Shown here one piece after another: positions 1 through 64,000 of a stretch of DNA of 64,000 bases. A program made the translations under genes and the position numbers. The notes under the pieces are model-generated. The model saw only the letters and a list, made by a program, of their open reading frames with translations. It did not search any database and was not told the DNA's origin. The DNA is from Cupriavidus basilensis (GTDB lineage Bacteria; Pseudomonadota; Gammaproteobacteria; Burkholderiales; Burkholderiaceae): positions 372,001 through 436,000 of the forward strand of contig NZ_BBQM01000015.1 of assembly GCF_000876015.1 (NCBI RefSeq). The letters run 5' to 3'. Each line of letters starts with the position of its first letter. Positions within the stretch are counted from its first letter, which is position 1.

Positions 1-1
1 G

Positions 2-103
2 CAGCCGATCGGCTCCTCGCCGCAGGAGCTGTCGGCCTTCATGCGCAAGGAGACGGTCAAGTGGCGGGAAGTCATCCAGCGCGCCGGCATCGAACCGGAA
101 TGA
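2..103 (+). CDS. Bug-family tripartite tricarboxylate transporter binding protein, C-terminal 33 residues
   Basis: Only the last 33 codons lie in the window; the gene starts to the left. The tail has a Pro-Gln-Glu-Leu-Ser-Ala-Phe stretch, a Lys-Trp-Arg-Glu stretch, and ends in Ala-Gly-Ile-Glu-Pro-Glu. This is the usual end of periplasmic Bug (TctC-like) solute receptors, and the three complete Bug proteins of this window end the same way. It probably binds a carboxylate. An MmgE/PrpD gene follows on the same strand 217 bases on, an association that fits a carboxylic-acid catabolic unit. The call rests on the tail only. Confidence 0.72.
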   Translation, partial: QPIGSSPQELSAFMRKETVKWREVIQRAGIEPE

Positions 104-180
104 GCGCTCGACCTGAATGCCGGGCGAGGCGAAGCGCCGCGTTCCATTCGCGCGCCTCGCATTCCGTCCCGGGCTTCAGG

Positions 181-225
181 CATTGAAGGCATTGAAGGCG
201 TTGCGGGCAACCCGGGCAACCCGGG
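181..225. repeat. run of 9-base tandem repeats
   Basis: CATTGAAGG occurs at 181-189 and 190-198, followed by the degenerate CGTTGCGGG. CAACCCGGG then occurs at 208-216 and 217-225. The run lies in the 217-base gap between the Bug tail and the MmgE/PrpD gene. It may be slipped-strand expansion. No function is evident and no other gene is seen in the gap. Confidence 0.5.
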
Positions 226-320
226 GCCATAAGCATTCAAGGCATCGACGCGCGTGGCGCGTCATCCATCCACCTGCCGGCGAGCAGGCTTTTTTCGAAC
301 GAAACCAGGAGTACGAATTC

Positions 321-1679
321 ATGCACCTTTCAGCCAGCGAGAAGATCGCCGCCTTCGCGGTCGGCTTCGACGCCTCGGCGATTTCCGCCGAGGCCCGCGC
401 CGCCGCAGCACGCGCGCTCTACGACACCATCGCCGTCGCAGTGGGCGGCGCGCATGAGCCCGCGTCCGCGCGGGTGCTGGACTATGCGCGCGGCCAGGGC
501 ACCAACGCCGCGCGCATGGCCACGGTCTGGGCCACCGGCGAGCGCCTGCCCGTCGAGATGGCCGCGCTGGTCAATGGCACGATGGGCCACGTGCTCGATT
601 TCGACGACGTCAGCTCCCCGCTGCGCGGCCATCCGAGCGTTGCGATGTTCCCCGCGGTGGTGGCCCTGGGCGAGGGGCTCGGCAGTGCCGGCCGCGCGGT
701 GCTCGACGCCTGCGTGGTGGGCCTGGAGGTGACCGTCCGCATCGCGCGCGCCATCGTGGACGACCAGTACGCCAAGGGTTGGCACTCCACCGTCTCGATC
801 GCCGCCTTCGGCACGACCGCCGCCTGCGCGCGCCTGTTGGGGCTCGACCAGCAGCGCACGATTCATGCGCTGGGCATCCTCGTGTCGCAGATCGCGGGAA
901 CCCGGGAGAACTTCGGCACGATGGGCAAGGCCTTCCAGGCGGGACAGGCGAATGCGATCGCGCTCCGGTCCGTGCTGCTGGCCGACGCGGGTCTGGATGC
1001 ATCGCCCGCGGCGCTGGACGGCAAGCAGGGCTACGCGGTGCTCTATGCCGACGGCCAGGATCTGCACGCGGAGCTCGACCGCCTGGGCGAGCTGCCGTTG
1101 GAGATCGAACGTTCGGGGCTCGACATCAAGAAGTATCCGCTGTGCTATGCCACCCACCGGGCGATTCAGGGCATGCTCGACATCCGGCGCGAAACGCCGT
1201 TCACGCTCGACGACGTGGAGCGCGTGGACGTGAAGACGAACTACCGCGCCACGGTGCCTCTCATCCACGATCGCCCGCGCACGGGTCTCGAAGCCAAGTT
1301 CAGCATGCAGTACGCCATGGCGGCGGCCATTTGCGATGGCGCGGTAAATCTGGCGAGCTTTCGCGACGAGCCGGTTCTGCGGCCCGAGATCCAGGCCTTC
1401 TTCGACCGGGTGCACCTGAGCCAGGGCGAACCGCCGACCTTCCCGCGCTGGGCCGAAGTCGCCGTTCACCTGCGCGACGGCCGCCGGCTGGCGATTCGCG
1501 TGGAGGCCCTTCGCGGCAGTGCGCAGCTGCCGCTCACCGATGACGAACTGATCGAGAAGGCGACGGATTGCTTCGCCTACGGCCGCAAGGCGCCTGGCGA
1601 TGCCGGGCGGCTCGGTCAGGCCTGCTTCCACCTGGAAAGGCTGCCGCTGCAGGCCGTGCTGGACTCGCTGCGCGGCTAG
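321..1679 (+). CDS. MmgE/PrpD family protein
   Basis: A 452-residue protein of the MmgE/PrpD family, which includes 2-methylcitrate dehydratase and cis-aconitate decarboxylase. These are cytosolic enzymes acting on small tricarboxylates. The N-terminus has the family's Leu-Tyr-Asp-Thr-Ile-Ala-Val-Ala-Val-Gly-Gly stretch. A Lys-Lys-Tyr-Pro-Leu-Cys-Tyr-Ala-Thr-His segment in the second half matches the conserved region between the helical and C-terminal domains. The length is normal. The frame is open further upstream (to 117), but ATG 321 has a CCAGGAG Shine-Dalgarno just ahead and gives the family N-terminus. Substrate cannot be read from sequence; the Bug receptor upstream suggests an imported carboxylate. 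Confidence 0.88.
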   Translation: MHLSASEKIAAFAVGFDASAISAEARAAAARALYDTIAVAVGGAHEPASARVLDYARGQGTNAARMATVWATGERLPVEMAALVNGTMGHVLDFDDVSSPLRGHPSVAMFPAVVALGEGLGSAGRAVLDACVVGLEVTVRIARAIVDDQYAKGWHSTVSIAAFGTTAACARLLGLDQQRTIHALGILVSQIAGTRENFGTMGKAFQAGQANAIALRSVLLADAGLDASPAALDGKQGYAVLYADGQDLHAELDRLGELPLEIERSGLDIKKYPLCYATHRAIQGMLDIRRETPFTLDDVERVDVKTNYRATVPLIHDRPRTGLEAKFSMQYAMAAAICDGAVNLASFRDEPVLRPEIQAFFDRVHLSQGEPPTFPRWAEVAVHLRDGRRLAIRVEALRGSAQLPLTDDELIEKATDCFAYGRKAPGDAGRLGQACFHLERLPLQAVLDSLRG

Positions 1680-1763
1680 GGCCGCCGCGCATCCCCGATG
1701 GAGAGCCTCGCGGCGCCCCATGCGCCGCGATAGTCACCTGTCCGGCGCCGGCCAGTTACCTAC

Positions 1764-1777
1764 GTAGAGATCTCTAC
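1764..1777. promoter_or_regulatory. perfect 14-base palindrome upstream of chrB
   Basis: GTAGAGATCTCTAC is its own reverse complement and lies 39 bases before the chrB start, where an operator would be expected. ChrB proteins are known autoregulators of chr operons, so this is a plausible ChrB site. The palindrome is direct observation; binding by ChrB is inference. Confidence 0.5.
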
Positions 1778-1816
1778 AACATTGAAGCGCAAGCGATGGC
1801 CCGCTAAGCTGGGTGC

Positions 1817-2785
1817 ATGACTGCGCTTCCATTTCCCTCCCAATGGGTGCTGCTGGTTGCCAGCCTGCCCACTTCGGCCGCCACGGCCCGCATGCGCCTC
1901 TGGCGCGGCATCAAGGCGCTTGGCGCGGCCGCGCTGCGCGACGGGGCCTATCTGCTGCCCGATCTGGCCGGCGTGCGTGAGCCGTTGCAGGCGCTTGCGT
2001 CGGACGCGGCCGGCGAGGATGGCAAGGTCTGGACGCTCTCCGTTCAGGCCACCGACACGCGGCAGGACGCCGAATACCGCGCGCTGTTCGACCGCACCCC
2101 CGAATACGCGGACTGGATGGCCGAGCTCTCCGGCGCGCGCGTGACGCTGGCCAACACGGACGAAGCGGCACTGCTGCGCATGGCTCGCCGGTACGGCCGC
2201 GGATTCGACGCGATCCGCAGGATCGACTTCTTCCCGAACGAGGCCTCGGTCCGCGCCGAAGCGCGGTGGCGCGATTTCAACGCGGCCATCGACACCATGC
2301 TGTCGCCGGGCGAGCCACAGGGCAGGGCGGGCAGCATCCCGAGACGCGACCCAGCCCAATACCAGGGGCGATGCTGGGCAACCCGACGGCACCTCTGGGT
2401 GGACCGCGTTGCCTGTGCCTGGCTGATCCGGCGCTTCATCGATCCCCACGCCAGCTTCCTCTGGCTGGAAGACGTTCGCCAGTGCCCGGAGGCGGCGCTG
2501 GCGTTCGATTTCGACGGCGCGACATTCGCGCATGTCGGCGACCGGGTTTCCTTCGAGGTGTTGCTCGCCAGCTTCGGGCTGGACGAGGACAAAGGACTGG
2601 CACGCCTCGGCCAGATGGTTCACGTGCTGGACATCGGCGGCACGCCGGTTGCGGAAGCGAGCGGTTTCGAAGCGATGGTGGCGGGCGCGCGCGAGCGCCT
2701 GCCCGACGACGACGCGCTGCTGACGGAGGCCGGTCATGTCCTCGACTCGCTCTACACGCACTTTTCCAGCGCTCGCAAGCGCTAG
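1817..2785 (+). CDS. chrB: ChrB-type regulator of a chromate-resistance-like locus
   Basis: A 322-residue ChrB-family protein. It has the N-terminal ChrB domain (about residues 8-165, with the Arg-Leu-Trp-Arg-Gly-Ile-Lys stretch at 27-33). The C-terminal ChrB domain (about 185-320) opens with Trp-Val-Asp-Arg-Val-Ala-Cys-Ala-Trp-Leu-Ile-Arg-Arg-Phe-Ile-Asp at 194-209, the family hallmark. In studied bacteria ChrB senses chromate and controls chrA-type genes. Here the next same-strand gene is an MFS transporter, not chrA, so the cargo may differ. The start is the ATG at 1817; a perfect palindrome lies 39 bases before it. Full family length, no sign of damage. Confidence 0.9.
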   Translation: MTALPFPSQWVLLVASLPTSAATARMRLWRGIKALGAAALRDGAYLLPDLAGVREPLQALASDAAGEDGKVWTLSVQATDTRQDAEYRALFDRTPEYADWMAELSGARVTLANTDEAALLRMARRYGRGFDAIRRIDFFPNEASVRAEARWRDFNAAIDTMLSPGEPQGRAGSIPRRDPAQYQGRCWATRRHLWVDRVACAWLIRRFIDPHASFLWLEDVRQCPEAALAFDFDGATFAHVGDRVSFEVLLASFGLDEDKGLARLGQMVHVLDIGGTPVAEASGFEAMVAGARERLPDDDALLTEAGHVLDSLYTHFSSARKR

Positions 2786-2899
2786 CCCGTTGCTTGTTCC
2801 CCGTTCCCCGTTCCCGGATTGCCGGGCTTCTTTCCACTCAGGACCGGACCGGACTGGCAGCCTGTCCGCTGCCGCATCATCGAGCCACAGGAGATCATC

Positions 2900-2944
2900 A
2901 TGATCCATGAGAACACCATGACAACCGAGGCCGCCGACCAGTGA
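2900..2944 (+). CDS. possible 14-codon leader peptide overlapping the MFS start
   Basis: A CAGGAG Shine-Dalgarno (2888-2893) precedes an ATG at 2900 that opens a 14-codon frame. Its TGA overlaps the GTG start of the transporter (GTGA at 2941-2944). The transporter has no comparable ribosome site at its own start. Translational coupling through this short frame is therefore plausible. The peptide resembles nothing I recognise and may not be functional. Confidence 0.3.
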   Translation: MIHENTMTTEAADQ

Positions 2945-4167
2945 ATCGCACCATGCTCTCCGGCCTCGTGCTGCCGTCCGGTGCCGACGCAAGCGTCATG
3001 CCGCTTCTTGCCGGGCGGGCGCTGCGTGGCTTCTGCGACGGTTTCGTGGCGGTGCTGTTGCCGGCGTACCTGCTGGCGCTCGGCTTCGACCAGCTCGCCG
3101 TCGGGCTGATCAGCAGCGTCACGCTGATCGGCTCCGCGACTGCCACCATTCTGGTCGGACTCATCGGGAACCGCTTTGCGCAACGTCGCCTGCTGATCGG
3201 GGCGGCAGTCATGATGGCCGCAACCGGGGCGGCCTTTGCGGGCCTGTCGTCGCTCTGGCCGCTGTTGATCGTTGCCTTCGTCGGCACGCTGAACCCGAGC
3301 TCGGGCGATGTCAGCGTGTTCCTGCCGCTGGAGCAGGCACGGCTGGCGGAATCCGCGAAGCCCGAGGCGCGCACGGCATTGTTTGCGCGCTACGGCCTTG
3401 CGGGCTCGCTGTCCGCCGCATTCGGGGCGCTGGCCGCGGCCGTGCCGGGCTGGCTCGCCAGGCATGCCGGCCTGTCGTTCCTGGATGCCATGCGCCTGAT
3501 GTTCGTCGTCTACGCCCTGACCGGCATTGCGCTCTGGGCGCTCTACGCGAGGCTGCCCGCACCCCATCCGCACTCGACGTCGACGGCCGCGCCGCTGGGA
3601 CCATCGCGTCGGATCGTCATCCGGCTCGCGATGCTGTTCAGCGTGGATGCGTTTGCGAGCGGCCTGGTCGTCAATGCCTTGCTGTCGCTCTGGCTGATGC
3701 AGCGTTTCGGGATGTCGCCCGGCGCGGCGGGCCAGTTCTTCTTCTGGGCCGGATTGCTGACCACGGCGTCACAGCTCGCCGCCGTTCCGCTGGCCCGAAA
3801 GATCGGGTTGCTGAACACGATGGTGTTTACGCACATTCCATCCAGCGCGTTCCTGATCGCCGCCGCGTTTGCACCGTCGTTGCCGCTGGCGTTGCTGTTG
3901 CTGCTGGCGCGCAGCGCGCTGTCTCAAATGGATGTGCCAACGCGCACCGCCTTTGTGATGGCGGTGGTCACCCCCGCCGAGCGGGCAGCGGCGGCAAGCC
4001 TGACCGCGGTGCCGCGCAGCCTCGCCGCCGCGATCAGCCCGGTGCTTGCCGGCGGACTCATGGCAATGGGCTGGGCCGGCGCCCCGTTGCTGGCCTGCGG
4101 CGTATTGAAGATCGGCTATGACCTGGCCATCCTGGCCGCATTCCGGCGTGTCAGGCCGCTGAACTGA
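2941..4167 (+). CDS. MFS transporter linked to chrB
   Basis: A 408-residue major facilitator with about 12 hydrophobic segments in two halves, split by a hydrophilic loop near residues 200-222 (Pro-His-Pro-His-Ser-Thr). It sits in the inner membrane and would export or import a small solute. It follows chrB by 155 bases. Pairing of chrB with an MFS gene instead of chrA suggests a regulated efflux permease, substrate unknown. The likely start is GTG 2941, overlapping a short upstream frame; an in-frame ATG at 2953 is the alternative. Complete length with no disruption. Confidence 0.85.
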   Translation: MNRTMLSGLVLPSGADASVMPLLAGRALRGFCDGFVAVLLPAYLLALGFDQLAVGLISSVTLIGSATATILVGLIGNRFAQRRLLIGAAVMMAATGAAFAGLSSLWPLLIVAFVGTLNPSSGDVSVFLPLEQARLAESAKPEARTALFARYGLAGSLSAAFGALAAAVPGWLARHAGLSFLDAMRLMFVVYALTGIALWALYARLPAPHPHSTSTAAPLGPSRRIVIRLAMLFSVDAFASGLVVNALLSLWLMQRFGMSPGAAGQFFFWAGLLTTASQLAAVPLARKIGLLNTMVFTHIPSSAFLIAAAFAPSLPLALLLLLARSALSQMDVPTRTAFVMAVVTPAERAAAASLTAVPRSLAAAISPVLAGGLMAMGWAGAPLLACGVLKIGYDLAILAAFRRVRPLN

Positions 4168-4210
4168 GCGGACGCCGGGGTGGAGTTTTCCTCGGTATTG
4201 CAATCGCGCG

Positions 4211-4243
4211 GGGTACGTTGCGCGTTCCACGTAACACGTACCC
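4211..4243. terminator. hairpin between convergent genes
   Basis: GGGTACGT (4211-4218) and ACGTACCC (4236-4243) form perfect 8-base arms with a 17-base loop, between the ends of the MFS gene and the convergent GlxA-type gene. No T-run follows, so it is not a classical intrinsic terminator. It may be a bidirectional stop or an operator. Confidence 0.35.
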
Positions 4244-4304
4244 GATGTGTTGCGGGATCCGCGACTGACACAGGCATGGCCATGCGCGCCGCTTGCAGGC
4301 CACC

Positions 4305-5246
4305 CTACGATTGCCTGAACCGCCGTCGATAGGCGGACGGCGTGAGCCCCACCACCCGCTGGAACCGTGCGCGGAACGTGACCGGGGAATCGAAACCCGA
4401 TGCCGAAGCCACCTGATCGACCGAGGCTTCGCTGGTCTCCAGAAGCTCCTGCGCGCGGCGAACCCGTTGTGTGATCAGCCACTGAATGGGCGTGGTCCCC
4501 GTCTGGTCGCGAAACCGGCGCGCAAGGGTCCTCGGTGTCATCCTGGCCTTTGCCGCAAGCGCCGTCACGTCGATCGGCTTGTGGAGATTTTTCAGCATCC
4601 AATCGAAGAGGGGGGAAAGGCTTGTCGTCGTATCGGCAACGGGCTGCCGGATAAACGGCGCCTGTCCGCCGTCCCTGTGAAGCGGCGCCACCGCGAGCCG
4701 TGCCGCCTGCACGGCGGCGGCCTGTCCATAGTCGCGCCCGACCAGGTGCAGGCACATGTCGAGACCGGCCGAGCTTCCCGCGGACGTGACGATGTCCCCC
4801 TCGTCGACAAACAGAACGCCGGTGTCCACCTCCAGCGCGGGGTAGCGGTGCGAGAGCTCGTCCGCGGCCGCCCAATGGGTCGTCACGCGATGGCCGTCCA
4901 GCAGTCCCGCTTCGGCAAGCACAAAGGCGCCGGTGCAAATCGAAGCCAGTTGCGCGCCGCTTTCGCGCGCGGCCTTCAGCGTTCGGCAGGCGCCGGCGGA
5001 AACCCGCCGCTCGATATCGTCGACACCCGGAACGATCACGAGATCCGCGTCCAGCGCATCTTCCAGCCGCCCGGGCGCCCGGATATCAAAATGCCCGCCG
5101 GCGTCCACGCGCGCCGACTCGCCGCACACCAGTACACGATAGCCAGGCTTGCCGTTCGCAAGCACGACCCGCGAAAACACATCGCAGGCAATACCGAGGT
5201 CGAACGGCACCACGCCCTGGAGGGCAAGCACGGCGACGGTTTTCAA
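4305..5246 (-). CDS. GlxA-type transcriptional regulator (DJ-1/PfpI plus AraC domains)
   Basis: A 313-residue regulator. An N-terminal amidotransferase-like DJ-1/PfpI domain (about 1-170) contains Ser-Ile-Cys-Thr-Gly-Ala-Phe, the usual nucleophile-elbow-like Cys segment. The C-terminal AraC pair of helix-turn-helix motifs (about 215-310) has Ala-Arg-Arg-Phe-Arg-Asp-Gln-Thr-Gly. The N-terminal domain of this family senses an unknown ligand and is thought not to be an enzyme. The start appears to be TTG at 5246 with AAGGAG six bases ahead; an ATG-TGA start-stop pair lies in between, which could slow initiation. It is downstream of, and co-oriented with, the RND efflux operon. Targets are unknown. 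Confidence 0.88.
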   Translation of the reverse strand: MKTVAVLALQGVVPFDLGIACDVFSRVVLANGKPGYRVLVCGESARVDAGGHFDIRAPGRLEDALDADLVIVPGVDDIERRVSAGACRTLKAARESGAQLASICTGAFVLAEAGLLDGHRVTTHWAAADELSHRYPALEVDTGVLFVDEGDIVTSAGSSAGLDMCLHLVGRDYGQAAAVQAARLAVAPLHRDGGQAPFIRQPVADTTTSLSPLFDWMLKNLHKPIDVTALAAKARMTPRTLARRFRDQTGTTPIQWLITQRVRRAQELLETSEASVDQVASASGFDSPVTFRARFQRVVGLTPSAYRRRFRQS

Positions 5247-5374
5247 TCACATCTCCTTGGTCATGGCGGCGATCCATGGTGACAATCGGGCAACGCAGAC
5301 CGCATTCTAGCGCGCGTGTCGGAAATCAATCGGTCCTGGTCATTCCTGCCAGGCACGGCATCGCCGTCATGCAT

Positions 5375-6787
5375 TCAACCGGGAGATGCCCAGCCACCGC
5401 CCAACGCCCTGAACAGATCCACCTGCGCGTTGGCAATGCGGCCTTCGGCATCGGCGAGCTGCGCTTGCGCATCGGCAAAGGTCCGTTCGGCATCGAGCAG
5501 GGCAAGGCTGTCGCTGCGTCCCTCCCGCTGCTGGGCCCGGACGATGCGCGCGGCGCGGTCCGCCTGCTCCCGGGCCGCGTCGAGCGCGGCGCGCTGGTCA
5601 AGCGCGCGGGCGTAGTTCGACAGCGCCGTTTCCGTCTCGGCCAGCGCTTGCAGCACGCTGCCGTCGAAGGTGGCAAGCGCGCCATCGCTATCCGCCCTGG
5701 CGGCGGCGATGCGCGCGCGGATCCGCTCCTGGTTCGGGAAGGACCAGGAGATCGACGGCCCCGCCAGCCATCGCAGGGGACCGGCGCCGAAGAGATCGCC
5801 AAAGCCGAATCCGGTCGATCCGATCGACGCGCCGAGCGAGATCCGCGGATACAGATCGGCCGTGGCGACGCCAATTCGCGCGGTAGCGGCAGCGAGCCGT
5901 CTCTCCGCGGCGCGGACATCCGGCCGCCGGGCAAGCATCGCCTTCCCGTCACCGACGGGAATCGGCACCTCGATGGCCGGCGGCGTATCGGCCGTGGCCG
6001 CGGCGGCGGGCAGATCCCTGGGGGCACGGCCGGTCAGGACAGCGAGCCGGAAAAGGGCGGCCTGCCGCTCGGCGGCAATCGCCGGGATGCTCGAACGCCG
6101 CTGCTCCCGCAAGGCGGCCATTCTGGCCGTATCCAGCGGCGTGGCCAGCCCGGCCCGTTCGCGGCCGCCCGTCACCCGCAGCGAGCGATCCAGCAACTCG
6201 ACGATGCGACGGGCGACGGCGAGCCGCCGGGCTGCGCTGGCGGCATTGAGGTAGGCCCGCGTGGTGTCCGCGACGATCGCCACCCTGACGGCATCCCGGT
6301 CCGCCTGCGCGGCTTCGAAGTCGCCGCGGGCCGATTCCAGGCTTCGTCTCACCCTGCCGAAAAGGTCGACTTCATAGGCCACGCCGAAGCCCGCGTCGAC
6401 GAGCGTGTTCTCCCGGTCCAGTCCGGGAAGCGTCTGGACGGCGGCCTGTCTCTGGCGATTCGCCGTGGCATCGAGTCCGGTGCCCGGATAAAGATCCGCG
6501 CCGGCGTCGCGCAACATCGCGCGCGCCCGCTCCAGACGCGCGACGGCCACCCGCACGTCGGTGTTCGCGCCCAGCGCGTCCTGAATCAACTGATCGAGTA
6601 TCGGGTCCCGATACAGGCGCCACCAGTCGTCATGCGCGGGCCTGTCATCGTAAAGGGCCGGCTCCGCGCTGGCGGCGAAGGTGCCGGTGGCGGAATCCGT
6701 CAGGGTGGGCGCCACATAGTCGGGACCCACGGCGCAGGCGCTCAAGGCCAGCGCAAGAATGGAAAGCGGCAGCGTAAGTATTCTCAT
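5375..6787 (-). CDS. RND efflux outer-membrane channel lipoprotein (NodT/OprM family)
   Basis: A 470-residue outer-membrane factor, third gene of the RND operon. The N-terminus is a lipoprotein signal with the lipobox Leu-Ser-Ala-Cys (Cys18), followed by Ala-Val-Gly-Pro-Asp-Tyr, typical of NodT-family channels. Two repeated helical/strand outer-membrane-efflux domains fill the rest. It would trimerise into a tunnel that docks on the pump and adaptor. The ATG at 6787 has GAGGTG five bases ahead and lies only 9 bases after the pump gene, so the two are cotranscribed. Confidence 0.92.
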   Translation of the reverse strand: MRILTLPLSILALALSACAVGPDYVAPTLTDSATGTFAASAEPALYDDRPAHDDWWRLYRDPILDQLIQDALGANTDVRVAVARLERARAMLRDAGADLYPGTGLDATANRQRQAAVQTLPGLDRENTLVDAGFGVAYEVDLFGRVRRSLESARGDFEAAQADRDAVRVAIVADTTRAYLNAASAARRLAVARRIVELLDRSLRVTGGRERAGLATPLDTARMAALREQRRSSIPAIAAERQAALFRLAVLTGRAPRDLPAAAATADTPPAIEVPIPVGDGKAMLARRPDVRAAERRLAAATARIGVATADLYPRISLGASIGSTGFGFGDLFGAGPLRWLAGPSISWSFPNQERIRARIAAARADSDGALATFDGSVLQALAETETALSNYARALDQRAALDAAREQADRAARIVRAQQREGRSDSLALLDAERTFADAQAQLADAEGRIANAQVDLFRALGGGWASPG

Positions 6788-6796
6788 CGGTGCACC

Positions 6797-9700
6797 TCAA
6801 TCAGCATGCTGCAACCGGGCCGGCGCCGCCGGCCGGCGGCGCCGCGACAGCCGCGCGCCAAGGGCGCGGCAGACCACGTAAAAGGTAGGCGTGTAGAGCA
6901 GCCCAAAGCCCGTCACTCCCAGCATGCCGAAGAACACGGCGGTCCCGAGCGCCTGCCGGAGCTCGGCGCCCGCGCCCTTGGCGATCAGCAAGGGCACCGC
7001 CCCCAGAATGAAGGCAAAGCTCGTCATCAGGATTGGCCGCAAACGGGTCTGCGCGGCGCGCACTGCCGCCGCGACGGGCGTCAGGCCGTCCTGCTCCTCC
7101 GCCTGCTTGGCGAACTCCACCACCAGGATCGCATTCTTGGCGGCAAGCGCAATCAGCACCACAAGTCCGATCTGGGTCAGGACGTTGTTGTCCATGCCCC
7201 GGAGATTGATGCCGATCATTGCCGCGAGCAGGCACATCGGCACGATGAGGATGATCGCCAGCGGGAGCGTGACGCTCTCGTACTGGGCAGCCAGGACGAG
7301 GAACACCAGCACCACGGCCAGCGCGAACACCAGCACGGCGGTGTTGCCGGCGATCTTCTGCTGATACGCGATACCCGTCCATTCACTGCCATAGCCGGCC
7401 GGAAGCGTGTCGGCGGCAAGCCGTTCCATGGTCGCCAGCGAGTGCCCCGTGGAGGAACCGGGCGCGGTGTCGCCGTCCACTTCGACCGCCGGAAAGAGGT
7501 TGTACCGAACCACGCGATACGGCCCCGTTTCGTCATGGAAGGTGGCAACCGACCCCACCGGCACCATCGCCCCGCTCGACGAGCGCGTCTTCAGGTTGGC
7601 AATGTCGGCCGTGTTGCCGCGATGAGACTGGTCAGCCTGCGCGGTCACCCGGAAGGTCCTGCCCAGCAGGTTGAAGTCATTGACGTAGGCCGACCCGAGA
7701 TAGACCTGGAGCGCCTCGAAGACGCGCTCCGCCGGGACACCAAGTATCTCGGCCTTGCGGCGGTCGATGTCCGCGAAGATCCGCGGCGTCAGCGTATTGA
7801 AGAACGTGTACACCTGGGACAGGCCCGGTGCCGCGTTGGCCTTGGCAATCAGCTTTCCCGCCTCGCCGCCCAGTTCCTGGTACCCGTGGCCGCTGCGGTC
7901 CTGCACCATCATCCTGTAGCCGCCCGCGGAACCGATGCCATCGATCAGGGGAGGGGGGATGACCATGACGCGCGCGCCGTCGATATCCGCGGTGGCCTTG
8001 CGCGCCTCGTCCAGAATGGAGTTCGCGGAACGGTCGCGCTCCTCGAACGGCTTGAGGGGGATGAATGCGGTGGCCGAGTTGGGCGAATTGGTATTGGATG
8101 CGGCGTCATAACCGGGAAGCATGATCGTGCCCCTGACACCCTCGATCGCGAGCAGGCGCCTGGAAACGTCCTGAAGCACGGCGTCGGTCCGTGCAAGAGA
8201 CGCGCCCGGCGGCAATTGCACCACGGTAATCAGATAGCTCTGGTCCTGCGCGGGAATGAAGCCTGTCGGCGTCACCCAGAACAGCGCGACCGTCGCCAGA
8301 ATAAGGCCGCAATACGACAGCATCACCCTCCTGGGCCGGGCTACCAGCCACGCCGTCAGTTTCCCGTAGGCGGCGCTGAACGCATCGAAGCGCCGATTGA
8401 ACGCGTCGCCCGCCCGGTGCGCCGCGCGCAGGACCGGATGCCCGGCGTCCTTCGCGTCGTGCGCGCGCAGAAGCTGCGCCGCGAGGGCGGGCGACAGCGT
8501 GAGCGAGAGAATCAGCGAAATGATGGTGGCGCCGGATATCGTCAGCGCGAACTGCTTGTAGAACGCCCCGGACAGTCCGGTGAGGAACAGCGTCGGAATG
8601 AACACCGCGCACAGGACCAGCACGATGGCCACCAAGGCCGCCGATACCTCATCCATCGATTTGCGTGCCGCGTCGAGCGGACCCAGCCCCAACCCGAGGT
8701 TGCGCTCGACGTTCTCGACGACCACGATGGCGTCGTCCACCACGATCCCGATCGCCAGGACCAGGCCGAATAGCGACAGGCTGTTGAGACTGTAGCCGGC
8801 AACGGCAAGAAGCGCGAAGGTGCCGACCAGCGAAACCGGAATGGCGACGACCGGAATGATCGCCGCCCGCCAGCGCTGCAGGAACAGGAAGATGACCAGC
8901 ACCACGAGCACCGCGGCCTCCAGCAGCGTCTGGCGGACCGCGGCGGTGGACTGGGCGATGAACTTCGTGGAGTTCCACATGATGCGGTACTCCAGCCCGT
9001 GCGGAAACGACTTTGCGGTCTCCCGCATGACGCGCTCGACGGTTTCGCCCGTCTCGAGCGCGTTCGTGCCCGGTCGCTGGAAGATGCCGATCATGATCGA
9101 CGGCTTGCCGGACAGGTACGCGTTGGTGCCGTAGTCGGCCGCCCCCAGTTCGACGCGCGCCACATCGCGCACCCGGACCTGCCGGCCGTCCTTGTCGGTA
9201 CGGACGATCACGTCGGCGAACTGTTCCGGATCGGAGAATCGGCCCTGCGTCCGGACATTCAGCTGGAAGGCATCGGCGGACGCGTTGGGCGGCTGGCCCA
9301 GCGCGCCGGCGGCGACCTGCACGTTCTGGGCACGAAGCGCCGCGACCACTTCGCCGGCGGTCAGGTTCAGCGATGCCGCCCGGTCCGGGTCGATCCATAC
9401 CCGCATGGCAAATTCCCGGCTGCCAAAAATGATGGCGTCGCCAACGCCGTCGATCCGGCTCAGCCGGTCGCGTACCTGGGTGAGTGCGTAGTTCGAAATG
9501 TAGTCCTGATCGAAGGTGCCGTCCGGCGAGACCAGGTTCACCGCCATCAGCGCACTCGGCGCGGTCTTGCGGGTGGTCACGCCGAGGCGCTGCACCTCTT
9601 CGGGCAAGCGCGGCGTCGCGGTGGCGACCCGGTTCTGCACCAGCATCTGCGCCGCATCGAGGTTGGTCCCGACCTTGAACGTCACCGAGATCGCAACCTT

Positions 9701-9964
9701 GCCGTCGCCGGTGGACTGGCTGGAGATGTACAGCATGTTGTCGACGCCGTTGATCTCCTGTTCGATCGGCGCGGCGACCGTCTCGGCAACCGTCTCGGCC
9801 GACGCGCCGGGATAGGTGGCGGACACCACGACGGTCGGCGGAATGATGTCGGGGTACTGCGATACCGGCAGTCGGAAGTAGGCAATGGCGCCCACGATGG
9901 TAATCACGACCGCCAGGACTGCGGCGAAAATCGGCCGTGTGATGAAGAAGCGCGACAGGCGCAT
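6797..9964 (-). CDS. RND multidrug efflux pump, inner-membrane subunit (HAE1, MexF-like)
   Basis: A 1055-residue HAE1 pump of normal length. It opens with the cytoplasmic start Arg-Phe-Phe-Ile-Thr-Arg-Pro-Ile-Phe-Ala and has the expected 12 membrane segments with two large periplasmic loops. The proton-relay Asp pair is in Gly-Ile-Val-Val-Asp-Asp-Ala-Ile of segment 4. The N-terminal third resembles MexF/BpeF-type drug pumps more than metal (HME) pumps. It exports drugs or solvents by proton antiport through the channel encoded just downstream. It is the middle gene of adaptor-pump-channel, 42 bases after the adaptor. Its substrate range cannot be read from sequence. Confidence 0.94.
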   Translation of the reverse strand: MRLSRFFITRPIFAAVLAVVITIVGAIAYFRLPVSQYPDIIPPTVVVSATYPGASAETVAETVAAPIEQEINGVDNMLYISSQSTGDGKVAISVTFKVGTNLDAAQMLVQNRVATATPRLPEEVQRLGVTTRKTAPSALMAVNLVSPDGTFDQDYISNYALTQVRDRLSRIDGVGDAIIFGSREFAMRVWIDPDRAASLNLTAGEVVAALRAQNVQVAAGALGQPPNASADAFQLNVRTQGRFSDPEQFADVIVRTDKDGRQVRVRDVARVELGAADYGTNAYLSGKPSIMIGIFQRPGTNALETGETVERVMRETAKSFPHGLEYRIMWNSTKFIAQSTAAVRQTLLEAAVLVVLVIFLFLQRWRAAIIPVVAIPVSLVGTFALLAVAGYSLNSLSLFGLVLAIGIVVDDAIVVVENVERNLGLGLGPLDAARKSMDEVSAALVAIVLVLCAVFIPTLFLTGLSGAFYKQFALTISGATIISLILSLTLSPALAAQLLRAHDAKDAGHPVLRAAHRAGDAFNRRFDAFSAAYGKLTAWLVARPRRVMLSYCGLILATVALFWVTPTGFIPAQDQSYLITVVQLPPGASLARTDAVLQDVSRRLLAIEGVRGTIMLPGYDAASNTNSPNSATAFIPLKPFEERDRSANSILDEARKATADIDGARVMVIPPPLIDGIGSAGGYRMMVQDRSGHGYQELGGEAGKLIAKANAAPGLSQVYTFFNTLTPRIFADIDRRKAEILGVPAERVFEALQVYLGSAYVNDFNLLGRTFRVTAQADQSHRGNTADIANLKTRSSSGAMVPVGSVATFHDETGPYRVVRYNLFPAVEVDGDTAPGSSTGHSLATMERLAADTLPAGYGSEWTGIAYQQKIAGNTAVLVFALAVVLVFLVLAAQYESVTLPLAIILIVPMCLLAAMIGINLRGMDNNVLTQIGLVVLIALAAKNAILVVEFAKQAEEQDGLTPVAAAVRAAQTRLRPILMTSFAFILGAVPLLIAKGAGAELRQALGTAVFFGMLGVTGFGLLYTPTFYVVCRALGARLSRRRRPAAPARLQHAD

Positions 9965-10006
9965 GGAGTGCTTTCCTTAAGGAGGAGATGCCGCCGGGGC
10001 CTTGCC

Positions 10007-11260
10007 CTAGGAGGCAAAGGTGGCCTCGCCGGCGGTCGCCGGCGTGAGCGAGCGATTCAGGGGCGCCGCGGGCTTGATGCTTCCCGGCCTGGTCAGCACC
10101 TTGCTGCCGGGGACCGCCATCTGCACGCCACCGACGACGACGTTGTCATTCGGCGCCAGGCCCGAGCGCACGATGCGAAGGCCGTCGACCACCGGGCCCA
10201 GCGCCACCGGCTTCGCTTCGACGGTGCCGTCCTTCGATACGGTCAGCACAACCTTGCGCGCCTGATCGGTCTGTATGGCGGCGTCGGGGACCAGCAGCGC
10301 CGTCGTGGCGCCGCCGCTGGCCAGGCGCATGTTGCCGAACATGCCGGGCGCGAGGAACAGTCCGGGATTGTCCACGACGGCGCGCAGCCTGATGGTGCCC
10401 GACCGCGGATCCAGGCCGTTGTCGGTAAAGTCGAGCGCGCCGCGCCAGCGATAGTCGGCTTCGTCCTGAAGGCGGACCTCGATTGCGGACATTTTCGCGC
10501 CGCCTTGCTTCGCGCGCAGTGCCTTGAGATAGAGCGCCTCCGACGCATCGAATACGAAATAGATGGGATCCAGCGCGTTGACGGTGGTCAGGAGCGTCCC
10601 GCTTCCGCCCTCTCCGGTCGCGACCAGATTGCCCGGGTCGACGCGCCGGTATGAAACCCTTCCGGCAATCGGAGCGCGGACTTCGGTGAATTCGAGATCC
10701 AGTGATCTGGCGTCGGCCCGGGCCTGCGCACCCGCCACGGCGGCAATGCCGGCCTGCACCCTTGCGTGGAGGCGGTCCAGCTCGCTTTTCGAAACAGCGT
10801 CTTCGCCGACCAGATTGTCTGCCCGCTGCGCATCGGCACGGGCCAGCGCAAGTTCGCTGCGCGCGCTTGCCAGGCTCGCGCCGGCTTCGGCGAGGGCCGC
10901 CGCGAATGGCCTGCGGTCAATGGTAAACAGCAACTCGCCCCGACGAACGGTCGCGCCATCGGCGAAGTGGACAGCGGTGATCTGGCCCGATACGCGCGGC
11001 CGGATTTCTACCGTGCGGCTGGGCTCGAAGCGGCCGACGTAGGTATCCCATTCGTTCACCTGCCGTGAGAGTGGCGCCGATATCGACACCATCGGCGGCG
11101 TCATCGCCGCGTTGGCGACGGGCGTTTTGCGAGCGAAGACAAAGAGTCCGACGCCGACGATTGCCACGGCGATGCCCGCGATCGCCGCCGGGCGCAACAC
11201 GGCCGGACGCGGCCTGGAACGCGACGCGGCGCGTTCGTTGAGTTTGGTCTGAGTGTTCAT
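10007..11260 (-). CDS. RND efflux periplasmic adaptor subunit
   Basis: A 417-residue membrane-fusion protein, first gene of the efflux operon. A basic N-terminus is followed by one membrane segment (about 23-45). Then come the lipoyl/barrel-sandwich halves flanking a helical hairpin, as in Gly-Arg-Phe-Glu-Pro-Ser-Arg-Thr-Val-Glu-Ile-Arg-Pro-Arg-Val-Ser-Gly. It bridges the pump and outer-membrane channel. No lipobox is seen, so it is anchored by the N-terminal helix. The ATG is at 11260, and an inverted repeat (11373-11407) lies in the divergent control region upstream. Confidence 0.93.
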   Translation of the reverse strand: MNTQTKLNERAASRSRPRPAVLRPAAIAGIAVAIVGVGLFVFARKTPVANAAMTPPMVSISAPLSRQVNEWDTYVGRFEPSRTVEIRPRVSGQITAVHFADGATVRRGELLFTIDRRPFAAALAEAGASLASARSELALARADAQRADNLVGEDAVSKSELDRLHARVQAGIAAVAGAQARADARSLDLEFTEVRAPIAGRVSYRRVDPGNLVATGEGGSGTLLTTVNALDPIYFVFDASEALYLKALRAKQGGAKMSAIEVRLQDEADYRWRGALDFTDNGLDPRSGTIRLRAVVDNPGLFLAPGMFGNMRLASGGATTALLVPDAAIQTDQARKVVLTVSKDGTVEAKPVALGPVVDGLRIVRSGLAPNDNVVVGGVQMAVPGSKVLTRPGSIKPAAPLNRSLTPATAGEATFAS

Positions 11261-11372
11261 CCGATCACCGGTCGCTGGTTGTCAAGTCGAGCGGCATTTT
11301 CGCCAACGCCTCCTGATGGCGAAAGGACGAACTTCCCTCGTTTCTGGCCGCGCCAGGTTGTCAGCCGATGTT

Positions 11373-11407
11373 TGGCAGAAAACAATCATAATTCGTCGTT
11401 TCTGCCA
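11373..11407. promoter_or_regulatory. inverted repeat in the divergent efflux/membrane-protein control region
   Basis: TGGCAGAAA (11373-11381) and TTTCTGCCA (11399-11407) are perfect 9-base arms with a 17-base AT-rich spacer. They lie between the adaptor gene and the rightward gene at 11479. TGGCA/TGCCA-type dyads are common for AraC/GlxA regulators, and two GlxA genes flank this region. A role as their operator is inferred. Confidence 0.5.
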
Positions 11408-11478
11408 CTCACGCCGGTGCCCGCGCCCGGGATATAAAACGAGGGTTTCGATCTTCCAGACACCAGGAGCCATTCCTC

Positions 11479-11898
11479 ATGGAACCGCAGTCCCCGCGCA
11501 CCGGCCTGGCAGGCCGCGCCTCTCGACGTGGCCAGGAACCGGATTTTCCCGGCGAGCCGAATCATGCCGAGGCAGTGACGCAACGGCGGGCACAACTTCG
11601 CCGGCTCGAGTTCGCATCGGTGATCGAGGGCACCACGCTCATTCTTCTTGCCGGCGTCGCCGTTCCACTGAAGCACCTCGGCGGCTGGCCCGTCGGTGTG
11701 CAGGTCCTGGGGCCGCTGCATGGCCTCGCGTTGCTGATCTATCTGTGGATCGCCATGCAAGCCGTCGCCGAAGCCGGCTGGTCGCGCAGCGACGTGATCC
11801 GCGTGTTTCTGGTTGCCGTCCTGCCGTTCGGCGGATTCTTCAATGCGGCTTTCATCTCGCGCAAGATCGCCGGCCTCGGGGAGGAGCCGTCCCGATGA
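11479..11898 (+). CDS. DUF3817-type small membrane protein
   Basis: A 139-residue protein with a hydrophilic N-terminal 40 residues and then three hydrophobic segments. Arg-Arg-Leu-Glu-Phe-Ala-Ser-Val-Ile-Glu-Gly-Thr and Gly-Pro-Leu-His-Gly-Leu match the DUF3817 membrane family, whose role is unknown. AGGAG lies ten bases before ATG 11479. The stop overlaps the next start (ATGA), so it is translationally coupled to the following membrane gene. Confidence 0.72.
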   Translation: MEPQSPRTGLAGRASRRGQEPDFPGEPNHAEAVTQRRAQLRRLEFASVIEGTTLILLAGVAVPLKHLGGWPVGVQVLGPLHGLALLIYLWIAMQAVAEAGWSRSDVIRVFLVAVLPFGGFFNAAFISRKIAGLGEEPSR

Positions 11899-12311
11899 GT
11901 CTCGTTGCGCCATACCCCTGGCTCAAGGCACTGCACGTGGTGTCCGCGCTGATCTTCGCCGCTGGCGTGATGACCGTGGCGGCATTCCTGTGGGCAGCGG
12001 CCAGATCCGGCCAGGACGTCGCGAGGATCTCGGCGGCCTTGCGCAGATGGGACAGGGCGGTCACGACGCCGGCGATGCTCCTGGTCTTGGTGCTCGGCTT
12101 TCTGCTTGCCAGGTCCGGAGGCTGGTTTGGCGCCCCGTGGCTGCATGTCAAGCTCGCCCTTGCTCTCCTGCTCGCGGCCGCGCACGGCATGCAGTCCGCA
12201 AGACTTCGCCGCCTCGCCGGCGGGGCCGCCGCAAGACCTTGGCGGGCGAGCCCGTTGCTCCTGGCGGGGTTCGCCGGCATCGCAATGCTCGCCGTGCTGA
12301 AGCCATTTTGA
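11895..12311 (+). CDS. small four-helix membrane protein (CopD/HemJ-like)
   Basis: A 138-residue protein with four hydrophobic helices. Trp-Leu-Lys-Ala-Leu-His-Val-Val-Ser at the N-terminus and His-Val-Lys-Leu-Ala-Leu in helix 3 place conserved His residues as in the CopD/HemJ group of membrane proteins, which bind copper or heme. It overlaps the DUF3817-type gene by four bases and precedes a GlxA regulator by 77 bases. The function is not established; the similarity is by pattern only. Confidence 0.6.
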   Translation: MSLVAPYPWLKALHVVSALIFAAGVMTVAAFLWAAARSGQDVARISAALRRWDRAVTTPAMLLVLVLGFLLARSGGWFGAPWLHVKLALALLLAAAHGMQSARLRRLAGGAAARPWRASPLLLAGFAGIAMLAVLKPF

Positions 12312-12388
12312 CTCGTGCGAGAGAACAGCATCCGGCCCGACGGGCATCGCGCCACGGCTGTCCTCTCCCGCCTCTCCCGACGTTCGAC

Positions 12389-13357
12389 ATGTGCATGAGC
12401 ATCGATCCCGCGCTGGCAATTCGGCACATCGGGTTCTTCGTGTACCCAGGCTTCCAGATTCAAGACCTGAGCGGCCCGCTCGCGGCCTTCGAGCTGGCCG
12501 AGCTGGACGCCGGCATCAAAGCATACCGGTGTCACGTCGTCTCCCAGGCCGGCGGCGAGATCGCAAGCTCCGGCGGTCTGAAGGTCATTACCGATTCGAT
12601 CCCTTCGACACTCGATACCTTGCTGGTCGTCGGTGGCGAGATATCGGACGACCCCGCGGGGCTGCCGGCAATCACCGGGCACCTTGCCGCCGCCCAGGAA
12701 AACGGCACACGGCGCATCGGAAGCGTCTGCACCGGCGCGTTCATACTTGCCAAGGCTGGCTTGCTCGACGGTCGTTGCGCAACCACGCACTGGAAGCACT
12801 CGCGCCAGCTGCAGCGCATGTTTCCGAAAGCCAGGGTGCAGTCAGACCGCATCTTCGCGAAAGACGGGCATATCTGGACGTCGGCTGGCGTGACCGCAGG
12901 GATTGACCTGGCGCTGGCGCTGATCGAAGAAGACCTCGGCCATGCGGCCTCGCATGCCGTAGCCCGGGCGCTGGTCGTGTACCACCGCCGGCCAGGCGGC
13001 CAGTCCCAGTTCTCTGCCCTGGCCGACATGGAGCCGGAGTCCGACAGGATTCGGGAGGTACTGACGTATATGCGCGAGCATCTGAACGAGCCGCTCTCCA
13101 CCGAGACACTGGCTTCCGTCGCATGCCTCAGTCCCCGGCAGTTCGGGCGAACATTCCTGGCCGAAACTGGCGAGACGCCCGCAAAGGCCGTCGAGCGGCT
13201 GCGCGTCGAGGTAGCACGCCAGAGAGTGGAGCGGGGCGCCGAGCCGATCGAGCGGATCGCCTACTCGGTCGGATTTGCCGATCCCGAGCGGATGCGCAGG
13301 GCGTTCATACGGGTCACGGGCCACCCGCCGCAGAGTCTTCGCCGGATGGCTGCCTGA
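12389..13357 (+). CDS. GlxA-type transcriptional regulator (second copy type)
   Basis: A 322-residue protein with an N-terminal DJ-1/PfpI domain (about 10-180; Gly-Ser-Val-Cys-Thr-Gly-Ala-Phe at the Cys elbow). The C-terminal AraC DNA-binding domain (about 220-318) carries Ser-Pro-Arg-Gln-Phe-Gly-Arg-Thr-Phe and ends Gly-His-Pro-Pro-Gln-Ser-Leu-Arg-Arg. ATG 12389 and ATG 12395 are both possible starts. It follows two small membrane genes and probably regulates them or the divergent RND pump. It differs clearly from the GlxA gene at 4305-5246. The low-GC hxs island begins just after its stop. Confidence 0.88.
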   Translation: MCMSIDPALAIRHIGFFVYPGFQIQDLSGPLAAFELAELDAGIKAYRCHVVSQAGGEIASSGGLKVITDSIPSTLDTLLVVGGEISDDPAGLPAITGHLAAAQENGTRRIGSVCTGAFILAKAGLLDGRCATTHWKHSRQLQRMFPKARVQSDRIFAKDGHIWTSAGVTAGIDLALALIEEDLGHAASHAVARALVVYHRRPGGQSQFSALADMEPESDRIREVLTYMREHLNEPLSTETLASVACLSPRQFGRTFLAETGETPAKAVERLRVEVARQRVERGAEPIERIAYSVGFADPERMRRAFIRVTGHPPQSLRRMAA

Positions 13358-14023
13358 AGGGCGCAATAGGGCAAAAAACAGATGCCTGGGATGAGAATTT
13401 TCGGCCTTCATTCACTTGTCGTATCCTGGATACCCAAGTTTCCAGTCTGCCGATCCATGTGAAGACTATTGGTCTGCCTGACAGACGCTTCTTGGGGCAA
13501 TGAAGAAGGTGGGCGGGCGTTGAGCTTCGCTTGATATTTTGCGTTTTAAGTGCGATTCGATCGAGGCCTTCCGGCCAGGAAGCGATGCTCGCCCGGTGGC
13601 GACAAATGGCTAAAACTTTGCGCCTTTCGGTCGGCCGATCCGTTTGCTGTCGACTAACCTTCCCATGAAGATCCCCAGCCTACGACACGGTTTTCGAGCC
13701 TAATATTGACGAGATTAGCTGTCCGGTATGTTTGTTGCTGCAGTGCACACGACTGCTGCCACGTCAAAGGTTACTCTTGGAATGGAAAGCGGGCAATCAC
13801 GCATTCTCGTGGCCGCTCAGGTCGCCGCCCCCACAACGAGGGGGCTTTCGTGTGCTTTAACGTACGCACCGCGAAGCGCGCAGTGGATGTATACTCGCAA
13901 AACTCAATGGTAATTTTTTGTAACGTCGTGCTACATTCAGGACAAAGTTCGGGCGCGCGTTCTAGGTTGGAGTGCTGCTGCAGTAGGGGAAAATTCACAT
14001 CAACATTCAGGGGAACGGTCAAA
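13358..14023 (+). other. 666-base AT-richer region upstream of hxsA
   Basis: No convincing gene is seen. Composition shifts to AT-rich right after the GlxA stop, marking the left edge of the hxs island. It holds a terminator-like hairpin (13827-13848) and a TATACT box (13890-13895). Just before hxsA is a stretch ending CAGGGGAAC that can act as ribosome site. The hxsA promoter must lie here, but no clear -35/-10 pair could be fixed. Confidence 0.5.
13827..13848 (+). terminator. terminator-like hairpin upstream of hxsA
   Basis: GCCCCC (13827-13832) pairs with GGGGGC (13840-13845) across a 7-base loop, followed by TTTC. The T-run is short. No gene is seen before it, so it may end a short RNA or belong to the hxsA leader. 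Confidence 0.35.
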
Positions 14024-14296
14024 ATGAAAGGATTTCTCAAAGCATTCGCGGCAGTGGCCGCTGGATTTGCCGCTCAAAATGCTCCGGCTATGCAAGTTCC
14101 TACGCAGGATTCTTCCGCGCAAAGCTCGGTTGCCCCGTCCGACATTGCGACTAAGGAGCGAGTTGCGGTTCGTACTCAGGGCGGTGACGCATTCAGCTTT
14201 GTGCTGAAACGCAATGCCGAAGAAGGCAACTTGATGGCTTATCACCAGTCGCATGCATCTCACGCGTCCCATGCATCCCACTACTCCGGCCGCTAA
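14024..14296 (+). CDS. hxsA: His-Xaa-Ser repeat protein, predicted substrate of the hxs system
   Basis: A 90-residue exported peptide precursor. Residues 1-22 look like a signal peptide (Lys near the start, an alanine-rich core, Asn-Ala-Pro-Ala before the mature part). After a Ser/Thr-rich linker comes Phe-Val-Leu-Lys-Arg-Asn-Ala-Glu (59-66). The protein ends with five consecutive His-x-Ser triplets: His74, 77, 80, 83 and 86, the middle three being His-Ala-Ser. Such repeats define the His-Xaa-Ser system, in which two radical SAM proteins are predicted to modify the repeat; the chemistry is not known to me. It is short for this family. ATG 14024 follows GGGGAAC. A terminator separates it from hxsD. 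An upstream in-frame extension is rejected because it lacks the signal start. Confidence 0.88.
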   Translation: MKGFLKAFAAVAAGFAAQNAPAMQVPTQDSSAQSSVAPSDIATKERVAVRTQGGDAFSFVLKRNAEEGNLMAYHQSHASHASHASHYSGR

Positions 14297-14319
14297 TAGG
14301 TTGCCAGGATGTTAGTACC

Positions 14320-14343
14320 GGCTCCTTTGGGAGCCTTTTTTTT
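14320..14343 (+). terminator. intrinsic terminator between hxsA and hxsD
   Basis: GGCTCC (14320-14325), loop TTTG, GGAGCC (14330-14335), then eight T (14336-14343). It is a textbook rho-independent stop placed between the precursor gene and the maturase genes. It would let the precursor be made in excess, with partial read-through into hxsD-hxsB-hxsC. Confidence 0.85.
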
Positions 14344-14352
14344 GAGCCAACG

Positions 14353-14643
14353 ATGACACTACGCCTGGAACTGGACCCCGCCATCTATCGTCTGGAGGCT
14401 GTTCAGAAGGCAGCCTATCGGTTCATTGATCGCCTCACCATCTTGATATCCCAAAGCGGGGATAAGCTAATTTGCGAAATCGATTCGGTAAAGCCTGGAA
14501 GCGCCGCATTGGACGACATATTGGCTAACTTCAAGCGGGAGTTGCTTGACCAGCAACTGCGTCTTCAAATCAAAGAAGAGACAGAGCCCGCCCGGAACCT
14601 CATCCTGGCATACGCTTTTTCGCGCACGGGACTCCAAGGATGA
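14353..14643 (+). CDS. hxsD: His-Xaa-Ser system protein HxsD
   Basis: A 96-residue cytosolic protein with no signal peptide, matching HxsD in size, position and pattern: Ala-Ala-Tyr-Arg-Phe-Ile-Asp-Arg early and a C-terminal Asn-Leu-Ile-Leu-Ala-Tyr-Ala-Phe. HxsD always accompanies the two radical SAM proteins of this system. Its role is unknown, perhaps as the peptide-recognition partner, as small companion proteins do for other radical SAM peptide maturases. The start is ATG 14353, ten bases after the terminator T-run, with only a weak ribosome site. The stop overlaps the hxsB start (ATGA). Confidence 0.85.
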   Translation: MTLRLELDPAIYRLEAVQKAAYRFIDRLTILISQSGDKLICEIDSVKPGSAALDDILANFKRELLDQQLRLQIKEETEPARNLILAYAFSRTGLQG

Positions 14644-16100
14644 GCAAGTTCCAGCCATTGGAAAGCTACTTGGACCGTTCTGGCACGTATCATCTCCTGC
14701 CTTTCCGGTTCGAGCCGCTGGACGGTGAGGAGGTGGTTCTCACCAACACGGTTGGTGAGTTTACCTTCTTGACTCGCGAAAAGCTCAATGACTTGGTCCA
14801 TCATCGCCTGAAGCCTTCAGACAGTGACTACACCGCTCTGCGGTCGCGGCACTTTATTAGGGAAGATGGAGACGAGGCGAGTCTAGAATTGCTCGCGCTA
14901 AAGACTCGTACCAAACTCAGTAAGCTTGCGAACTTTACGAACTTGCATCTGTTCGTTGTCTCATTGCGCTGCGATCATAGCTGTCAGTATTGTCAAGTAT
15001 CTCGCCAGTCAGAAGACAAAGATGCCTTCGACATGACGCGTGAGACCGCGGACAATGCCCTGGAGCTAGTCTTCCGTTCACCCAACCCGGCCATCAAAAT
15101 TGAGTTCCAGGGCGGTGAACCCTTGCTTAATTTCGATTTAATTCGATATGTGGTTGAGAAAGCTGAGCGACGTGGCCACGTTGAAGGTCGCGACCTCGAG
15201 TTCGTTATTACGACGACTCTAGCACTCGCGACGGATGAAATCCTCGAGTACTGCCGAGACCACTACATTTATCTATCTTCATCGTTGGATGGTCCGGAAG
15301 ACTTGCACAACAAGAATCGCGCGCGCCCAGGGCGTGATAGTCATGCACGGTTTGTCGCAGGGCTTCAGCGGGCGAGGGATATTGTCGGATACGACTCCGT
15401 ATCGGCGCTTATGACAACGTCTCCAGCAAGCCTAAATCGCGTCAGAGACATCGTCGACGAGTACGTCAAGCATGGCTTCAGCGGCATCTTCCTGCGACAC
15501 TTGTCTCCCTATGGTTTTGCCATGAAGACAAAGAGCTTCCAGGCCTACAACGCCGAGCGATGGTTGCAGTTTTACAAAGAAGGGTTGGACTACATCTTGG
15601 AACTCAACAAGGCTGGCCTGCCATTTACCGAGTATTACTCCAGCCTCATTCTGACCAAGATGTTGACGTCGAGTGATCCTGGGTTTGTTGATTTGATGAA
15701 TCCGGCAGGTGCAGGTATCGCTGCGGTGGTGTTCAATTACGATGGTGAAGTATATGCGTCGGACGAAAGCCGCATGCTTCGCGAAATGGGAGATACGACG
15801 TTCCGACTTGGAAACGTATACGAGAACACCTACGAGCAGATCTTTACAAATGACGCTCTTCTCAGCGCGCTGGAGGACTCATTTACGGGTTCTGCACCAA
15901 TGTGCAGCGATTGCGCCTTTGAGCCGTGGTGCGGAGCTGAACCGGTGTTTCATCATGCGATGTATGGCGATGTCTTGGGTCGAAAACCAGAATCCGAATT
16001 TTGCAGACGCATGATGGGCGTGACAAAGCACTTGTTGGACATCATGCGTCGAGATGCTGAAGCGAAAGAAATCTTTATGCGGTGGGTGAACCGATGCTAA
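14640..16100 (+). CDS. hxsB: His-Xaa-Ser system radical SAM maturase HxsB
   Basis: A 486-residue radical SAM enzyme predicted to modify the HxsA repeat. An N-terminal extension of about 100 residues precedes the iron-sulfur motif Cys111-x3-Cys115-x2-Cys118 (Cys-Asp-His-Ser-Cys-Gln-Tyr-Cys). Gly-Gly-Glu at 158-160 is the SAM-binding motif. A C-terminal SPASM-like cysteine set (Cys422, 425, 431, 455) would bind auxiliary clusters, as in peptide maturases. It overlaps hxsD by four bases and hxsC by seven, so the three are translationally coupled. Base composition is AT-richer than the flanking genes, a sign of transfer. All key cysteines are present. Confidence 0.92.
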   Translation: MSKFQPLESYLDRSGTYHLLPFRFEPLDGEEVVLTNTVGEFTFLTREKLNDLVHHRLKPSDSDYTALRSRHFIREDGDEASLELLALKTRTKLSKLANFTNLHLFVVSLRCDHSCQYCQVSRQSEDKDAFDMTRETADNALELVFRSPNPAIKIEFQGGEPLLNFDLIRYVVEKAERRGHVEGRDLEFVITTTLALATDEILEYCRDHYIYLSSSLDGPEDLHNKNRARPGRDSHARFVAGLQRARDIVGYDSVSALMTTSPASLNRVRDIVDEYVKHGFSGIFLRHLSPYGFAMKTKSFQAYNAERWLQFYKEGLDYILELNKAGLPFTEYYSSLILTKMLTSSDPGFVDLMNPAGAGIAAVVFNYDGEVYASDESRMLREMGDTTFRLGNVYENTYEQIFTNDALLSALEDSFTGSAPMCSDCAFEPWCGAEPVFHHAMYGDVLGRKPESEFCRRMMGVTKHLLDIMRRDAEAKEIFMRWVNRC

Positions 16101-17272
16101 CTCTCACAGGGCGCGTCATCTGGCAGGAAAAACGTACCGCTCAGCGCCAAGTATTTAGTCTGAGCACAAATCGTACGCTTCCTCAACCGCTGCGCGGAGG
16201 CAAAGCTTTCCTAGCCAAAGGCTCGGGGCCGATACCAGTGGGATTTGCACACTACTTGGCTTTCAACTCTCGGCCTGAAGCACTCGAGGACGGGATGCCA
16301 TGTATTTTGCTAGGCGACGAATTTCGGTACCTGGATGATGATGATGTCATCGCTCTGAGCAGCGATGGCCGAGTTCGCTCGCTGTACCGCGCAAGTTCCA
16401 ACCACAACAGCCTCCTGCTCACAGAGCAGTGCAACAACTATTGTTTGATGTGCTCGCAGCCGCCCAAGCGAGTAGATGACAGTTGGCTTCTGCACGAAGC
16501 CAAAGAAACCGTTCGCGTTATCCCGCGAGAAACACGCAATCTGGGCATTACCGGCGGTGAACCAACACTCTATGGCGACGAATTTATTGGCTTACTCTAT
16601 CACATCAAGAATTGGCTGCCGCATACCTCGCTGCATATCCTGTCTAACGGACGGACATTTGCAGACGCACAATTTTCGGAGAAGTATGCCGCTGTCAACC
16701 ATCCCGATATGATGGTCGGCATACCAGTCTACTCGGCCGATCCAGCTCGCCATGACTACGTTGTGCAAGCCAGGGGCGCGTTCGACGAAACCATCCGCGG
16801 CATCCTCAACCTCAAACGCTTGAATCAGAAAGTCGAGATTCGCATCGTGCTCCACAAGCAAACCTGTCAAGGCTTGCCGGAACTGGCCGAATTCATTGCA
16901 CGCAATCTGCTGTTTGTCGATCATGTCGCACTGATGGCGCTGGAGATGACAGGCTTCACACGAGCAAATCTAGATGCGCTCTGGATCGACCCTATCGAAT
17001 ACAAATCGGAACTGAGCAAGGCCGTGAAGATCTTGAGGAGCTATGGCCTCAAGACTTCCGTGTATAACCATCCGCTGTGCCTTGTGAATCGTGACGTCGA
17101 GACTTCCTACGTCAAGTCCATCTCTGACTGGAAAAACGAGTATGCGACAGAATGTGAACCTTGTGTCAGGAAGTCGGACTGTGGTGGTTTCTTCTCGTCT
17201 GGTATTCGACATGGTTACAGCAAATCTATCCAGCCATTCCTCAGCGTGATGAGTGGTACTGAAAGGTCCTGA
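16094..17272 (+). CDS. hxsC: His-Xaa-Ser system radical SAM maturase HxsC
   Basis: A 392-residue second radical SAM protein. The cluster motif is Cys113-x3-Cys117-x2-Cys120 (Cys-Asn-Asn-Tyr-Cys-Leu-Met-Cys) and Gly-Gly-Glu is at 154-156. A C-terminal Cys354-x2-Cys357-x5-Cys363 set may hold an additional cluster. Residues 1-105 are a separate leading domain. Two different radical SAM enzymes for one short peptide is the signature of the Hxs system. ATG 16094 overlaps the end of hxsB; an in-frame GTG at 16082 is less likely. It is the last gene of the island; composition returns to high GC by about 17.45 kb. Confidence 0.92.
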   Translation: MLTLTGRVIWQEKRTAQRQVFSLSTNRTLPQPLRGGKAFLAKGSGPIPVGFAHYLAFNSRPEALEDGMPCILLGDEFRYLDDDDVIALSSDGRVRSLYRASSNHNSLLLTEQCNNYCLMCSQPPKRVDDSWLLHEAKETVRVIPRETRNLGITGGEPTLYGDEFIGLLYHIKNWLPHTSLHILSNGRTFADAQFSEKYAAVNHPDMMVGIPVYSADPARHDYVVQARGAFDETIRGILNLKRLNQKVEIRIVLHKQTCQGLPELAEFIARNLLFVDHVALMALEMTGFTRANLDALWIDPIEYKSELSKAVKILRSYGLKTSVYNHPLCLVNRDVETSYVKSISDWKNEYATECEPCVRKSDCGGFFSSGIRHGYSKSIQPFLSVMSGTERS

Positions 17273-17524
17273 CCTAGTGCAGGATTAGCCCAGCCGTGCA
17301 CGTCTAGCAGCGGAAATCCCTCAAACACTCCGTGAACCGCTAGGATCGACCAGATAACATCACGCCACGAAAAGTCTACTAATGACGCAGGTATAGTCAG
17401 ACGTTTCACGATTTTAGCTCTTGGATGTGCCTTGTTTTCGCAACGTGCCGAAGAGCCCAGAAGGGTCGTCACCGCCCTCCATGTCAGTCCCCCCACCAGC
17501 ATCCGCAGCGCCCCCTCCGAAGAC

Positions 17525-17956
17525 CTACCCCCGCCGCCCCCGCACCGACGCCACCCCATGCACGAGCGCCGTCAATGGCCTGGCGCCCAACGTGCGCAGG
17601 AGCGCGGCCTCCGCATCCTGCAGTGCGCTTTCGATGAGTCGATTCACCGCCTTTTCGACAGGACAGCTCGGATTGTCATCTGCCGACCCGATTGCGAAGG
17701 CGGTGGTATGAGCGATGGCGTCATACACATGCCGCGCAGTCACGCGGTTCAGGTCGCAGGCCAACTCCCATCCACCGCCTCGGCCGCCGGTTGATGTGAC
17801 CAGCCCGGCATCGCGCAGCGACGCCATGGTCCGGCGCACGACGACGGCATTGGTGTGCAGCATCTGCGCGATGGTTTCCGATGTGGTGGTGCCGTCGCGA
17901 AGATGCATGTGGATCAGCACGTGCAACAAGCGGGCGAGACGGGTGTCCTGTGCCAT
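17525..17956 (-). CDS. Rrf2-family transcriptional regulator
   Basis: A 143-residue Rrf2 protein with the winged helix-turn-helix at 5-65, including Arg-Arg-Thr-Met-Ala-Ser-Leu-Arg-Asp-Ala-Gly-Leu-Val and a Gly-Gly-Arg-Gly-Gly-Gly-Trp wing. It has only two cysteines (67 and 98), so it lacks the three-Cys cluster site of IscR/NsrR. It resembles YwnA-like members, which may sense redox state through single cysteines. It is divergent from an alpha/beta hydrolase with a perfect inverted repeat between them and probably represses that gene and itself. The 252 bases between hxsC and this gene hold nothing recognisable. Confidence 0.87.
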   Translation of the reverse strand: MAQDTRLARLLHVLIHMHLRDGTTTSETIAQMLHTNAVVVRRTMASLRDAGLVTSTGGRGGGWELACDLNRVTARHVYDAIAHTTAFAIGSADDNPSCPVEKAVNRLIESALQDAEAALLRTLGARPLTALVHGVASVRGRRG

Positions 17957-17966
17957 GAGTGCATTT

Positions 17967-17987
17967 CCGTAACGTTGATAGTTACGG
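17967..17987. promoter_or_regulatory. inverted repeat, probable Rrf2 operator
   Basis: CCGTAAC (17967-17973) and GTTACGG (17981-17987) are perfect 7-base arms with a 7-base spacer. They lie 11 bases before the Rrf2 start and 38 bases before the hydrolase start. The position is ideal for repressing both divergent genes. Binding by the neighbouring Rrf2 protein is inferred. Confidence 0.6.
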
Positions 17988-18024
17988 TATTATACGATCC
18001 GGTACGCTATCGCTCATTCGATCC

Positions 18025-19002
18025 ATGAACCCAGTCCACGAACGCATCCTGGAAGTCAACGGCATTCGCCTGAACGTCACGGAACAGGGGGCCGGGCCTT
18101 TGGTGCTGCTGGTGCATGGTTTCCCCGAGACGTCGCTTGCCTGGCGTCACCAGCGCAGCGCGCTCGCCGCCGCGGGCTTCCGGGCGGTGGCACCGGACCT
18201 GCGGGGTTATGGCCGCAGCGAATGTCCCGCGGACATTGCGGCGTACACCACGTTTGACGTGATCGGCGATCTCGTCGCCCTTCTTGATGTATTGGGCGAG
18301 CGTCAGGCAGTCATCGTCGGCGGCGACTGGGGGGCGACCATTGCCTGGCAGGCTGCCCAGTTGCGACCGGACCGGTTTCGCGCGGTGGTGGCGCTGGGCG
18401 TGCCTCTCATGGGGCGGGCGCCGATGCCGCCCAGCAGGCTGTTCCCGCGGACCGAGGCCGCGATGTTCTACACCCACTACTTCGCGGAGCCGGGCGTCGC
18501 CGAGCGGGAACTGGAGCTTGACGTAGAGACGACGGTGCGCAAGATCTACTTTGCGGCCTCCGGCGATGCCGGACCACGCGACGATCCCGCTACACCCAAC
18601 CCGTTCGGCATGGTGGCGCGCGCCGGCGGCCTGCTGGATGCGCTCCCGGATCCGGCAAGCGTGCCTGCCTGGCTCGACGCCGCCTGCCTGGCCGCGGTCG
18701 TCGATGGTTTCAAGACCAGCGGCTTTCGCGGCGGCCTGAACTACTACCGCAATCTCGACAGGAACTGGGCGCTGCAAGGCGCCTTCGAGGGGATCAAGGT
18801 CGAGGTGCCCGCGTACTATCTGGTGGGCGAGCGCGACACAGGCCGCGCGATACCGGGGATGGACAGCATTGTTGCGGCCATGCCGACCCTGGCGCCCCAC
18901 CTGCGGGGCTGCGAAGTCGTCGCGGGCGCTGGCCACTGGCTGCAGCAGGAGGCTCCGGACGCGGTGAATGCCGCGTTGCTCGGCTTTCTCGGCAGCCTGT
19001 AG
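18025..19002 (+). CDS. alpha/beta hydrolase, epoxide-hydrolase-like
   Basis: A 325-residue cytosolic hydrolase. His-Gly-Phe-Pro-Glu at 31-35 forms the oxyanion region, Gly-Gly-Asp-Trp-Gly at 99-103 carries the probable nucleophile Asp101, and Gly-His-Trp-Leu-Gln-Gln-Glu near the end supplies the catalytic His. An Asp nucleophile with His-Gly-Phe-Pro is typical of epoxide hydrolases and haloalkane dehalogenases. It probably opens an epoxide, substrate unknown. The frame is open from 17959, but ATG 18025 gives the normal N-terminus. It is divergent from the Rrf2 regulator. Confidence 0.87.
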   Translation: MNPVHERILEVNGIRLNVTEQGAGPLVLLVHGFPETSLAWRHQRSALAAAGFRAVAPDLRGYGRSECPADIAAYTTFDVIGDLVALLDVLGERQAVIVGGDWGATIAWQAAQLRPDRFRAVVALGVPLMGRAPMPPSRLFPRTEAAMFYTHYFAEPGVAERELELDVETTVRKIYFAASGDAGPRDDPATPNPFGMVARAGGLLDALPDPASVPAWLDAACLAAVVDGFKTSGFRGGLNYYRNLDRNWALQGAFEGIKVEVPAYYLVGERDTGRAIPGMDSIVAAMPTLAPHLRGCEVVAGAGHWLQQEAPDAVNAALLGFLGSL

Positions 19003-19035
19003 CGCTGTCTGCCCGCTGCCTGCCCGCTGTCTGTC

Positions 19036-19069
19036 TCCGCGAGCGGTTCGTGATTCCGCGAGCGGTTCG
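19036..19069. repeat. 15-base direct repeat before the ABC-F gene
   Basis: TCCGCGAGCGGTTCG occurs at 19036-19050 and again at 19055-19069, a 19-base period. A shorter repeat of CCCGCTGYCTG type lies just before it (about 19008-19033). Both are in the 158-base gap between the hydrolase and the ABC-F gene. They may be slippage products or a tandem regulator site. Confidence 0.45.
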
Positions 19070-19160
19070 CAATCGGCCGTCTGCTCGCGCGCGGCCCGAA
19101 AAGAGACGGCCCCGCGCGTCCGGTCGGCTATCATGCCGATCTTCTCCGAAGTGGCCCCCT

Positions 19161-20840
<1,680 letters not shown>

Positions 20841-20981
20841 AAGGACTGAGCAAACGGCCGCGCCCCTTCGTCAGGCGGTGCATGGCCGGCGCTGGCGAGA
20901 TCGAGGGGCGGCGACGGGGCGAGCGGTGCCGGCCCCGGCTGGCGACGACGGCGCCGCGCGCCCGCTCAAGCACTCACTCAC

Positions 20982-21875
20982 TCACTTTCCGGGATAGTGC
21001 CCGGCCGCGATGTCTTCCAGCAGCGTCGCGTGCGTCGGCTCCCAGCCCAGCAGCGACCGCGTGCGCGCGCTGGAGGCCGGGGCGTCGGCGCCGAAGAACA
21101 TGCCCAGCCAGCCGAAGTGCTGCTGCGCGTGTTCGGCGGGAATCGATGCCACCGGCACGTCCAGGAACTGGCCCAGCGCCGTGGCGATGTCGCGCGTGGC
21201 GACGCCTTCTTCGGCGACGGCGTGCAGCACGCTGCCCGGCGCTGCCTTGTCGATCGCGAGTTGCACGAGCTTGCCGGCATCGAGCCGGTTCACCGCCGGC
21301 CAGCGGTTTTGCCCTTCGCCGATGTAGCCCGAGATGCGTTTTTCGCGGGCGGTGCGCGCCAGCACCGCGACGAATCCGTGGTCGCCGCCCGCGCCGTGCA
21401 CCGTCGGCGCGAAGCGCACGACCATGGAGCGGATGCCGCGCCCGGCCAGGCCGAGCGCGTGGGCCGCGTTGGCGATGCGCGGGTGGACTCCGGCGTCCGG
21501 CATGTCTGTCTCGGTGCCGACGCGGCCCGGGGCCAGCCCCAGCGAGCCCGAGGCGACCAGCAGCGGACCACCCGTGCCTTGCAGCACGTCGGCGAACGCG
21601 TCGATGGCCGCGCGGTCGGTCTGCGCCGCGGCCGCCATCTGCGAGAAGTCGTGGTTGTAGCCGAGGTGCACGACGCCTTCGGCCAGCGCCGCCGCGCCGC
21701 GCAGGCTGGCGAGGTCGTCCAGGCTGCCGCGCACCACCTCGGCACCCAGCCCGGCGATCCTGGCGGCGGACTCGTCGTTGCGGGCGAGGCCGAGGACGTG
21801 ATGCCCCGCGGAGATGAGTTCCTTGACGCTGGCCGAGCCGATCCAGCCCGAGGCGCCGGTGACGAGAATTCGCAT
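20982..21875 (-). CDS. NAD(P)-binding epimerase-like oxidoreductase
   Basis: A 297-residue extended short-chain dehydrogenase. It begins Met-Arg-Ile-Leu-Val-Thr-Gly-Ala-Ser-Gly-Trp-Ile-Gly-Ser, the nucleotide-binding Gly-x-x-Gly-x-x-Gly loop. The sequence fits the NmrA/epimerase-like group acting on unknown small molecules. Start: ATG 21875 with AGGAGCCC just ahead; a longer in-frame start at 21896 would overlap the operator-like repeats and is less likely. It is divergent from a TetR gene, its probable repressor. Confidence 0.85.
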   Translation of the reverse strand: MRILVTGASGWIGSASVKELISAGHHVLGLARNDESAARIAGLGAEVVRGSLDDLASLRGAAALAEGVVHLGYNHDFSQMAAAAQTDRAAIDAFADVLQGTGGPLLVASGSLGLAPGRVGTETDMPDAGVHPRIANAAHALGLAGRGIRSMVVRFAPTVHGAGGDHGFVAVLARTAREKRISGYIGEGQNRWPAVNRLDAGKLVQLAIDKAAPGSVLHAVAEEGVATRDIATALGQFLDVPVASIPAEHAQQHFGWLGMFFGADAPASSARTRSLLGWEPTHATLLEDIAAGHYPGK

Positions 21876-21887
21876 GGTAGGGCTCCT

Positions 21888-21940
21888 TGATGTCATTAAG
21901 TGACATCAGTATAGACTTATGATGTCACTTTGTGTCAACA
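21888..21940. promoter_or_regulatory. clustered TGATGTCA half-sites, probable TetR operator
   Basis: TGATGTCA (21888-21895) and TGACATCA (21901-21908) form perfect 8-base arms with a 5-base spacer. A third half-site TGATGTCA (21920-21927) is followed by the degenerate TGTCAACA. All lie in the 78-base divergent gap between the epimerase-like gene and the TetR gene. This placement fits an operator that represses both; binding is inferred. Confidence 0.65.
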
Positions 21941-21953
21941 CAAGAGAGGGGAC

Positions 21954-22520
21954 ATGGGTCGCTGGGAGCCCGATGCCGAGAGCCGCTTCCGTGCCGCGGC
22001 CATCGAACTGTTCGGTGAGATCGGCTACGAGCAGACGACCGTGGCAGCCATCGCGGAGCGCGCGGGGCTGACCGCGCGCACGTTTTTTCGCTACTTCGCC
22101 GACAAGCGCGAAGTGCTTTTCAATGGCTCCGAGCGTCTTCAGCAGTCGATGGCCGAGGCGCTGGCCCAGGCGCCGGCCGAGGCTTCGGCGCTGGATGCGG
22201 TCGCCGCCGCCTTGACCAAGGCCGGCGATTTCTTCGATGACGAGCGCCGCCCGTTTGCCCGCCTGCGCAGCACGGTGATCGCGGCCAACGCGGACCTGCG
22301 CGAGCGCGAGCTGAGCAAGCTGGCGAGGCTGTCCGCGGCGCTCGCGCAGGCGCTGCGCGAGCGCGGTGTCGGCGAGCCGGACGCGACCCTCGCGGCCGAG
22401 GCGGGCATCGCCGTCTTTCGGATCGCGTTCGCGCAGTGGGTCGGCGAGTCGGAGCGGCGCGGCTATGGCGAGATCGTGAATGCATCGCTGGCGCGGCTGA
22501 GAGCGCTCGTGGCGGGCTGA
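21954..22520 (+). CDS. TetR-family transcriptional regulator
   Basis: A 188-residue TetR repressor. The helix-turn-helix lies in residues 10-55 with Thr-Val-Ala-Ala-Ile-Ala-Glu-Arg-Ala-Gly-Leu and Phe-Phe-Arg-Tyr-Phe-Ala-Asp-Lys-Arg, the family hallmark. The C-terminal helical domain binds an unknown ligand. ATG 21954 has AGAGGGGA just before it; an upstream in-frame start at 21930 lies inside the operator repeats. Divergent from the epimerase-like oxidoreductase, which it probably controls. Confidence 0.9.
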   Translation: MGRWEPDAESRFRAAAIELFGEIGYEQTTVAAIAERAGLTARTFFRYFADKREVLFNGSERLQQSMAEALAQAPAEASALDAVAAALTKAGDFFDDERRPFARLRSTVIAANADLRERELSKLARLSAALAQALRERGVGEPDATLAAEAGIAVFRIAFAQWVGESERRGYGEIVNASLARLRALVAG

Positions 22521-22595
22521 CCGGCCCGCTTGCGAGCCGAGCACCGCGGCGCTCGCCGGTCGGCCAGTTCGCGCGCGTGCGCGGCGCGCGCCCGC

Positions 22596-23582
22596 TTACT
22601 CGATGCGTGCGCCCGATGCCTTCACGATGCCGGACCAGCGCCGGACCTCGGCGTGGATGAAGCGCCCGAAGTCCTCGGGCGAGGCGGGCGCGGCCTGCAG
22701 GCCGGCCGCCGCAAAGCGCGCCTGCAGTGCCGGCGTGGCCAGCGCCCTGGCCAGCGACTGGTTCAGCGCGACGACGATGTCGCGCGGCGTGCCCGCCGGC
22801 GCCAGCATGCCGTGCCAGGTCGCCATCTCGTACCCCGGCACGCCGGACTCCGCCAGCGTGGCCAGCTCGGGCAGCTGCGGCATGCGCTTCAGCGAGGTCA
22901 CGCCGAGCGCGCGCAGGCGGCCGCTTTGCATATGGGGCAGGGCGGTGGGGAAGATCTCGAACATCATGTCGATCTGTCCGCCGAGCAGGTCGGTCATGGC
23001 CGCCGAGCCGCCCTTGTAAGGCACGTGCATCAGGTCGACATTGGCCTTCGATTCGAACAGCTGGCCGCCCAGGTGCTGCGAGGAGCCGTTGCCGGCCGAC
23101 CCGTAGCGCAGCGTGCCGGGCCTGGCGCGCGCCAGCGCGATCAACTCCTGCGCCGTGCGTGCCGGCAACTGCGGATTGACGATCAGGATCAGCGGCGACG
23201 AGGCGATCAGGCCGATCGGCTCGAAGCTTTTCTCGGCATCGTAGGGCAGCTTCGAATACAGCGTGGGATTGATGCCGTGGGTGCTGGTCGAGCCCTGCAG
23301 CAGCGTGTAGCCATCGGGCCGGGCATGCGCGACGAGGCCGCTGCCGATCGTGCCGCCGGCTCCGCCGCGGTTGTCTACCACCACGGGCTGGCCAACTTCG
23401 GCCGCGAGCGCCTGGGCGACCGCGCGGGCCACGAAGTCGGTGGTGGTGCCGGCCGGGTAGGGCGCCACGTAGGTAATCGCGCGGTTCGGATAGCCGGTGG
23501 CGGCCTCGCTCAATCCGGGGCGCAGCAGCGGCACGGCCCAGGGCAGCGTGCCGGCCGTGGCGAGAAAACGTCGTCGATCCAT
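22596..23582 (-). CDS. Bug-family periplasmic binding protein
   Basis: A 328-residue tripartite tricarboxylate transporter receptor (Bug/TctC). The N-terminus has Arg-Arg-Arg-Phe-Leu, a possible Tat signal, then an Ala/Leu-rich stretch. Tyr-Pro-Ala-Gly-Thr-Thr-Thr-Asp and Val-Asp-Asn-Arg-Gly-Gly-Ala-Gly-Gly are the two conserved ligand-loop motifs. No TctA/TctB membrane genes are nearby, so it is an orphan receptor, common in Burkholderiales. It lies 42 bases after the FMN hydroxy-acid oxidase gene in the same direction, suggesting the ligand is a hydroxy-acid. Confidence 0.92.
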   Translation of the reverse strand: MDRRRFLATAGTLPWAVPLLRPGLSEAATGYPNRAITYVAPYPAGTTTDFVARAVAQALAAEVGQPVVVDNRGGAGGTIGSGLVAHARPDGYTLLQGSTSTHGINPTLYSKLPYDAEKSFEPIGLIASSPLILIVNPQLPARTAQELIALARARPGTLRYGSAGNGSSQHLGGQLFESKANVDLMHVPYKGGSAAMTDLLGGQIDMMFEIFPTALPHMQSGRLRALGVTSLKRMPQLPELATLAESGVPGYEMATWHGMLAPAGTPRDIVVALNQSLARALATPALQARFAAAGLQAAPASPEDFGRFIHAEVRRWSGIVKASGARIE

Positions 23583-23624
23583 CTTTGTCTCCGTATGTGT
23601 TTATGTTTTATGTCGTCGCGGAAT

Positions 23625-24857
23625 TCAGCGCGGGGGTACCGGTACCAGCCGGTCTGGTGTCATCTGCGCGAGCGCGTTGATGCCGAGCGCGCCCATCGTG
23701 CGCACCACCTCGTCGTGCAGAATGCGGATCGCGTAGGCCACGCCGTCGTGTCCGCCGAACGCGGTGGCGTAGTTGAACGGCCGGCCCACGAACACGAAGC
23801 GCGCGCCCAGCGCCAGCGCCTTCATCACGTCGGTGCCGCGCCGGATGCCGCCATCGAGCATCACCGGCCGGCCGCCCGCCGCATCGACCATCGCCGGCAG
23901 CGTGCGCAGCGGCGAGACCGCGCTGTCGAGCTGGCGTCCGCCGTGATTGGAGGCGATGATGCCGTCGGCGCCGGCTTCGATCGCGCATCGCACGTCGGCC
24001 GGATCGAGCAGTCCCTTGATCACCAGCGGCCCTTGCCAGCGGGCGCGGATATGGCGGATCACGCTCCAGTCCAGATGCGCGCGTCCGCTGAATTCCCGCT
24101 CCACATTGCGGGACATGATGGGCGCGCCGCGCGTGGCGAACGAGTTCTCGAAATGCGGCATGCCGTGACGGACCAGCGTGCGCGCGAAGGTGCCAAGCAG
24201 CCATCGTGGCCGGGTCAGCCCGTCCCAGGCGAGCCGCGGCGTGGGGCGCAGCGGCGTGGAGAAGCCGGTACGCAGGTTGTTCTCGCGGTTGCCGGGCACC
24301 GCGACGTCCACGGTGACGACCAGCGTCTCGATCTTCGCGCGGGCCACGCGATCGAGCAGCGCATCGGTACGCGCGAGATCGGGCGGCAGGTAGATCTGGA
24401 ACCACGGCCGGTCGCCCGCGGCGGCAATGGTCTCCAGCGGAATCAGCGACGATCCGCTGATGATCATGGGAATGCCGGCGCCGGCGGCGGCGCTGGCCAA
24501 TGCGATATCGCCGCGATACCCGGACAGCGCCACGATGCCCATCGGCGCGATGCCGAACGGCGACGCATAGGTGCGGCCGAACAGCGTGGCCTGTGCCGAA
24601 CGTCCGGCCACGCCCGCCAGAAAGCGCGGCAGCAGGCCATATTCGGCGAATGCCCGCCGGTTGTCGTCGAGCGACAGGCCGTCTTCCACGCCGCCGCTGA
24701 CATAGCCGAAGATCGGGCGCGGCAGGCGCCGCTGCGCGGCCCGCTCGAAATCGTCGAGGGAAAGAATGCCGCGAAAGCGGGTATCGACGCGGCGCCGTTG
24801 CGTATCGGCGGAACTGGACGCCGGCTGCGCGGCGCGCGGCTGGGCGCTCGCGGTCAT
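23625..24857 (-). CDS. FMN-dependent alpha-hydroxy-acid oxidising enzyme
   Basis: A 410-residue member of the lactate/mandelate/glycolate oxidase family. The catalytic base is His305 in Ser-Asn-His-Gly-Gly-Arg-Gln-Leu-Asp (303-311), with Arg308 beside it; Lys281 and the FMN phosphate loop Asp-Gly-Gly-Ile-Arg-Arg-Gly (335-341) are present. It oxidises a 2-hydroxy acid to the 2-oxo acid, passing electrons to quinone or oxygen. A 20-residue Ala/Ser/Gln-rich N-terminal tail is not part of the fold. It is first in an operon with the Bug receptor and is divergent from a LysR gene. The precise substrate is not decided by sequence. Confidence 0.9.
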   Translation of the reverse strand: MTASAQPRAAQPASSSADTQRRRVDTRFRGILSLDDFERAAQRRLPRPIFGYVSGGVEDGLSLDDNRRAFAEYGLLPRFLAGVAGRSAQATLFGRTYASPFGIAPMGIVALSGYRGDIALASAAAGAGIPMIISGSSLIPLETIAAAGDRPWFQIYLPPDLARTDALLDRVARAKIETLVVTVDVAVPGNRENNLRTGFSTPLRPTPRLAWDGLTRPRWLLGTFARTLVRHGMPHFENSFATRGAPIMSRNVEREFSGRAHLDWSVIRHIRARWQGPLVIKGLLDPADVRCAIEAGADGIIASNHGGRQLDSAVSPLRTLPAMVDAAGGRPVMLDGGIRRGTDVMKALALGARFVFVGRPFNYATAFGGHDGVAYAIRILHDEVVRTMGALGINALAQMTPDRLVPVPPR

Positions 24858-24955
24858 GCGGAAACTCCGTGGCTCATCGGGAAATCTTTCTGGGGACAGG
24901 ACATTGGCGCGAGTCTATATGGCGCACCGGGAACCGGCATGAGCCTTGGCTGAAC

Positions 24956-24980
24956 GGGTGTTCGGTATACTTGAACACCC
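24956..24980. promoter_or_regulatory. perfect dyad with T-N11-A core, probable LysR site
   Basis: GGGTGTTC-N9-GAACACCC spans 24956-24980, with perfect 8-base arms. It contains a T-N11-A core (T24962, A24974), the LysR-type box. It lies 20 bases before the LysR start and upstream of the divergent hydroxy-acid operon. Binding by the adjacent LysR is inferred. Confidence 0.6.
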
Positions 24981-24999
24981 CCCGCCCCCCTATATCCAG

Positions 25000-25953
25000 A
25001 TGGAACTGCGCCAGCTTCGCTATTTCGTGCGTGTCGTCGAGTTGAACAGCATGGGACGCGCCGCGATCGAACTCGATCTGGCGACCTCGACGCTGAGCCA
25101 GCAGATCAGCCGGCTGGAGGGTGAGCTGTCCACGCGCCTGCTGCAGCGGCGCTCGACCGGCGTGTTTCCCACCGATGCCGGCCTCGATTTTTTCCGGCAT
25201 GCGCAACTGATCCTGCGCCAGGTCGAGGCGGCAGCCAGCGCGGCACAGCAGGGGCGGCTGTCGGGGCTGGTCAGCATCGGCCTGGCCGGCACCACTGCGG
25301 CGATGCTGGCGCTGCCCTTCGTCACCGCCATGCGCGCGCGCTATCCCGCCGTGCGCCTGCGGATCGTGGAGGGCCTGGCCGGCAATCTCGAAGCGCTGCT
25401 CAACTCGCGCCAGCTCGATCTGGCCATCGTATTCCAGGCCGATGCCGCGCGCCGCTGGACCGTGGTGCCGCTGCTGGACGAGCACCTGTTCCTGCTTGGC
25501 AGCGCCGGTCTTCCGGGCATGCCCGACGCCGACGAAGCCTCGGTGGCGGAACTGGGCGATCTGCCGCTGATTCTCCCGAGCGGCACCCACACGCTGCGCA
25601 ATCTCGTGCTCGACGCGTTTCGCGAAGTTGGCGGCATGCCGAATGTCGTGCTCGAAGTCGATGGCGCCGGCACGCTGATGGATGTGGTGCGGGCTGGCGT
25701 GGGCGCCACGATTCAGCCCGGCTCGCTGCTGGCCCGCGTGGGCATTCCGCATGGCGGCACGTCGGGCGCCGATGGCTTGCGCGCCATTCGCCTGCGCGAC
25801 GACGTGATGCATCGCACCAGCCTGCTGGCCAGCCTGCCCGACGACGAATTGTCGACGGCCGCGCTTGGCGCGCGCGTGGTGCTTGTGGAGGTCGCGCGCG
25901 AACTGGCGCGCAGCGGGCGCTGGCCCGGGGCGAATGGCGAGATCGGGCAATAG
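25000..25953 (+). CDS. LysR-family transcriptional regulator
   Basis: A 317-residue LysR protein. The N-terminal helix-turn-helix runs from Met-Glu-Leu-Arg-Gln-Leu-Arg-Tyr-Phe to about 65, with Ala-Thr-Ser-Thr-Leu-Ser-Gln-Gln-Ile-Ser. The effector domain follows, with Arg-Gln-Leu-Asp-Leu-Ala-Ile-Val-Phe near the middle. ATG 25000 is chosen over an upstream TTG (24946) that would include the operator. Divergent from the FMN oxidase and Bug genes, it probably activates them in response to a hydroxy-acid. Confidence 0.92.
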   Translation: MELRQLRYFVRVVELNSMGRAAIELDLATSTLSQQISRLEGELSTRLLQRRSTGVFPTDAGLDFFRHAQLILRQVEAAASAAQQGRLSGLVSIGLAGTTAAMLALPFVTAMRARYPAVRLRIVEGLAGNLEALLNSRQLDLAIVFQADAARRWTVVPLLDEHLFLLGSAGLPGMPDADEASVAELGDLPLILPSGTHTLRNLVLDAFREVGGMPNVVLEVDGAGTLMDVVRAGVGATIQPGSLLARVGIPHGGTSGADGLRAIRLRDDVMHRTSLLASLPDDELSTAALGARVVLVEVARELARSGRWPGANGEIGQ

Positions 25954-26020
25954 CGGCCTGCTCGGAGCGTTGAACCTCATCCGCGGGGAATCTTCGCTGC
26001 GGGGAATCTGCAGGCAGGCG

Positions 26021-26803
26021 CTAAGGCGCAAACCGATAGGTAATCCCGAGCAGCCATTCCCGCGATGGCACCTTCGCCCGCACGGTGGCCTGATAGCCGA
26101 TGTCCAGATCCAGGCCCGGAAACACCGTATAGATGACGCCGGCCAGCAGTGTCACCGGCCAGGCTCCGCTCGCGGGGTTCGGGTCGGTGACGGCCACGGC
26201 CTCCGCCGTCAGGATCAGGTGCTCGTTGGCTGCCCACATGACTGCCGCGGCCACTCGCTTTTCCCACGTTCTCGCCCCGCTTCCCTCCGGGTTGCGCGCG
26301 AGTCCGACATTGCCGTGAAACGTGAAGGGCGCGGCATCGTAGGTAGCGAGCATCAGCGCGTGCGCGGACACCTTGTCGTGAGGCAGCCCGAGGCCATGCT
26401 GGCTGGTTGGCGCCGTCACGCCCAGCCTCGTCCCGAACGCCCAGGGGGCGCTGCCATGGAAGCGCCATTTCGCGTCGATGTTCGTGTCGCCCAGCCCCCG
26501 GGTTCGCGCGCCATCCGGATCGAACCCGCGTATCCAGGACGGCTGGACGATCAGGTCCAGGGTCGGGGTCAGGCCATATGAGATCTGCGGCTGATACGTG
26601 AACACCGTCGCGCCCTCGGCGCGCAGCCACGACATGCCGTTCTCGAGCTCGATATTGCCCTTGCCCTGGGTGCTCGTGTCCTCGGCCTCCAGCGGGTGCG
26701 CGCCGAATGCCGGGGGCGCGGCCGCCAGCGCCGCAGCCGCTATCCAGGCGGCCGGTTGCCTCCGCTGCGTCGGGCGCGGACTGTCATCTGCTCGTTGCGG
26801 CAT
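26021..26803 (-). CDS. outer-membrane protein of the phenol-degradation MetA-like transporter family
   Basis: A 260-residue exported protein. Residues 1-35 hold a twin-Arg-like basic start and an Ala-rich core ending Pro-Pro-Ala-Phe-Gly-Ala, a signal peptide. The mature part alternates aromatic/polar strands, such as Phe-Thr-Tyr-Gln-Pro-Gln-Ile-Ser-Tyr-Gly-Leu and the closing Leu-Leu-Gly-Ile-Thr-Tyr-Arg-Phe. That fits a beta-barrel of the MetA-pathway/putative outer-membrane transporter group. Start: ATG 26803 gives a proper signal peptide; the frame is open to 26878. Divergent from a PstS-like gene. The cargo is unknown. Confidence 0.65.
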   Translation of the reverse strand: MPQRADDSPRPTQRRQPAAWIAAAALAAAPPAFGAHPLEAEDTSTQGKGNIELENGMSWLRAEGATVFTYQPQISYGLTPTLDLIVQPSWIRGFDPDGARTRGLGDTNIDAKWRFHGSAPWAFGTRLGVTAPTSQHGLGLPHDKVSAHALMLATYDAAPFTFHGNVGLARNPEGSGARTWEKRVAAAVMWAANEHLILTAEAVAVTDPNPASGAWPVTLLAGVIYTVFPGLDLDIGYQATVRAKVPSREWLLGITYRFAP

Positions 26804-26876
26804 TCGATCTATGATCCCATTCCACGCAATCACTGTAGCCATCGCTTGTGACGCTTGCGCGACGCCGGGGGAAGTC

Positions 26877-27962
26877 ATGAATCGTGTTGCTCACCTGATC
26901 CTGCTGTTGGTGGCCGCCCTGGCACTGACGGCGCACCGGCCGTCATTCGCCGCCGACGTGGTCCTGCGCGGGGCCGGCGCGACGTTTCCCTATCCCATCT
27001 ATGCGAAGTGGGCCGCGGAGTACAAGCGCGCCACGGGCGTCGACATCCGCTATGAAGCTGTCGGCTCCGGCGCGGGCATCGATCTTGTCGGGCACGGTAT
27101 GGTGGACTTCGGCGCGTCGGACGTGCCGCTTGCCGAGGAGGAACTGCAGCGGGCGGGTGCCATGCAGTTTCCCGCCGTGATCGGCGGCGTGGTGCCGGTC
27201 ATGAACGTCGGCGGCATCAAGTCCGGGGAGCTGCGGCTGAGCGGGCAGGTCCTGGCGGAGATCTACCTCGGCAAGATCACGAAATGGAACGACCCCGCCA
27301 TTTCGGCGCTGAATCCCGGGCTGCATCTGCCCAGCACCTTCATTACGGTCGTGCACCGGTCCGATGCGTCCGGCACCACCTTCCTCTGGTCCGAGTTCCT
27401 GTCGCGGTCGAGCGCGGAATGGCGCGCAAAGGTCGGCGCGGACAAGGTGCTCGCATGGCCGACCGGGGTGACGGGCGCGGGCAACGAGGGCGTGGCGTCG
27501 TCGGTGCAGCGCACGAAGTCATCGATCGGCTATGTCGAATACGCCTACGCCCGGGAGCACAACCTCACCACCGCCTCCGTGCGCAATCGCGATGGCGCAT
27601 TCGTGCAGCCGGGCGAGGCTTCGTTCGAGGCGGCGGCACGGGCGGCGCAGTGGCGGCGCTCCGCGGATTTGTATCAGCTCCTGATCGACCAGGCCGGCGC
27701 GGCGAGCTGGCCCATTGCCGGCGGCACGTTCATCCTGCTGCGCACCGCGGCCGATCAGCCCGCGCGAAGCCTCGAAGTCCTGAAATTCTTCGACTGGGCG
27801 CTGCACGATGGCCAGCGCTTCGCGATCGACCTCGACTACGTTCCGCTGCCGGCGCCGGCGCTCGATCTGATCGACGGCGTGTGGGCGGATCAGGTCAGGA
27901 GCGCGTCCGGCGGGGCCGTCTGGACGCGCCGCGCTTCGTCGCACCGGCAGGAGCATCGCTAG
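26877..27962 (+). CDS. PstS-like phosphate-binding protein
   Basis: A 361-residue periplasmic binding protein. A signal peptide (Leu-Leu-Leu-Val-Ala-Ala-Leu-Ala-Leu ... Ala-Ala) precedes Gly-Ala-Gly-Ala-Thr-Phe-Pro-Tyr-Pro, the phosphate-binding first loop of PstS. His-Arg-Ser-Asp-Ala-Ser-Gly-Thr-Thr-Phe and Gly-Asn-Glu-Gly-Val are the other ligand loops. It binds inorganic phosphate or a similar oxyanion. No pstCAB permease or phoU is adjacent, so it is an extra, orphan copy. ATG 26877 gives the signal peptide. Confidence 0.9.
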   Translation: MNRVAHLILLLVAALALTAHRPSFAADVVLRGAGATFPYPIYAKWAAEYKRATGVDIRYEAVGSGAGIDLVGHGMVDFGASDVPLAEEELQRAGAMQFPAVIGGVVPVMNVGGIKSGELRLSGQVLAEIYLGKITKWNDPAISALNPGLHLPSTFITVVHRSDASGTTFLWSEFLSRSSAEWRAKVGADKVLAWPTGVTGAGNEGVASSVQRTKSSIGYVEYAYAREHNLTTASVRNRDGAFVQPGEASFEAAARAAQWRRSADLYQLLIDQAGAASWPIAGGTFILLRTAADQPARSLEVLKFFDWALHDGQRFAIDLDYVPLPAPALDLIDGVWADQVRSASGGAVWTRRASSHRQEHR

Positions 27963-28017
27963 GGGGCGTCGCCAGGGGGTGTCGAAGGGCGCCGCAGCGC
28001 AGGCGGGGAACCCTCGT

Positions 28018-29346
28018 TCAGTCGGCAGCAAGAACGGGCCGGCTCCTGATCTGGTCGCTGATGGATTCCAGCAGCTTCCTCGACTCCTTGACCGCATCGG
28101 CCTGGGACAGGTGTTTCTTGATGACCAGGCGGCGAATGTCGGAGGCGGCGAATTTCTTCAGGCCGGGAAAGAGCGTCTGGAAGTGGGCGCGCAGTTCCGG
28201 CTCGTCGCAGATCGCGGCATTGAATTCGCCCCGTGCCCAGACCAGGCGAAGGTTGAACTTCGGCGCGTCCGGGCGGGAGGCCCTGGCGTCGCGATACACG
28301 TTGATGTAGACCGGCCAGAAGGCATCGTCGCCGTCGCGCAGCAGATCCACGGTCTGCGCGGGCGTGGCGTTGAACCAGGTCCTGCCGGTTTCGATCAGGT
28401 CCTGGTTCAGCGAGGGCATGCTCCTCACCAGTTGCTGGACGATGGTGGCCACGCCCTGGATGCCGGTGAGCTGCTCGCAGACCTGGGGATACTGCGCCTG
28501 GAAGAGCCGCAGTTCGCCGATGGCGCCTTCGAGTGACTTCGGTTTCCAGTCGAGGACGGACTCCTTGCGCACTTCGCGCATGGCCTCGACCACCTGCGGA
28601 TGGGCGAGCGCGAGGTCGGCGGCGAGTTCGGAGATGCGCTGCTCCGCCGGGCTCTCCCATTCCGTCTGCTTCTGGCAGTACGCAACCAGCAGCTGCGCGG
28701 CGTTCTTGTCGCGCGCCAGCTGGAACCGCGCGCGTTTCGCCGAGGCTTCGAGCCAGCTGTAGTCGAGCAGCGTCCATCGTTTCCCGAGCGATTCGATGGC
28801 GTCTTCCGGATAGTCCTTCAGGTCGCGGTCGAGCACGATAAAGGCCTGGTCGTAGTCGGAGAAGACCGGGCGCGACGAGACTTCGGCCTTGACCGCCTTG
28901 ACGTACCTGTCCAGCTGCTCGGCGGTCAGGTTCGCGCCGGCCTTGTTCTCGATCGTGATGAGCATCTTGTTCTGCGGGTCGATCAGGAACAGGTCGAGCC
29001 GGCCTTTCTTCGTGCCGTTGTCCACCTCGACGCTGAATTCGCGGGTAACGAACGCGGCGCCGAAACTGCTCGTGCGGATCCTGCCCGGCGTCCATTTCTC
29101 GAAGAACCGCTTGTTGTCCCAGATGGGATCCACGCTGGCGGCATAACCGGCCTCGAGAAAATCCTTGATGACGGCATCGCCCTGGGAGTGGCCCTCGTTC
29201 GGGTTCATGCACCACGCCAGCGTGTCGGAGTGCTGGTTCTCGGTGAGCTTGATGACGTCGAAGAGGTCGTCGGTCGTCTTGTTCTGCTCGATCAGCTCCA
29301 CGAGGTTGGTGTCTCGCAGGAATGCATACAGATCGGTTGGTTCCAC
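28018..29346 (-). CDS. PD-(D/E)XK nuclease-fold protein
   Basis: A 442-residue cytosolic protein. The nuclease motif is Asp118 (Arg-Leu-Asp-Leu-Phe-Leu) with Glu133-x-Lys135 (Ile-Glu-Asn-Lys), typical of the PD-(D/E)XK superfamily. Asn-Glu-Gly-His-Ser-Gln-Gly-Asp-Ala-Val-Ile before it fits DUF-type members seen near phage-defence genes. About 300 residues beyond the core have no motif I recognise. The probable start is GTG 29346, with GAGGA ahead; the frame is open to 29655 but that part looks non-coding. It has no partner methylase, helicase or toxin genes nearby, so it stands alone. A role in DNA defence or repair is only suggested. Confidence 0.75.
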   Translation of the reverse strand: MEPTDLYAFLRDTNLVELIEQNKTTDDLFDVIKLTENQHSDTLAWCMNPNEGHSQGDAVIKDFLEAGYAASVDPIWDNKRFFEKWTPGRIRTSSFGAAFVTREFSVEVDNGTKKGRLDLFLIDPQNKMLITIENKAGANLTAEQLDRYVKAVKAEVSSRPVFSDYDQAFIVLDRDLKDYPEDAIESLGKRWTLLDYSWLEASAKRARFQLARDKNAAQLLVAYCQKQTEWESPAEQRISELAADLALAHPQVVEAMREVRKESVLDWKPKSLEGAIGELRLFQAQYPQVCEQLTGIQGVATIVQQLVRSMPSLNQDLIETGRTWFNATPAQTVDLLRDGDDAFWPVYINVYRDARASRPDAPKFNLRLVWARGEFNAAICDEPELRAHFQTLFPGLKKFAASDIRRLVIKKHLSQADAVKESRKLLESISDQIRSRPVLAAD

Positions 29347-29722
29347 TTGTACTTGTGTCCTCGGTGTCTTGGCCGGTGTCCTGATGCCCGGTGGTTGGTG
29401 GACCGCCTCGCCTCGCCTTGCGTCGATGGCCCGGCGCGGGCGGTCTTGCGCGCGATGAGATGCTATCGGAGAAATCCGGCAAAGCTTGAGCGTTTCGGCC
29501 TGCCTCTTCCGAGGGGCCGCGGCACCGCGTCCGCCGGCTGCCGGCGCGGCACAGCCGGCCCGGAAAGGAGCCGTCCCGAAGGCGGCACACGGCCCGCCGG
29601 ACCCCGGCGCGGTCAATCTTGCGCGGCGGAGAGCGCAAAAACAGAAATTTCCCATTTATTTCGCGCCCGATACTGGGTATATGTTGAGTCACTCCAATGT
29701 CACTCAAAGGAGGTGTACTCAA
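29347..29722. other. 376-base intergenic control region
   Basis: It holds a small inverted repeat TTGCGC (29619-29624)/GCGCAA (29633-29638) and an AT-rich stretch after it. Two GTCACTC direct repeats follow (29688-29694 and 29699-29705, 11 bases apart). The promoters of the nuclease (minus) and of the effector locus (plus) must be here. No gene is seen. Confidence 0.45.
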
Positions 29723-30421
29723 ATGGCGCAACCGAACCCGCCATCCCGCCCCTGCGGGCATGTCCTGCACACCACGCCGGAGCTGTTCCTGCTGGTCAAC
29801 TACGCGCCCAGGGAAGGCGAGCCGAACTGGTGCAACGCATTGTGCGAATTCGTGGAGGAGGGCGACGCCGACTCCGGCGACGCGCTGTCCGTGCACATCT
29901 CGCCCTTCGACGCCCTGCTCGACGCCGCATTCATGTCCGGCCCCGGCAAGCCGTATCACGTGGTGCGCGCGGCCACCTTCGATCCGCGCCCGCTGATCCG
30001 GCACGGCGGCGGCAAGCTCCATCTCAACCTGCATTGCGGCTGGGCCGCGAGCGACGGCCGCATCGTGGTCCGGCGCAAGGGCGCTCTCGCCAGCGTCTGC
30101 ATGATGCAGACCGAGGACATCCCGCAGACGCGGCTCGACGCCATCGATCTGGAGATCGGCCCCGAAGGCATGGCCAGGTACGAGCGCCTGCGCGAACACG
30201 CCGGGCTGTTCGCGCACGCGGACTCGCACGGCCTGCTGGAAACCTGGACGGAACAGCAGCGGCACCAGGCCGTGGGGCTGGCCATACAGCGCATGCCGGG
30301 CGTCGTGCCGGTCGGCGCGGAAGTCGACCAGGTCGCGCTCTACGACCCTGAAGCCGCGCAATGGCACTTCGTGCCCATCGCGGTGTTCCGTGGCGGCCCC
30401 GGCGTCAAGGCGACCGCCTGA
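29723..30421 (+). CDS. hypothetical protein upstream of a PAAR effector
   Basis: A 232-residue cytosolic protein, no signal peptide or membrane segment. It has Cys-Gly-His-Val-Leu-His-Thr-Thr-Pro-Glu-Leu-Phe-Leu at the N-terminus and a Leu-Leu-Asp-Ala-Ala-Phe-Met segment later. It does not match the known PAAR adaptor families (DUF4123, DUF2169, DUF1795) by any motif I can see. A very strong AAAGGAGGTG ribosome site precedes ATG 29723. It lies 63 bases before the PAAR gene in the same direction, so it may be a loading chaperone or an accessory effector protein. I do not recognise its family. Confidence 0.6.
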   Translation: MAQPNPPSRPCGHVLHTTPELFLLVNYAPREGEPNWCNALCEFVEEGDADSGDALSVHISPFDALLDAAFMSGPGKPYHVVRAATFDPRPLIRHGGGKLHLNLHCGWAASDGRIVVRRKGALASVCMMQTEDIPQTRLDAIDLEIGPEGMARYERLREHAGLFAHADSHGLLETWTEQQRHQAVGLAIQRMPGVVPVGAEVDQVALYDPEAAQWHFVPIAVFRGGPGVKATA

Positions 30422-30484
30422 GCGCCGCATCGCGCGGCGACGGCCGTCACCGCGCCAACCCATCCAACCGCGAGAGGTCTTCTG

Positions 30485-31492
30485 ATGATGGACATGCGAC
30501 GAGCGCTCCGCAACGGCGACCGCACCAGCAGCAACGGCACGCTGATCGGCACCGGCGCGATGACGCACCACGGCGTGCGGCTCGGCGTCGAGGGCGACAT
30601 CGCCACCTGCCCGGCATGCCAGGGCAGCGGCGTCGTCACCAACGACTGCCAGCCGTCGTTCAGCGTGATGGGCACGCAGGTCCTGGTCGAAGGCGCGCGC
30701 GTGAACTGCAAATGCGCGGACAAGCCGGTCGTCATTGCCTCGCAGGACGATTTCACCATCGAGGTGAACCGCGGCGGCATCCGTCCGCCGGCGGGCAGCG
30801 CCGCCGCGCCCGTGGCGGCTTCGAACAAGCTGACCGAAGGCGCGCCGCGGGAAACGGCCGCGGACGACCCCACGCTGATCTGCCAGAACATGAGCAACGC
30901 GGAGTTCTACGCCACCATGAACCGGCTGCGCGACAAGGCCGTGCGGCTGCTGGGCGACCGGCTGGCCGAACTGGAACGGTGGGACACCGCGGACCAGGAC
31001 AAGGTCAGGCTCTGGTTCGGCAATGCGCGGGAGGATACGCGGGAGCGGCTGCGTGGCGGGATGGCGCGCATGCGGCAGATCATGCGCGGGCTGACCGACA
31101 GGAACTATGAGCGCTATACGGTGGAGGGGCTGGCGCGGGTGGGGTGTGTGCCGAGGGCTAGGGAGGATGAGTTGCCACCAACGGCCTCCGTCTGTAAGCC
31201 CGATGGAACGTATATGATTTTTATCGGGGATATATTTTGCCGAACCGATGTCGAGGCAAACAGTATTCATGGTGTCCCGTTCAATAAAGAGTCAAAACTT
31301 ACCATTCTGATACATGAGATATCACATTTTCCATTGGCGATGGATAGCAGGGACACTTGGTCAAGTATCCGCATATCAATGGAGAAGGCAGCCGCACGAG
31401 ATGAATTTTGCATAAACAATGCAGATAATATTTCGTACTATGTGGCAAATATTCCTAACTGGACCGGCAACGTTCCGGTATGGAGGCCTTGA
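30485..31492 (+). CDS. PAAR-domain effector with M35-type metallopeptidase C-terminus
   Basis: A 335-residue polymorphic effector for a type VI-like spike. Residues about 10-95 are a PAAR domain of the Cys-Pro-Ala-Cys-Gln-Gly type (Cys42, Cys45; Cys75, Cys77), which caps a VgrG needle. A linker (100-165) leads to a deuterolysin-like part. Val-Arg-Leu-Trp-Phe-Gly (174-179) matches the M35 leading domain. His277-Glu278-x2-His281 is the zinc site, with Asp287 or Asp290 as third ligand. It would cut proteins in a target cell. Base composition drops sharply after about 31150, so the toxin tip is a swapped cassette. No VgrG or T6SS gene is in the window. Its TGA overlaps the ATG of the next gene. 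Confidence 0.83.
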   Translation: MMDMRRALRNGDRTSSNGTLIGTGAMTHHGVRLGVEGDIATCPACQGSGVVTNDCQPSFSVMGTQVLVEGARVNCKCADKPVVIASQDDFTIEVNRGGIRPPAGSAAAPVAASNKLTEGAPRETAADDPTLICQNMSNAEFYATMNRLRDKAVRLLGDRLAELERWDTADQDKVRLWFGNAREDTRERLRGGMARMRQIMRGLTDRNYERYTVEGLARVGCVPRAREDELPPTASVCKPDGTYMIFIGDIFCRTDVEANSIHGVPFNKESKLTILIHEISHFPLAMDSRDTWSSIRISMEKAAARDEFCINNADNISYYVANIPNWTGNVPVWRP

Positions 31493-31929
31493 TGAAATAT
31501 TTACTGGGTTTAATCCCGTTGGTATCAACTTGGTCTGCTTTCGCTTGCCATCCGCCATATGTTGAATACGAACCTCTCTATGAGGGCCAGCGGATCACTC
31601 TTTCGGCCAGCGAAATTCGCCGCATGGCTGACTGGAGGGGGATGGCGAGACGGTCCTTCCCCAATGACGGTACGTATTCCATTTCGGTTCAGAAAAATCC
31701 ACGAGTTGGCATATCGGCCCGTCTGGCAAAGATCAGGGCGCAGGACTTGAAGCGGTTGCTGTTGAATTTTGGTGTCAAGGAGTCGGACATTCTGGATGCG
31801 GAGATCAAGAACTACGGCTACGACGCCCCCCCGAACGCCGAAGCGCGGCGGCTGGCGAACACCGCCTATATCTCCGTCGATCCGCGTTGTCCGCATCCGT
31901 GCTGTCCCGGGCCGCAACCATCGAAATGA
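31492..31929 (+). CDS. probable immunity protein 1, exported, Cys-rich tail
   Basis: A 145-residue protein with a signal peptide or lipoprotein signal at 1-19 (Leu-Leu-Gly-Leu-Ile-Pro-Leu ... Ala-Phe-Ala-Cys). The body has Leu-Ser-Ala-Ser-Glu-Ile-Arg-Arg-Met-Ala and Ala-Asn-Thr-Ala-Tyr-Ile-Ser-Val and looks like an OmpA-like alpha/beta fold. It ends Cys-Pro-His-Pro-Cys-Cys-Pro. The start overlaps the effector stop (TGATG) behind a GGAGG site, so it is coupled. An exported protein right after a toxin that acts in the periplasm is expected to be its immunity factor. No known family is recognised. It resembles the next gene. Confidence 0.65.
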   Translation: MKYLLGLIPLVSTWSAFACHPPYVEYEPLYEGQRITLSASEIRRMADWRGMARRSFPNDGTYSISVQKNPRVGISARLAKIRAQDLKRLLLNFGVKESDILDAEIKNYGYDAPPNAEARRLANTAYISVDPRCPHPCCPGPQPSK

Positions 31930-31950
31930 AATCAATCAACTGGAGAACTG

Positions 31951-32484
31951 ATGTCCAAGAAAAATAGCAGTGGACCGATGTGTCGGCATAGGCAATGGCT
32001 CAGGCGAGCCATTCTGGCAATGTGCTTGTCGACCGGCACAACGTATGCATGCAGTCCGGGTTTTCCTGATATATACCTGCGGTTTCCCAAGCATTCACAC
32101 ATGCTGACCGCCGACGCGGCGCTTAAACTGGGAACATGGCTTGCGGAGCAGCGGGTCAACTACCCGAACTACGACTATTTCCTTGTCGATGCTTATCGGG
32201 TCGGGGGTGAAGCAGGAGGTGTGTCACTTATCAGTGCGCGGGCCGAGACGGTTCGTCGCTTCTTTCTCGACCGGGGATTCAATCCGGAAAGGATTGAGTC
32301 GAGCGCGCGGAAATCCCTTCTGGACGACCCTGCCAAGCCGGAAGTCGCCCGCGCAGTGAATGTCAGTATCGTCGCTGCCTGCCCCCATGCCTGTTGCAGC
32401 ATGGAAACCCACAAGGTTGAATTCACCGGCCTGCCCATGCCCACGGACAGCGGCATGGCCGCCGCGGGCGGCGAAGCGCGCTAG
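31951..32484 (+). CDS. probable immunity protein 2, exported, OmpA-like fold
   Basis: A 177-residue protein related in pattern to the preceding one. A basic N-terminus and a hydrophobic stretch end near Thr-Tyr-Ala-Cys, an export signal. Leu-Thr-Ala-Asp-Ala-Ala-Leu-Lys-Leu-Gly, then Ile-Ser-Ala-Arg-Ala-Glu-Thr-Val-Arg-Arg-Phe-Phe, then Ala-Val-Asn-Val-Ser-Ile-Val recall the OmpA C-terminal fold without its full peptidoglycan motif. Cys-Pro-His-Ala-Cys-Cys follows, the same tail as in its neighbour, then a 25-residue extension. TGGAG precedes ATG 31951. A tandem immunity copy or a periplasmic decoy is the likely role; this is inference. Confidence 0.6.
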   Translation: MSKKNSSGPMCRHRQWLRRAILAMCLSTGTTYACSPGFPDIYLRFPKHSHMLTADAALKLGTWLAEQRVNYPNYDYFLVDAYRVGGEAGGVSLISARAETVRRFFLDRGFNPERIESSARKSLLDDPAKPEVARAVNVSIVAACPHACCSMETHKVEFTGLPMPTDSGMAAAGGEAR

Positions 32485-32684
32485 TGTCCGGTCCATCCTG
32501 TATGTTCCCGCCGCCGCGGGATGACATGGCTCGCCGCAGGCCGCGAAGCGACCTTGACCCACATCAAGGGCCCCCGGCGGGCGGCGTATAGATTGAGCAG
32601 ATCGGCGGCCGGCCCGGCAACGACAGCATGCGGGACGGCCGCGCCCGTTCATCCGTACCCGCCAGTCCTGCCCGAGGGAGACCG

Positions 32685-33485
32685 ATGTCCCAGCCCATCA
32701 TCGAAACCCATGCGTTGGTCCGCCGTTTCGGCAGCATGACGGCGGTCGGCGGCCTGACGCTGTCCATCGAGGCGGGCGAGGTCTTCGGCCTGCTGGGCCG
32801 CAACGGGGCGGGCAAGACGACCTTGATCAAGATGCTGACGACCTTGCTGCCGCCCAGCGGAGGCACGGCGTCGGTGGGCGGCTTCGACATCGTGCGGGAG
32901 GCCGCGTCCGTGCGGCGCATCATCGGTTATGTGCCGCAGGCCTTGTCGGCGGATGGCGACCTGTCGGGTTTCGAGAACCTGCTGGTGTTCGCCAAGCTCT
33001 ACGACATCCCGCGCGCGCAGCGCGAGAAGCGCATCCAGGATGCGCTCGCGTTCATGGATCTTGCCGACGTGGGGCACAAGCTGGTCAAGACCTATTCCGG
33101 CGGCATGATCCGGCGCCTGGAGATCGCGCAATCCACGCTGCACCGGCCGCGGGTCCTGTTCCTCGACGAGCCCACCGTCGGGCTGGACCCGGTGGCGCGC
33201 ATCTCCGTGTGGGAGCAGCTGGAGAAGCTGCAGGCGGAGTTCGGCAGCGCCATCCTGCTGACCACGCACTACCTGGAAGAGGCGGAGCGGCTGTGCGACC
33301 GGGTCGGAATCATGAATCACGGCACGATCGCCGCGATCGGCTCGCCCGCGGAACTCAAGGCTGTCGTCGGCGCGCATGCCAGCTTTGAAGACGTTTTCGA
33401 ACACTACACCAGCGCGGACGCTGCCCAGCAAGGTGCCTACGATGAAACCTCTCAGACCCGCCGCTCCGCCAACCGCCTTGCCTGA
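32685..33485 (+). CDS. ABC transporter ATP-binding protein (drug/polysaccharide exporter type)
   Basis: A 266-residue ATPase of the DrrA/ABC-2 exporter type. Walker A Gly-Arg-Asn-Gly-Ala-Gly-Lys-Thr is at 38-45, signature Tyr-Ser-Gly-Gly at 137-140, Walker B Phe-Leu-Asp-Glu-Pro (159-163). It energises the ABC-2 permease encoded next. ATG 32685 follows a GAGGGAGA site; the open frame extends upstream to 32628 without a ribosome site. It overlaps the permease gene by 44 bases. The substrate is unknown. Confidence 0.92.
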   Translation: MSQPIIETHALVRRFGSMTAVGGLTLSIEAGEVFGLLGRNGAGKTTLIKMLTTLLPPSGGTASVGGFDIVREAASVRRIIGYVPQALSADGDLSGFENLLVFAKLYDIPRAQREKRIQDALAFMDLADVGHKLVKTYSGGMIRRLEIAQSTLHRPRVLFLDEPTVGLDPVARISVWEQLEKLQAEFGSAILLTTHYLEEAERLCDRVGIMNHGTIAAIGSPAELKAVVGAHASFEDVFEHYTSADAAQQGAYDETSQTRRSANRLA

Positions 33486-34299
33486 CGTGCTGCCGCAACG
33501 CGACGCGGGCAGGCCCTGGCCGGTGGTGGCCTTCGTTGCCAAGACCTTCGCCATTGCCGACATGGAGGTGCGCAAGCTCTGGCACGACCCCACGGAACTG
33601 GTGACGCGCGCGGTGCAGCCCGCGCTGTGGCTGCTGATATTCGGGCAGGTCATGAGCCACGGCCGCGTGATCGATACCGGCGGCGTGCCTTACCTGGATT
33701 TCCTGGTGCCGGGCATCCTGGCGCAGAGCGTGCTGTTCATCGCCATCTTCAACGGCATTTCCATCATCTGGGAACGCGACCTGGGCATCGTGCACAAGTT
33801 TCTCGCCAGCCCGACGCCGCGCGCCGCGCTGGTGCTGGGCAAGGCGCTGGGCGGCGGCGTGCGCGCGCTGGTGCAGGCCGTGGTGGTCATGGGGCTGGCC
33901 GCGCTGCTCGGCGTCAAGATGCAGTGGGACCCGTTGTCGCTGGCGGGGCTGGTGGTGTTCGTGCTGCTCGGCGCGGCGGTGTTTTCCACGTTCTCGCTGA
34001 TCATCGCCTGCCTGGTGAAGACGCGCGAGCGTTTCATGGGCGTGGGGCAATTGCTGACCATGCCGCTGTTCTTCGCCAGCAACGCGATCTATCCCACTTC
34101 CCTGATGCCGCGCGCGCTGCAGGTCATTTCGCACCTGAATCCGCTGACCTACCAGGTGGATGCGTTGCGCACGCTGCTGCTGTCCGGGCGCGCTGCCGGC
34201 GGCGGCATCGGCCTCGCGGTGGACGGGGCCGTGCTCGGGGTCACGCTGCTGGGCATGGTGGCGGTCAGCACCCGGATCTATCCGCAGATCGTGCGCTAG
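33442..34299 (+). CDS. ABC-2 type transporter permease
   Basis: A 285-residue inner-membrane protein with a hydrophilic 50-residue start and six hydrophobic segments. Asp-Pro-Thr-Glu-Leu-Val-Thr-Arg and Asn-Pro-Leu-Thr-Tyr-Gln-Val-Asp-Ala-Leu-Arg are the ABC-2 permease hallmarks, as in DrrB/NodJ. It pairs with the overlapping ATPase to export a drug or lipid-like compound. ATG 33442 is inside the ATPase gene, typical of coupled pairs. A long hairpin follows its stop. Confidence 0.9.
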   Translation: MKPLRPAAPPTALPDVLPQRDAGRPWPVVAFVAKTFAIADMEVRKLWHDPTELVTRAVQPALWLLIFGQVMSHGRVIDTGGVPYLDFLVPGILAQSVLFIAIFNGISIIWERDLGIVHKFLASPTPRAALVLGKALGGGVRALVQAVVVMGLAALLGVKMQWDPLSLAGLVVFVLLGAAVFSTFSLIIACLVKTRERFMGVGQLLTMPLFFASNAIYPTSLMPRALQVISHLNPLTYQVDALRTLLLSGRAAGGGIGLAVDGAVLGVTLLGMVAVSTRIYPQIVR

Positions 34300-34315
34300 G
34301 CCGCGCGGCGGGGAG

Positions 34316-34356
34316 GGCGGCATGCGGGGCAACGCTTGCGTTGTCCGCATGCCGCC
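34316..34356. terminator. long hairpin between convergent genes
   Basis: GGCGGCATGCGG (34316-34327) pairs perfectly with CCGCATGCCGCC (34345-34356). The loop itself continues pairing (CAACG with CGTTG), giving a stem of about 18 pairs. It sits between the ABC-2 permease and the convergent alcohol dehydrogenase. No T-run is present on either side, so it is a bidirectional stop by structure only. Confidence 0.55.
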
Positions 34357-34370
34357 GCCCGCGCCGCGGG

Positions 34371-35432
34371 TCAGGCGGCGGCTTCTTCCTTCAGCGACGC
34401 CATGTCGATCACGAAGCGGTATTTCACGTCGTTCTTTTCGAGCCGCTCGTAAGCTTCGTTGACGGCCTGGATCGGCACCATCTCGATGTCGCTGACGATG
34501 TTGTGCTCGGCGCAGAAATCCAGCATCTCCTGCGTCTCGGCCATGCCGCCGATGGCGGAGCCGGCGATGGACTTGCGCCCGCCGATCAGGCTGATGCCGG
34601 CCAGCGGCTCGATGTCGGTCAGCACGCCCACCAGCACCATCGTGCCGTCGAGCTTGAGCAGCGCGGCGTAGGGGTTGAGGTCGTGGCCGGTCGGGATGGT
34701 GTTGAGCAGGAAGTCGAAGCTGCGGGCGTGGCGGGCCATGTCGTCGGCGTCGCGCGAGAGCAGCACCGCGTCGGCGCCGAGGCGGGTGGCGTCCTTGCCT
34801 TTCCCGGGGGACGTGGTGATCATCGTCACGTGCGCGCCGAGCGCCTTGGCGAACTTGATGCCCATGTGGCCGAGGCCGCCGAGGCCGATCACGCCGACCT
34901 TCTGGCCGGGGCCGACCTTCCAGTGGCGCAGCGGGGAGTAGGTGGTGATGCCGGCGCACAGCAGCGGCGCCACGGCCTTGAGGTCGAGCTTGGGGGAGAC
35001 CTTCACCACGAAGCGCTGCTCGACCACGATCTGCTCGGCGTAGCCGCCGAAGGTCAGCTGGTCGCTGCCGCGTTCCTTGTCGTTGTAGGTCAGTGTGGCG
35101 CCTTGCTCGCAGTATTGCTCGAGGTCGGCACGGCAGGCCGCGCAGGCGCGGCAGGAATCGACCATGCAGCCCACGCCGGCGTAGTCGCCGACCCGCAGGC
35201 CGGTCACGGCGCTGCCGACCTCGGCCACGCGGCCCACGATCTCGTGGCCGGGGACCATCGGGTAGAGCGAGTTGCTCCAGTGGTTGCGGGCCTGGTGCAG
35301 GTCGGAGTGGCAGATGCCGCTGTAGAGGATCTCGATCCGCACGTCGTGGCTGCCCACGTCGCGGCGATGGAAGCGGAACGGGACGAGGGGAGACTCGGCG
35401 TTATGGACGGCGTAGCCGCGGACTTCGAACAT
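34371..35432 (-). CDS. zinc-dependent alcohol dehydrogenase (cinnamyl-alcohol type)
   Basis: A 353-residue medium-chain dehydrogenase. The catalytic zinc ligands are Cys41, His63 and Cys159, with Gly-His-Glu at 62-64. The structural zinc site is Cys94, 97, 100 and 108. Gly-Leu-Gly-Gly-Leu-Gly-His is the cofactor loop. It resembles the YahK/cinnamyl-alcohol group, which uses NADP(H) to reduce aldehydes. ATG 35432 gives the normal N-terminus; the open frame reaches 35468. It stands alone in its orientation. Confidence 0.93.
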   Translation of the reverse strand: MFEVRGYAVHNAESPLVPFRFHRRDVGSHDVRIEILYSGICHSDLHQARNHWSNSLYPMVPGHEIVGRVAEVGSAVTGLRVGDYAGVGCMVDSCRACAACRADLEQYCEQGATLTYNDKERGSDQLTFGGYAEQIVVEQRFVVKVSPKLDLKAVAPLLCAGITTYSPLRHWKVGPGQKVGVIGLGGLGHMGIKFAKALGAHVTMITTSPGKGKDATRLGADAVLLSRDADDMARHARSFDFLLNTIPTGHDLNPYAALLKLDGTMVLVGVLTDIEPLAGISLIGGRKSIAGSAIGGMAETQEMLDFCAEHNIVSDIEMVPIQAVNEAYERLEKNDVKYRFVIDMASLKEEAAA

Positions 35433-35604
35433 GGCGATATGGGCGGGTAGTTCAGGGAACCCACACAATAGTGCGCGGCTCGCGCGGGTTCAATCTGGAA
35501 GATTGGCATAGGCTGTCCAATAATCCTGCACAATCCGTGCTGTTCGACAATTTCTCTCCCCGCCCGGCTGCCTCTGCGCCGTCCGGCGCGGCTGCCCGGC
35601 CACA

Positions 35605-35973
35605 ATGAAAAAATCCACAGTATTGATCCTGGCCTTCGCGTTTCACGCCGCGGCGCATGCCGCCGGGGACGCGCGGGCCGGCAGCAATGTCTTCACCTCG
35701 AAATGCGCGTCGTGCCACAGCGTCGGGCCGTCGGCGCGCGGCGGATTCGGGCCGCAGCTCAATGGCATCTTCGGCCGCGTTGCCGGCAGCACGAGCGATT
35801 ATCAATACTCTGCCGCCATGAAGCAGTCGGGCATTGTCTGGTCCGAGAAGACATTGGCGGCGTTCGTTTCGTCGCCGGGCAAGGTCGTGCCCGGCACCAG
35901 GATGCGTTTCTGGGGGCTCGGCAGCGAGCGGCAGATCGCGGACCTGCTGGCCTACCTGCATGCCAATCCGTAG
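35605..35973 (+). CDS. periplasmic class I cytochrome c
   Basis: A 122-residue cytochrome c. A signal peptide (1-20, ending Ala-His-Ala-Ala) precedes the heme site Cys34-Ala-Ser-Cys37-His38. Met100 in Pro-Gly-Thr-Arg-Met is the distal ligand. The size and Gly-Pro-Gln-Leu-Asn-Gly-Ile-Phe-Gly-Arg segment are typical of small mitochondrial-like c-type cytochromes. It carries electrons between periplasmic enzymes and oxidases. It precedes a short secreted peptide gene. The gap to it (35974-36107) has a GC-rich hairpin but no T-run. Confidence 0.93.
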   Translation: MKKSTVLILAFAFHAAAHAAGDARAGSNVFTSKCASCHSVGPSARGGFGPQLNGIFGRVAGSTSDYQYSAAMKQSGIVWSEKTLAAFVSSPGKVVPGTRMRFWGLGSERQIADLLAYLHANP

Positions 35974-36107
35974 CGCGGGCGCGGCGCCCGGGCCGAAAGC
36001 AAAAACCGTACTGGAACTTTGCCGTGCCGGCAGCTACGCTGTCAGACGGAGGCCACTGCGCCGGGTTAGCGCGAGGGGCCGCGGACCTCGATTGGAAGGA
36101 GTGACCT

Positions 36108-36425
36108 ATGAAAATCGCTATCGCGCTGGCAATTGCCGTTCTCGTTCCAGGTATCGTCCATGCCGCCGGCCCGGCGAATCCGGCCGACCGCTATGACTAC
36201 AACATGCGCAGCACCAACAAGGACGGCTACGTGCCGGACCCGCAGCGTGTGACGAACAAGGATGGCTACGTGCCGGACACGGCGCGGGCCAACGACAAGT
36301 TCGACCCCTATACCCAGGGGGCCAGGCAGAGCACCGCTTCCGCGCTGACCGACTCGAAGACGACGAAAGCGCACGGGAAGACACGCAGTCACAAGAAGGC
36401 GCCGACGGTCGGCACCGACAAGTAA
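36108..36425 (+). CDS. small secreted protein with two NKDGYVPD repeats
   Basis: A 105-residue exported protein of unknown function. A signal peptide (1-19, Ile-Val-His-Ala-Ala) is followed by Thr-Asn-Lys-Asp-Gly-Tyr-Val-Pro-Asp twice, at 36-44 and 49-57 (13-residue period). The C-terminal half is Lys/Thr/Ser-rich and basic. The DNA copies differ by a silent change, so the repeat is kept at protein level. ATG 36108 follows GGAAGGAG, a strong site. A good intrinsic terminator lies behind it. I do not recognise a family. Confidence 0.7.
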   Translation: MKIAIALAIAVLVPGIVHAAGPANPADRYDYNMRSTNKDGYVPDPQRVTNKDGYVPDTARANDKFDPYTQGARQSTASALTDSKTTKAHGKTRSHKKAPTVGTDK

Positions 36426-36471
36426 GCGCGCGGCGCCTGCCCCGGCGGCGCCGGCCGGAAACGTCCCGATG

Positions 36472-36497
36472 GCCCCGAATGCCATTCGGGGCGTTTT
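36472..36497 (+). terminator. intrinsic terminator after the small secreted protein
   Basis: GCCCCGAAT (36472-36480), loop GCC, ATTCGGGGC (36484-36492), then GTTTTG. A nine-pair stem with a short T-run, placed between convergent genes. Confidence 0.75.
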
Positions 36498-36555
36498 GCT
36501 TTGCGCCGCGCGCGGCACGATGCCGCCATGACGAAGGCGGGCGCCGCCGCGCCGC

Positions 36556-37536
36556 TCACGCCGCCGGCGCCATGTCGTTCTCGGCCCACAACTGGCTGTC
36601 CGGAAACCAGAACGCATCGGGGCGCGGCGGCGATGCCAGCCTGACCGGCAGCGCCGGGTTGAATATCTTGGACCACGCCGACAGGTAGGACGGCGTCTTC
36701 ACGAGAAACCCGCAGCGCGACAGCAGCAGGCTGGAGACCAGCGCCTCGCGGCCGATTTCCAGGCCGGCGTAACCCCGGAAATGGATCGGCATGCTGCCGT
36801 CGGCGAGCAGTTTCGATGGCGCCACGCGCACGGGCTTGCCGAACGGCCACGCGGCGAAGAAATCGAGAAACGCCGCCTCGTCGCTGGACACGAAAAGACT
36901 GGTCAGGCGCGGGTTCTCCGCCAGCGTCGACGCCACCACCTGGCAGAACGCCTCCCAGCTCATGGATTCCGCTTCGTGGCGCTTGTCGGTGCCGCGGAAA
37001 TGCACGCCGAGCGTGGTCTCGCCGATGCCGAGCGTGGCGCACAGCGCGTCGACTTCATCGCGGATGAAGGCCGCGGGCCGGTAGTGCGCCTGGAACAGGG
37101 CGCTGGCGCTCTTGAGTTCGAGCCGGGCTTCGTAGCGCCCGCGCAGGCCCAGTTGCACGAGGTCGTGGACGCGCGACGTCCTGACCTTGCGCGCCGGCGC
37201 GGCGTCCGGTGGCGGCCGCACGGTTTCGAAGAAGGTCGAGAACCAGTCGATCCTGCCGTCCGGGTCGCCGTAGATCGGGCCGTGCGCGGAGATGCGCGGG
37301 ACCAGGCCTTTTTCCTCGCAGTACATCAGGATGAACAGGACCATCTGCAGCACGGAGAAGAAACCGGAGTTCTCGTGGATGTCGATGGCGAACACGCCCG
37401 GGTTCAGGCGCTGCCGGGCGTGCAGCGCCAGCCGGCTGAAGGTGGCCAGCGCGTACTTGAACCGTTCGCTGCGCCGGATCTGCCTGGCCCGCTCCATCGC
37501 TTCTCGCAACGCCTCCCGCAACGCTTCCTGCAGCAT
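36556..37536 (-). CDS. fucosyltransferase-like protein (NodZ/FUT8-type motif)
   Basis: A 326-residue cytosolic protein. His-Phe-Arg-Gly-Thr-Asp-Lys-Arg at 179-186 matches the donor-binding motif of alpha-1,6- and protein-O-fucosyltransferases. Later Ser-Ser-Asp-Glu fits the same fold. It begins with an amphipathic Ala/Glu/Arg-rich helix. If active, it would move a sugar such as fucose from a GDP donor. No other glycan genes lie nearby, so the acceptor is unknown. ATG 37536 has GGAG nine bases ahead. Alternative: an inactive member of that fold. Confidence 0.6.
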   Translation of the reverse strand: MLQEALREALREAMERARQIRRSERFKYALATFSRLALHARQRLNPGVFAIDIHENSGFFSVLQMVLFILMYCEEKGLVPRISAHGPIYGDPDGRIDWFSTFFETVRPPPDAAPARKVRTSRVHDLVQLGLRGRYEARLELKSASALFQAHYRPAAFIRDEVDALCATLGIGETTLGVHFRGTDKRHEAESMSWEAFCQVVASTLAENPRLTSLFVSSDEAAFLDFFAAWPFGKPVRVAPSKLLADGSMPIHFRGYAGLEIGREALVSSLLLSRCGFLVKTPSYLSAWSKIFNPALPVRLASPPRPDAFWFPDSQLWAENDMAPAA

Positions 37537-37784
37537 GTCCCGCTCCCGTCCGGTTTTGTGTTTTCCGGGGATTGGCCGCGCGCGCGGCCTCCCTGCCGGG
37601 CCGGCGCGCTGGCGGCGAGAAGTGAGCCTACAAGCAGGCCGGGCCCGTGTTTGTGGGGTGCCGCACAAAGCGCCCGCGGCGCGCGCGCCGCCCACGCGCG
37701 GGCTGTGTCGGCCGCGCAACCGGCGCGCCGCACGTGCGCGGGACGTACTATCCTTGCCGCTTTCCCAACCCTACGTTGCCGATC

Positions 37785-38753
37785 ATGGACAAAGCGCGCG
37801 TACTGACCCTGTTTCTCGGCGTGGTAAGAGCCAGGAGCTTTCACCAGGCCGCCGTCGACGCGGGCGTGACGCCGCAGGCGGTGAGCAAGGCGGTGCGCAC
37901 GCTCGAGCAGGAACTGGGCGTGCGGCTCCTGCACCGCACCACGCGCAAGCTGAGCCTGACCACGGAGGGCGCGCGCCTGTTCGCGCTGGCCGACCCGGGC
38001 ATGCGGCAGCTGGACGAGGCGCTCGAGCAGGTGCGCGCCAGCAAGCGCGAGAGCGACGGGCTGATCCGCCTGGCCGCGCCGCCCTCGGTGGGCAGCCGCG
38101 TGCTGGTGCCGCTGGTGAAGGCCTTCCGCGAGGAATATCCCGAAGTGACCTTCGACGTGGTGCTCAGCGACCTGTTCACCGATCTGGTCGAGGCGCGCAT
38201 CGACGTGGGTTTCCGCGCCGGCACCAGCCCCGGGCCCAACCTGGTGGCGCGCCGCCTGTGCGACCTGCCGCTGCTGATCTGCGCCGCGCCGGACTACCTG
38301 GCGCGGCACGGCGAGCCGAAGAGCCTGGAGGAACTGCGGCGCCACCAGTGCACCGGATTCCGCCGCCCGGTCACGGGCCGCCTGGTGCCGTGGGAGATCG
38401 CGCTCAAGGGCGACCTGGTCTACGAGGAGCTGCCGGCGGTGGTGACGTTCAACGACGTGGAGGCCGAGGTCGAGGCGGTGCGCGCGGGCATCGGCATCGG
38501 CCAGCTGGCGGCCTACGCGGTGCACGCCGACATCAAGTCCGGCCGCCTCGTGCCGATCCTGCCGGCGCTCACGAGCAACAGCGTGGGGCTCTACATGTAC
38601 TACCCGCATCGCAGCCACATGCCGGTGCGGGTGCGGCGCTTCATCGATTTCGTGGCGGCGGCGAGCCGGGGCGCCGAGCAGGCGCTGCTGCATCTGGCGG
38701 GCGTGACGGCGGTGGCGGAACTGTCGCGGGAGAAGGCGCGGACATCGCCTTGA
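37785..38753 (+). CDS. LysR-family transcriptional regulator
   Basis: A 322-residue LysR protein with helix-turn-helix at 1-60 (Ala-Arg-Ser-Phe-His-Gln-Ala-Ala-Val-Asp-Ala-Gly-Val-Thr-Pro-Gln-Ala-Val-Ser). The effector domain has Asp-Val-Gly-Phe-Arg-Ala-Gly, typical of the CrgA-like group. ATG 37785 is the family start; the frame is open upstream. Divergent from the fucosyltransferase-like gene 248 bases away, which may be its target. Its own downstream neighbour is convergent. Confidence 0.92.
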   Translation: MDKARVLTLFLGVVRARSFHQAAVDAGVTPQAVSKAVRTLEQELGVRLLHRTTRKLSLTTEGARLFALADPGMRQLDEALEQVRASKRESDGLIRLAAPPSVGSRVLVPLVKAFREEYPEVTFDVVLSDLFTDLVEARIDVGFRAGTSPGPNLVARRLCDLPLLICAAPDYLARHGEPKSLEELRRHQCTGFRRPVTGRLVPWEIALKGDLVYEELPAVVTFNDVEAEVEAVRAGIGIGQLAAYAVHADIKSGRLVPILPALTSNSVGLYMYYPHRSHMPVRVRRFIDFVAAASRGAEQALLHLAGVTAVAELSREKARTSP

Positions 38754-38764
38754 AGGGATGCGAC

Positions 38765-39634
38765 TCAGTGCGCTGCGGTCGCGGAATCCGACAGCATCAT
38801 GCCGGCGATATCCAGCATCGCCCGCAAGCGTTCCATGTGCCGCAGGTCGTGGTGATAGCCCACCCATATATCCCGCGCCGGTGGCGGCTCCGGCGTCTCG
38901 ATGCGCCGCAATCCGGAGACGGCATCGCCAACCGGCCTTGGCAGCACCGCAATGCCCATGCCTCTCAGGCACATCTGTGCCTGGACCGTCCGGCTCGTGC
39001 TTGTGAAGACGCGCCGGCAAAGCGGGAACCGGTCCAGTACCCAGGCCACGTCGGGAAAGTGCGATTGTGCGGTATTCATGAGAATGACCCCGACGGATGC
39101 CGGGTCGTTCTGCAATGCCCGCGCGGTTTCGGCCGAGGCATAGAGACCGTATGACATTCGCATCAGACGGCGCTGGACAATATCCGGTTCGCTGAACGGC
39201 ACGATTCGGAAGGCCACGTCGGTCTCGCGGCGTGAAAGGTCGAGCAATCGATAGCTCGCGATGACCTCCGGCACGACAGCGGGATGACGGCGCGTCAACT
39301 CGACCAGGACGGGAGCCAGGACATGGCCGGCAAACCAGTCCGCCGACGAAATCCGCAGGATGCCTTCGAGGCGCTCGTGGTTGCCGGCCAGGCGCCTTTC
39401 CATGGACAGCGCGGAATCCTCCATGGATTCCGCCAGCGCCAGCACGGTGTCACCGGCATCCGTCAGCACCAGCCCGTCCTTGGTCCGGCGAAAGAGCGGT
39501 TGCTGGGCTTCATCCTCGAGCACCTTGATGCGGCGGCCCACCGTCGGATGGCTTACGTCCAGCCTCCGGGCGGCCTCGCCAAAGGATCCCCCGCGCGCTA
39601 CCGCCAGGAAGATGCGGACGTCGTTCCATTCCAT
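38765..39634 (-). CDS. LysR-family transcriptional regulator
   Basis: A 289-residue LysR protein of the group starting Met-Glu-Trp-Asn-Asp-Val-Arg-Ile-Phe-Leu. Helix-turn-helix: Gly-Ser-Phe-Gly-Glu-Ala-Ala-Arg-Arg-Leu-Asp-Val-Ser-His-Pro-Thr-Val. The effector domain has Glu-Thr-Asp-Val-Ala-Phe-Arg. ATG 39634 is preferred over GTG 39643. It is divergent from the EthD/MFS genes, with paired CAGAAATG repeats between, and probably controls them. Its stop is 11 bases from the other LysR stop (convergent). Confidence 0.9.
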   Translation of the reverse strand: MEWNDVRIFLAVARGGSFGEAARRLDVSHPTVGRRIKVLEDEAQQPLFRRTKDGLVLTDAGDTVLALAESMEDSALSMERRLAGNHERLEGILRISSADWFAGHVLAPVLVELTRRHPAVVPEVIASYRLLDLSRRETDVAFRIVPFSEPDIVQRRLMRMSYGLYASAETARALQNDPASVGVILMNTAQSHFPDVAWVLDRFPLCRRVFTSTSRTVQAQMCLRGMGIAVLPRPVGDAVSGLRRIETPEPPPARDIWVGYHHDLRHMERLRAMLDIAGMMLSDSATAAH

Positions 39635-39650
39635 GTGATGCACATCCGTT

Positions 39651-39679
39651 CAGAAATGTACGTGAAATATACAGAAATG
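39651..39679. promoter_or_regulatory. CAGAAATG direct repeats, candidate LysR site
   Basis: CAGAAATG occurs at 39651-39658 and 39672-39679, 21 bases apart (two helix turns). The overlapping TGTA...TACA (39657-39673) forms a short dyad between them. All are in the divergent gap between the LysR and EthD genes. Binding is inferred. Confidence 0.4.
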
Positions 39680-39787
39680 GCAGTCCACGGACAATACTGT
39701 GGGTGCCATCATGGCCCCGTCATCAATGTCCCCCACGGACCGACTGCGCGCCTATTCCGGGGGCGGTCGTATCTGGAACCTCAAGCC

Positions 39788-40105
39788 ATGAACACCGAAG
39801 CTTCCCATGTTGTTGTCTATGTGACCTATCAGGGCACACCGCAAGATCGTTTTGATCGTGACCACTACGTTGCGGTTCACCTGCCGCTGGTCATGACGGC
39901 GTGGAAACAGTACGGCTTGCTCAGCCTGAACGCATTCTTTCCCGTGGCCGCGCAGGCAGGAACGCTTGCCCTCTGTGAATGCGTCTTCCGGGATGAAGCG
40001 GCGCTTGAAGCCGCATTTGCGTCACCCGAAGTCTCCGCCGTGATGGCCGATGTGCCGCGCTTCACCGCCATCGCCCCGCTGCGTGTTCGAGCGGTTGCAC
40101 TTTAA
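39788..40105 (+). CDS. EthD-like small protein
   Basis: A 105-residue protein of the EthD ferredoxin-fold family: Tyr-Gln-Gly-Thr-Pro-Gln-Asp-Arg-Phe-Asp-Arg-Asp-His-Tyr, a His-Leu-Pro-Leu-Val turn, then the C-terminal strand set. Members assist degradation pathways, often as small accessory enzymes. ATG 39788 is the only sensible start. It is 12 bases before the MFS gene, so both form an operon, divergent from a LysR gene. Confidence 0.8.
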   Translation: MNTEASHVVVYVTYQGTPQDRFDRDHYVAVHLPLVMTAWKQYGLLSLNAFFPVAAQAGTLALCECVFRDEAALEAAFASPEVSAVMADVPRFTAIAPLRVRAVAL

Positions 40106-40117
40106 GGCGCGCGCGTC

Positions 40118-41527
40118 ATGACTACGTTGACCCGGGCCTCCGAGGCAGCGGCCCCTGACACCCGCCGCTGGCTCGCCCTGGTTGTCCTGCTGACCGGCAC
40201 GCTCTTGCCGCCCCTGGACTTCTTCATCGTCAACGTGGCGCTCCCCGCCATGCGGACGGGCCTGCAGGCATCGTCGGATGTCTCGCAACTGGTGATCTCG
40301 GTGTATGCCGCGGCCTATGCCGTCACGCTGATCCTGGGCGGTCGCTTAGGTGATCTGTATGGCCGAAAGCGCGTATTCGCAGGCGGCATGGTCGGCTTTG
40401 GCATCGCTTCGGCATGGTGTGGCCTGGCGCCGTCACCGGGCATGCTCGTCGTCGGCCGGCTGCTGCAAGGGATCTCCGCGGCGATCATGGCACCACAATC
40501 GTTGGCATCAATACACGCCATCTTTCCGGCAAGCGAGAAGAATCGCGCGCTCAGCCTATATGGCGCGACATTCGGCCTGGCTTCCGTGGGCGGTCAACTG
40601 CTGGGCGGCGTGCTGGTTTCGGCCAGTCCGTGGGGCCTGGGGTGGCGCAGCGTCTTTCTGATCAACCTTCCCATCATCGTGTTTGCCGTTCCGGCGGCAT
40701 TGGTGCTTCTGCGTGAAAGCAGAGCCGAGCGCTCGGGCCGCCTGGACGTGCCGGGGGCATTGCTGCTGGCGGCTGGCCTGCTGGCCCTTGTGGTACCGCT
40801 CATCGAAGGGCGGGAACACCACTGGCCGTGGTGGTGCCTGGCGCTGCTGATCCTGAGCACGCCGTTGTTGTGGGCCTTCTGGCGGTACGAAAAGGCACAG
40901 GAGCTCGCCGGCGGGACGCCTCTTGTGCTGCCCTCGCTCTTGGCCGTGAGCGGGTTGCGGCGCAGCCTGGCATCGACATTCTTCTTCTATTCGCTCGCCG
41001 CGTTCTTCCTGGTGTTCGCCGTGTACGAACAGGCCGGTCTGGGCCACGATGCGCTGGCAGCCGGCCTGGCCATCCTGCCGCTCGGCATTGGCTTCTTCCT
41101 CGGGCCACTGTGCGGCCCGCGCATCGCCCGGCGGATGGGGTCCCGCACCGCCGCGGCCGGCATGATCCTGGAGGTGCTCGGTCTGGCCATGGTCGCGGCG
41201 CTGGCTTGCGCCGGCGCGCCATCCTGGCTCGCGTTGCCCTTGTTTCTGATCGGCGCCGGACAAGGCATCGCCCTGCCCGCGCTGGTGCGATTGAACGTGG
41301 ACCATGTCGAAACCCGCTGGGCGGGGCTGGCTTCGGGCCTGGTGACCGCCACCTTGCAGATCAGCGCCGCGGTAAGCGTCGCCATGATCGGCGGACTATT
41401 CATCTCGATCGCGCCCGATGGGGCAAGCGCCCGGGACGTGCGGCTCGGCTTTGCCGTGGCCTCATTGGCCGTGGGCGCGGCGCTGGCACTGGCCGCCGGA
41501 CTGAGCTGGAAGCGCCAGGAAACGTGA
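40118..41527 (+). CDS. DHA2-type MFS drug transporter (14 segments)
   Basis: A 469-residue transporter with about 14 hydrophobic segments. Motif A Gly-Arg-Leu-Gly-Asp-Leu-Tyr-Gly-Arg-Lys-Arg is at 75-85, and Leu-Asp-Phe-Phe-Ile-Val-Asn-Val-Ala-Leu-Pro (33-43) is motif D1 of the EmrB/QacA group. It exports drugs by proton antiport. It follows the EthD gene by 12 bases. No EmrA-like adaptor is present, so it acts as a single-component pump. Confidence 0.9.
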   Translation: MTTLTRASEAAAPDTRRWLALVVLLTGTLLPPLDFFIVNVALPAMRTGLQASSDVSQLVISVYAAAYAVTLILGGRLGDLYGRKRVFAGGMVGFGIASAWCGLAPSPGMLVVGRLLQGISAAIMAPQSLASIHAIFPASEKNRALSLYGATFGLASVGGQLLGGVLVSASPWGLGWRSVFLINLPIIVFAVPAALVLLRESRAERSGRLDVPGALLLAAGLLALVVPLIEGREHHWPWWCLALLILSTPLLWAFWRYEKAQELAGGTPLVLPSLLAVSGLRRSLASTFFFYSLAAFFLVFAVYEQAGLGHDALAAGLAILPLGIGFFLGPLCGPRIARRMGSRTAAAGMILEVLGLAMVAALACAGAPSWLALPLFLIGAGQGIALPALVRLNVDHVETRWAGLASGLVTATLQISAAVSVAMIGGLFISIAPDGASARDVRLGFAVASLAVGAALALAAGLSWKRQET

Positions 41528-41749
41528 AAGATCAAGAATCCTTTGCATGAAGCGGGCCGGCTCCGCACGCCGCCTTTCTTGTTTTTCCGGCTGTCGGGCC
41601 GCGCGCGCAATTCACAACAGGAAGTTGTTAAAAAGACAAACAAGCGCTATCTAGTTTGCCAATGGACTGGCTCCTACCATGAAGACTCCAAAGCCGCGGT
41701 ACGTCACGAAGACAGCCGCAACCGGAACCCAACCCGAAGGAGATCGATC

Positions 41750-42643
41750 ATGTCGCAGTCCAGCACCCGGTCCGCCAAGACCACTCATTCCACCCGCCAG
41801 CCCGCCAAGGTCTGGTTCATCACCGGCGCCTCGCGCGGCTTCGGCGCGCTGATCGCGCGCGACGCGCTGGACCGTGGCGACCGCGTGGTCGCCACCGCGC
41901 GCAATCCCGAAGCCGTCATCGCGGTGCTCGGCGAGCATCCCGACCTGCTGGCGGCACGGCTCGACGTCACCAGCGAGGCCGACGCGATTGCCGTCGCGCA
42001 GGAGGCCGTGGCGCGCTTCGGCCGCATCGACGTGCTGGTCAACAACGCCGGCTATGGCCTGCTCGGCGCGGTCGAGGAAGCCAGCGACGTGGAAACGCGC
42101 CGCCAGTTCGACACCAACGTGTTCGGCCTGCTGAGCGTCACGCGCGCGGTGCTGCCCGCCATGCGCGCGCAGGGCAGCGGCCACGTCATCAATATCTCGT
42201 CGATCGGCGGTTATGCCTCGTATGCCGGCTGGGGCGTGTACGGCGCCACCAAGTTCGCGCTGGAAGGCATCACCGAGGCGCTGCGCCAGGAGCTGGCCCC
42301 GCTGGGCATCCACGCGACCGTGGTCGAGCCGGGCTTTTTCCGCACCGACTTCCTGGAGTCGACCTCGATGGTGTCGACGGCGCGCCAGATCGACGCCTAT
42401 GCCGACACGGTGGGCGCCATGCGCACGATGATGGCCGCCGCCAACCACAAGCAGCCGGGCGACCCGCGCAAGCTGTCGGCAGCGATCCTGCGACTGGCCG
42501 ACAGCGCCGAGCCGCCGCTGCGGCTGCCGCTGGGCTCCGACACCGTGAGCAAGATCCGCGAGACCAACCGCTTCGTCGAGGACGAACTGGCGCGCTGGGA
42601 AGACGTGGCCATGTCCACCGACCACGACGACGCGCGCGGCTGA
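41750..42643 (+). CDS. short-chain dehydrogenase/reductase
   Basis: A 297-residue classical SDR. Cofactor motif Thr-Gly-Ala-Ser-Arg-Gly-Phe-Gly at 25-32, Asn-Asn-Ala-Gly at 98-101, catalytic Ser150 or Ser151, Tyr164 and Lys168 (Tyr-Gly-Ala-Thr-Lys). Arg29 after the Ser suggests NADP(H). A 20-residue Ser/Thr/Arg-rich start precedes the fold. ATG 41750 follows AAGGAG. Substrate unknown. It stands alone after the MFS gene, 222 bases on. Confidence 0.9.
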   Translation: MSQSSTRSAKTTHSTRQPAKVWFITGASRGFGALIARDALDRGDRVVATARNPEAVIAVLGEHPDLLAARLDVTSEADAIAVAQEAVARFGRIDVLVNNAGYGLLGAVEEASDVETRRQFDTNVFGLLSVTRAVLPAMRAQGSGHVINISSIGGYASYAGWGVYGATKFALEGITEALRQELAPLGIHATVVEPGFFRTDFLESTSMVSTARQIDAYADTVGAMRTMMAAANHKQPGDPRKLSAAILRLADSAEPPLRLPLGSDTVSKIRETNRFVEDELARWEDVAMSTDHDDARG

Positions 42644-42858
42644 TTGCCGTATCGCTGCCATGCGCCGTTGCCCGTGGGCCGCGGCGCTTTTTTGTTTACG
42701 CGCGTGGCCGCCGGCACCGGCACCGGCATCGGCATCGGCGGCGGGAAGCGGACTCCCCGGCATGCCGGGTTTGCGCCGGCACCGGCGTGGCAAGTCCGCC
42801 GGGCCGGCCTCGGGGTATCATCCATCCAGGCCGTTTTCCCGTCCGAGCCCCGCACGCC

Positions 42859-43647
42859 ATGCCCGCTCCCGCGCATCTTTCCCCCAAGCTTCACCTGACC
42901 GCCACGCACGGCTTCGCGCTGCACGACAGCCGCCAGGCGGATTTCCGGCGCGAGTGGCACACGCACGACTGCGGCATGCTGCTGTGGCCGCGCATGGGGC
43001 GCCTCAAGAGCGTGTGGGAACCGCATGCGGGCCGTACCGGCGTGCACGGCGGCGGCGACACGCTTGCCGTCACCGCCCGGCTGGTGCGCGGCGACGCGGT
43101 GCTGCTGCCCGCGCACACCACGCACCTGACCGTGGCCGAGGCCGGCCGGCAGCAGCATGGCGAGCTCTACCTCGCGCCCGAGCACCTGCGCGCGTTCAGC
43201 GTGTTCGGCGCGGTCCACCTCGACGGGGCGACCGTCGCCATGCTGGAGGCGCTGCTGTCTCCCGTGCTCGCGCCGGCCAGTTCGGCCTGGCTGGTGCGCG
43301 CCATCGTGGCGCAACTGATGTCGAGCCGGCCGCTGGCGGCGCCGGTGGCGCCGGCCTCGCTGGCGCTGCGCATGGCGAGGTGCTTCACCGCGGCGCTGGA
43401 GCGCGACGGCGCGCTGCCGTCGATCGACGCGGCCGCGGCGGCGCTGGGCGTGTCGGCGCGGCAGCTCCAGCGCGCGTGCCAGGCCGAGTTCGGCGCCAGC
43501 CCGGTCGCCATCCGGCGGCGCGTGCTGGCCGCGCATGCGCGCGCGCTGCTGGCGGAAGGCCGCCCGCTGGCGCGCGTGAGCGAGCAGCTCGGCTTTGCCA
43601 GCAGCGGTCATCTGACCCGGCTGTTGCGCGCGTCGGGCGGCGGCTGA
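42859..43647 (+). CDS. AraC-family transcriptional regulator
   Basis: A 262-residue AraC protein. The cupin-like N-terminus has His-Thr-His-Asp-Cys-Gly-Met, the C-terminal helix-turn-helix pair (about 185-258) has Ser-Ala-Arg-Gln-Leu-Gln-Arg-Ala-Cys and Leu-Gly-Phe-Ala-Ser-Ser-Gly-His-Leu. ATG 42859 is chosen; the frame is open upstream. Its 3' end overlaps the convergent RidA gene by 40 bases. It may control the adjacent RidA-PhzF-Bug genes. Confidence 0.88.
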   Translation: MPAPAHLSPKLHLTATHGFALHDSRQADFRREWHTHDCGMLLWPRMGRLKSVWEPHAGRTGVHGGGDTLAVTARLVRGDAVLLPAHTTHLTVAEAGRQQHGELYLAPEHLRAFSVFGAVHLDGATVAMLEALLSPVLAPASSAWLVRAIVAQLMSSRPLAAPVAPASLALRMARCFTAALERDGALPSIDAAAAALGVSARQLQRACQAEFGASPVAIRRRVLAAHARALLAEGRPLARVSEQLGFASSGHLTRLLRASGGG

Positions 43648-44165
43648 GCGCCGGCGGGCGCGAGCCGCGCATCCAGTTCGATCTCGATCCAGGTCCGGTC
43701 GGGCAGGCTCGCCGCGCCCACGGCCGTGCGCGCGGGCAGCGCATGGCCCGGAAAGGCCAGCGCCAGCAGTTCCGATGCGGCGTCCAGCACGGCGGTGTGG
43801 CGCGTGAAGTCCGGGCCGCAGCGGATGAAGCCGCGCACGCGCGTGACCTGGGCCACGTCCCGCAACTCGCCGCCGCAGGCCGCCTTGAGCGCGGCCAGCG
43901 CGTTCAGCATGGCGACCTGCGCGGCCTGCCGGGCCGGCGCCACGTCGGCCTCCGCGCGGCAGATGCCGGCGATGGGCGCGCCGTCGCGCCGGCAGGTCTG
44001 CCCGCTGACGGCGATCCATTCATCCGCCACGCAGAACGGCGCATAGGCGCCGCGCGGCGTCGGCGCGGGCGGCAGGGCGTGGCCGGCGGCGGCCAGCCGC
44101 TGCTCGGGCGTCATTGGCGTCAACGGTGTCACTGGCGTCTCTGGCGTCTCCGGCGGCGCGGTCAT
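43608..44165 (-). CDS. RidA-family protein
   Basis: A 185-residue RidA/YjgF-type protein. Residues 1-20 are an unusual Thr-Pro-rich lead (Pro-Glu-Thr-Pro-Val-Thr-Pro-Leu-Thr-Pro). The fold follows: Gly-Ala-Tyr-Ala-Pro-Phe ... Val-Ser-Gly-Gln ... Arg-Thr-Ala-Val-Gly-Ala-Ala-Ser-Leu-Pro. RidA proteins hydrolyse reactive enamine/imine intermediates. The ATG overlaps the PhzF stop by four bases (ATGA). Third gene of the Bug-PhzF-RidA operon. Confidence 0.87.
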   Translation of the reverse strand: MTAPPETPETPVTPLTPMTPEQRLAAAGHALPPAPTPRGAYAPFCVADEWIAVSGQTCRRDGAPIAGICRAEADVAPARQAAQVAMLNALAALKAACGGELRDVAQVTRVRGFIRCGPDFTRHTAVLDAASELLALAFPGHALPARTAVGAASLPDRTWIEIELDARLAPAGAQPPPDARNSRVR

Positions 44166-45079
44166 GCCCACGCCACCTTGCCGCTGAGCCAGCAGCCCCG
44201 CGGCGCGCCCGTTTCCGACCAGCGCGGCGCGACCAGGATCTCGGATGGCCGTCCCATGCTTTCTCCCTGGCGCACCGCGAGGGCCGAGGGCTCGCCGTGC
44301 GCGCCGGCCAGCGCGCCCGACCCGGCCAGATGCCCCCACAGCGCCGCGGCGGCGATGCCGGTCGCGGCATCCTCCGGGTAGCCGGAGGACTTCGGGAACT
44401 GGCGCGCGTGCGCCACGGCATGGCCGCCGGCCGCGCCGGGCGCGATCGAGTAGGGATAGAGCCCGGTGGAGCCGATGGCCGCGCACGCCGCCTCCATCGC
44501 CGCGAAGTCGGGGCGCAGCGCATGCAGCATGGCGGCATCCGGCAGCGCCACCAGCGTCTTGACGCGGCTGGTCGCGGCATTGGTCATGGCAAAGCCTGTG
44601 CCCTCCGGCCCGAGTCCCAGCACCTCGGCAACCCGGCGGCGCTCGGGCGCGGCGAGCGGGCGCGCCCGCACGGCCGGCTGCGAGATCCACACGCGCCGCG
44701 CCGCGGCGTCCCAGCGCGCGTCCACGATGCCGCTGAGCGTTTCCACGCGCGCCGTGTCCGTGCTCCACCGCCCCCACTGGCGCAGCGCCCACAGCGTGCC
44801 CACGGTGGCGTGGCCGCACATCTCCATCTCGTGCTGCGGCACGAAGAAGCGCAGGCGCAGGTCGCAGCCGGCGTCGCTCGCCGGCAGCACGAAGGCGGAC
44901 TCGTGGCCGTGCGCGGCCGCCACCTGCTGCATGGCGGCGGCGCTCATGCCCCGCGCGTCGGCCACCAGCGGCACCGGGTTGCCGCCGCTGCTGCCATTGC
45001 CGTCATGCGTGCCGACGAACACGTCGATCACCACGACTTCGCCCGGGCCGGGCACCCGCATCGAGGCCGGCTTATTCAA
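44162..45079 (-). CDS. PhzF-family isomerase-like protein
   Basis: A 305-residue PhzF-fold protein. Gly-Asn-Pro at 33-35, catalytic Glu60 in Gly-His-Glu-Ser-Ala-Phe, and Cys-Gly-His-Ala-Thr-Val-Gly-Thr are all family motifs. It probably isomerises a small cyclic substrate by proton transfer; phenazine genes are absent. The start is TTG 45079 inside the end of the Bug gene (8-base overlap), or ATG 45061. Between Bug and RidA in one operon. Confidence 0.87.
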   Translation of the reverse strand: MNKPASMRVPGPGEVVVIDVFVGTHDGNGSSGGNPVPLVADARGMSAAAMQQVAAAHGHESAFVLPASDAGCDLRLRFFVPQHEMEMCGHATVGTLWALRQWGRWSTDTARVETLSGIVDARWDAAARRVWISQPAVRARPLAAPERRRVAEVLGLGPEGTGFAMTNAATSRVKTLVALPDAAMLHALRPDFAAMEAACAAIGSTGLYPYSIAPGAAGGHAVAHARQFPKSSGYPEDAATGIAAAALWGHLAGSGALAGAHGEPSALAVRQGESMGRPSEILVAPRWSETGAPRGCWLSGKVAWA

Positions 45080-46046
45080 TCGTCGCTCCCACGGACCTGG
45101 CGATGGCGCCCCAGTACGGGATGTCGCGCGCCACGGCGGCCTGCATTTCCGCCGGCGTGCCGGGCCGGGCGGTGACGCCTTTCTCGGCCAGGTCCCGGAC
45201 CACGTCCTTGTCGTTGAGCACCTTGTTGAGCGCGCCGTTCATGCGCGCGACGATCGCCGCCGGCGTGCCCTTGGGAAACGCCAGGCCGTACCACAGCTCC
45301 TGCGAGAAATCGCCGATGCCCTGGCTGGCGAAGGTGGGCACGCCGGCGAGCAGCGGCGTCGGCGCGGTGGTGGCCACCGCCGTGAGCTTGTGCGCCTTGA
45401 TGTACGGCGCCAGCCCGACCGGGTTGTCGAACATGATCTCGATCTGCCCGCCCATCAGGTCGGTATAGGCGGGCGCCGCGCCGCGGTAGGGCACGTGCGT
45501 CATCGGCACGTTGGCGAGCTTGCGGAACTGCTCGCCGATCAGGTGCGAGACCGTGCCCACGCCGACCGAGCCGAAGCTGTGCTGGGCCTTGCCGCTGCGC
45601 AGCTTGTCGATCAGGTCGCGGGCGCTGGTGGCCTGCACCGTGCTGTTGACGGCCAGCACGTAGGGCGAGGTGCCGATGAAACCCGCATAGGCGAAATCCG
45701 TGGCGGGCCGGTACGGCAGCCTGGGATAGACGCTCACGCTCACCGCGTGGGTGCTGGTGGTGGCGACGCCGATGACGTAGCCGTCCGGCGCGGCGCGCGC
45801 GACGAAGGTGGAGCCGATGGTGCCGCCGGCCCCGCTGCGGTTGTCGATGACCACCGGCTGGCCGAGCTCGCCCTGCAGCTTCTGCTGCACGGAGCGCACC
45901 ACCAGGTCGGTGCCGCCGCCGGCCGGAAACGGCACCACCAGCGTGATGGGCCGCGCCGGCCAGCTCTCGGCGAAAGCCGTCCCGCAGGCCAGGACGGCGA
46001 AGAGGCAGGCCGAAGCCCGCAAGCGTAGCTGCATGTGTGAGGCCAT
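45072..46046 (-). CDS. Bug-family periplasmic binding protein
   Basis: A 324-residue Bug receptor with a signal peptide (about 1-26, Gly-Thr-Ala-Phe-Ala). Phe-Pro-Ala-Gly-Gly-Gly-Thr-Asp and Ile-Asn-type Ile-Asp-Asn-Arg-Ser-Gly-Ala-Gly-Gly are the ligand-loop motifs. It is the first gene of the operon with PhzF and RidA and is divergent from the aldehyde-dehydrogenase operon, which ends with another Bug gene. No TctAB genes are near. ATG 46046 has GGGGAA ahead. Confidence 0.92.
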   Translation of the reverse strand: MASHMQLRLRASACLFAVLACGTAFAESWPARPITLVVPFPAGGGTDLVVRSVQQKLQGELGQPVVIDNRSGAGGTIGSTFVARAAPDGYVIGVATTSTHAVSVSVYPRLPYRPATDFAYAGFIGTSPYVLAVNSTVQATSARDLIDKLRSGKAQHSFGSVGVGTVSHLIGEQFRKLANVPMTHVPYRGAAPAYTDLMGGQIEIMFDNPVGLAPYIKAHKLTAVATTAPTPLLAGVPTFASQGIGDFSQELWYGLAFPKGTPAAIVARMNGALNKVLNDKDVVRDLAEKGVTARPGTPAEMQAAVARDIPYWGAIARSVGATIE

Positions 46047-46196
46047 GACGTTCCCCGTTGAATGAATGCGTCCACTCTATGGGCCGGCGCGCGCGCGGCC
46101 AAACCAGGACGCGACAGCGCCTGAACCGGAATGCGACACGCCGGCGGGGTGGTCCAGACATGGTCCAGATGTGGGCCGAGCGCAGGCCACGCGCGC

Positions 46197-46223
46197 CGTT
46201 GCCTAACCACAGGTTGGGCAACG
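46197..46223. promoter_or_regulatory. long dyad between the divergent catabolic operons
   Basis: CGTTGCCTAACC-aca-GGTTGGGCAACG (46197-46223): 12-base arms with one mismatch and a 3-base centre. Direct repeats of TGGTCCAGA lie upstream (46150-46158 and 46161-46169, 11 bases apart). It is in the 270-base divergent gap between the Bug/PhzF and aldehyde-dehydrogenase arms. An operator for both arms is inferred; the regulator is not known. Confidence 0.55.
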
Positions 46224-46316
46224 GCGCAGTTTTTCTCATTTGTGCCGCGCCTGCCGGCATGAGAGAGTCGGCTTCACGCAAAGGTGCGGCACGCACCGCC
46301 AAATAAAGGAGACTCC

Positions 46317-47768
46317 ATGCAAGACCAAGACGTCCAGCCGTTCCTGATCGGCGCCGAATGGACCCGCGGCGAAGGCACGCCGTTCGCATCCCGCAATCCC
46401 GCCACCGGCGTGCTCAACGGCCTGATCGGCGCGGCCAGCGCCGCCGACGTGGAGCGCGCCGTGGCCGCCGCGAAGGCCGCGCAGGCGGACCCCGCGTGGC
46501 GCGACATGCTGCCGCACAAGCGCGCGGCCATCCTGCGCCGGCTGGCCGACCTGATCGAGGCCGACGCCGAGTGGCTGGCGCAGCGCCAGATGCAGGAAAA
46601 CGGCAAGCGCCTGCAGGAATGCCGCGACCAGGCCCTGGCCGGCGCCAACGCCTACCGCTACTTCGCCGGCATCTGCGAGGTGATGCCGTCCGAGGTGGCG
46701 CCCGCGCGCGGCAACCACCTGTCGCTGGTGGTGTACGAGCCGTTCGGCGTGGTGGCCGCCATCACGCCGTGGAATTCGCCGCTGACGCTGGAGTCGCAGA
46801 AGGTGGCGGCGGCGCTGGCGGCCGGCAACGCGGTGGTGCTCAAGCCGTCCGAGTTCACGCCCGGCCCGGCGCTGCGCGTGGCCGCGCTGGCGCTGCAGGC
46901 GGGTTTGCCGCCGGGCATCCTCAACGTGGTGACGGGGCTCGGGCAGGAGACCGGCGGCGCGCTGGTCGCGCATCCGGACGTGCGGCTGATCTCGTTTACC
47001 GGCGGCACCGCCACCGGCAAGGCCATCGCGCGCGCCGCCGCGCAGCGCATGGCCGCGGTGGCGCTGGAGCTGGGCGGCAAGTCGCCCCACATCGTGTTTG
47101 CCGACGCCGACCTCGACAAGGCGCTCGACGGCGTGCTGTACGGCGTGTTCTCGTCCACCGGGCAATCGTGCATCGCCGGCACGCGCCTGTTCGTCGAGCG
47201 CGGCATCCACGATGCGTTCGTGGCGCGGCTGGTGGCGCGCGCGCGCGAGCTGAAGGTGGGCCTGCCCGACGACCCGGCCACGCAGGTCTCGCCGCTGTCG
47301 TCGTTCATCCATCGCGACAAGGTCGAGTCGATGGTGGCGATGGCCACGCAGGACGGCGGCCACATCCTGGCCGGCGGCACGCGGCCGGCGGACCCGGCGC
47401 TGGCCGGCGGCGCGTTCTTCCTGCCGACCATCGTCGCCGGCCTGGCCAACGACGCGCGGCTGTGCCAGCAGGAAGTGTTCGGCCCGGTGCTGTGCGTGCT
47501 GCCGTTCGACGACGAGGCCGACCTGCTGTGCCAGGCCAACGGCACCGCGTTCGGGCTGGCCGCCGGCATCTGGACCGCGAGCATGCCGCGCGCGTGGCGC
47601 GTGGCGCGCGCGCTGGAAGCGGGCACGGTGTGGATCAACACCTACAAGGAACTGTCGGTCTCGGTGCCGTTCGGCGGCTTCAAGGAAAGCGGCAGCGGGC
47701 GCGAGAAGGGCTTCTACGGCATCCGCACCTACCAGGAGCCGAAGACCGTGATGTGGGGGCTGGCATGA
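46317..47768 (+). CDS. aldehyde dehydrogenase
   Basis: A 483-residue NAD(P)-dependent aldehyde dehydrogenase. Catalytic Cys285 (Gly-Gln-Ser-Cys), general base Glu251 (Glu-Leu-Gly-Gly-Lys), and the Pro-Trp-Asn-Ser-Pro (151-155) signature are all present, with Phe-Thr-Gly-Gly-Thr cofactor loop. It oxidises an aldehyde to its acid. First gene of a three-gene operon with an HIBADH-like enzyme and a Bug protein. ATG 46317; stop overlaps the next start. Confidence 0.93.
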   Translation: MQDQDVQPFLIGAEWTRGEGTPFASRNPATGVLNGLIGAASAADVERAVAAAKAAQADPAWRDMLPHKRAAILRRLADLIEADAEWLAQRQMQENGKRLQECRDQALAGANAYRYFAGICEVMPSEVAPARGNHLSLVVYEPFGVVAAITPWNSPLTLESQKVAAALAAGNAVVLKPSEFTPGPALRVAALALQAGLPPGILNVVTGLGQETGGALVAHPDVRLISFTGGTATGKAIARAAAQRMAAVALELGGKSPHIVFADADLDKALDGVLYGVFSSTGQSCIAGTRLFVERGIHDAFVARLVARARELKVGLPDDPATQVSPLSSFIHRDKVESMVAMATQDGGHILAGGTRPADPALAGGAFFLPTIVAGLANDARLCQQEVFGPVLCVLPFDDEADLLCQANGTAFGLAAGIWTASMPRAWRVARALEAGTVWINTYKELSVSVPFGGFKESGSGREKGFYGIRTYQEPKTVMWGLA

Positions 47769-48667
47769 GCGGCGCCGCGCCGCGCCTGGGCTTCATCGGC
47801 CTGGGCGTGATGGGCGCGCCGATGTGCGCCAACCTGGCCCGCAAGGCGGGCGCCGCGGTGACTTGCTTCGACCTCGACCCGGCCCGCGCGGCCGGCCCGC
47901 GCGAGGCCGGCGCGGCGGTGGCGTCGTCGGTGGCGGCGCTGGCGCAGGCCGCCGACATCGTGTTCCTGTGCCTGGCCGACGGCCGCGCCACCGAGTCGGT
48001 CGGCGCCGAGGTCCTGCGCGCCTGGACGGCGGCGGGCCGGCGCGGCACGCTGGCCGACACCGGCACCACCTCGGTCCACGTCACGCAGTCGCTCGCCGCG
48101 CTGGCCGCCGCCGGCGGCCATGCGTTCGCCGATGCGCCGGTGGCGCGCATGCCGGAGGCGGCCATCGCCGGCACGCTCAGCATCATGGCGGGCGGCAGCG
48201 CCGGCACGCTGGACGCGCTGATGCCCTACCTGCGCTGCATGGGCACGGACATCACGCACTGCGGCCCGGCGGGGGCCGGGCAGGTGGTGAAGATCCTGCA
48301 CAACACCTTCCTGTTCGAGACCGTGCACGCGCTGGCGGAAGTGCTGGCGATCGCCCGGCGCCACGGCGTGGACGGCGACGTGCTGTTCCACGCCATCGAG
48401 CTCGGCTCCGCCGACTGCCGCGCGGTGCGCGTGCAGGGGCGCCAGGCGCTGCTGCCCGGCGATTTCCCGGGCGGGCGCTTCCCGGCGCGCTATGCGCTCA
48501 AGGACGTCTCGCTGGCGCTGGAGCTGGCCGAGGCGGCCGGCGTGGCGGCCACCGTGGGCCGGCATACGGCGGACGTCCTCGCGCGCAGTTGCGGCGCGGG
48601 CGACGCCGACCGCTACTACCCGGTGCTCTACAAGCAGATCGACAAGCAGATCGACACGGCAGGCTGA
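47765..48667 (+). CDS. 3-hydroxyisobutyrate-dehydrogenase-like enzyme
   Basis: A 300-residue beta-hydroxyacid dehydrogenase. Cofactor loop Gly-Leu-Gly-Val-Met-Gly at 12-17, substrate segment Asp-Ala-Pro-Val-Ala, and a Lys-Ile-Leu-His-Asn active-site Lys motif. It oxidises a 3-hydroxy acid to the semialdehyde or 3-oxo acid, which the aldehyde dehydrogenase could take on. It overlaps that gene by four bases (ATGA). The Bug gene follows 74 bases later. Confidence 0.9.
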   Translation: MSGAAPRLGFIGLGVMGAPMCANLARKAGAAVTCFDLDPARAAGPREAGAAVASSVAALAQAADIVFLCLADGRATESVGAEVLRAWTAAGRRGTLADTGTTSVHVTQSLAALAAAGGHAFADAPVARMPEAAIAGTLSIMAGGSAGTLDALMPYLRCMGTDITHCGPAGAGQVVKILHNTFLFETVHALAEVLAIARRHGVDGDVLFHAIELGSADCRAVRVQGRQALLPGDFPGGRFPARYALKDVSLALELAEAAGVAATVGRHTADVLARSCGAGDADRYYPVLYKQIDKQIDTAG

Positions 48668-48741
48668 CCTGCCGCGCGGACCCCGCCGCGGCGCCGGCGG
48701 GGCCGCAGCAAAACACACAAGCAAAAGACTGGAGACTGGCA

Positions 48742-49713
48742 ATGCACAAGACCTTGCTGGCGAGCGCGCTCGCCCTTTGCACCACCTTTGGCGCCGCATC
48801 CGCGCACGCCGCCTACCCCGACAAGCCGCTGAGCCTGGTGGTGCCGTTCCCCGCCGGCGGCGCCACCGACGCGATGGCGCGGCTGCTGGCCGAGCGCCTG
48901 GGCCGGCAGCTCGGCCAGCCGGTGATCGTGGACAACCGCGGCGGCGCCGGCGGCTCGGTGGCGGCGGAGTATGCGCTGGCCGCGCCGCGCGACGGCTACA
49001 CGCTGTTCTTCGCCACCACCGGCACGATGGCGATCAACCCGCACATCTACCGCAAGCTCAAGTACGACCCGCAGAAGGACTTCGCCCCGGTGGGCACGCT
49101 GGCGAGCGCCTCCAACGTGCTGGTGGTCAGCCCGCAGGTGAAGGCGCGCATGGTGGCCGAGCTGATCGCGCAGGCCAAGGCCAGCCCCGGCAAGCTGACC
49201 TACGGCTCGGCCGGGATCGGCAGTTCCAGCCATCTGTCGGGCGCGCTGTTCGCCTCGATGACCGGCACGCAACTGCTGCACGTGCCGTACCGCGGCTCCG
49301 CGCCGGCGCTGGTGGACTTCCTGGCCGGGCGCGTGGACATGATGTTCGACACCGCTTCCACGCACGCGCCCAACGTGCAGGCCGGCAAGGTGCGGGCGCT
49401 GGCCGTGACCAGCGCGGCGGGCTCGCCGGCGTTCCCGGGCGTGCCGTCGGTCGCCGCGGCCGGCGTGCCCGGCTACGACGTCTCGATCTGGTTCGGGCTG
49501 GTGGCGCCGCAGGGCACGCCCAGGGCCAGCGTGGACAAGCTGGCTGAGGCCATGCGCGGCGTCATGCAGGGGCCGGACCTGAAGCCCGCGCTGGCCGCGC
49601 TGGGCGCCACGCCGCTGGCCAAGACGCCGGCCGAGTTCGCCGCGTTCATCCGGCAGGAGAGCGAGCGCTGGGGCCGGACGGCAAAGCTGGCCGGGGCGAC
49701 CGACCTGGACTGA
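48742..49713 (+). CDS. Bug-family periplasmic binding protein
   Basis: A 323-residue Bug receptor with signal peptide (1-23, Ser-Ala-His-Ala-Ala), then Phe-Pro-Ala-Gly-Gly-Ala-Thr-Asp and Val-Asp-Asn-Arg-Gly-Gly-Ala-Gly-Gly motifs. Last gene of the aldehyde-dehydrogenase operon, presumably importing its substrate. Its end overlaps the convergent LysR gene by 68 bases. ATG 48742 follows GGAGACTGG. Confidence 0.92.
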   Translation: MHKTLLASALALCTTFGAASAHAAYPDKPLSLVVPFPAGGATDAMARLLAERLGRQLGQPVIVDNRGGAGGSVAAEYALAAPRDGYTLFFATTGTMAINPHIYRKLKYDPQKDFAPVGTLASASNVLVVSPQVKARMVAELIAQAKASPGKLTYGSAGIGSSSHLSGALFASMTGTQLLHVPYRGSAPALVDFLAGRVDMMFDTASTHAPNVQAGKVRALAVTSAAGSPAFPGVPSVAAAGVPGYDVSIWFGLVAPQGTPRASVDKLAEAMRGVMQGPDLKPALAALGATPLAKTPAEFAAFIRQESERWGRTAKLAGATDLD

Positions 49714-50635
49714 GCGGCGCGCATGGCGGAGCGCCGTCGGCCTGCTGCGCGGCGGCGGTCGCGCGCAGCAGCCATTCGCGGAACGCCTGGAACGCCTGCG
49801 ATTGCGCCGCGCCCGCCGGGTACAGCAGGTAGTAGCCGTCCTGCAGCCGGTGGACGTGGCCGAACGGCGCCACCAGTTCCCCGGAGGCGAGATAGGACTC
49901 CACCAGCACGCGGATGCCGATGGCGATGCCCGCGCCCTGCAAGGCCGCCTCGTAGGCCATCGCGGAATTCTCGAACTTCATGCCGTTGCGGGCGCTGATG
50001 CCGGCCGCCGCCGCGCCCGCCGAGCGCAGCCACGTGCTCCAGTCGTCGGGCCGCGACAAGGAGTGCAGCAGCGTCACGCCGCGCAGCGCTTCGGCCGGCG
50101 TTGCCGCGCCGGCCAGCAGGCCCGGCCGGCACACCGGCACCAGCTCCAGCGGCGCGAGCGGGTCCGCCATCAGGCCGGGCCAGTGGCCGCTGCCCGAGCG
50201 GATGGCCGCATCCACGCCGCCCAGCTCGAAGCTCGCCGGCAGTAGCGACGCCGTGAGGCGCACCTCGATCTCCGGATGCGCGCGCGAGAACAGCGCCAGG
50301 CGCGGGATCAGCCAGCGCTGCGCGAAGGTGGTGTAGGCCTGGATCGACAGCATGTCGCGCCGGCCGCGATGCTTCAGCCCGCTGGTGGCCGCGGCGATGT
50401 CGTCCAGCGCGCGCGTGAGCGGCGGCAGCAGGCGCGCGCCGTCCTGCGTGAGCCGGATGCTGCGGTGCCCGCGCTCGAACAGCGTCATGCCGAAATATTC
50501 CTCCAGCGCGCGCACCTGCTTGCTCACCGCGACCTGGCTCACGCGCATTTCGCGCGCGGCCAGCGTGAAGCTGCGCAGGCGGGCGGCTGCCTCGAAGGCA
50601 CGGAGCGGATTGAGCGGAGGCAGGCTGCTGCGCAT
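49646..50635 (-). CDS. LysR-family transcriptional regulator (GcvA-like)
   Basis: A 329-residue LysR protein of the GcvA-like type (Leu-Asn-Pro-Leu-Arg-Ala-Phe-Glu-Ala-Ala-Ala-Arg start). Helix-turn-helix at 10-60, with Val-Ser-Gln-Val-Ala-Val-Ser-Lys. The effector domain ends in a Pro/Ala/Ser-rich tail coded inside the overlap with the Bug gene. It is convergent with the catabolic operon and may control it or a locus outside. Confidence 0.9.
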   Translation of the reverse strand: MRSSLPPLNPLRAFEAAARLRSFTLAAREMRVSQVAVSKQVRALEEYFGMTLFERGHRSIRLTQDGARLLPPLTRALDDIAAATSGLKHRGRRDMLSIQAYTTFAQRWLIPRLALFSRAHPEIEVRLTASLLPASFELGGVDAAIRSGSGHWPGLMADPLAPLELVPVCRPGLLAGAATPAEALRGVTLLHSLSRPDDWSTWLRSAGAAAAGISARNGMKFENSAMAYEAALQGAGIAIGIRVLVESYLASGELVAPFGHVHRLQDGYYLLYPAGAAQSQAFQAFREWLLRATAAAQQADGAPPCAPLSPGRSPRPALPSGPSARSPAG

Positions 50636-50761
50636 GGTGACGGCGGTGACGGTGTTCCGTCATGGTCGGTGCCGCGCCGCGCGGCGCGCAAGCCTATTCT
50701 TTGAAGCACGCCTTCCGGCGGTTTTAAGGAAAACTGCAGGATCGCCGCCGCCTGGCTGTCG

Positions 50762-51715
50762 CTAGCGCTCGTGCAGCGCCAGGGTGCCGTCGATGCGCGG
50801 CGTGGGCGGCTGCTGGCCGCCGAGCTTCTGCGCGGCCAGGAAATCGATGAACGCGCGCAGCTTGTTCGGCACCCGGCGGCGGTCCGGGTAATAGAGCGTC
50901 AGTCCCGGCAGGACCGGGCTCCAGTCGGCCAGCACGCGCACCAGGCGGCCGTCCGCGAGCAGCGGATCGATGTAGCCGTTGATCATGTAGGCGATGCCGA
51001 GCCCGTCGAGCGCCGCCTGCACCAGCGCGGCCGAGTCGTTGACGACCAGCCGCCCCTTGACCACCAGCTGCACCGCGGCATCGCCCTTGCGGAAGTCCCA
51101 GCGCTCCACCTGGCCGCTGCTCACGTGGCGAAAGCCGATGCAGCAGTGCACGGTGAGGTCGTCCGGCTGCGCTGGCGTGCCGCGCCGGCGCAGGTACTCC
51201 GGCGAGGCCACCACGTGCGCGGACATCTTCGGCCCCACGGGCACCGCCACCATGTCGCGCTCCACCAGGTTGCCGAAGCGGATGCCCGCGTCGAAGCCGC
51301 GCCCCACGATGTCGACCAGGCTGTTCTCGATGCAGATCTCCATGTCGATCTGCGGATAGGCGGCCAGGAAGCGCTCGAGAATGGGCTGCAGCACGATCAT
51401 GTAGGCCGAGCGCGGCACGTTCAGGCGCAGCAGCCCGCCGGGCTCGCGGCCCTGGTCGCCGAGTTCCTCGGTGGCGTCGATCAGCTCGCGCACGGCCGGG
51501 CCGATGCGCGCCAGGTACTGCGCGCCGGCCTCGGTCAGGCTCACGCTGCGCGTGGTGCGGTTGAACAGCGCGAAGCCCACGCGCTTTTCCAGCATCCGCA
51601 CCGACTGGCTCACGGCGGACGGCGACACGCCGAGCCGCACCGCGGCCGCGGAGAAGCTGCTGAACTCCGCAACGCAGACGAAGGTGGCAAGGCCATCCAG
51701 TTGGTCTTGAGGCAT
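50762..51715 (-). CDS. LysR-family transcriptional regulator
   Basis: A 317-residue LysR protein. Helix-turn-helix: Phe-Ser-Ala-Ala-Ala-Val-Arg-Leu-Gly-Val-Ser-Pro-Ser-Ala-Val-Ser. Effector domain has Phe-Asp-Ala-Gly-Ile-Arg-Phe-Gly. ATG 51715 has AAGGAAA ten bases ahead; a GTG at 51745 is the alternative. It is divergent from the molybdenum hydroxylase gene 348 bases away and may control it. Confidence 0.9.
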   Translation of the reverse strand: MPQDQLDGLATFVCVAEFSSFSAAAVRLGVSPSAVSQSVRMLEKRVGFALFNRTTRSVSLTEAGAQYLARIGPAVRELIDATEELGDQGREPGGLLRLNVPRSAYMIVLQPILERFLAAYPQIDMEICIENSLVDIVGRGFDAGIRFGNLVERDMVAVPVGPKMSAHVVASPEYLRRRGTPAQPDDLTVHCCIGFRHVSSGQVERWDFRKGDAAVQLVVKGRLVVNDSAALVQAALDGLGIAYMINGYIDPLLADGRLVRVLADWSPVLPGLTLYYPDRRRVPNKLRAFIDFLAAQKLGGQQPPTPRIDGTLALHER

Positions 51716-52063
51716 CCGGCTCGGTTTCCTTGAAGTGGGCGGCACCTCGCGGTGCCAGGTGCCGTACTGGCCGACGACGCGATTCTAGCGCCATTGCCGG
51801 CGCGCGCCGGTATCGGGCGGCCGGCGAGGCATGGAACCGCGCCAACTGCTGTCTCCCCGCTCCCATGCAATGGGAGCGGGGCCGGGGGAGAGGGCAAGGC
51901 GCCGGCAGGAATGAAGCCGTCCGCGCCGCGCGGACGCATGACGGCAGCGGCACGACTATGCAAATCCCCTTCAAAGGCCTTGCGGGCGCGCGCCGTTCCG
52001 CGGCGGCGGGCCGGGCCGTAGACTGACCGCCAACGCGAACTGACACGATCGAAGGGGTGTGCG
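51716..52063. other. 348-base divergent intergenic region with a REP-like element
   Basis: It contains CCCCGCTCCCAT (51855-51866)-GCA-ATGGGAGCGGGG (51870-51881), a perfect 12-base dyad. CCGGGGGAGAGGGC follows. This resembles dispersed palindromic repeats widespread in proteobacterial intergenic regions. The LysR and hydroxylase promoters are within it but not fixed. Confidence 0.5.
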
Positions 52064-54268
52064 ATGGCAATGGACAAGGAACCCGAAGTACTGGAACGAG
52101 AGCAGGCCGGCGCGGCGGCCGTGTCGCGGCGCACCTTCCTCAAGGCGGGCGTGGCGGCCGGCGGCGCCCTGGTGCTGGCCTTCAGCCTGTGGCCGCTGGC
52201 GCAGCGGGAACTGGCGGACGGCGCCGGCGCGCCCGAGGCCGGGCCGCCGTTCGAGCCCAATGCGTTCATCCGCATCGGCACCGACGGCAAGGTGACTTTC
52301 GTCGTGCCGCGCGTGGAAATGGGGCAGGGCACCTACACCGCCTTGCCGGTGCTGCTGGCCGAGGAGCTCGGCACCGCGCTGGACAGCGTGGTGCTGGAGC
52401 ACGCGCCCGCCGACAAGCACTACGACAACCCGGCGCTGGGCTTCCAGGTGACGGGCGGCTCCACCTCGATCCGCAGCGCGTGGGAGCCGATGCGGCGCGC
52501 CGGCGCCGCCGCGCGCATCATGCTGGTGGCGGCCGCGGCGCGCGCCTGGCAGGTCGATCCGGCCACCTGCGAGGCCGGCGGCGGCGCGGTGACGCACGCG
52601 GCGTCCGGCCGCCGGCTCGGCTACGGCGAGCTGGCCACGCGCGCCGCGCGCGAGCCGGTGCCGCAGGAGGTGCCGCTCAAGCCGGCCGGCGCGTTCAAGC
52701 TGATCGGCACCGCGCAGCGCCGGCTGGACTCGCCGGACAAGGTGACGGGCCGCGCCGTGTACGGCATCGACACGCGGCTGCCGGGCATGAAGGTGGCGGC
52801 GATCCTGCCGTGCCCGGTGCTGGGCGGCAAGCTGTCCGCCGTGGACGACGCGCCCGCGCTGGCGGTGCCCGGCGTGCGGCAGGTAGTGCGCCTGGACGAT
52901 GCCGTCGCCGTGGTGGCCGACCACACCGGCGCGGCGCGCAAGGGCCTGGCCGCGCTCGCGCCGCGCTGGGACGGCGGCGCCAATGCCGCCTACTCCACGC
53001 AGGAGATGGTGGCCGACCTGGCCCGCGCTTCCGAAAGCGAAGGCGCGGTCGCCCGCAAGGTGGGCGACGCGCCGGCGGTCCTCGCCGGTGCCGCGCGGGT
53101 GGTGCGCGCGGTCTACGAGCAGCCCTTCCTCGCCCACGCCTGCATGGAGCCGGTCAACTGCACCGTGCACGTGCGCGACGACGGCTGCGAGCTGTGGCTC
53201 GGCACGCAGGTGCCCGGCCGCGCGCAGGAAGCCGCCGCGCAGGTCACGGGCCTGCCCGCGGAGAAGGTGCTGGTGCACAACCAGTTCCTCGGCGGCGGCT
53301 TCGGGCGGCGGCTGGACGTGGACTACGTGACGCAGGCGGTGCGCGTGGCGCGGCAGGTCAAGAGCCCCGTCAAGGTGGTGTGGTCGCGCGAGGAAGACAC
53401 GCGCCACAGCACCTTCCGTCCCTATCACTACAACCGCATCAGCGCCGCGCTCGACCGCGACGGGCGGCCGGTGGCGTGGCAGCATCGCGTCACCGCCTCG
53501 TCGGTGCTGGCGCGCTGGCTGCCGGCGCGCTTCACCAACAACGTCGACGGCGATGCGATCCGCGACGCGGCGGGCCCCTACGATTTCCCCAACATCCTGG
53601 TCCAGTACGTGCGGCGCGAGCCGGCCGCGGGCATCACCACCGGATTCTGGCGCGGTGTCGGCCATACGCAGAACGCCTTCGTGGTGGAGAGCTTCCTCGA
53701 CGAGCTGGCGCACACGGCGGGCCAGGACCCGGTGGCCTACCGCCTCGCGCTGCTCGACAAGCATCCGCGCGCGCGCCACGTGCTGCGGATGGCGGCCGAG
53801 AAGGCGGGCTGGGGCAGGCGCATGCCGGCGCGCAGCGGGCTGGGCGTGGCGGTGACGTTCTGCTTCGGCTCCTACGCGGCCCAGGTCACGGAGGTGGCCG
53901 TGGATGCCAGCGGGCAGGTGCAGGTCAAGCGCATCGTGACCGTGATGGACTGCGGCCGCGCGATCTCGCCCGATACCGTGATCGCGCAGATGCAGGGCGG
54001 CGCGGTGTTCGGCCTGACGGCGGCGCTGTTCGGCCGGATTTCGATCAAGGACGGGCGCGTGGAGCAGGGCAACTTCGACAGCTACCGCATCCTGCGCATC
54101 AACGAGACGCCGGTGCTGGAGACGCACCTCGTGGACAGCACCGAGGAGCCCGGCGGCGTGGGCGAGGTGTCCACCGTGATGATCGCGCCGTCGCTGATGA
54201 ACGCGATCTTCGCCGCGACCGGGCGGCGCCTGCGCAGCCTGCCGGTGGACCCGGCCAGGCTGGCCTAG
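52064..54268 (+). CDS. molybdenum hydroxylase large subunit (isoquinoline 1-oxidoreductase-like)
   Basis: A 734-residue xanthine-dehydrogenase-family molybdopterin subunit. A Tat signal Ser-Arg-Arg-Thr-Phe-Leu-Lys lies near residues 21-27, followed by a membrane-like helix. Val-Glu-Met-Gly-Gln-Gly-Thr-Tyr-Thr and Gly-Gly-Gly-Phe-Gly-Arg-Arg bind the molybdopterin. Glu in Gly-Gly-Val-Gly-Glu near the end is the catalytic base. Such enzymes hydroxylate N-heterocycles or oxidise aldehydes in the periplasm. The matching 2Fe-2S subunit is on the opposite strand, ending 50 bases away. ATG 52064. Confidence 0.92.
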   Translation: MAMDKEPEVLEREQAGAAAVSRRTFLKAGVAAGGALVLAFSLWPLAQRELADGAGAPEAGPPFEPNAFIRIGTDGKVTFVVPRVEMGQGTYTALPVLLAEELGTALDSVVLEHAPADKHYDNPALGFQVTGGSTSIRSAWEPMRRAGAAARIMLVAAAARAWQVDPATCEAGGGAVTHAASGRRLGYGELATRAAREPVPQEVPLKPAGAFKLIGTAQRRLDSPDKVTGRAVYGIDTRLPGMKVAAILPCPVLGGKLSAVDDAPALAVPGVRQVVRLDDAVAVVADHTGAARKGLAALAPRWDGGANAAYSTQEMVADLARASESEGAVARKVGDAPAVLAGAARVVRAVYEQPFLAHACMEPVNCTVHVRDDGCELWLGTQVPGRAQEAAAQVTGLPAEKVLVHNQFLGGGFGRRLDVDYVTQAVRVARQVKSPVKVVWSREEDTRHSTFRPYHYNRISAALDRDGRPVAWQHRVTASSVLARWLPARFTNNVDGDAIRDAAGPYDFPNILVQYVRREPAAGITTGFWRGVGHTQNAFVVESFLDELAHTAGQDPVAYRLALLDKHPRARHVLRMAAEKAGWGRRMPARSGLGVAVTFCFGSYAAQVTEVAVDASGQVQVKRIVTVMDCGRAISPDTVIAQMQGGAVFGLTAALFGRISIKDGRVEQGNFDSYRILRINETPVLETHLVDSTEEPGGVGEVSTVMIAPSLMNAIFAATGRRLRSLPVDPARLA

Positions 54269-54317
54269 CGCATGCGGGGGGGGGCGTGCCGGTCCCCCGT
54301 CGTTCACGTCTCAGGCT

Positions 54318-54794
54318 TCAGGCCGCCTTCGGGGCGTTGCCGCCGGCGGCGGCTTCGCGGATCGCCGTGCGGATGCGCGCGTACGTGCCGCAGCGGCAGA
54401 TGTTGCCGGACATCGCGGAGTCGATTTCCTCGTCGCTCGGGTTCGGGTTGCTCTGCAGCAGCGCCGTGGCGGACATGATCTGTCCCGACTGGCAATAGCC
54501 GCACTGCACCACCTGCTGCGCCAGCCACGCCGCCTGGACGCGCTTGCCGGCGTCGCTCTCGCCCACCGCCTCGATGGTGGTGATCTCGCGCGTGCCGATG
54601 CTTTCCAGCGGCGTCAGGCACGCGCGCGCCGGCGCGCCGTCGACGTGGATGGTGCAGGCCCCGCACAGGCCCATGCCGCAGCCGAATTTGGTACCGGCCA
54701 TGCCGACGAGGTCGCGCAGCACCCACAGCACCGGGGTGTCGGCTTCGGCATCGACGGTATGGGGCGACCCATTGATCTTGATGGTGTAGCTCAT
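54318..54794 (-). CDS. 2Fe-2S small subunit of the molybdenum hydroxylase
   Basis: A 158-residue two-cluster ferredoxin subunit. Plant-type cluster ligands Cys39, 44, 47, 59; second cluster Cys98, 101, 133, 135 (Cys-Gly-Tyr-Cys-Gln-Ser-Gly and Cys-Arg-Cys-Gly-Thr-Tyr). It passes electrons from the molybdenum subunit. Normally it lies upstream of the large subunit on the same strand; here the two converge. ATG 54794. It has no export signal and would travel with the Tat-borne large subunit. Confidence 0.93.
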   Translation of the reverse strand: MSYTIKINGSPHTVDAEADTPVLWVLRDLVGMAGTKFGCGMGLCGACTIHVDGAPARACLTPLESIGTREITTIEAVGESDAGKRVQAAWLAQQVVQCGYCQSGQIMSATALLQSNPNPSDEEIDSAMSGNICRCGTYARIRTAIREAAAGGNAPKAA

Positions 54795-54952
54795 TCGGGA
54801 ATCCTCGCGCGGCAGTGTGATGGGGAGGGCGGCGCTCCGCGGCCCGTGGCCGGTCCGCCCCGTATTGCCGCCAAGGGTAGCCCGCCGCGCCGGGCGCGAT
54901 AAGGGCGCTGCGGCTGGATAGGGCTTGAAGCGCTGCTTTATGGCGCGCCGGG

Positions 54953-55771
54953 CTATCCGCCCAGGTACATGCTCCGGTCCGCTCCCGGCGCGGGCACCGG
55001 CGCCTGCGCGGCGGCCGGCGCGGGCGGCGTCGACGGCGTGGCGGATGTGGACGGCGGCAAGTCCGGCTCCAGCGGGTCTTGCGGGCGCGGCGCGCCGGCG
55101 GCATAGCGCTGGCGGCGCGGCGCGTCGTCGGCCTGCCGTTGCTGGTAGAGGCGCAGGCTTTCCCGCGCGTTGCCGATGCCGCCGCGCTGCCGGGCCAGGT
55201 CCAGCTTTTCGCGGCGCTGCACGCGGCTGGGGTCCTGGCGGTCGAGCGCGTCGGACGCTTCGAGGAAGCGGCGGTCGGATTCGCTGAGGTACGGATACTG
55301 CATCAGCCGGTCGCGGATCGCGGCCAGGTGGCTGGCTTCTTCCTCGAATGCCTTTTGCTGCTCCCTTTGCTGCCGGCGCTCGGTCTCTTCCTGCTCTTCC
55401 TGTTTTTCGTGCGCGTAGGCGGCGCGCTCGGCCATCGGGACGTGGCCCGCGGCGCGCAGGCGCTGCAGCGCCGCGGCGGCGTCCGCGCGCTCGCGCGGCG
55501 TGGCGCGGGGATCGTTGGCGGTCCGGTAGAGGGCCTCCACGCGCTCCTTGATGGTCGCCGTGCTGGCCGCCGGGCAGGCGGCGTCGGCCGGCTCGCAGGC
55601 GGTGGCGAACCAGCCGAAGCCATAGTGCAGGACCACGAGCGCGATGCAGATCACCAGGATGCCGGTAGCCGACAGCGCCAGCAGCCCGCCGGCAGGCGCG
55701 CCGTCCCCGGCGCCCCTCGCGGCGGCGGCCCTGGCTGCCGTCCGCTTCGATACCCAGATTCTCTTGCTCAT
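54953..55771 (-). CDS. membrane-anchored coiled-coil protein of unknown function
   Basis: A 272-residue protein. Basic N-terminus, one membrane helix at about 31-53 (Leu-Leu-Ala-Leu-Ser-Ala-Thr-Gly-Ile-Leu-Val-Ile-Cys), then a Glu/Gln/Arg-rich helical region (about 115-215) that probably forms a coiled coil. It ends in a Pro/Ala/Thr-rich tail. No catalytic motif is visible. It lies between the 2Fe-2S and TAXI genes in the same direction, with gaps over 100 bases either side. Family not recognised. Confidence 0.6.
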   Translation of the reverse strand: MSKRIWVSKRTAARAAAARGAGDGAPAGGLLALSATGILVICIALVVLHYGFGWFATACEPADAACPAASTATIKERVEALYRTANDPRATPRERADAAAALQRLRAAGHVPMAERAAYAHEKQEEQEETERRQQREQQKAFEEEASHLAAIRDRLMQYPYLSESDRRFLEASDALDRQDPSRVQRREKLDLARQRGGIGNARESLRLYQQRQADDAPRRQRYAAGAPRPQDPLEPDLPPSTSATPSTPPAPAAAQAPVPAPGADRSMYLGG

Positions 55772-55888
55772 GACTCGCTTTGTCCGACCCCGCGCCCGCT
55801 CTGCGGTGGGCGTCGGCCATCATAGCATCCGGGCCGGGCAATCCATTGCGCCGGCCGGGCGGGGGTGCCCGCCGACCGGCGCGGTGGA

Positions 55889-57307
55889 CTAGGTTCCGGT
55901 CAGGCGCCGGCGGACAAAGGCGATGTGCTCGCGCAGCACGTAGAACTGGTCGGCGTAGGCCAGCGGCATCTTGAGCCGGTTGACGGCCGCCTCGATGTGA
56001 TCCAGGCGCGCGATCAGCGAGGTTTTTTCTTCCTCGGTGGGATCGACCATCGCCACGCGCTCGATCTCGATCAGGGCGCCGTACCAGCGGTAGATGCGCG
56101 ACTTGACGCGCCAGGTGTAGAGCGACGGCACCACCTTGAACGCCGGGATCAGCAGCACGATGATCGGCAGCACCACCAGCAGCGCGCGGTCGGCCAGGCT
56201 GGCCAGCCAGAACGGCAGGTGGCGGTAGAGGAAGCCCTTGCCGGAGGCGTAGTAGCGCGTGGCGTCGTCGCTGAGCGGGAACTCGTGCACGGTGGCCGAG
56301 GGGAACTGCCCCGCGCCCTGCAGCAGCCCGGCCTTGCCGTGGACCTCGCGCGCGGCCTCGATCAGCAGGTCGGACAGGGCCGGGTGCAGCGTGTCGCGCG
56401 CCACCAGCTCCACCGTGGGGCTGATCAGGTGGATCGGGCGCGGCGGCAGGTTCTTGCCCAGGTCCAGCACGCCGGCGGGCAGCACCAGTTGCTGCAGGTA
56501 GAGAAAGCGCCGCGTGTAGGCGTCGGCCTGGGCGAAATCCAGCAGGCGCACGCCGGGCTCGCGGAACAGCTTGCGCATGGTCGGCCCGGTGGCGGAGTCG
56601 CCGGTGAGCATGGCCACGTCGATCCTGCCGTCGAGCAGGGCCTGCGCCGCCTCGTCGCCGTCATAGGAGATCAGCGTGGCGCTGCCGCCGGGCTCGATGC
56701 CGTTGGCCTTGAGCAGGGTCAGCGCCAGCGCGCGGGCGCCGCTGCCCTCGCGGCCGATGGCGATGCGCGCCGTGCGGAAGTCGGACAGCTTGTGCCTCTC
56801 CCGGCCGCGGTACAGCACGCTGATCGGCGCGTAGAACATGCTGCCGAGCGAGACCAGCCCGTCCTTGTTCACGTCGCCGGAGACGCCGCCCTGGACCAGC
56901 GCCACGTCGACGGACTGCCCGCGGTCGGCCAGCCGCTTCACGTTCTGCTGCGAGCCCTCGGAGGCCAGCACGTCGAGGCGGATGCCGTTGCGCGCGAGGA
57001 TCGCGCGGTACTGCTCGGCCGCGTTCCAGAACGAGCTGTCCTTCGGGCCGGCGCTGATGGTCATGGTGTTCGGCGGCGCCGGCTGGATCAGCCACACCGC
57101 CAGCCACGCGGCGGCGATGCAGAACACCACGGCGGGCCCGAACGAGACCGCCCGGTCGCGCCACGAGATGGCGACGAAGCGGGCGCCCAGGCGGCGGATG
57201 TCGGGCTTGGCGAGCCTGGCGGTCCGGGACCGTGGCGTGGCACCGGGCGTGGTATCGGGCGTGGCGTCGGGTGGCGTGGGCTGGTCTTGCCCGGAGTCTG
57301 GCGTCAT
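55889..57307 (-). CDS. TAXI-family TRAP transporter binding-type protein with membrane helices
   Basis: A 472-residue protein. An N-terminal Pro/Thr/Asp-rich cytosolic 45 residues are followed by one membrane helix (about 55-75). Then comes a TAXI solute-binding domain (Ile-Ser-Ala-Gly-Pro-Lys-Asp-Ser-Ser ... Asp-Val-Ala-Met-Leu-Thr-Gly). A second hydrophobic stretch lies near 375-400 and a short cytosolic tail closes it. TRAP membrane subunits are absent nearby. It may be a membrane-tethered sensor/receptor rather than a free transporter receptor. Confidence 0.8.
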   Translation of the reverse strand: MTPDSGQDQPTPPDATPDTTPGATPRSRTARLAKPDIRRLGARFVAISWRDRAVSFGPAVVFCIAAAWLAVWLIQPAPPNTMTISAGPKDSSFWNAAEQYRAILARNGIRLDVLASEGSQQNVKRLADRGQSVDVALVQGGVSGDVNKDGLVSLGSMFYAPISVLYRGRERHKLSDFRTARIAIGREGSGARALALTLLKANGIEPGGSATLISYDGDEAAQALLDGRIDVAMLTGDSATGPTMRKLFREPGVRLLDFAQADAYTRRFLYLQQLVLPAGVLDLGKNLPPRPIHLISPTVELVARDTLHPALSDLLIEAAREVHGKAGLLQGAGQFPSATVHEFPLSDDATRYYASGKGFLYRHLPFWLASLADRALLVVLPIIVLLIPAFKVVPSLYTWRVKSRIYRWYGALIEIERVAMVDPTEEEKTSLIARLDHIEAAVNRLKMPLAYADQFYVLREHIAFVRRRLTGT

Positions 57308-57638
57308 CGGCTCGCGTGCGGGGAAGGGAGCGCCCGATCATAGCACCGGCACCGGCGCGCCTCCCGCGCGTGGTGCCGGTCAGAATCGACCGCCCCCGCA
57401 TTGCCCGCCATACCCCTCGTCAGACGCATTGTGCAGCGGCCTGATTCGTGCCGCCTGCGGGTTTTCTTCACGATATCGCTTCGACATTAAAGAACCGCGG
57501 CGTCAGGCCGATAACGGGGACTTGCAAGGCGCCCTGCAAGAGAAGGCGCCGGTTGAAAAACCGCCGCCGGCCCATCCGGGCAGACGGTGCTCCGCGCACC
57601 GGCGCGCAGAGCGGATCCTTGATACGAGACTGACGACC
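57308..57638. other. 331-base region upstream of the four-gene exported-protein operon
   Basis: No gene is seen. CTTGCA-N8-TGCAAG (57521-57540) is a near-palindrome of which the inner GGC/GCC also pair. It lies 99 bases before the lipoprotein start and is a candidate operator. The promoter is not clear. Confidence 0.45.
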
Positions 57639-58118
57639 ATGAACCGAATCAACAGGCTGCTGCCTCCCACCATGCTGGCGGCGGCGCTGCTCGCTGCCGC
57701 CTGCAATTTCCCGGGGATCGACGGCGGTGGCGCCGCGCCGACGGTGGCGCAGGTGCAGGCCACGCTCGCCGACAAGAACTTCGGCCAGGCCGCGGCGCTG
57801 GCGGACCAGCTGACGGCGGCGGACCCCAAGAACGCGGATGCCTGGATGGCGGCGGCCGAAGCCAAGGCGGCCGTCGGCAGCCGGCTGGGCGCGCTCGCCG
57901 CGCTGGAGACCGCGCTGGCCAACGGCATGCGCGACGGCGCGCGCATCGACGCCAGCCCCTATCTCGCGCCGCTGCGCTCGTCCAGCGAATACCAGCCGCT
58001 GCTGCAGCGCTTCAGCGTGACCAGGCAGGCGGCAGCGGCGGGCGACACCGCCATCGAGCAGACCGCGGCCGGCATCGAGGCGCGCGCCGGCGATGTGTCG
58101 GTCAAGATTTCCAACTGA
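57639..58118 (+). CDS. exported lipoprotein with tetratricopeptide-like helices
   Basis: A 159-residue lipoprotein. The lipobox Leu-Ala-Ala-Ala-Cys (Cys22) closes the signal peptide. Residues about 37-105 are helical with Ala-Ala-Leu-Ala-Asp-Gln-Leu and Asp-Pro-Lys-Asn-Ala-Asp-Ala-Trp, as in tetratricopeptide repeats. A C-terminal hydrophilic tail follows. First gene of the four-gene operon; 17 bases from the next gene. Likely an outer-membrane anchor or assembly factor for the following proteins. Confidence 0.7.
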   Translation: MNRINRLLPPTMLAAALLAAACNFPGIDGGGAAPTVAQVQATLADKNFGQAAALADQLTAADPKNADAWMAAAEAKAAVGSRLGALAALETALANGMRDGARIDASPYLAPLRSSSEYQPLLQRFSVTRQAAAAGDTAIEQTAAGIEARAGDVSVKISN

Positions 58119-58135
58119 TTCCAGCACCCAGAAAC

Positions 58136-59779
58136 ATGAACGCTTTCAACAAGACGCTGCTGTGCGCGGCAATCGCGGCCGTGGTGGCCGCGCCGGCCGC
58201 GTACGCGATGGACATCGAGGCGCGCGGCGTCGGCACGGCGAAGATCTCCGAAGACCTGAACTCGGTGCGCACCTCGGCGCTGCGCCAGGCCAGGCGCAAT
58301 GCCGTGCTGGCGGCGCTGGACAAGGTGGTGGGCGCCGGCACCAGCAAGAACCCCGAGGTACAGGCCAGGCTGGACGACCTCGTGGTGCAGGTGGGCGAGG
58401 AGTCGTTCTACGGCGCCACGCCCAGCTCGGCCGACGGCGAGTACCGCGTCAGCATCACGCTGCGCATGGACGACAAGGCCCTGCGCACGGAGATCAGCGA
58501 CCTGGGCCTGGCCCTGAACACCACCACCACGCGCAGCCAGCCGATCCTGGTGATGATGGACGAGTTCTTCACCACGCCGACCAACCTGCGCGCGCCGCTG
58601 GAAGAACTGACCGAGTTCCGCCACGAGGAGGGCGCCAGCTACAACGAGAAGGAAGCCGCTTCCAGCGCGAGCAAATCGGCTTATGCCGCCAGCAGCAAGG
58701 CCGCCTATGCCTCCAAGGAGCAGGCCGCCTATGCCGTGAAGGATGCCTCGGCCGGCCGCGTCAGCGCCGCGCGCGACACGCAGGTGGCGGGCGCCGCGCA
58801 GGACGGCTACGGCGGCCAGGCCGCGGTGGCGGGCCGCGACAGCGCGCGCTACGACGCCGCCAGCGCCAGCAGCCACCAGGCCGCGGGCGCGGCCTCGCGC
58901 CAGGTGGCGGCGGCCAGCAGCAGCAACGTGGCCGCGGCCTCGTCGTCGCAATCGGCATACGCGCGCAACGTCAGCGCCGAGGACCACAACAACACCTACT
59001 TCCGCAAGCTGGTCAAGTACCAGCCGCAGAACACCGGCCCGGACAAGAAGAACTACACCTACAACGAGCTCAAGGGCCAGCTGGGCGACCTCGACATCAA
59101 GGTGCTCGACAACGCCATCTTCAAGAGCAAGTACTTCGGCAACCGCGCCATCACGCTGGACCAGCTCGAGAACGGCGCCGAGCTGGCCAGGTACGTGGAC
59201 TTCGCGCGCCAGGAAGCCACCGCGGACTACCTGATGATCGGCTCGTCGGTGATCTATGACCTGGGCGTGGACCGGAACTCGGGCCAGCCCGCGTGCACGG
59301 GCGTGGCCAGCACCAAGACCTTCTCCACCAAGACCGGCGAGGACATCGGCTCGGCCACGCAATCGGAAACCGCGACCGGCGTGTCGTCCGACGATTGCCG
59401 CGCCCGGCTGGCCGTCAAGCTCGCCGGCAGCCTCGGCAACCAGGTGGGCAAGCGCATCCAGGAGTTCGCCAAGAAGCGCACCATGTACGGCGCGGAGTAC
59501 GTCATCCGCCTGACCGGCGGCAATCTTTCGCTGATGAGCCGCACCGCCTTCAACCAGGCGCTCAAGAACGTGCCGGGGCTGGACAAGGCCGTGCAGCGCC
59601 AGGCCGGCGCGAGCCAGCTGGAGGTGGTGGCGACCTACAAGGGCAGCGACCCGCTGGACCAGGCCGTGGCGATGGCCCTTGGCGGCAATCCGCTGTTCGC
59701 CGGGCTCGACTCGATGGTCGACGGCAACATCGTCACCCTGTGCATGAATGGCTGCGGCAAGCCCAAGGCGGGACGCTGA
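58136..59779 (+). CDS. exported protein of unknown function with Ala/Ser/Tyr-rich segment
   Basis: A 547-residue exported protein. A signal peptide (1-24, Ala-Ala-Tyr-Ala) is followed by a domain with Ala-Leu-Arg-Gln-Ala-Arg-Arg-Asn-Ala-Val, similar in pattern to FlgT-like N-domains. Residues about 172-280 are low complexity (Ala, Ser, Tyr, Lys, Gln). A C-terminal domain (about 285-547) includes Val-Met-Met-Asp-Glu-Phe before the low-complexity part and Asp-Arg-Asn-Ser-Gly after it. Cys at the end (Cys-Met-Asn-Gly-Cys) may form a disulfide. No family is recognised with confidence. One base separates it from the next gene. Confidence 0.65.
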   Translation: MNAFNKTLLCAAIAAVVAAPAAYAMDIEARGVGTAKISEDLNSVRTSALRQARRNAVLAALDKVVGAGTSKNPEVQARLDDLVVQVGEESFYGATPSSADGEYRVSITLRMDDKALRTEISDLGLALNTTTTRSQPILVMMDEFFTTPTNLRAPLEELTEFRHEEGASYNEKEAASSASKSAYAASSKAAYASKEQAAYAVKDASAGRVSAARDTQVAGAAQDGYGGQAAVAGRDSARYDAASASSHQAAGAASRQVAAASSSNVAAASSSQSAYARNVSAEDHNNTYFRKLVKYQPQNTGPDKKNYTYNELKGQLGDLDIKVLDNAIFKSKYFGNRAITLDQLENGAELARYVDFARQEATADYLMIGSSVIYDLGVDRNSGQPACTGVASTKTFSTKTGEDIGSATQSETATGVSSDDCRARLAVKLAGSLGNQVGKRIQEFAKKRTMYGAEYVIRLTGGNLSLMSRTAFNQALKNVPGLDKAVQRQAGASQLEVVATYKGSDPLDQAVAMALGGNPLFAGLDSMVDGNIVTLCMNGCGKPKAGR

Positions 59780-59780
59780 G

Positions 59781-61790
59781 ATGCGCCGGCATATCGTGGC
59801 GCTCGGCGCCGCCATCGCCGCGGCCGCCGGCTGGGCCGGCCACGCCGCGGCCGCGCCGGCGGCGGGCCTGTACGTGGTCCCGGGCATCTTCTTCGACGAC
59901 GGCGCCGCGGGCGCGGGCAGCAGCAAGGTCGACCCGGCCTTCCGCCCGGCGCTGGACGTGAAGCAGGCGAGCGCGCTGCTGCAGGAGCGCGCGCAGGCCC
60001 ACTTCAAGGCGCTGGCGCCGGACCTGGACAGCAAGAACCGCCTGCGCACGCTGGCGCTGTCGGTGCAGGTCACACGCGTGTCGCGCTACCGGATCGACAA
60101 GAGCGACGGCACCACCGACATCTACCTGCCGATCACGCTGAGCGTGTATTTCAGCAACCCGATGACCGGAGAGGTGCTGCAGTCGTTCAGCCAGACCCGC
60201 TACGACGTGCTGACCGTCGCGCAGGCGCAGGGCGCCGCCGGCATCGATGCCAAGGTGGCCGCCGCCTACCGCGCGGGCTTTGCCGCGCTGCTGGACAGCA
60301 CGCTGGCCGCCGCGGCCGCGCAGTTCAACCCCTACGTGGTCGAGACCCGGGTGGCCGACACCTGGCGCGGCTTCGTCATCCTGGACCAGGGCTACCAGGC
60401 CGGCATCGGCAAGGGCGACGTCCTGAACGACGGCGAGTCCGAGATCCGCGTGGAGTACGCCGGCCAGCGCTATGCGGTGGCCGTGCCGGTGCTGGGCGCG
60501 CCCAGGGATGGCGCGGTGTTCAGCCGCGCCAACACGATGGCGCTGTCGGACGTGCGCAAGCCGCGCGTGCTGGCGCTGGTCAGCGACGGCAACCCGGACT
60601 TGTCGGATGCGGTCAGCACCCAGCTGTTTACCGACAAGCTCGGCAGCGGCGCGCCGTTCGCCACGCTGCCGCTCAACGCCAACTTCAGCCAGGTCCAGGC
60701 GTCCATCGACAGCCACACCAGGATCGGGCACGAGGTCAGCGGCAGGCGCGCGCTGCCCGACTATTTCATCCGCATGGTGGTGCCGCCGGCGCGCCACTAC
60801 GAGCTGCCGACCAACCTCAGCTACAAGGCCCGGCAGAGCTACCAGGCCTGGGTCTTCGCGGAGCTGCTCTCGCGCGACGGGCGCGTGCTGTACGCGGCCG
60901 ACGTGAGCCAGCGCATCGACGACACGGTGACGGACAAGTCGGGCTTCAACGCCGCCGACCGCCGCGAGGTGGTGCTGAAGAACGCGCTCAACGAGCTGGC
61001 CGAGCGCTTCGGCAAGGAGGTCCGCTTCAAGCCGCTGTCGCTGCAGGTGAGCGGGGCGGCCGGCGACAACTTCGAGGTCGACGATCCCGGCATGAACCTG
61101 CAGATCGGCGACACCATCCGCACCTATCGCAACGCGGGCCGGCCCGGCGGCATTGCCGAGGACGCGCTGGTGCCCACCTGGGAAGCGAGCGTGGTCGGCC
61201 GCGACGGCGCGCGCGTCACGGCCTCGCCGGTCCTGCCGGTGGCCGGCAAGCCGCCCCGGCCCGCGGCCGGCGACCTCGTGCTGTTCGACAGCGTGGCCAG
61301 TGCCGGCGCGTCCGGCCAGCGCGTGGCGTATTGCCCGGCGCAGAAGAGCCAGGTGGGCTCGGTGGCGCTGGAGCGCTTCGACTGGCTGGCCTACGCCAGC
61401 GCCGCGCAGGCGCCCGTGGTCATGATGAACCCGGGGCTGGCCGCGCTGGTGAAGGGCAAGGTCGGCGGGCAGTCCGGCTTTGCCGGCAATCTCGAATTGC
61501 GCCCGGGCGCCTACGACAAGTGCCTGGAAGCGCTGTACCGCATCGACCCGAAGGAACGGACCTGCGACGACGGCATGTGCGCGCAGGGCTATGGCATCCG
61601 CCTGGCCTACCGGCAGAAGGCGGGCGGCAGCGCCGCCGGCCAGGCCATCCTGGAGCACGCCTTTACGTCGAACGGCTACCCGGCCGCGGCGGACGCCGAC
61701 AACGTCGGCGTGCTGCAACGCATCGACCTGGACAAGGACACCCGCGCCGGTCTCGATGCTGTCATGAAGCAATTGCTGAATCCCAACTAA
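59781..61790 (+). CDS. large exported protein of unknown function
   Basis: A 669-residue exported protein. A signal peptide (1-24, Ala-Gly-His-Ala-Ala-Ala-Ala) precedes Leu-Tyr-Val-Val-Pro-Gly-Ile-Phe-Phe-Asp-Asp. The body is mostly beta-rich, without membrane segments. Four cysteines cluster near the end (about 560-610). I do not recognise a family, but it has FlgT-like middle features such as the Asp-Gln-Gly-Tyr-Gln-Ala-Gly-Ile-Gly-Lys-Gly-Asp turn. Its start is one base after the previous stop, so it is coupled. A partner of the 547-residue protein is likely. Confidence 0.65.
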   Translation: MRRHIVALGAAIAAAAGWAGHAAAAPAAGLYVVPGIFFDDGAAGAGSSKVDPAFRPALDVKQASALLQERAQAHFKALAPDLDSKNRLRTLALSVQVTRVSRYRIDKSDGTTDIYLPITLSVYFSNPMTGEVLQSFSQTRYDVLTVAQAQGAAGIDAKVAAAYRAGFAALLDSTLAAAAAQFNPYVVETRVADTWRGFVILDQGYQAGIGKGDVLNDGESEIRVEYAGQRYAVAVPVLGAPRDGAVFSRANTMALSDVRKPRVLALVSDGNPDLSDAVSTQLFTDKLGSGAPFATLPLNANFSQVQASIDSHTRIGHEVSGRRALPDYFIRMVVPPARHYELPTNLSYKARQSYQAWVFAELLSRDGRVLYAADVSQRIDDTVTDKSGFNAADRREVVLKNALNELAERFGKEVRFKPLSLQVSGAAGDNFEVDDPGMNLQIGDTIRTYRNAGRPGGIAEDALVPTWEASVVGRDGARVTASPVLPVAGKPPRPAAGDLVLFDSVASAGASGQRVAYCPAQKSQVGSVALERFDWLAYASAAQAPVVMMNPGLAALVKGKVGGQSGFAGNLELRPGAYDKCLEALYRIDPKERTCDDGMCAQGYGIRLAYRQKAGGSAAGQAILEHAFTSNGYPAAADADNVGVLQRIDLDKDTRAGLDAVMKQLLNPN

Positions 61791-61802
61791 GGAAAACACG
61801 CT

Positions 61803-62492
61803 GTGAAAAAAACATCCGCACTCCTGGGCGCCCTGATGGCAGGCATCCTGCTGACCTCCACCGCGCCGGTCATGGCGTTCGGCCTGGGCAACCTCGCCGC
61901 GGCCATCCCGGGCGTGGGCGGCGGCACCTCGGGCGCCGCCGTGTCCGCGGGCGACATCGATGCCTTCATCCAGACCGCGCAGGAAGCCGACCAGATGATC
62001 GGCACCTCCAGCCGCCACATTTTCAAGGCGGTGGCGAGCAAGCAGGACATCGCCGAGCAGGAAGCCCGGCTGGCCACTGCCAACGCCATCGCCGACCCCG
62101 CCGAGAAGGCCGCGGCGATCAACAAGATCCGCGACGACGAAGCCACCGCGCTGCAGAAGTCGCTGGCGAGCCAGGAAGTGCAGGACAAGCTCAAGACCAT
62201 GAACCAGGCGCAACTGGCCTCGTTCGGCAATGCCGCCTTCACCTTCATGCTGGGCGTGCTCAAGGACAAGCAACTGGCCGAAGGCAGCACCGCGCTGGTG
62301 TCGGGCGTGACCTCCAACCCGACCCTGCTGCCGCGCCTTGGCGCGCTCAAGGATGTGGTCACGTCGGTCGGCGCGCAGGCGGTCAGCACGGCGAAGATCG
62401 GCGAAGGCCTGCTCAAGCTGGCCAAGTCCGGCAAGATCGCCGCGCTGCCGGCATCGGCATCGGAAAAACCGAAGAAGGTCGACGACATCTAA
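61803..62492 (+). CDS. small exported helical protein, last gene of the operon
   Basis: A 229-residue exported protein. A signal peptide (1-25, Ala-Pro-Val-Met-Ala) is followed by a Gly/Ala-rich piece (28-48) and then long helices with Gln-Asp-Ile-Ala-Glu-Gln-Glu-Ala-Arg-Leu. It ends Lys-Pro-Lys-Lys-Val-Asp-Asp-Ile. No motif identifies it. It follows the large exported protein by 12 bases and ends at a strong terminator. Probably a periplasmic partner of the two larger proteins. Confidence 0.65.
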   Translation: MKKTSALLGALMAGILLTSTAPVMAFGLGNLAAAIPGVGGGTSGAAVSAGDIDAFIQTAQEADQMIGTSSRHIFKAVASKQDIAEQEARLATANAIADPAEKAAAINKIRDDEATALQKSLASQEVQDKLKTMNQAQLASFGNAAFTFMLGVLKDKQLAEGSTALVSGVTSNPTLLPRLGALKDVVTSVGAQAVSTAKIGEGLLKLAKSGKIAALPASASEKPKKVDDI

Positions 62493-62520
62493 GCCGGATT
62501 CCCGCCTGTCGCCTGGACCG

Positions 62521-62558
62521 CGGCCCGGATGCCTTGCGCATGCCGGGCCGTTTTTTTT
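62521..62558 (+). terminator. strong intrinsic terminator of the four-gene operon
   Basis: CGGCCCGG (62521-62528) pairs with CCGGGCCG (62543-62550). The inner ATGC/GCAT continues the stem with one bulge, then eight T (62551-62558). The T-run touches the stop codon of the convergent gene, so the hairpin serves both strands. Confidence 0.9.
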
Positions 62559-63439
62559 CAGCCCGCGAGCTTCCCGCCGAGGATGCCGATCAGCTCGGGC
62601 ACCGTGGCCTGCGGCCGCTCGCTGCCGGCGGCCTGCTCGTAGGTGCCCAGCACGGCCTCGGCGGTGGCGCGCGCGGCGCCGAGTTCGCGCGCCATCGTGG
62701 TGTAGTAGCCCATGTCCTTGCGCGCGTTGGCCAGCGTGAAGCGGAAGCCCGAGTCGTCCCCCGATTCGATGTAGGGACGCAGGCGGTCGAGCACCACGCT
62801 GTCGCCGCCGCCCGTGGACAGCACTTCCAGCAGCACGGCCGGGTCGACCTCGGCGCGCCCGGCGCAGGCGGCGGCTTCGGCGAGCACGGCGGAGAAGCCC
62901 AGCGAGACGTAGTTGTGCAGCAGCTTGAGCCGGTGGCCGGAGCCGGTGGGGCCGGCGTAGACGATGTTCTCGGCGAAGCAGGCCAGCAGCGGGCGGCATT
63001 GCTCGAACAGCGCGCGCTCGCCGCCGACGATCAGGTTGAGGCGGCCCTCGGCGGCTTCCCTGGGCGTGCGCGTCATCGGCGTGTCGAGAAAGCGGCCGCC
63101 GGCACGCGCCACGGCCTCGGCGATGCGCACGGTGGAGGACGGAATCGCGGTGGAGCAGTCGATCACCACCGTGCCCGGGCGCAGGCCGGCCAGCACGCCG
63201 TCGGCGCGGAACAGGGCGTCCTCCACTTCCGGGGTGCCGGTCACGCACAGGATCACGGTATCGGCGGCGCGCGCCACCTCGGCCGGCGTGGCGGCGGTGA
63301 CGGCGCCCGCGGCCAGCAGCCGGTCCAGCGGCTGGTTGCCGGGGTGGTCCAGCAGCACCAGCGGGTGGCCGTGCCTGGCGAGGTTGGTGGCGATGCCGTG
63401 GCCCATCATGCCGATGCCGATCATGCCGATTGTGTTCAT
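62558..63439 (-). CDS. 3-hydroxyisobutyrate-dehydrogenase-like oxidoreductase
   Basis: A 293-residue beta-hydroxyacid dehydrogenase. It opens Met-Asn-Thr-Ile-Gly-Met-Ile-Gly-Ile-Gly-Met-Met-Gly, the NAD(P) loop. Arg-Thr-Pro-Arg-Glu-Ala-Ala-Glu-Gly replaces the usual Ser-Gly-Gly, and Lys-Leu-Leu-His-Asn holds the active-site Lys. It acts on a small hydroxy acid. It differs from the enzyme at 47765-48667. It is convergent with the four-gene operon. ATG 63439. Confidence 0.9.
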   Translation of the reverse strand: MNTIGMIGIGMMGHGIATNLARHGHPLVLLDHPGNQPLDRLLAAGAVTAATPAEVARAADTVILCVTGTPEVEDALFRADGVLAGLRPGTVVIDCSTAIPSSTVRIAEAVARAGGRFLDTPMTRTPREAAEGRLNLIVGGERALFEQCRPLLACFAENIVYAGPTGSGHRLKLLHNYVSLGFSAVLAEAAACAGRAEVDPAVLLEVLSTGGGDSVVLDRLRPYIESGDDSGFRFTLANARKDMGYYTTMARELGAARATAEAVLGTYEQAAGSERPQATVPELIGILGGKLAG

Positions 63440-63693
63440 CTTGTCTCCGTGTCGTGCGGGCTGGTCTTGTATTCGACGTATCCGCTACTGTACCCGGAGC
63501 ATGAAGCGGCGGGGCCGCGCCAGGCCTTGGTCGCGACCATCATCGCCGCCTGCGGGCAGGGATCGTTGAAGACGTCGCCCGGGCAGAAGCGCCGGCGGCT
63601 GCCGGGCGCGGCGCGAAATTTCCCCCAGGAAGTGTTATTGCCGCCGCCGGCGGCGGCATGGAGACTGTCGGCACTTCACGGCCGGGGACGGGA

Positions 63694-64000
63694 ATGATGG
63701 CAATCAGGGGACAGGGCAATGCAGCCGCGAACGGAGCAAGGCGCGTCGCGCGCCTGCGCGGCCACGCGGCGCGCTTCCGGAAATTCGTCAGCGCGTGCCT
63801 CGCGCATGACGGTTTCCTGCCCGACGTGATCGTGGCCTGCGCGGGACTGCCCGGCGACGAGGAAGAAAGCTTCACGCTGCATACCGCCGTCGGCCGCCTC
63901 TACGCGCAGTTCGGCTTCGCGCAGTGGGACGGCCATCTGGTGGGCAGGTACCGGTTCTCCCGCTTCCTGCTCGGCGACGACCTGAAGGAGCGGCTGGTGC
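63694..64000 (+). CDS. unidentified gene, 5' part only
   Basis: A reading frame starts at ATG 63694 (or 63697) and stays open to the window edge, 102 codons. It has Arg-Lys-Phe-Val-Ser-Ala-Cys-Leu-Ala-His-Asp-Gly-Phe-Leu and Asp-Val-Ile-Val-Ala-Cys-Ala-Gly-Leu-Pro-Gly-Asp. Codon use is like the real genes here. GGGGACGGG precedes the start. I do not recognise the family from this part; a glycosyltransferase-like start is possible. The 254 bases before it hold no other gene. Confidence 0.5.
   Translation, partial: MMAIRGQGNAAANGARRVARLRGHAARFRKFVSACLAHDGFLPDVIVACAGLPGDEEESFTLHTAVGRLYAQFGFAQWDGHLVGRYRFSRFLLGDDLKERLV

Follow-up and report, generated by a model that had tools for sequence, protein, structure and literature searches.

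A His-Xaa-Ser radical SAM cassette in Cupriavidus basilensis and a candidate His-Ser cross-link in its repeat precursor

Cupriavidus basilensis carries a four-gene cluster that belongs to a known peptide maturation system, the His-Xaa-Ser (Hxs) system, and adds a new member to it; no Hxs chemistry was found in print. What is established is the set of four genes with their family assignments, the layout of the operon and the purifying selection acting on the genes. The cross-link chemistry is what we infer: HxsB and HxsC would join His(i) to Ser(i+2) before Sec export, in a horizontally acquired cassette, a tentative reading to which we give slightly less than an even chance. Work of Haft and Basu from 2011 reportedly has a connection with Hxs. 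In the excerpt of PMC9062424 consulted, HxsB/HxsC appear as previously annotated clusters and no chemistry is given; the passages of PMC8446631 and PMC6537148 do no more than name hxs genes, in a Pseudomonas aeruginosa gene list and at an island position of Vibrio parahaemolyticus. A preliminary description of this DNA had held that the modification and its purpose are not established, and our literature search agrees, having turned up no published Hxs chemistry or role; it covered a minority of subscription papers and is not proof of absence.

Organization of the hxs cluster

The window analyzed here is a stretch of 64,000 nucleotides of contig NZ_BBQM01000015.1, and the hxs genes lie adjacent to each other on its forward strand at 14024-17272. 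The complete Hxs island proposed there in the preliminary description was borne out, as all four proteins score above their NCBIfam cut-offs. The hxsA2 gene (14024..14296, with ATG at 14024 and the stop codon at 14294-14296) encodes the 90-aa precursor (NF038296, 91.6 bits against a cut-off of 48), and hxsD (14353..14643) encodes the anticipated 96-residue companion, a beta-alpha-beta-beta-alpha protein (TIGR03976, 69.2 bits, cut-off 50; model mean pLDDT 94). The hxsB product (14640..16100, 486 aa; TIGR03978, 635.4 bits, cut-off 370; model mean pLDDT 89) is a radical SAM/SPASM maturase with an N-terminal recognition-like domain, as judged also from fold matches. The hxsC gene (16094..17272; ATG at 16094, with GTG at 16082 as an alternative start) encodes a 392-aa radical SAM protein (TIGR03977, 415.1 bits, cut-off 267.9), for which four C-terminal cysteines, seen in the cysteine columns of the alignment, predict one auxiliary cluster. 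The CxxxCxxC and GGE motifs ascribed to both enzymes were recovered as C111-x3-C115-x2-C118 and GGEP in HxsB and as C113-x3-C117-x2-C120 and GGEP in HxsC, and the profile comparison that had been suggested placed both in Hxs families rather than in unrelated ones. The assignment of the precursor needed refinement: it belongs to HxsA2, a short type that has no C-terminal domain, and not to the original HxsA (TIGR03979, 16.9 bits against a cut-off of 121.65).

The gene order A-D-B-C is the usual Hxs order and recurs in distant phyla. The "tightly overlapping" arrangement described earlier holds for D-B-C, where hxsD and hxsB share an ATGA overlap and hxsB and hxsC also overlap, but not for hxsA and hxsD, between which lie 56 nt. 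This gap contains a terminator-like hairpin followed by eight T (14320..14343, forward strand; fold -12.2 kcal/mol, z -2.5), a probable attenuator that may leave HxsA2 in excess; terminator-like sites in the region numbered 7 against 4.1 expected. Stable hairpins of other sequence occupy the same place in loci L012, L013, L014, L020 and L021, and no good fold was found there in L022 or L009. Sigma-70-like promoter sites numbered 2 against 2.7 expected, none of them convincing.

Distribution, acquisition and selection

The cluster lies in a low-G+C cassette (13789..17453, unstranded) shared at 86% identity with locus L103 of another Cupriavidus genome, G377, where the flanks differ: comparison of window positions 8,000-26,000 with 19.9 kb of G377 gave no match beyond 13789-17453. 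The G+C content is 0.523 in hxs versus 0.679 in the flanks. Horizontal acquisition is the best explanation of this cassette, which is intact in the present genome. No convincing repeats marking mobile-element ends were found at its borders. Orthologues of the left flank occur at 76% in genomes G397 and G402, with no right-flank sequence within 1.5 kb beyond them; the right flank has 66-68% matches in 8 other genomes, and the left flank is absent from their stretches (L136-L143). A search for an empty insertion site found no genome with both flanks joined among the stretches compared.

All four genes have dN/dS values of 0.05-0.11 relative to the nearest relative (G377), and are thus under purifying selection. 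Together with the family scores above cut-offs, these values argue that the cluster is not a product of chance. It is extremely improbable that the locus is a non-functional remnant or an annotation artefact: its distribution is patchy, with hxs clusters in 6 of 60 Cupriavidus genomes, one of them broken, and insertions interrupt the cluster in G405, but here the four frames are intact, the dN/dS values are low and the same order is kept in distant phyla.

Beyond Cupriavidus, Hxs clusters were found in Pseudomonadota, Myxococcota, Planctomycetota, Actinomycetota and cyanobacteria. A scan gave at least 562 relatives, not all necessarily HxsB, and at least 80 loci from many phyla were kept, with HxsB identities of 48-85%. 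Loci L008, L017 and L063 were left out of the counts as duplicates, as was L015 from the gene-order and precursor count; L016 is a broken locus. Six loci had no listed precursor: L010 carries one where hxsC ends or immediately thereafter (longer stretch L099), L019, L086 and L097 are located at contig ends or close to them, and no precursor was seen in L011 (longer stretch L100) or L087. Recurring neighbor clusters, given as raw counts without a chance expectation, were found mainly among Pseudomonas loci; a methyltransferase-like gene (8 loci, confirmed by Pfam in the 4 scanned) and an SNase-domain gene (6 loci, Pfam-confirmed in 6/6) extend to other lineages. This window has neither of them next to hxs, and the recurring neighbors as a whole are absent here and give no indication of Hxs function. 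A second precursor elsewhere in the same genome was rejected as a candidate, the search returning one true match and two weak ones, the better of which (L006) is, by eye, a His/Ser-rich tail in an apparent regulator frame.

The precursor and its repeat

The preliminary description had reported a 90-residue exported precursor with five terminal His-x-Ser triplets. HxsA2 has this length and ends in HQS-HAS-HAS-HAS-HYS-GR, the core triplets covering residues 74-88 (14243..14287, forward strand). Its Lys/Ala/Phe-rich N-terminus resembles a signal peptide over residues 1-22 (14024..14089, forward strand), as judged by eye and from hydropathy and charge under a permissive rule, with a putative cleavage site. 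The same rule, which considers every possible start, keeps the best one and was run without a control, finds a signal-like N-terminus in 84 of 86 precursors. Ahead of the repeat lies FSFVLKR (14192..14212, forward strand), a hydrophobic-Leu segment of a kind that recurs, by eye, in many relatives, and the proposed target of the HxsB N-terminal domain.

Arrays range from 3 to 11 triplets in the precursors counted. When the longest array with His at every third position is taken from each of the 86 precursors, all 522 triplets end in Ser, and about 264 of these are additional to the three HxS triplets by which each ORF was found; the 8 His-x-Thr occurrences in precursor ORFs all fall outside the repeat. 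The Ser codons of the arrays are 471 TCN and 50 AGY, the two classes being mixed at 21 of 83 loci. Because Ser persists in both codon classes without a triplet exception, His(i) and Ser(i+2) both seem to be needed. This bears on a somewhat unlikely alternative, in which a single residue type is modified (a His C-H change, epimerisation or desaturation), the array serves mainly as a metal ligand and Ser is kept for shape. The His-rich repeat and the signal-like N-terminus fit such a role, the presence of two distinct radical SAM enzymes would allow two changes of single residues, and the epimerase EpeE is among the fold matches of HxsB (Z 16.5). However, a pure ligand should allow Ser to be replaced by Thr, Ala or Gly, as happens in 0/522 triplets, and EpeE ranks far below the anaerobic sulfatase-maturating enzymes (anSME), CteB and ChlB.

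No Cys is present in the 90-aa precursor of the window, which, unlike sactipeptide and ranthipeptide substrates, has no Cys donor in its core, and between 35 residues before the core and the C-terminus Cys occurs in 7 of 86 precursors and is absent in 79; thioethers therefore cannot be general. Some long precursors carry envelope domains. Among 10 long precursors scanned, 4 matched peptidoglycan-binding or PEGA domains and 6 had no Pfam envelope domain; none was found in HxsA2 either, so that action at the envelope is, for this window, an extrapolation.

Auxiliary clusters, fold and partners of HxsB

All four AuxII cysteines are present in 62 of 62 HxsB proteins. At the AuxI places, S374 and P435 occur in 62/62 and position 356 is Cys in one (L027), while single scattered cysteines appear in the AuxI region of 15/62. 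On alignment, HxsB keeps the four cysteines of AuxII and has no conserved one in AuxI. It falls outside the two-auxiliary-cluster SPASM type, and its PF13186 SPASM score of 19.0 bits is under the cut-off of 21.5. The AuxI cysteines are likewise missing in 2/2 FxsB, 2/2 GrrM-like and 1/1 ChlB-like proteins, a small set of controls in which the GrrM-like and ChlB-like members score below their family cut-offs. Three AuxI cysteines are kept in the 3 QhpD proteins examined of 11 matches. The resemblance to FxsB-type proteins rather than QhpD counts in favor of a cyclophane product. PapB, sought as a thioether control, was not found in 20 genomes, where the positive control was also silent.

In profile scores HxsB comes closest to thioether maturases of the ranthipeptide/sactipeptide and QhpD types (PapB 118.8, nif11 95.7, QhpD 92.3 bits), which counts against a cyclophane product. 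It lies outside the triceptide enzyme families, with 62 bits for YhhB (cut-off 445), 49.3 for GrrM/OscB (310) and 44.6 for AmcB (425); the 25 families listed for HxsB, out of 62, did not include FxsB. The chemistry of PapB and QhpD joins a heteroatom to carbon. Their proximity speaks for a Ser-His C-N or ether link, or a link between neighboring triplets, in place of a C-C cyclophane within one triplet, and so does the absence of Cys from most precursors, which would leave imidazole as the nucleophile. Such a link is nevertheless very unlikely, since the radical SAM precedents acting on His (HaaB, YhhB, ScaB) make C2-Cbeta bonds and HxsB is without the AuxI cysteines of QhpD.

The best single fold matches of the HxsB model are anSME (VIA Z 35.9, 2.9 A, 356 residues), enzymes that convert Ser or Cys to formylglycine by oxidation, and this too counts against a cyclophane. 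The sequence alignment with anSME runs over HxsB residues 108-432 (E 1e-17) and sets S374-D375 opposite anSME Cys276-Asp277, so that an Asp stands at the same aligned place as Asp277, the general base. With Ser kept in every triplet, HxsB could be an anSME-type serine oxidase converting triplet Ser to formylglycine, His serving for recognition or later metal binding. We consider this quite unlikely: His at i is as regular as Ser but is not needed for Ser oxidation alone, and CteB and ChlB lie within 2 to 3 Z units of anSME. Moreover, anSME have eight SPASM cysteines and two clusters, according to a passage of PMC5491770, against four conserved cysteines in HxsB.

The anSME fold alignment covers HxsB residues 98-484 and leaves the N-terminal domain outside, whereas the VIA alignments to CteB (structure 5wgg, which we take to be CteB) and TigE span residues 20-473 and 12-473, ranges that give only the ends; CteB thus resembles HxsB in fold, and the aligned range takes in the N-terminal domain. 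A RiPP recognition element consists of three strands followed by three helices. The modelled N-terminal domain has strands and then helices, an order compatible with such an element, and HxsB probably carries a precursor recognition domain; the profile of this domain alone gave no match in PDB up to E 10. The HxsD model, strand-helix-strand-strand-helix, appears ferredoxin/Pcc1-like, its nearest matches being Pcc1 and ferredoxin-like folds (Foldseek E 6e-3, VIA Z under 8). No recognition-element fold is among its listed matches, which is no proof of absence.

Proposed chemistry

In the reading that we prefer, the N-terminal domain of HxsB would grip the segment before the repeat, and the His-x-Ser triplets would be oxidised while still cytoplasmic by HxsB and HxsC together with their small partner HxsD. 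Abstraction of H from the Ser beta-carbon would be followed by bonding to the imidazole ring, and the likeliest product would be a side-chain His(i)-Ser(i+2) bond in each triplet, similar to the three-residue cyclophanes of triceptides. The mass change would be -2.016 Da per triplet, reaching about -10 Da at most with all five triplets modified. Of the two radical enzymes, the second would either share the triplets or add another modification; this reading gives no reason for two radical SAM enzymes. A rigid His-rich rod would then leave via Sec and act at the envelope, possibly in metal binding or as a structural element.

In triceptides the enzymes join residue i to residue i+2; the part of PMC11002830 consulted gives links from C2(His) to Cbeta(Ala) or Cbeta(Arg), and from C4(Phe) to Cbeta(Ser). 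The triceptide systems (FxsB/MscB, HaaB, YhhB, OscB) likewise have, at the motif level, an aromatic residue at i and its partner at i+2, but Hxs differs in its two radical SAM enzymes, in HxsD and in repeating the triplets on a signal-bearing protein.

Implications

The comparison yields specific predictions: no thioether in most precursors, both His and Ser kept throughout the arrays, two rather than three iron-sulfur clusters expected in HxsB from its cysteines, and a precursor that would be bound by HxsB, not by HxsD. In its fullest form, the proposal of a His(i)-Ser(i+2) cyclophane ladder built by an AuxI-less SPASM enzyme and displayed at the envelope as a rigid imidazole rod, tethered in some lineages by peptidoglycan-binding, PEGA, lipoprotein or membrane tails and untethered in HxsA2, to act as a new metal-binding or structural element, is unlikely. 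If true, the His-Ser ladder would add to the proteins that bacteria export an extended cross-linked motif of a new kind.

Identity and distribution of the hxs cluster

Four genes with intact frames occupy positions 14024-17272 on the plus strand of the window. Using NCBIfam profiles, their products were assigned to HxsA2 (91.6 bits, cut-off 48), HxsD (69.2 bits, cut-off 50), HxsB (635.4 bits, cut-off 370) and HxsC (415.1 bits, cut-off 267.9), which bears out the preliminary description of a His-Xaa-Ser (Hxs) island; its counts of five His-x-Ser triplets in the precursor and of a CxxxCxxC and GGE pair in both radical SAM proteins were also right. Its label hxsA-D holds insofar as the first gene encodes an Hxs precursor, but the type is HxsA2 and not the original HxsA, whose model gives 16.9 bits, under the cut-off of 121.65. 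Likewise, the tightly overlapping order applies to hxsD, hxsB and hxsC, whereas a terminator-like hairpin followed by eight T separates hxsA from them. No product or purpose of an Hxs system was found in the published literature searched, in agreement with the earlier statement that neither is established. The cluster is real and intact, and ordinary as one among many Hxs clusters.

HxsB was detected in 6 of 60 Cupriavidus genomes (including the present one, and a fragment at locus L016), in 4 of 249 genomes sampled from the family and in 5 of 369 from the class. The G+C content is 0.523 for the hxs genes and 0.679 for the flanks. Genome G377 has positions 13789-17453 in common with the window at 86% identity, and the 19.9 kb compared contained no further match to window positions 8,000-26,000 outside this segment. 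In genome G405 the cluster (L104, 6890-18660) lacks both ends and is interrupted in hxsB by an insertion of ~8.8 kb and by another of ~1.2 kb; by eye, the former contains several recombinase-like frames and the latter a transposase-like frame. In Vibrio, as reported in part of a published study (PMC6537148), an Hxs system occupies an island position where another strain has other genes. Altogether, hxs looks like a cassette that is mobile and dispensable. Purifying selection acts on all four genes, with dN/dS values of 0.105 (hxsA), 0.051 (hxsD), 0.058 (hxsB) and 0.072 (hxsC) that rest on the G377 pair, three other pairs being left out for saturated dS.

Possible control region, gene order and neighbours

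The scan gave 7 terminator-like sites against 4.1 expected, so a single match such as the hairpin between hxsA and hxsDBC is weak evidence. Five loci (L012, L013, L014, L020 and L021) have stable hairpins of other sequence at the corresponding place, with z from -2.7 to -6.5 compared with -2.5 in the window, but L022 and L009 have none (z -0.7 and 1.2, respectively); among these loci, a run of at least five T follows the hairpin place in the window, L014, L021 and L022. The hairpin probably serves as an attenuator that would keep precursor output above enzyme output. The ~600 bases upstream of hxsA (13411-14023) contain no clear gene. The last 235 of them, common to the window and G377, travel with the cassette, and the control region may therefore be there.

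The scan of the genome collection yielded at least 592 pattern matches, at least 562 of which encode an HxsB relative, not necessarily HxsB in every case; the best 80 of these, together with loci from other searches, gave 89 non-duplicate loci. The order A(A)-D-B-C was found in 77 of them, A(A)-D-B in 3 and D-B-C-A in 2, while 6 had D-B-C but no listed precursor and 1 was broken. Two HxsA genes in tandem precede hxsD in L051, L052, L054 and L066, and L043 (7707-9959) has ~1.9 kb extra between hxsD and hxsB, its HxsB match beginning only at residue 36.

Among neighbouring genes of at least 90 amino acids, those common to most loci are Pseudomonas genes. Outside Pseudomonas two recur: a methyltransferase-like gene in 8 loci, directly 3' of hxsC in L035, L039, L047, L075 and L085 and nearby in L031, L068 and L079, and a staphylococcal nuclease homologue (SNase-domain) gene within a few kb in 6 loci of different phyla (L070, L072, L075, L078, L088 and L090), immediately past hxsC in L088 and past the methyltransferase in L075. 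The methyltransferase-domain gene is small, and its enzyme may methylate the product; the SNase-domain gene is possibly a functional lead. Neither adjoins hxs in the window or belongs to the usual set, so the core module consists of four genes and includes neither a protease nor a transporter.

Precursors and their repeats

A permissive signal-peptide rule was passed by 84 of 86 precursor ORFs. In the longest His-every-third array of each ORF the third residue is Ser in all 522 triplets; as the ORFs were chosen by three consecutive HxS, 258 triplets are selection-biased, and the ~264 free of this bias are likewise all Ser. His-x-Thr occurs 8 times in these ORFs, always outside the repeat. Position 2 of the triplets is mainly Ser, Ala, Arg or Tyr. 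The repeats use Ser codons of both classes, thus Ser is kept at the protein level. Cys is present between 35 residues before the core (the His-x-Ser triplets) and the C-terminus in 7 of 86 precursors, and nowhere in the window precursor; a thioether is ruled out as the general modification. In the HxsA of Pseudomonas avellanae (L041, 5785-6084) the repeat ends after four triplets and an unrelated tail follows, which is a frameshift or sequencing error. In the present genome a simple repeat (L006, 1501-1545) gives a regulator-like frame a His-Ser-Ala-rich C-terminus that looks like a chance resemblance to HxsA.

Pfam domains were sought in ten of the long precursors. In the L099 precursor there is a peptidoglycan-binding domain (PF01471, E 4e-12); as it lies within the C-terminal region that the TIGR03979 HxsA model spans, it is not new. 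A PEGA domain was found above cut-off in L089 and below it in L092 (20.2 of 20.8 bits) and L091 (15.6); the six others matched neither domain. Judged by eye or simple pattern, there is a C-terminal hydrophobic stretch with arginines in L074 and a lipobox-like start in L057; a TftA-like segment in L078 is far below cut-off (39.9 of 500 bits). These domains and tails suggest that Hxs precursors act at the envelope, an extrapolation for the window since HxsA2 has no envelope domain. Metal binding through the histidines is a guess.

Enzymes and proposed chemistry

The HxsB model (mean pLDDT 89) was matched to the anaerobic sulfatase-maturating enzyme anSME (residues 98-484, Z 35.9, 2.9 A, 356 residues), to structure 5wgg, which we take to be CteB (20-473, Z 33.9, 4.1 A, 407 residues), to ChlB (99-474, Z 33.3, 2.9 A, 350 residues) and to TigE (12-473, Z 26.3, 5.0 A, 393 residues). 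From the CteB and TigE aligned ranges and the strand and helix order of the model, residues ~17-96 are a candidate recognition element; by sequence profile alone this N-terminal domain had no match in solved structures. The HxsD model (mean pLDDT 94) is strand-helix-strand-strand-long helix, weakly similar to Pcc1 and ferredoxin-like folds (Foldseek E 6e-3, VIA Z < 8), and its last helix holds 9 of its 10 most conserved residues; HxsD is probably a partner or scaffold protein and not the recognition element. All 47 HxsC sequences carry the SAM triplet and four C-terminal Cys, and the matches of HxsC to solved structures are only partial and weak (best E 1.5e-6).

Seven Cys of HxsB are invariant (62/62): the SAM-cluster triplet and C422, C425, C431 and C455; Cys205 is found in 54 of 62. 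A study of anSME (PMC5491770) places AuxII at Cys317, 320, 326 and 348 and AuxI at Cys255, 261, 276 and 330, and describes the other SPASM enzymes compared as keeping three AuxI cysteines and as unlikely to have lost AuxI. HxsB keeps the AuxII set and has no conserved Cys at the AuxI places. The anSME Cys276-Asp277 aligns opposite S374-D375, S374 and P435 are present in 62/62, only L027 has Cys at position 356, and single scattered Cys occur in this region in 15/62. Among the proteins taken as controls, three AuxI cysteines are present in QhpD (all 3 proteins read, from 11 matches in 10 of 16 genomes), where HxsB has A356, S374 and P435. They are missing, as in HxsB, from two FxsB proteins above the family cut-off (MscB is a member of this family), two GrrM-like proteins that score 260.6 and 247.1 bits, under the cut-off of 310, and one protein (115.8 bits) that we label ChlB-like from its resemblance to ChlB. 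In cluster content, this pattern links HxsB with cyclophane-type enzymes; by overall score HxsB is closer to PapB, nif11 and QhpD than to these.

Among the i to i+2 bonds recorded for triceptides in passages of a review (PMC11002830) are C2(His)-Cbeta(Ala), formed by HaaB, C2(His)-Cbeta(Arg), formed by YhhB, and C4(Phe)-Cbeta(Ser), formed by MscB. The His-x-Ser triplet unites two bond partners known from separate triceptide enzymes. A His-Ser cross-link is our tentative first choice for the Hxs modification, held with slightly more doubt than confidence; it is preferred because His and Ser are jointly constant at this spacing, Cys is missing and the AuxI pattern fits. Formylglycine formation at the triplets is kept as a rival owing to the likeness of HxsB to anSME, and would also amount to -2 Da per site. 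Comparison of the cluster with its relatives yields sharp tests.
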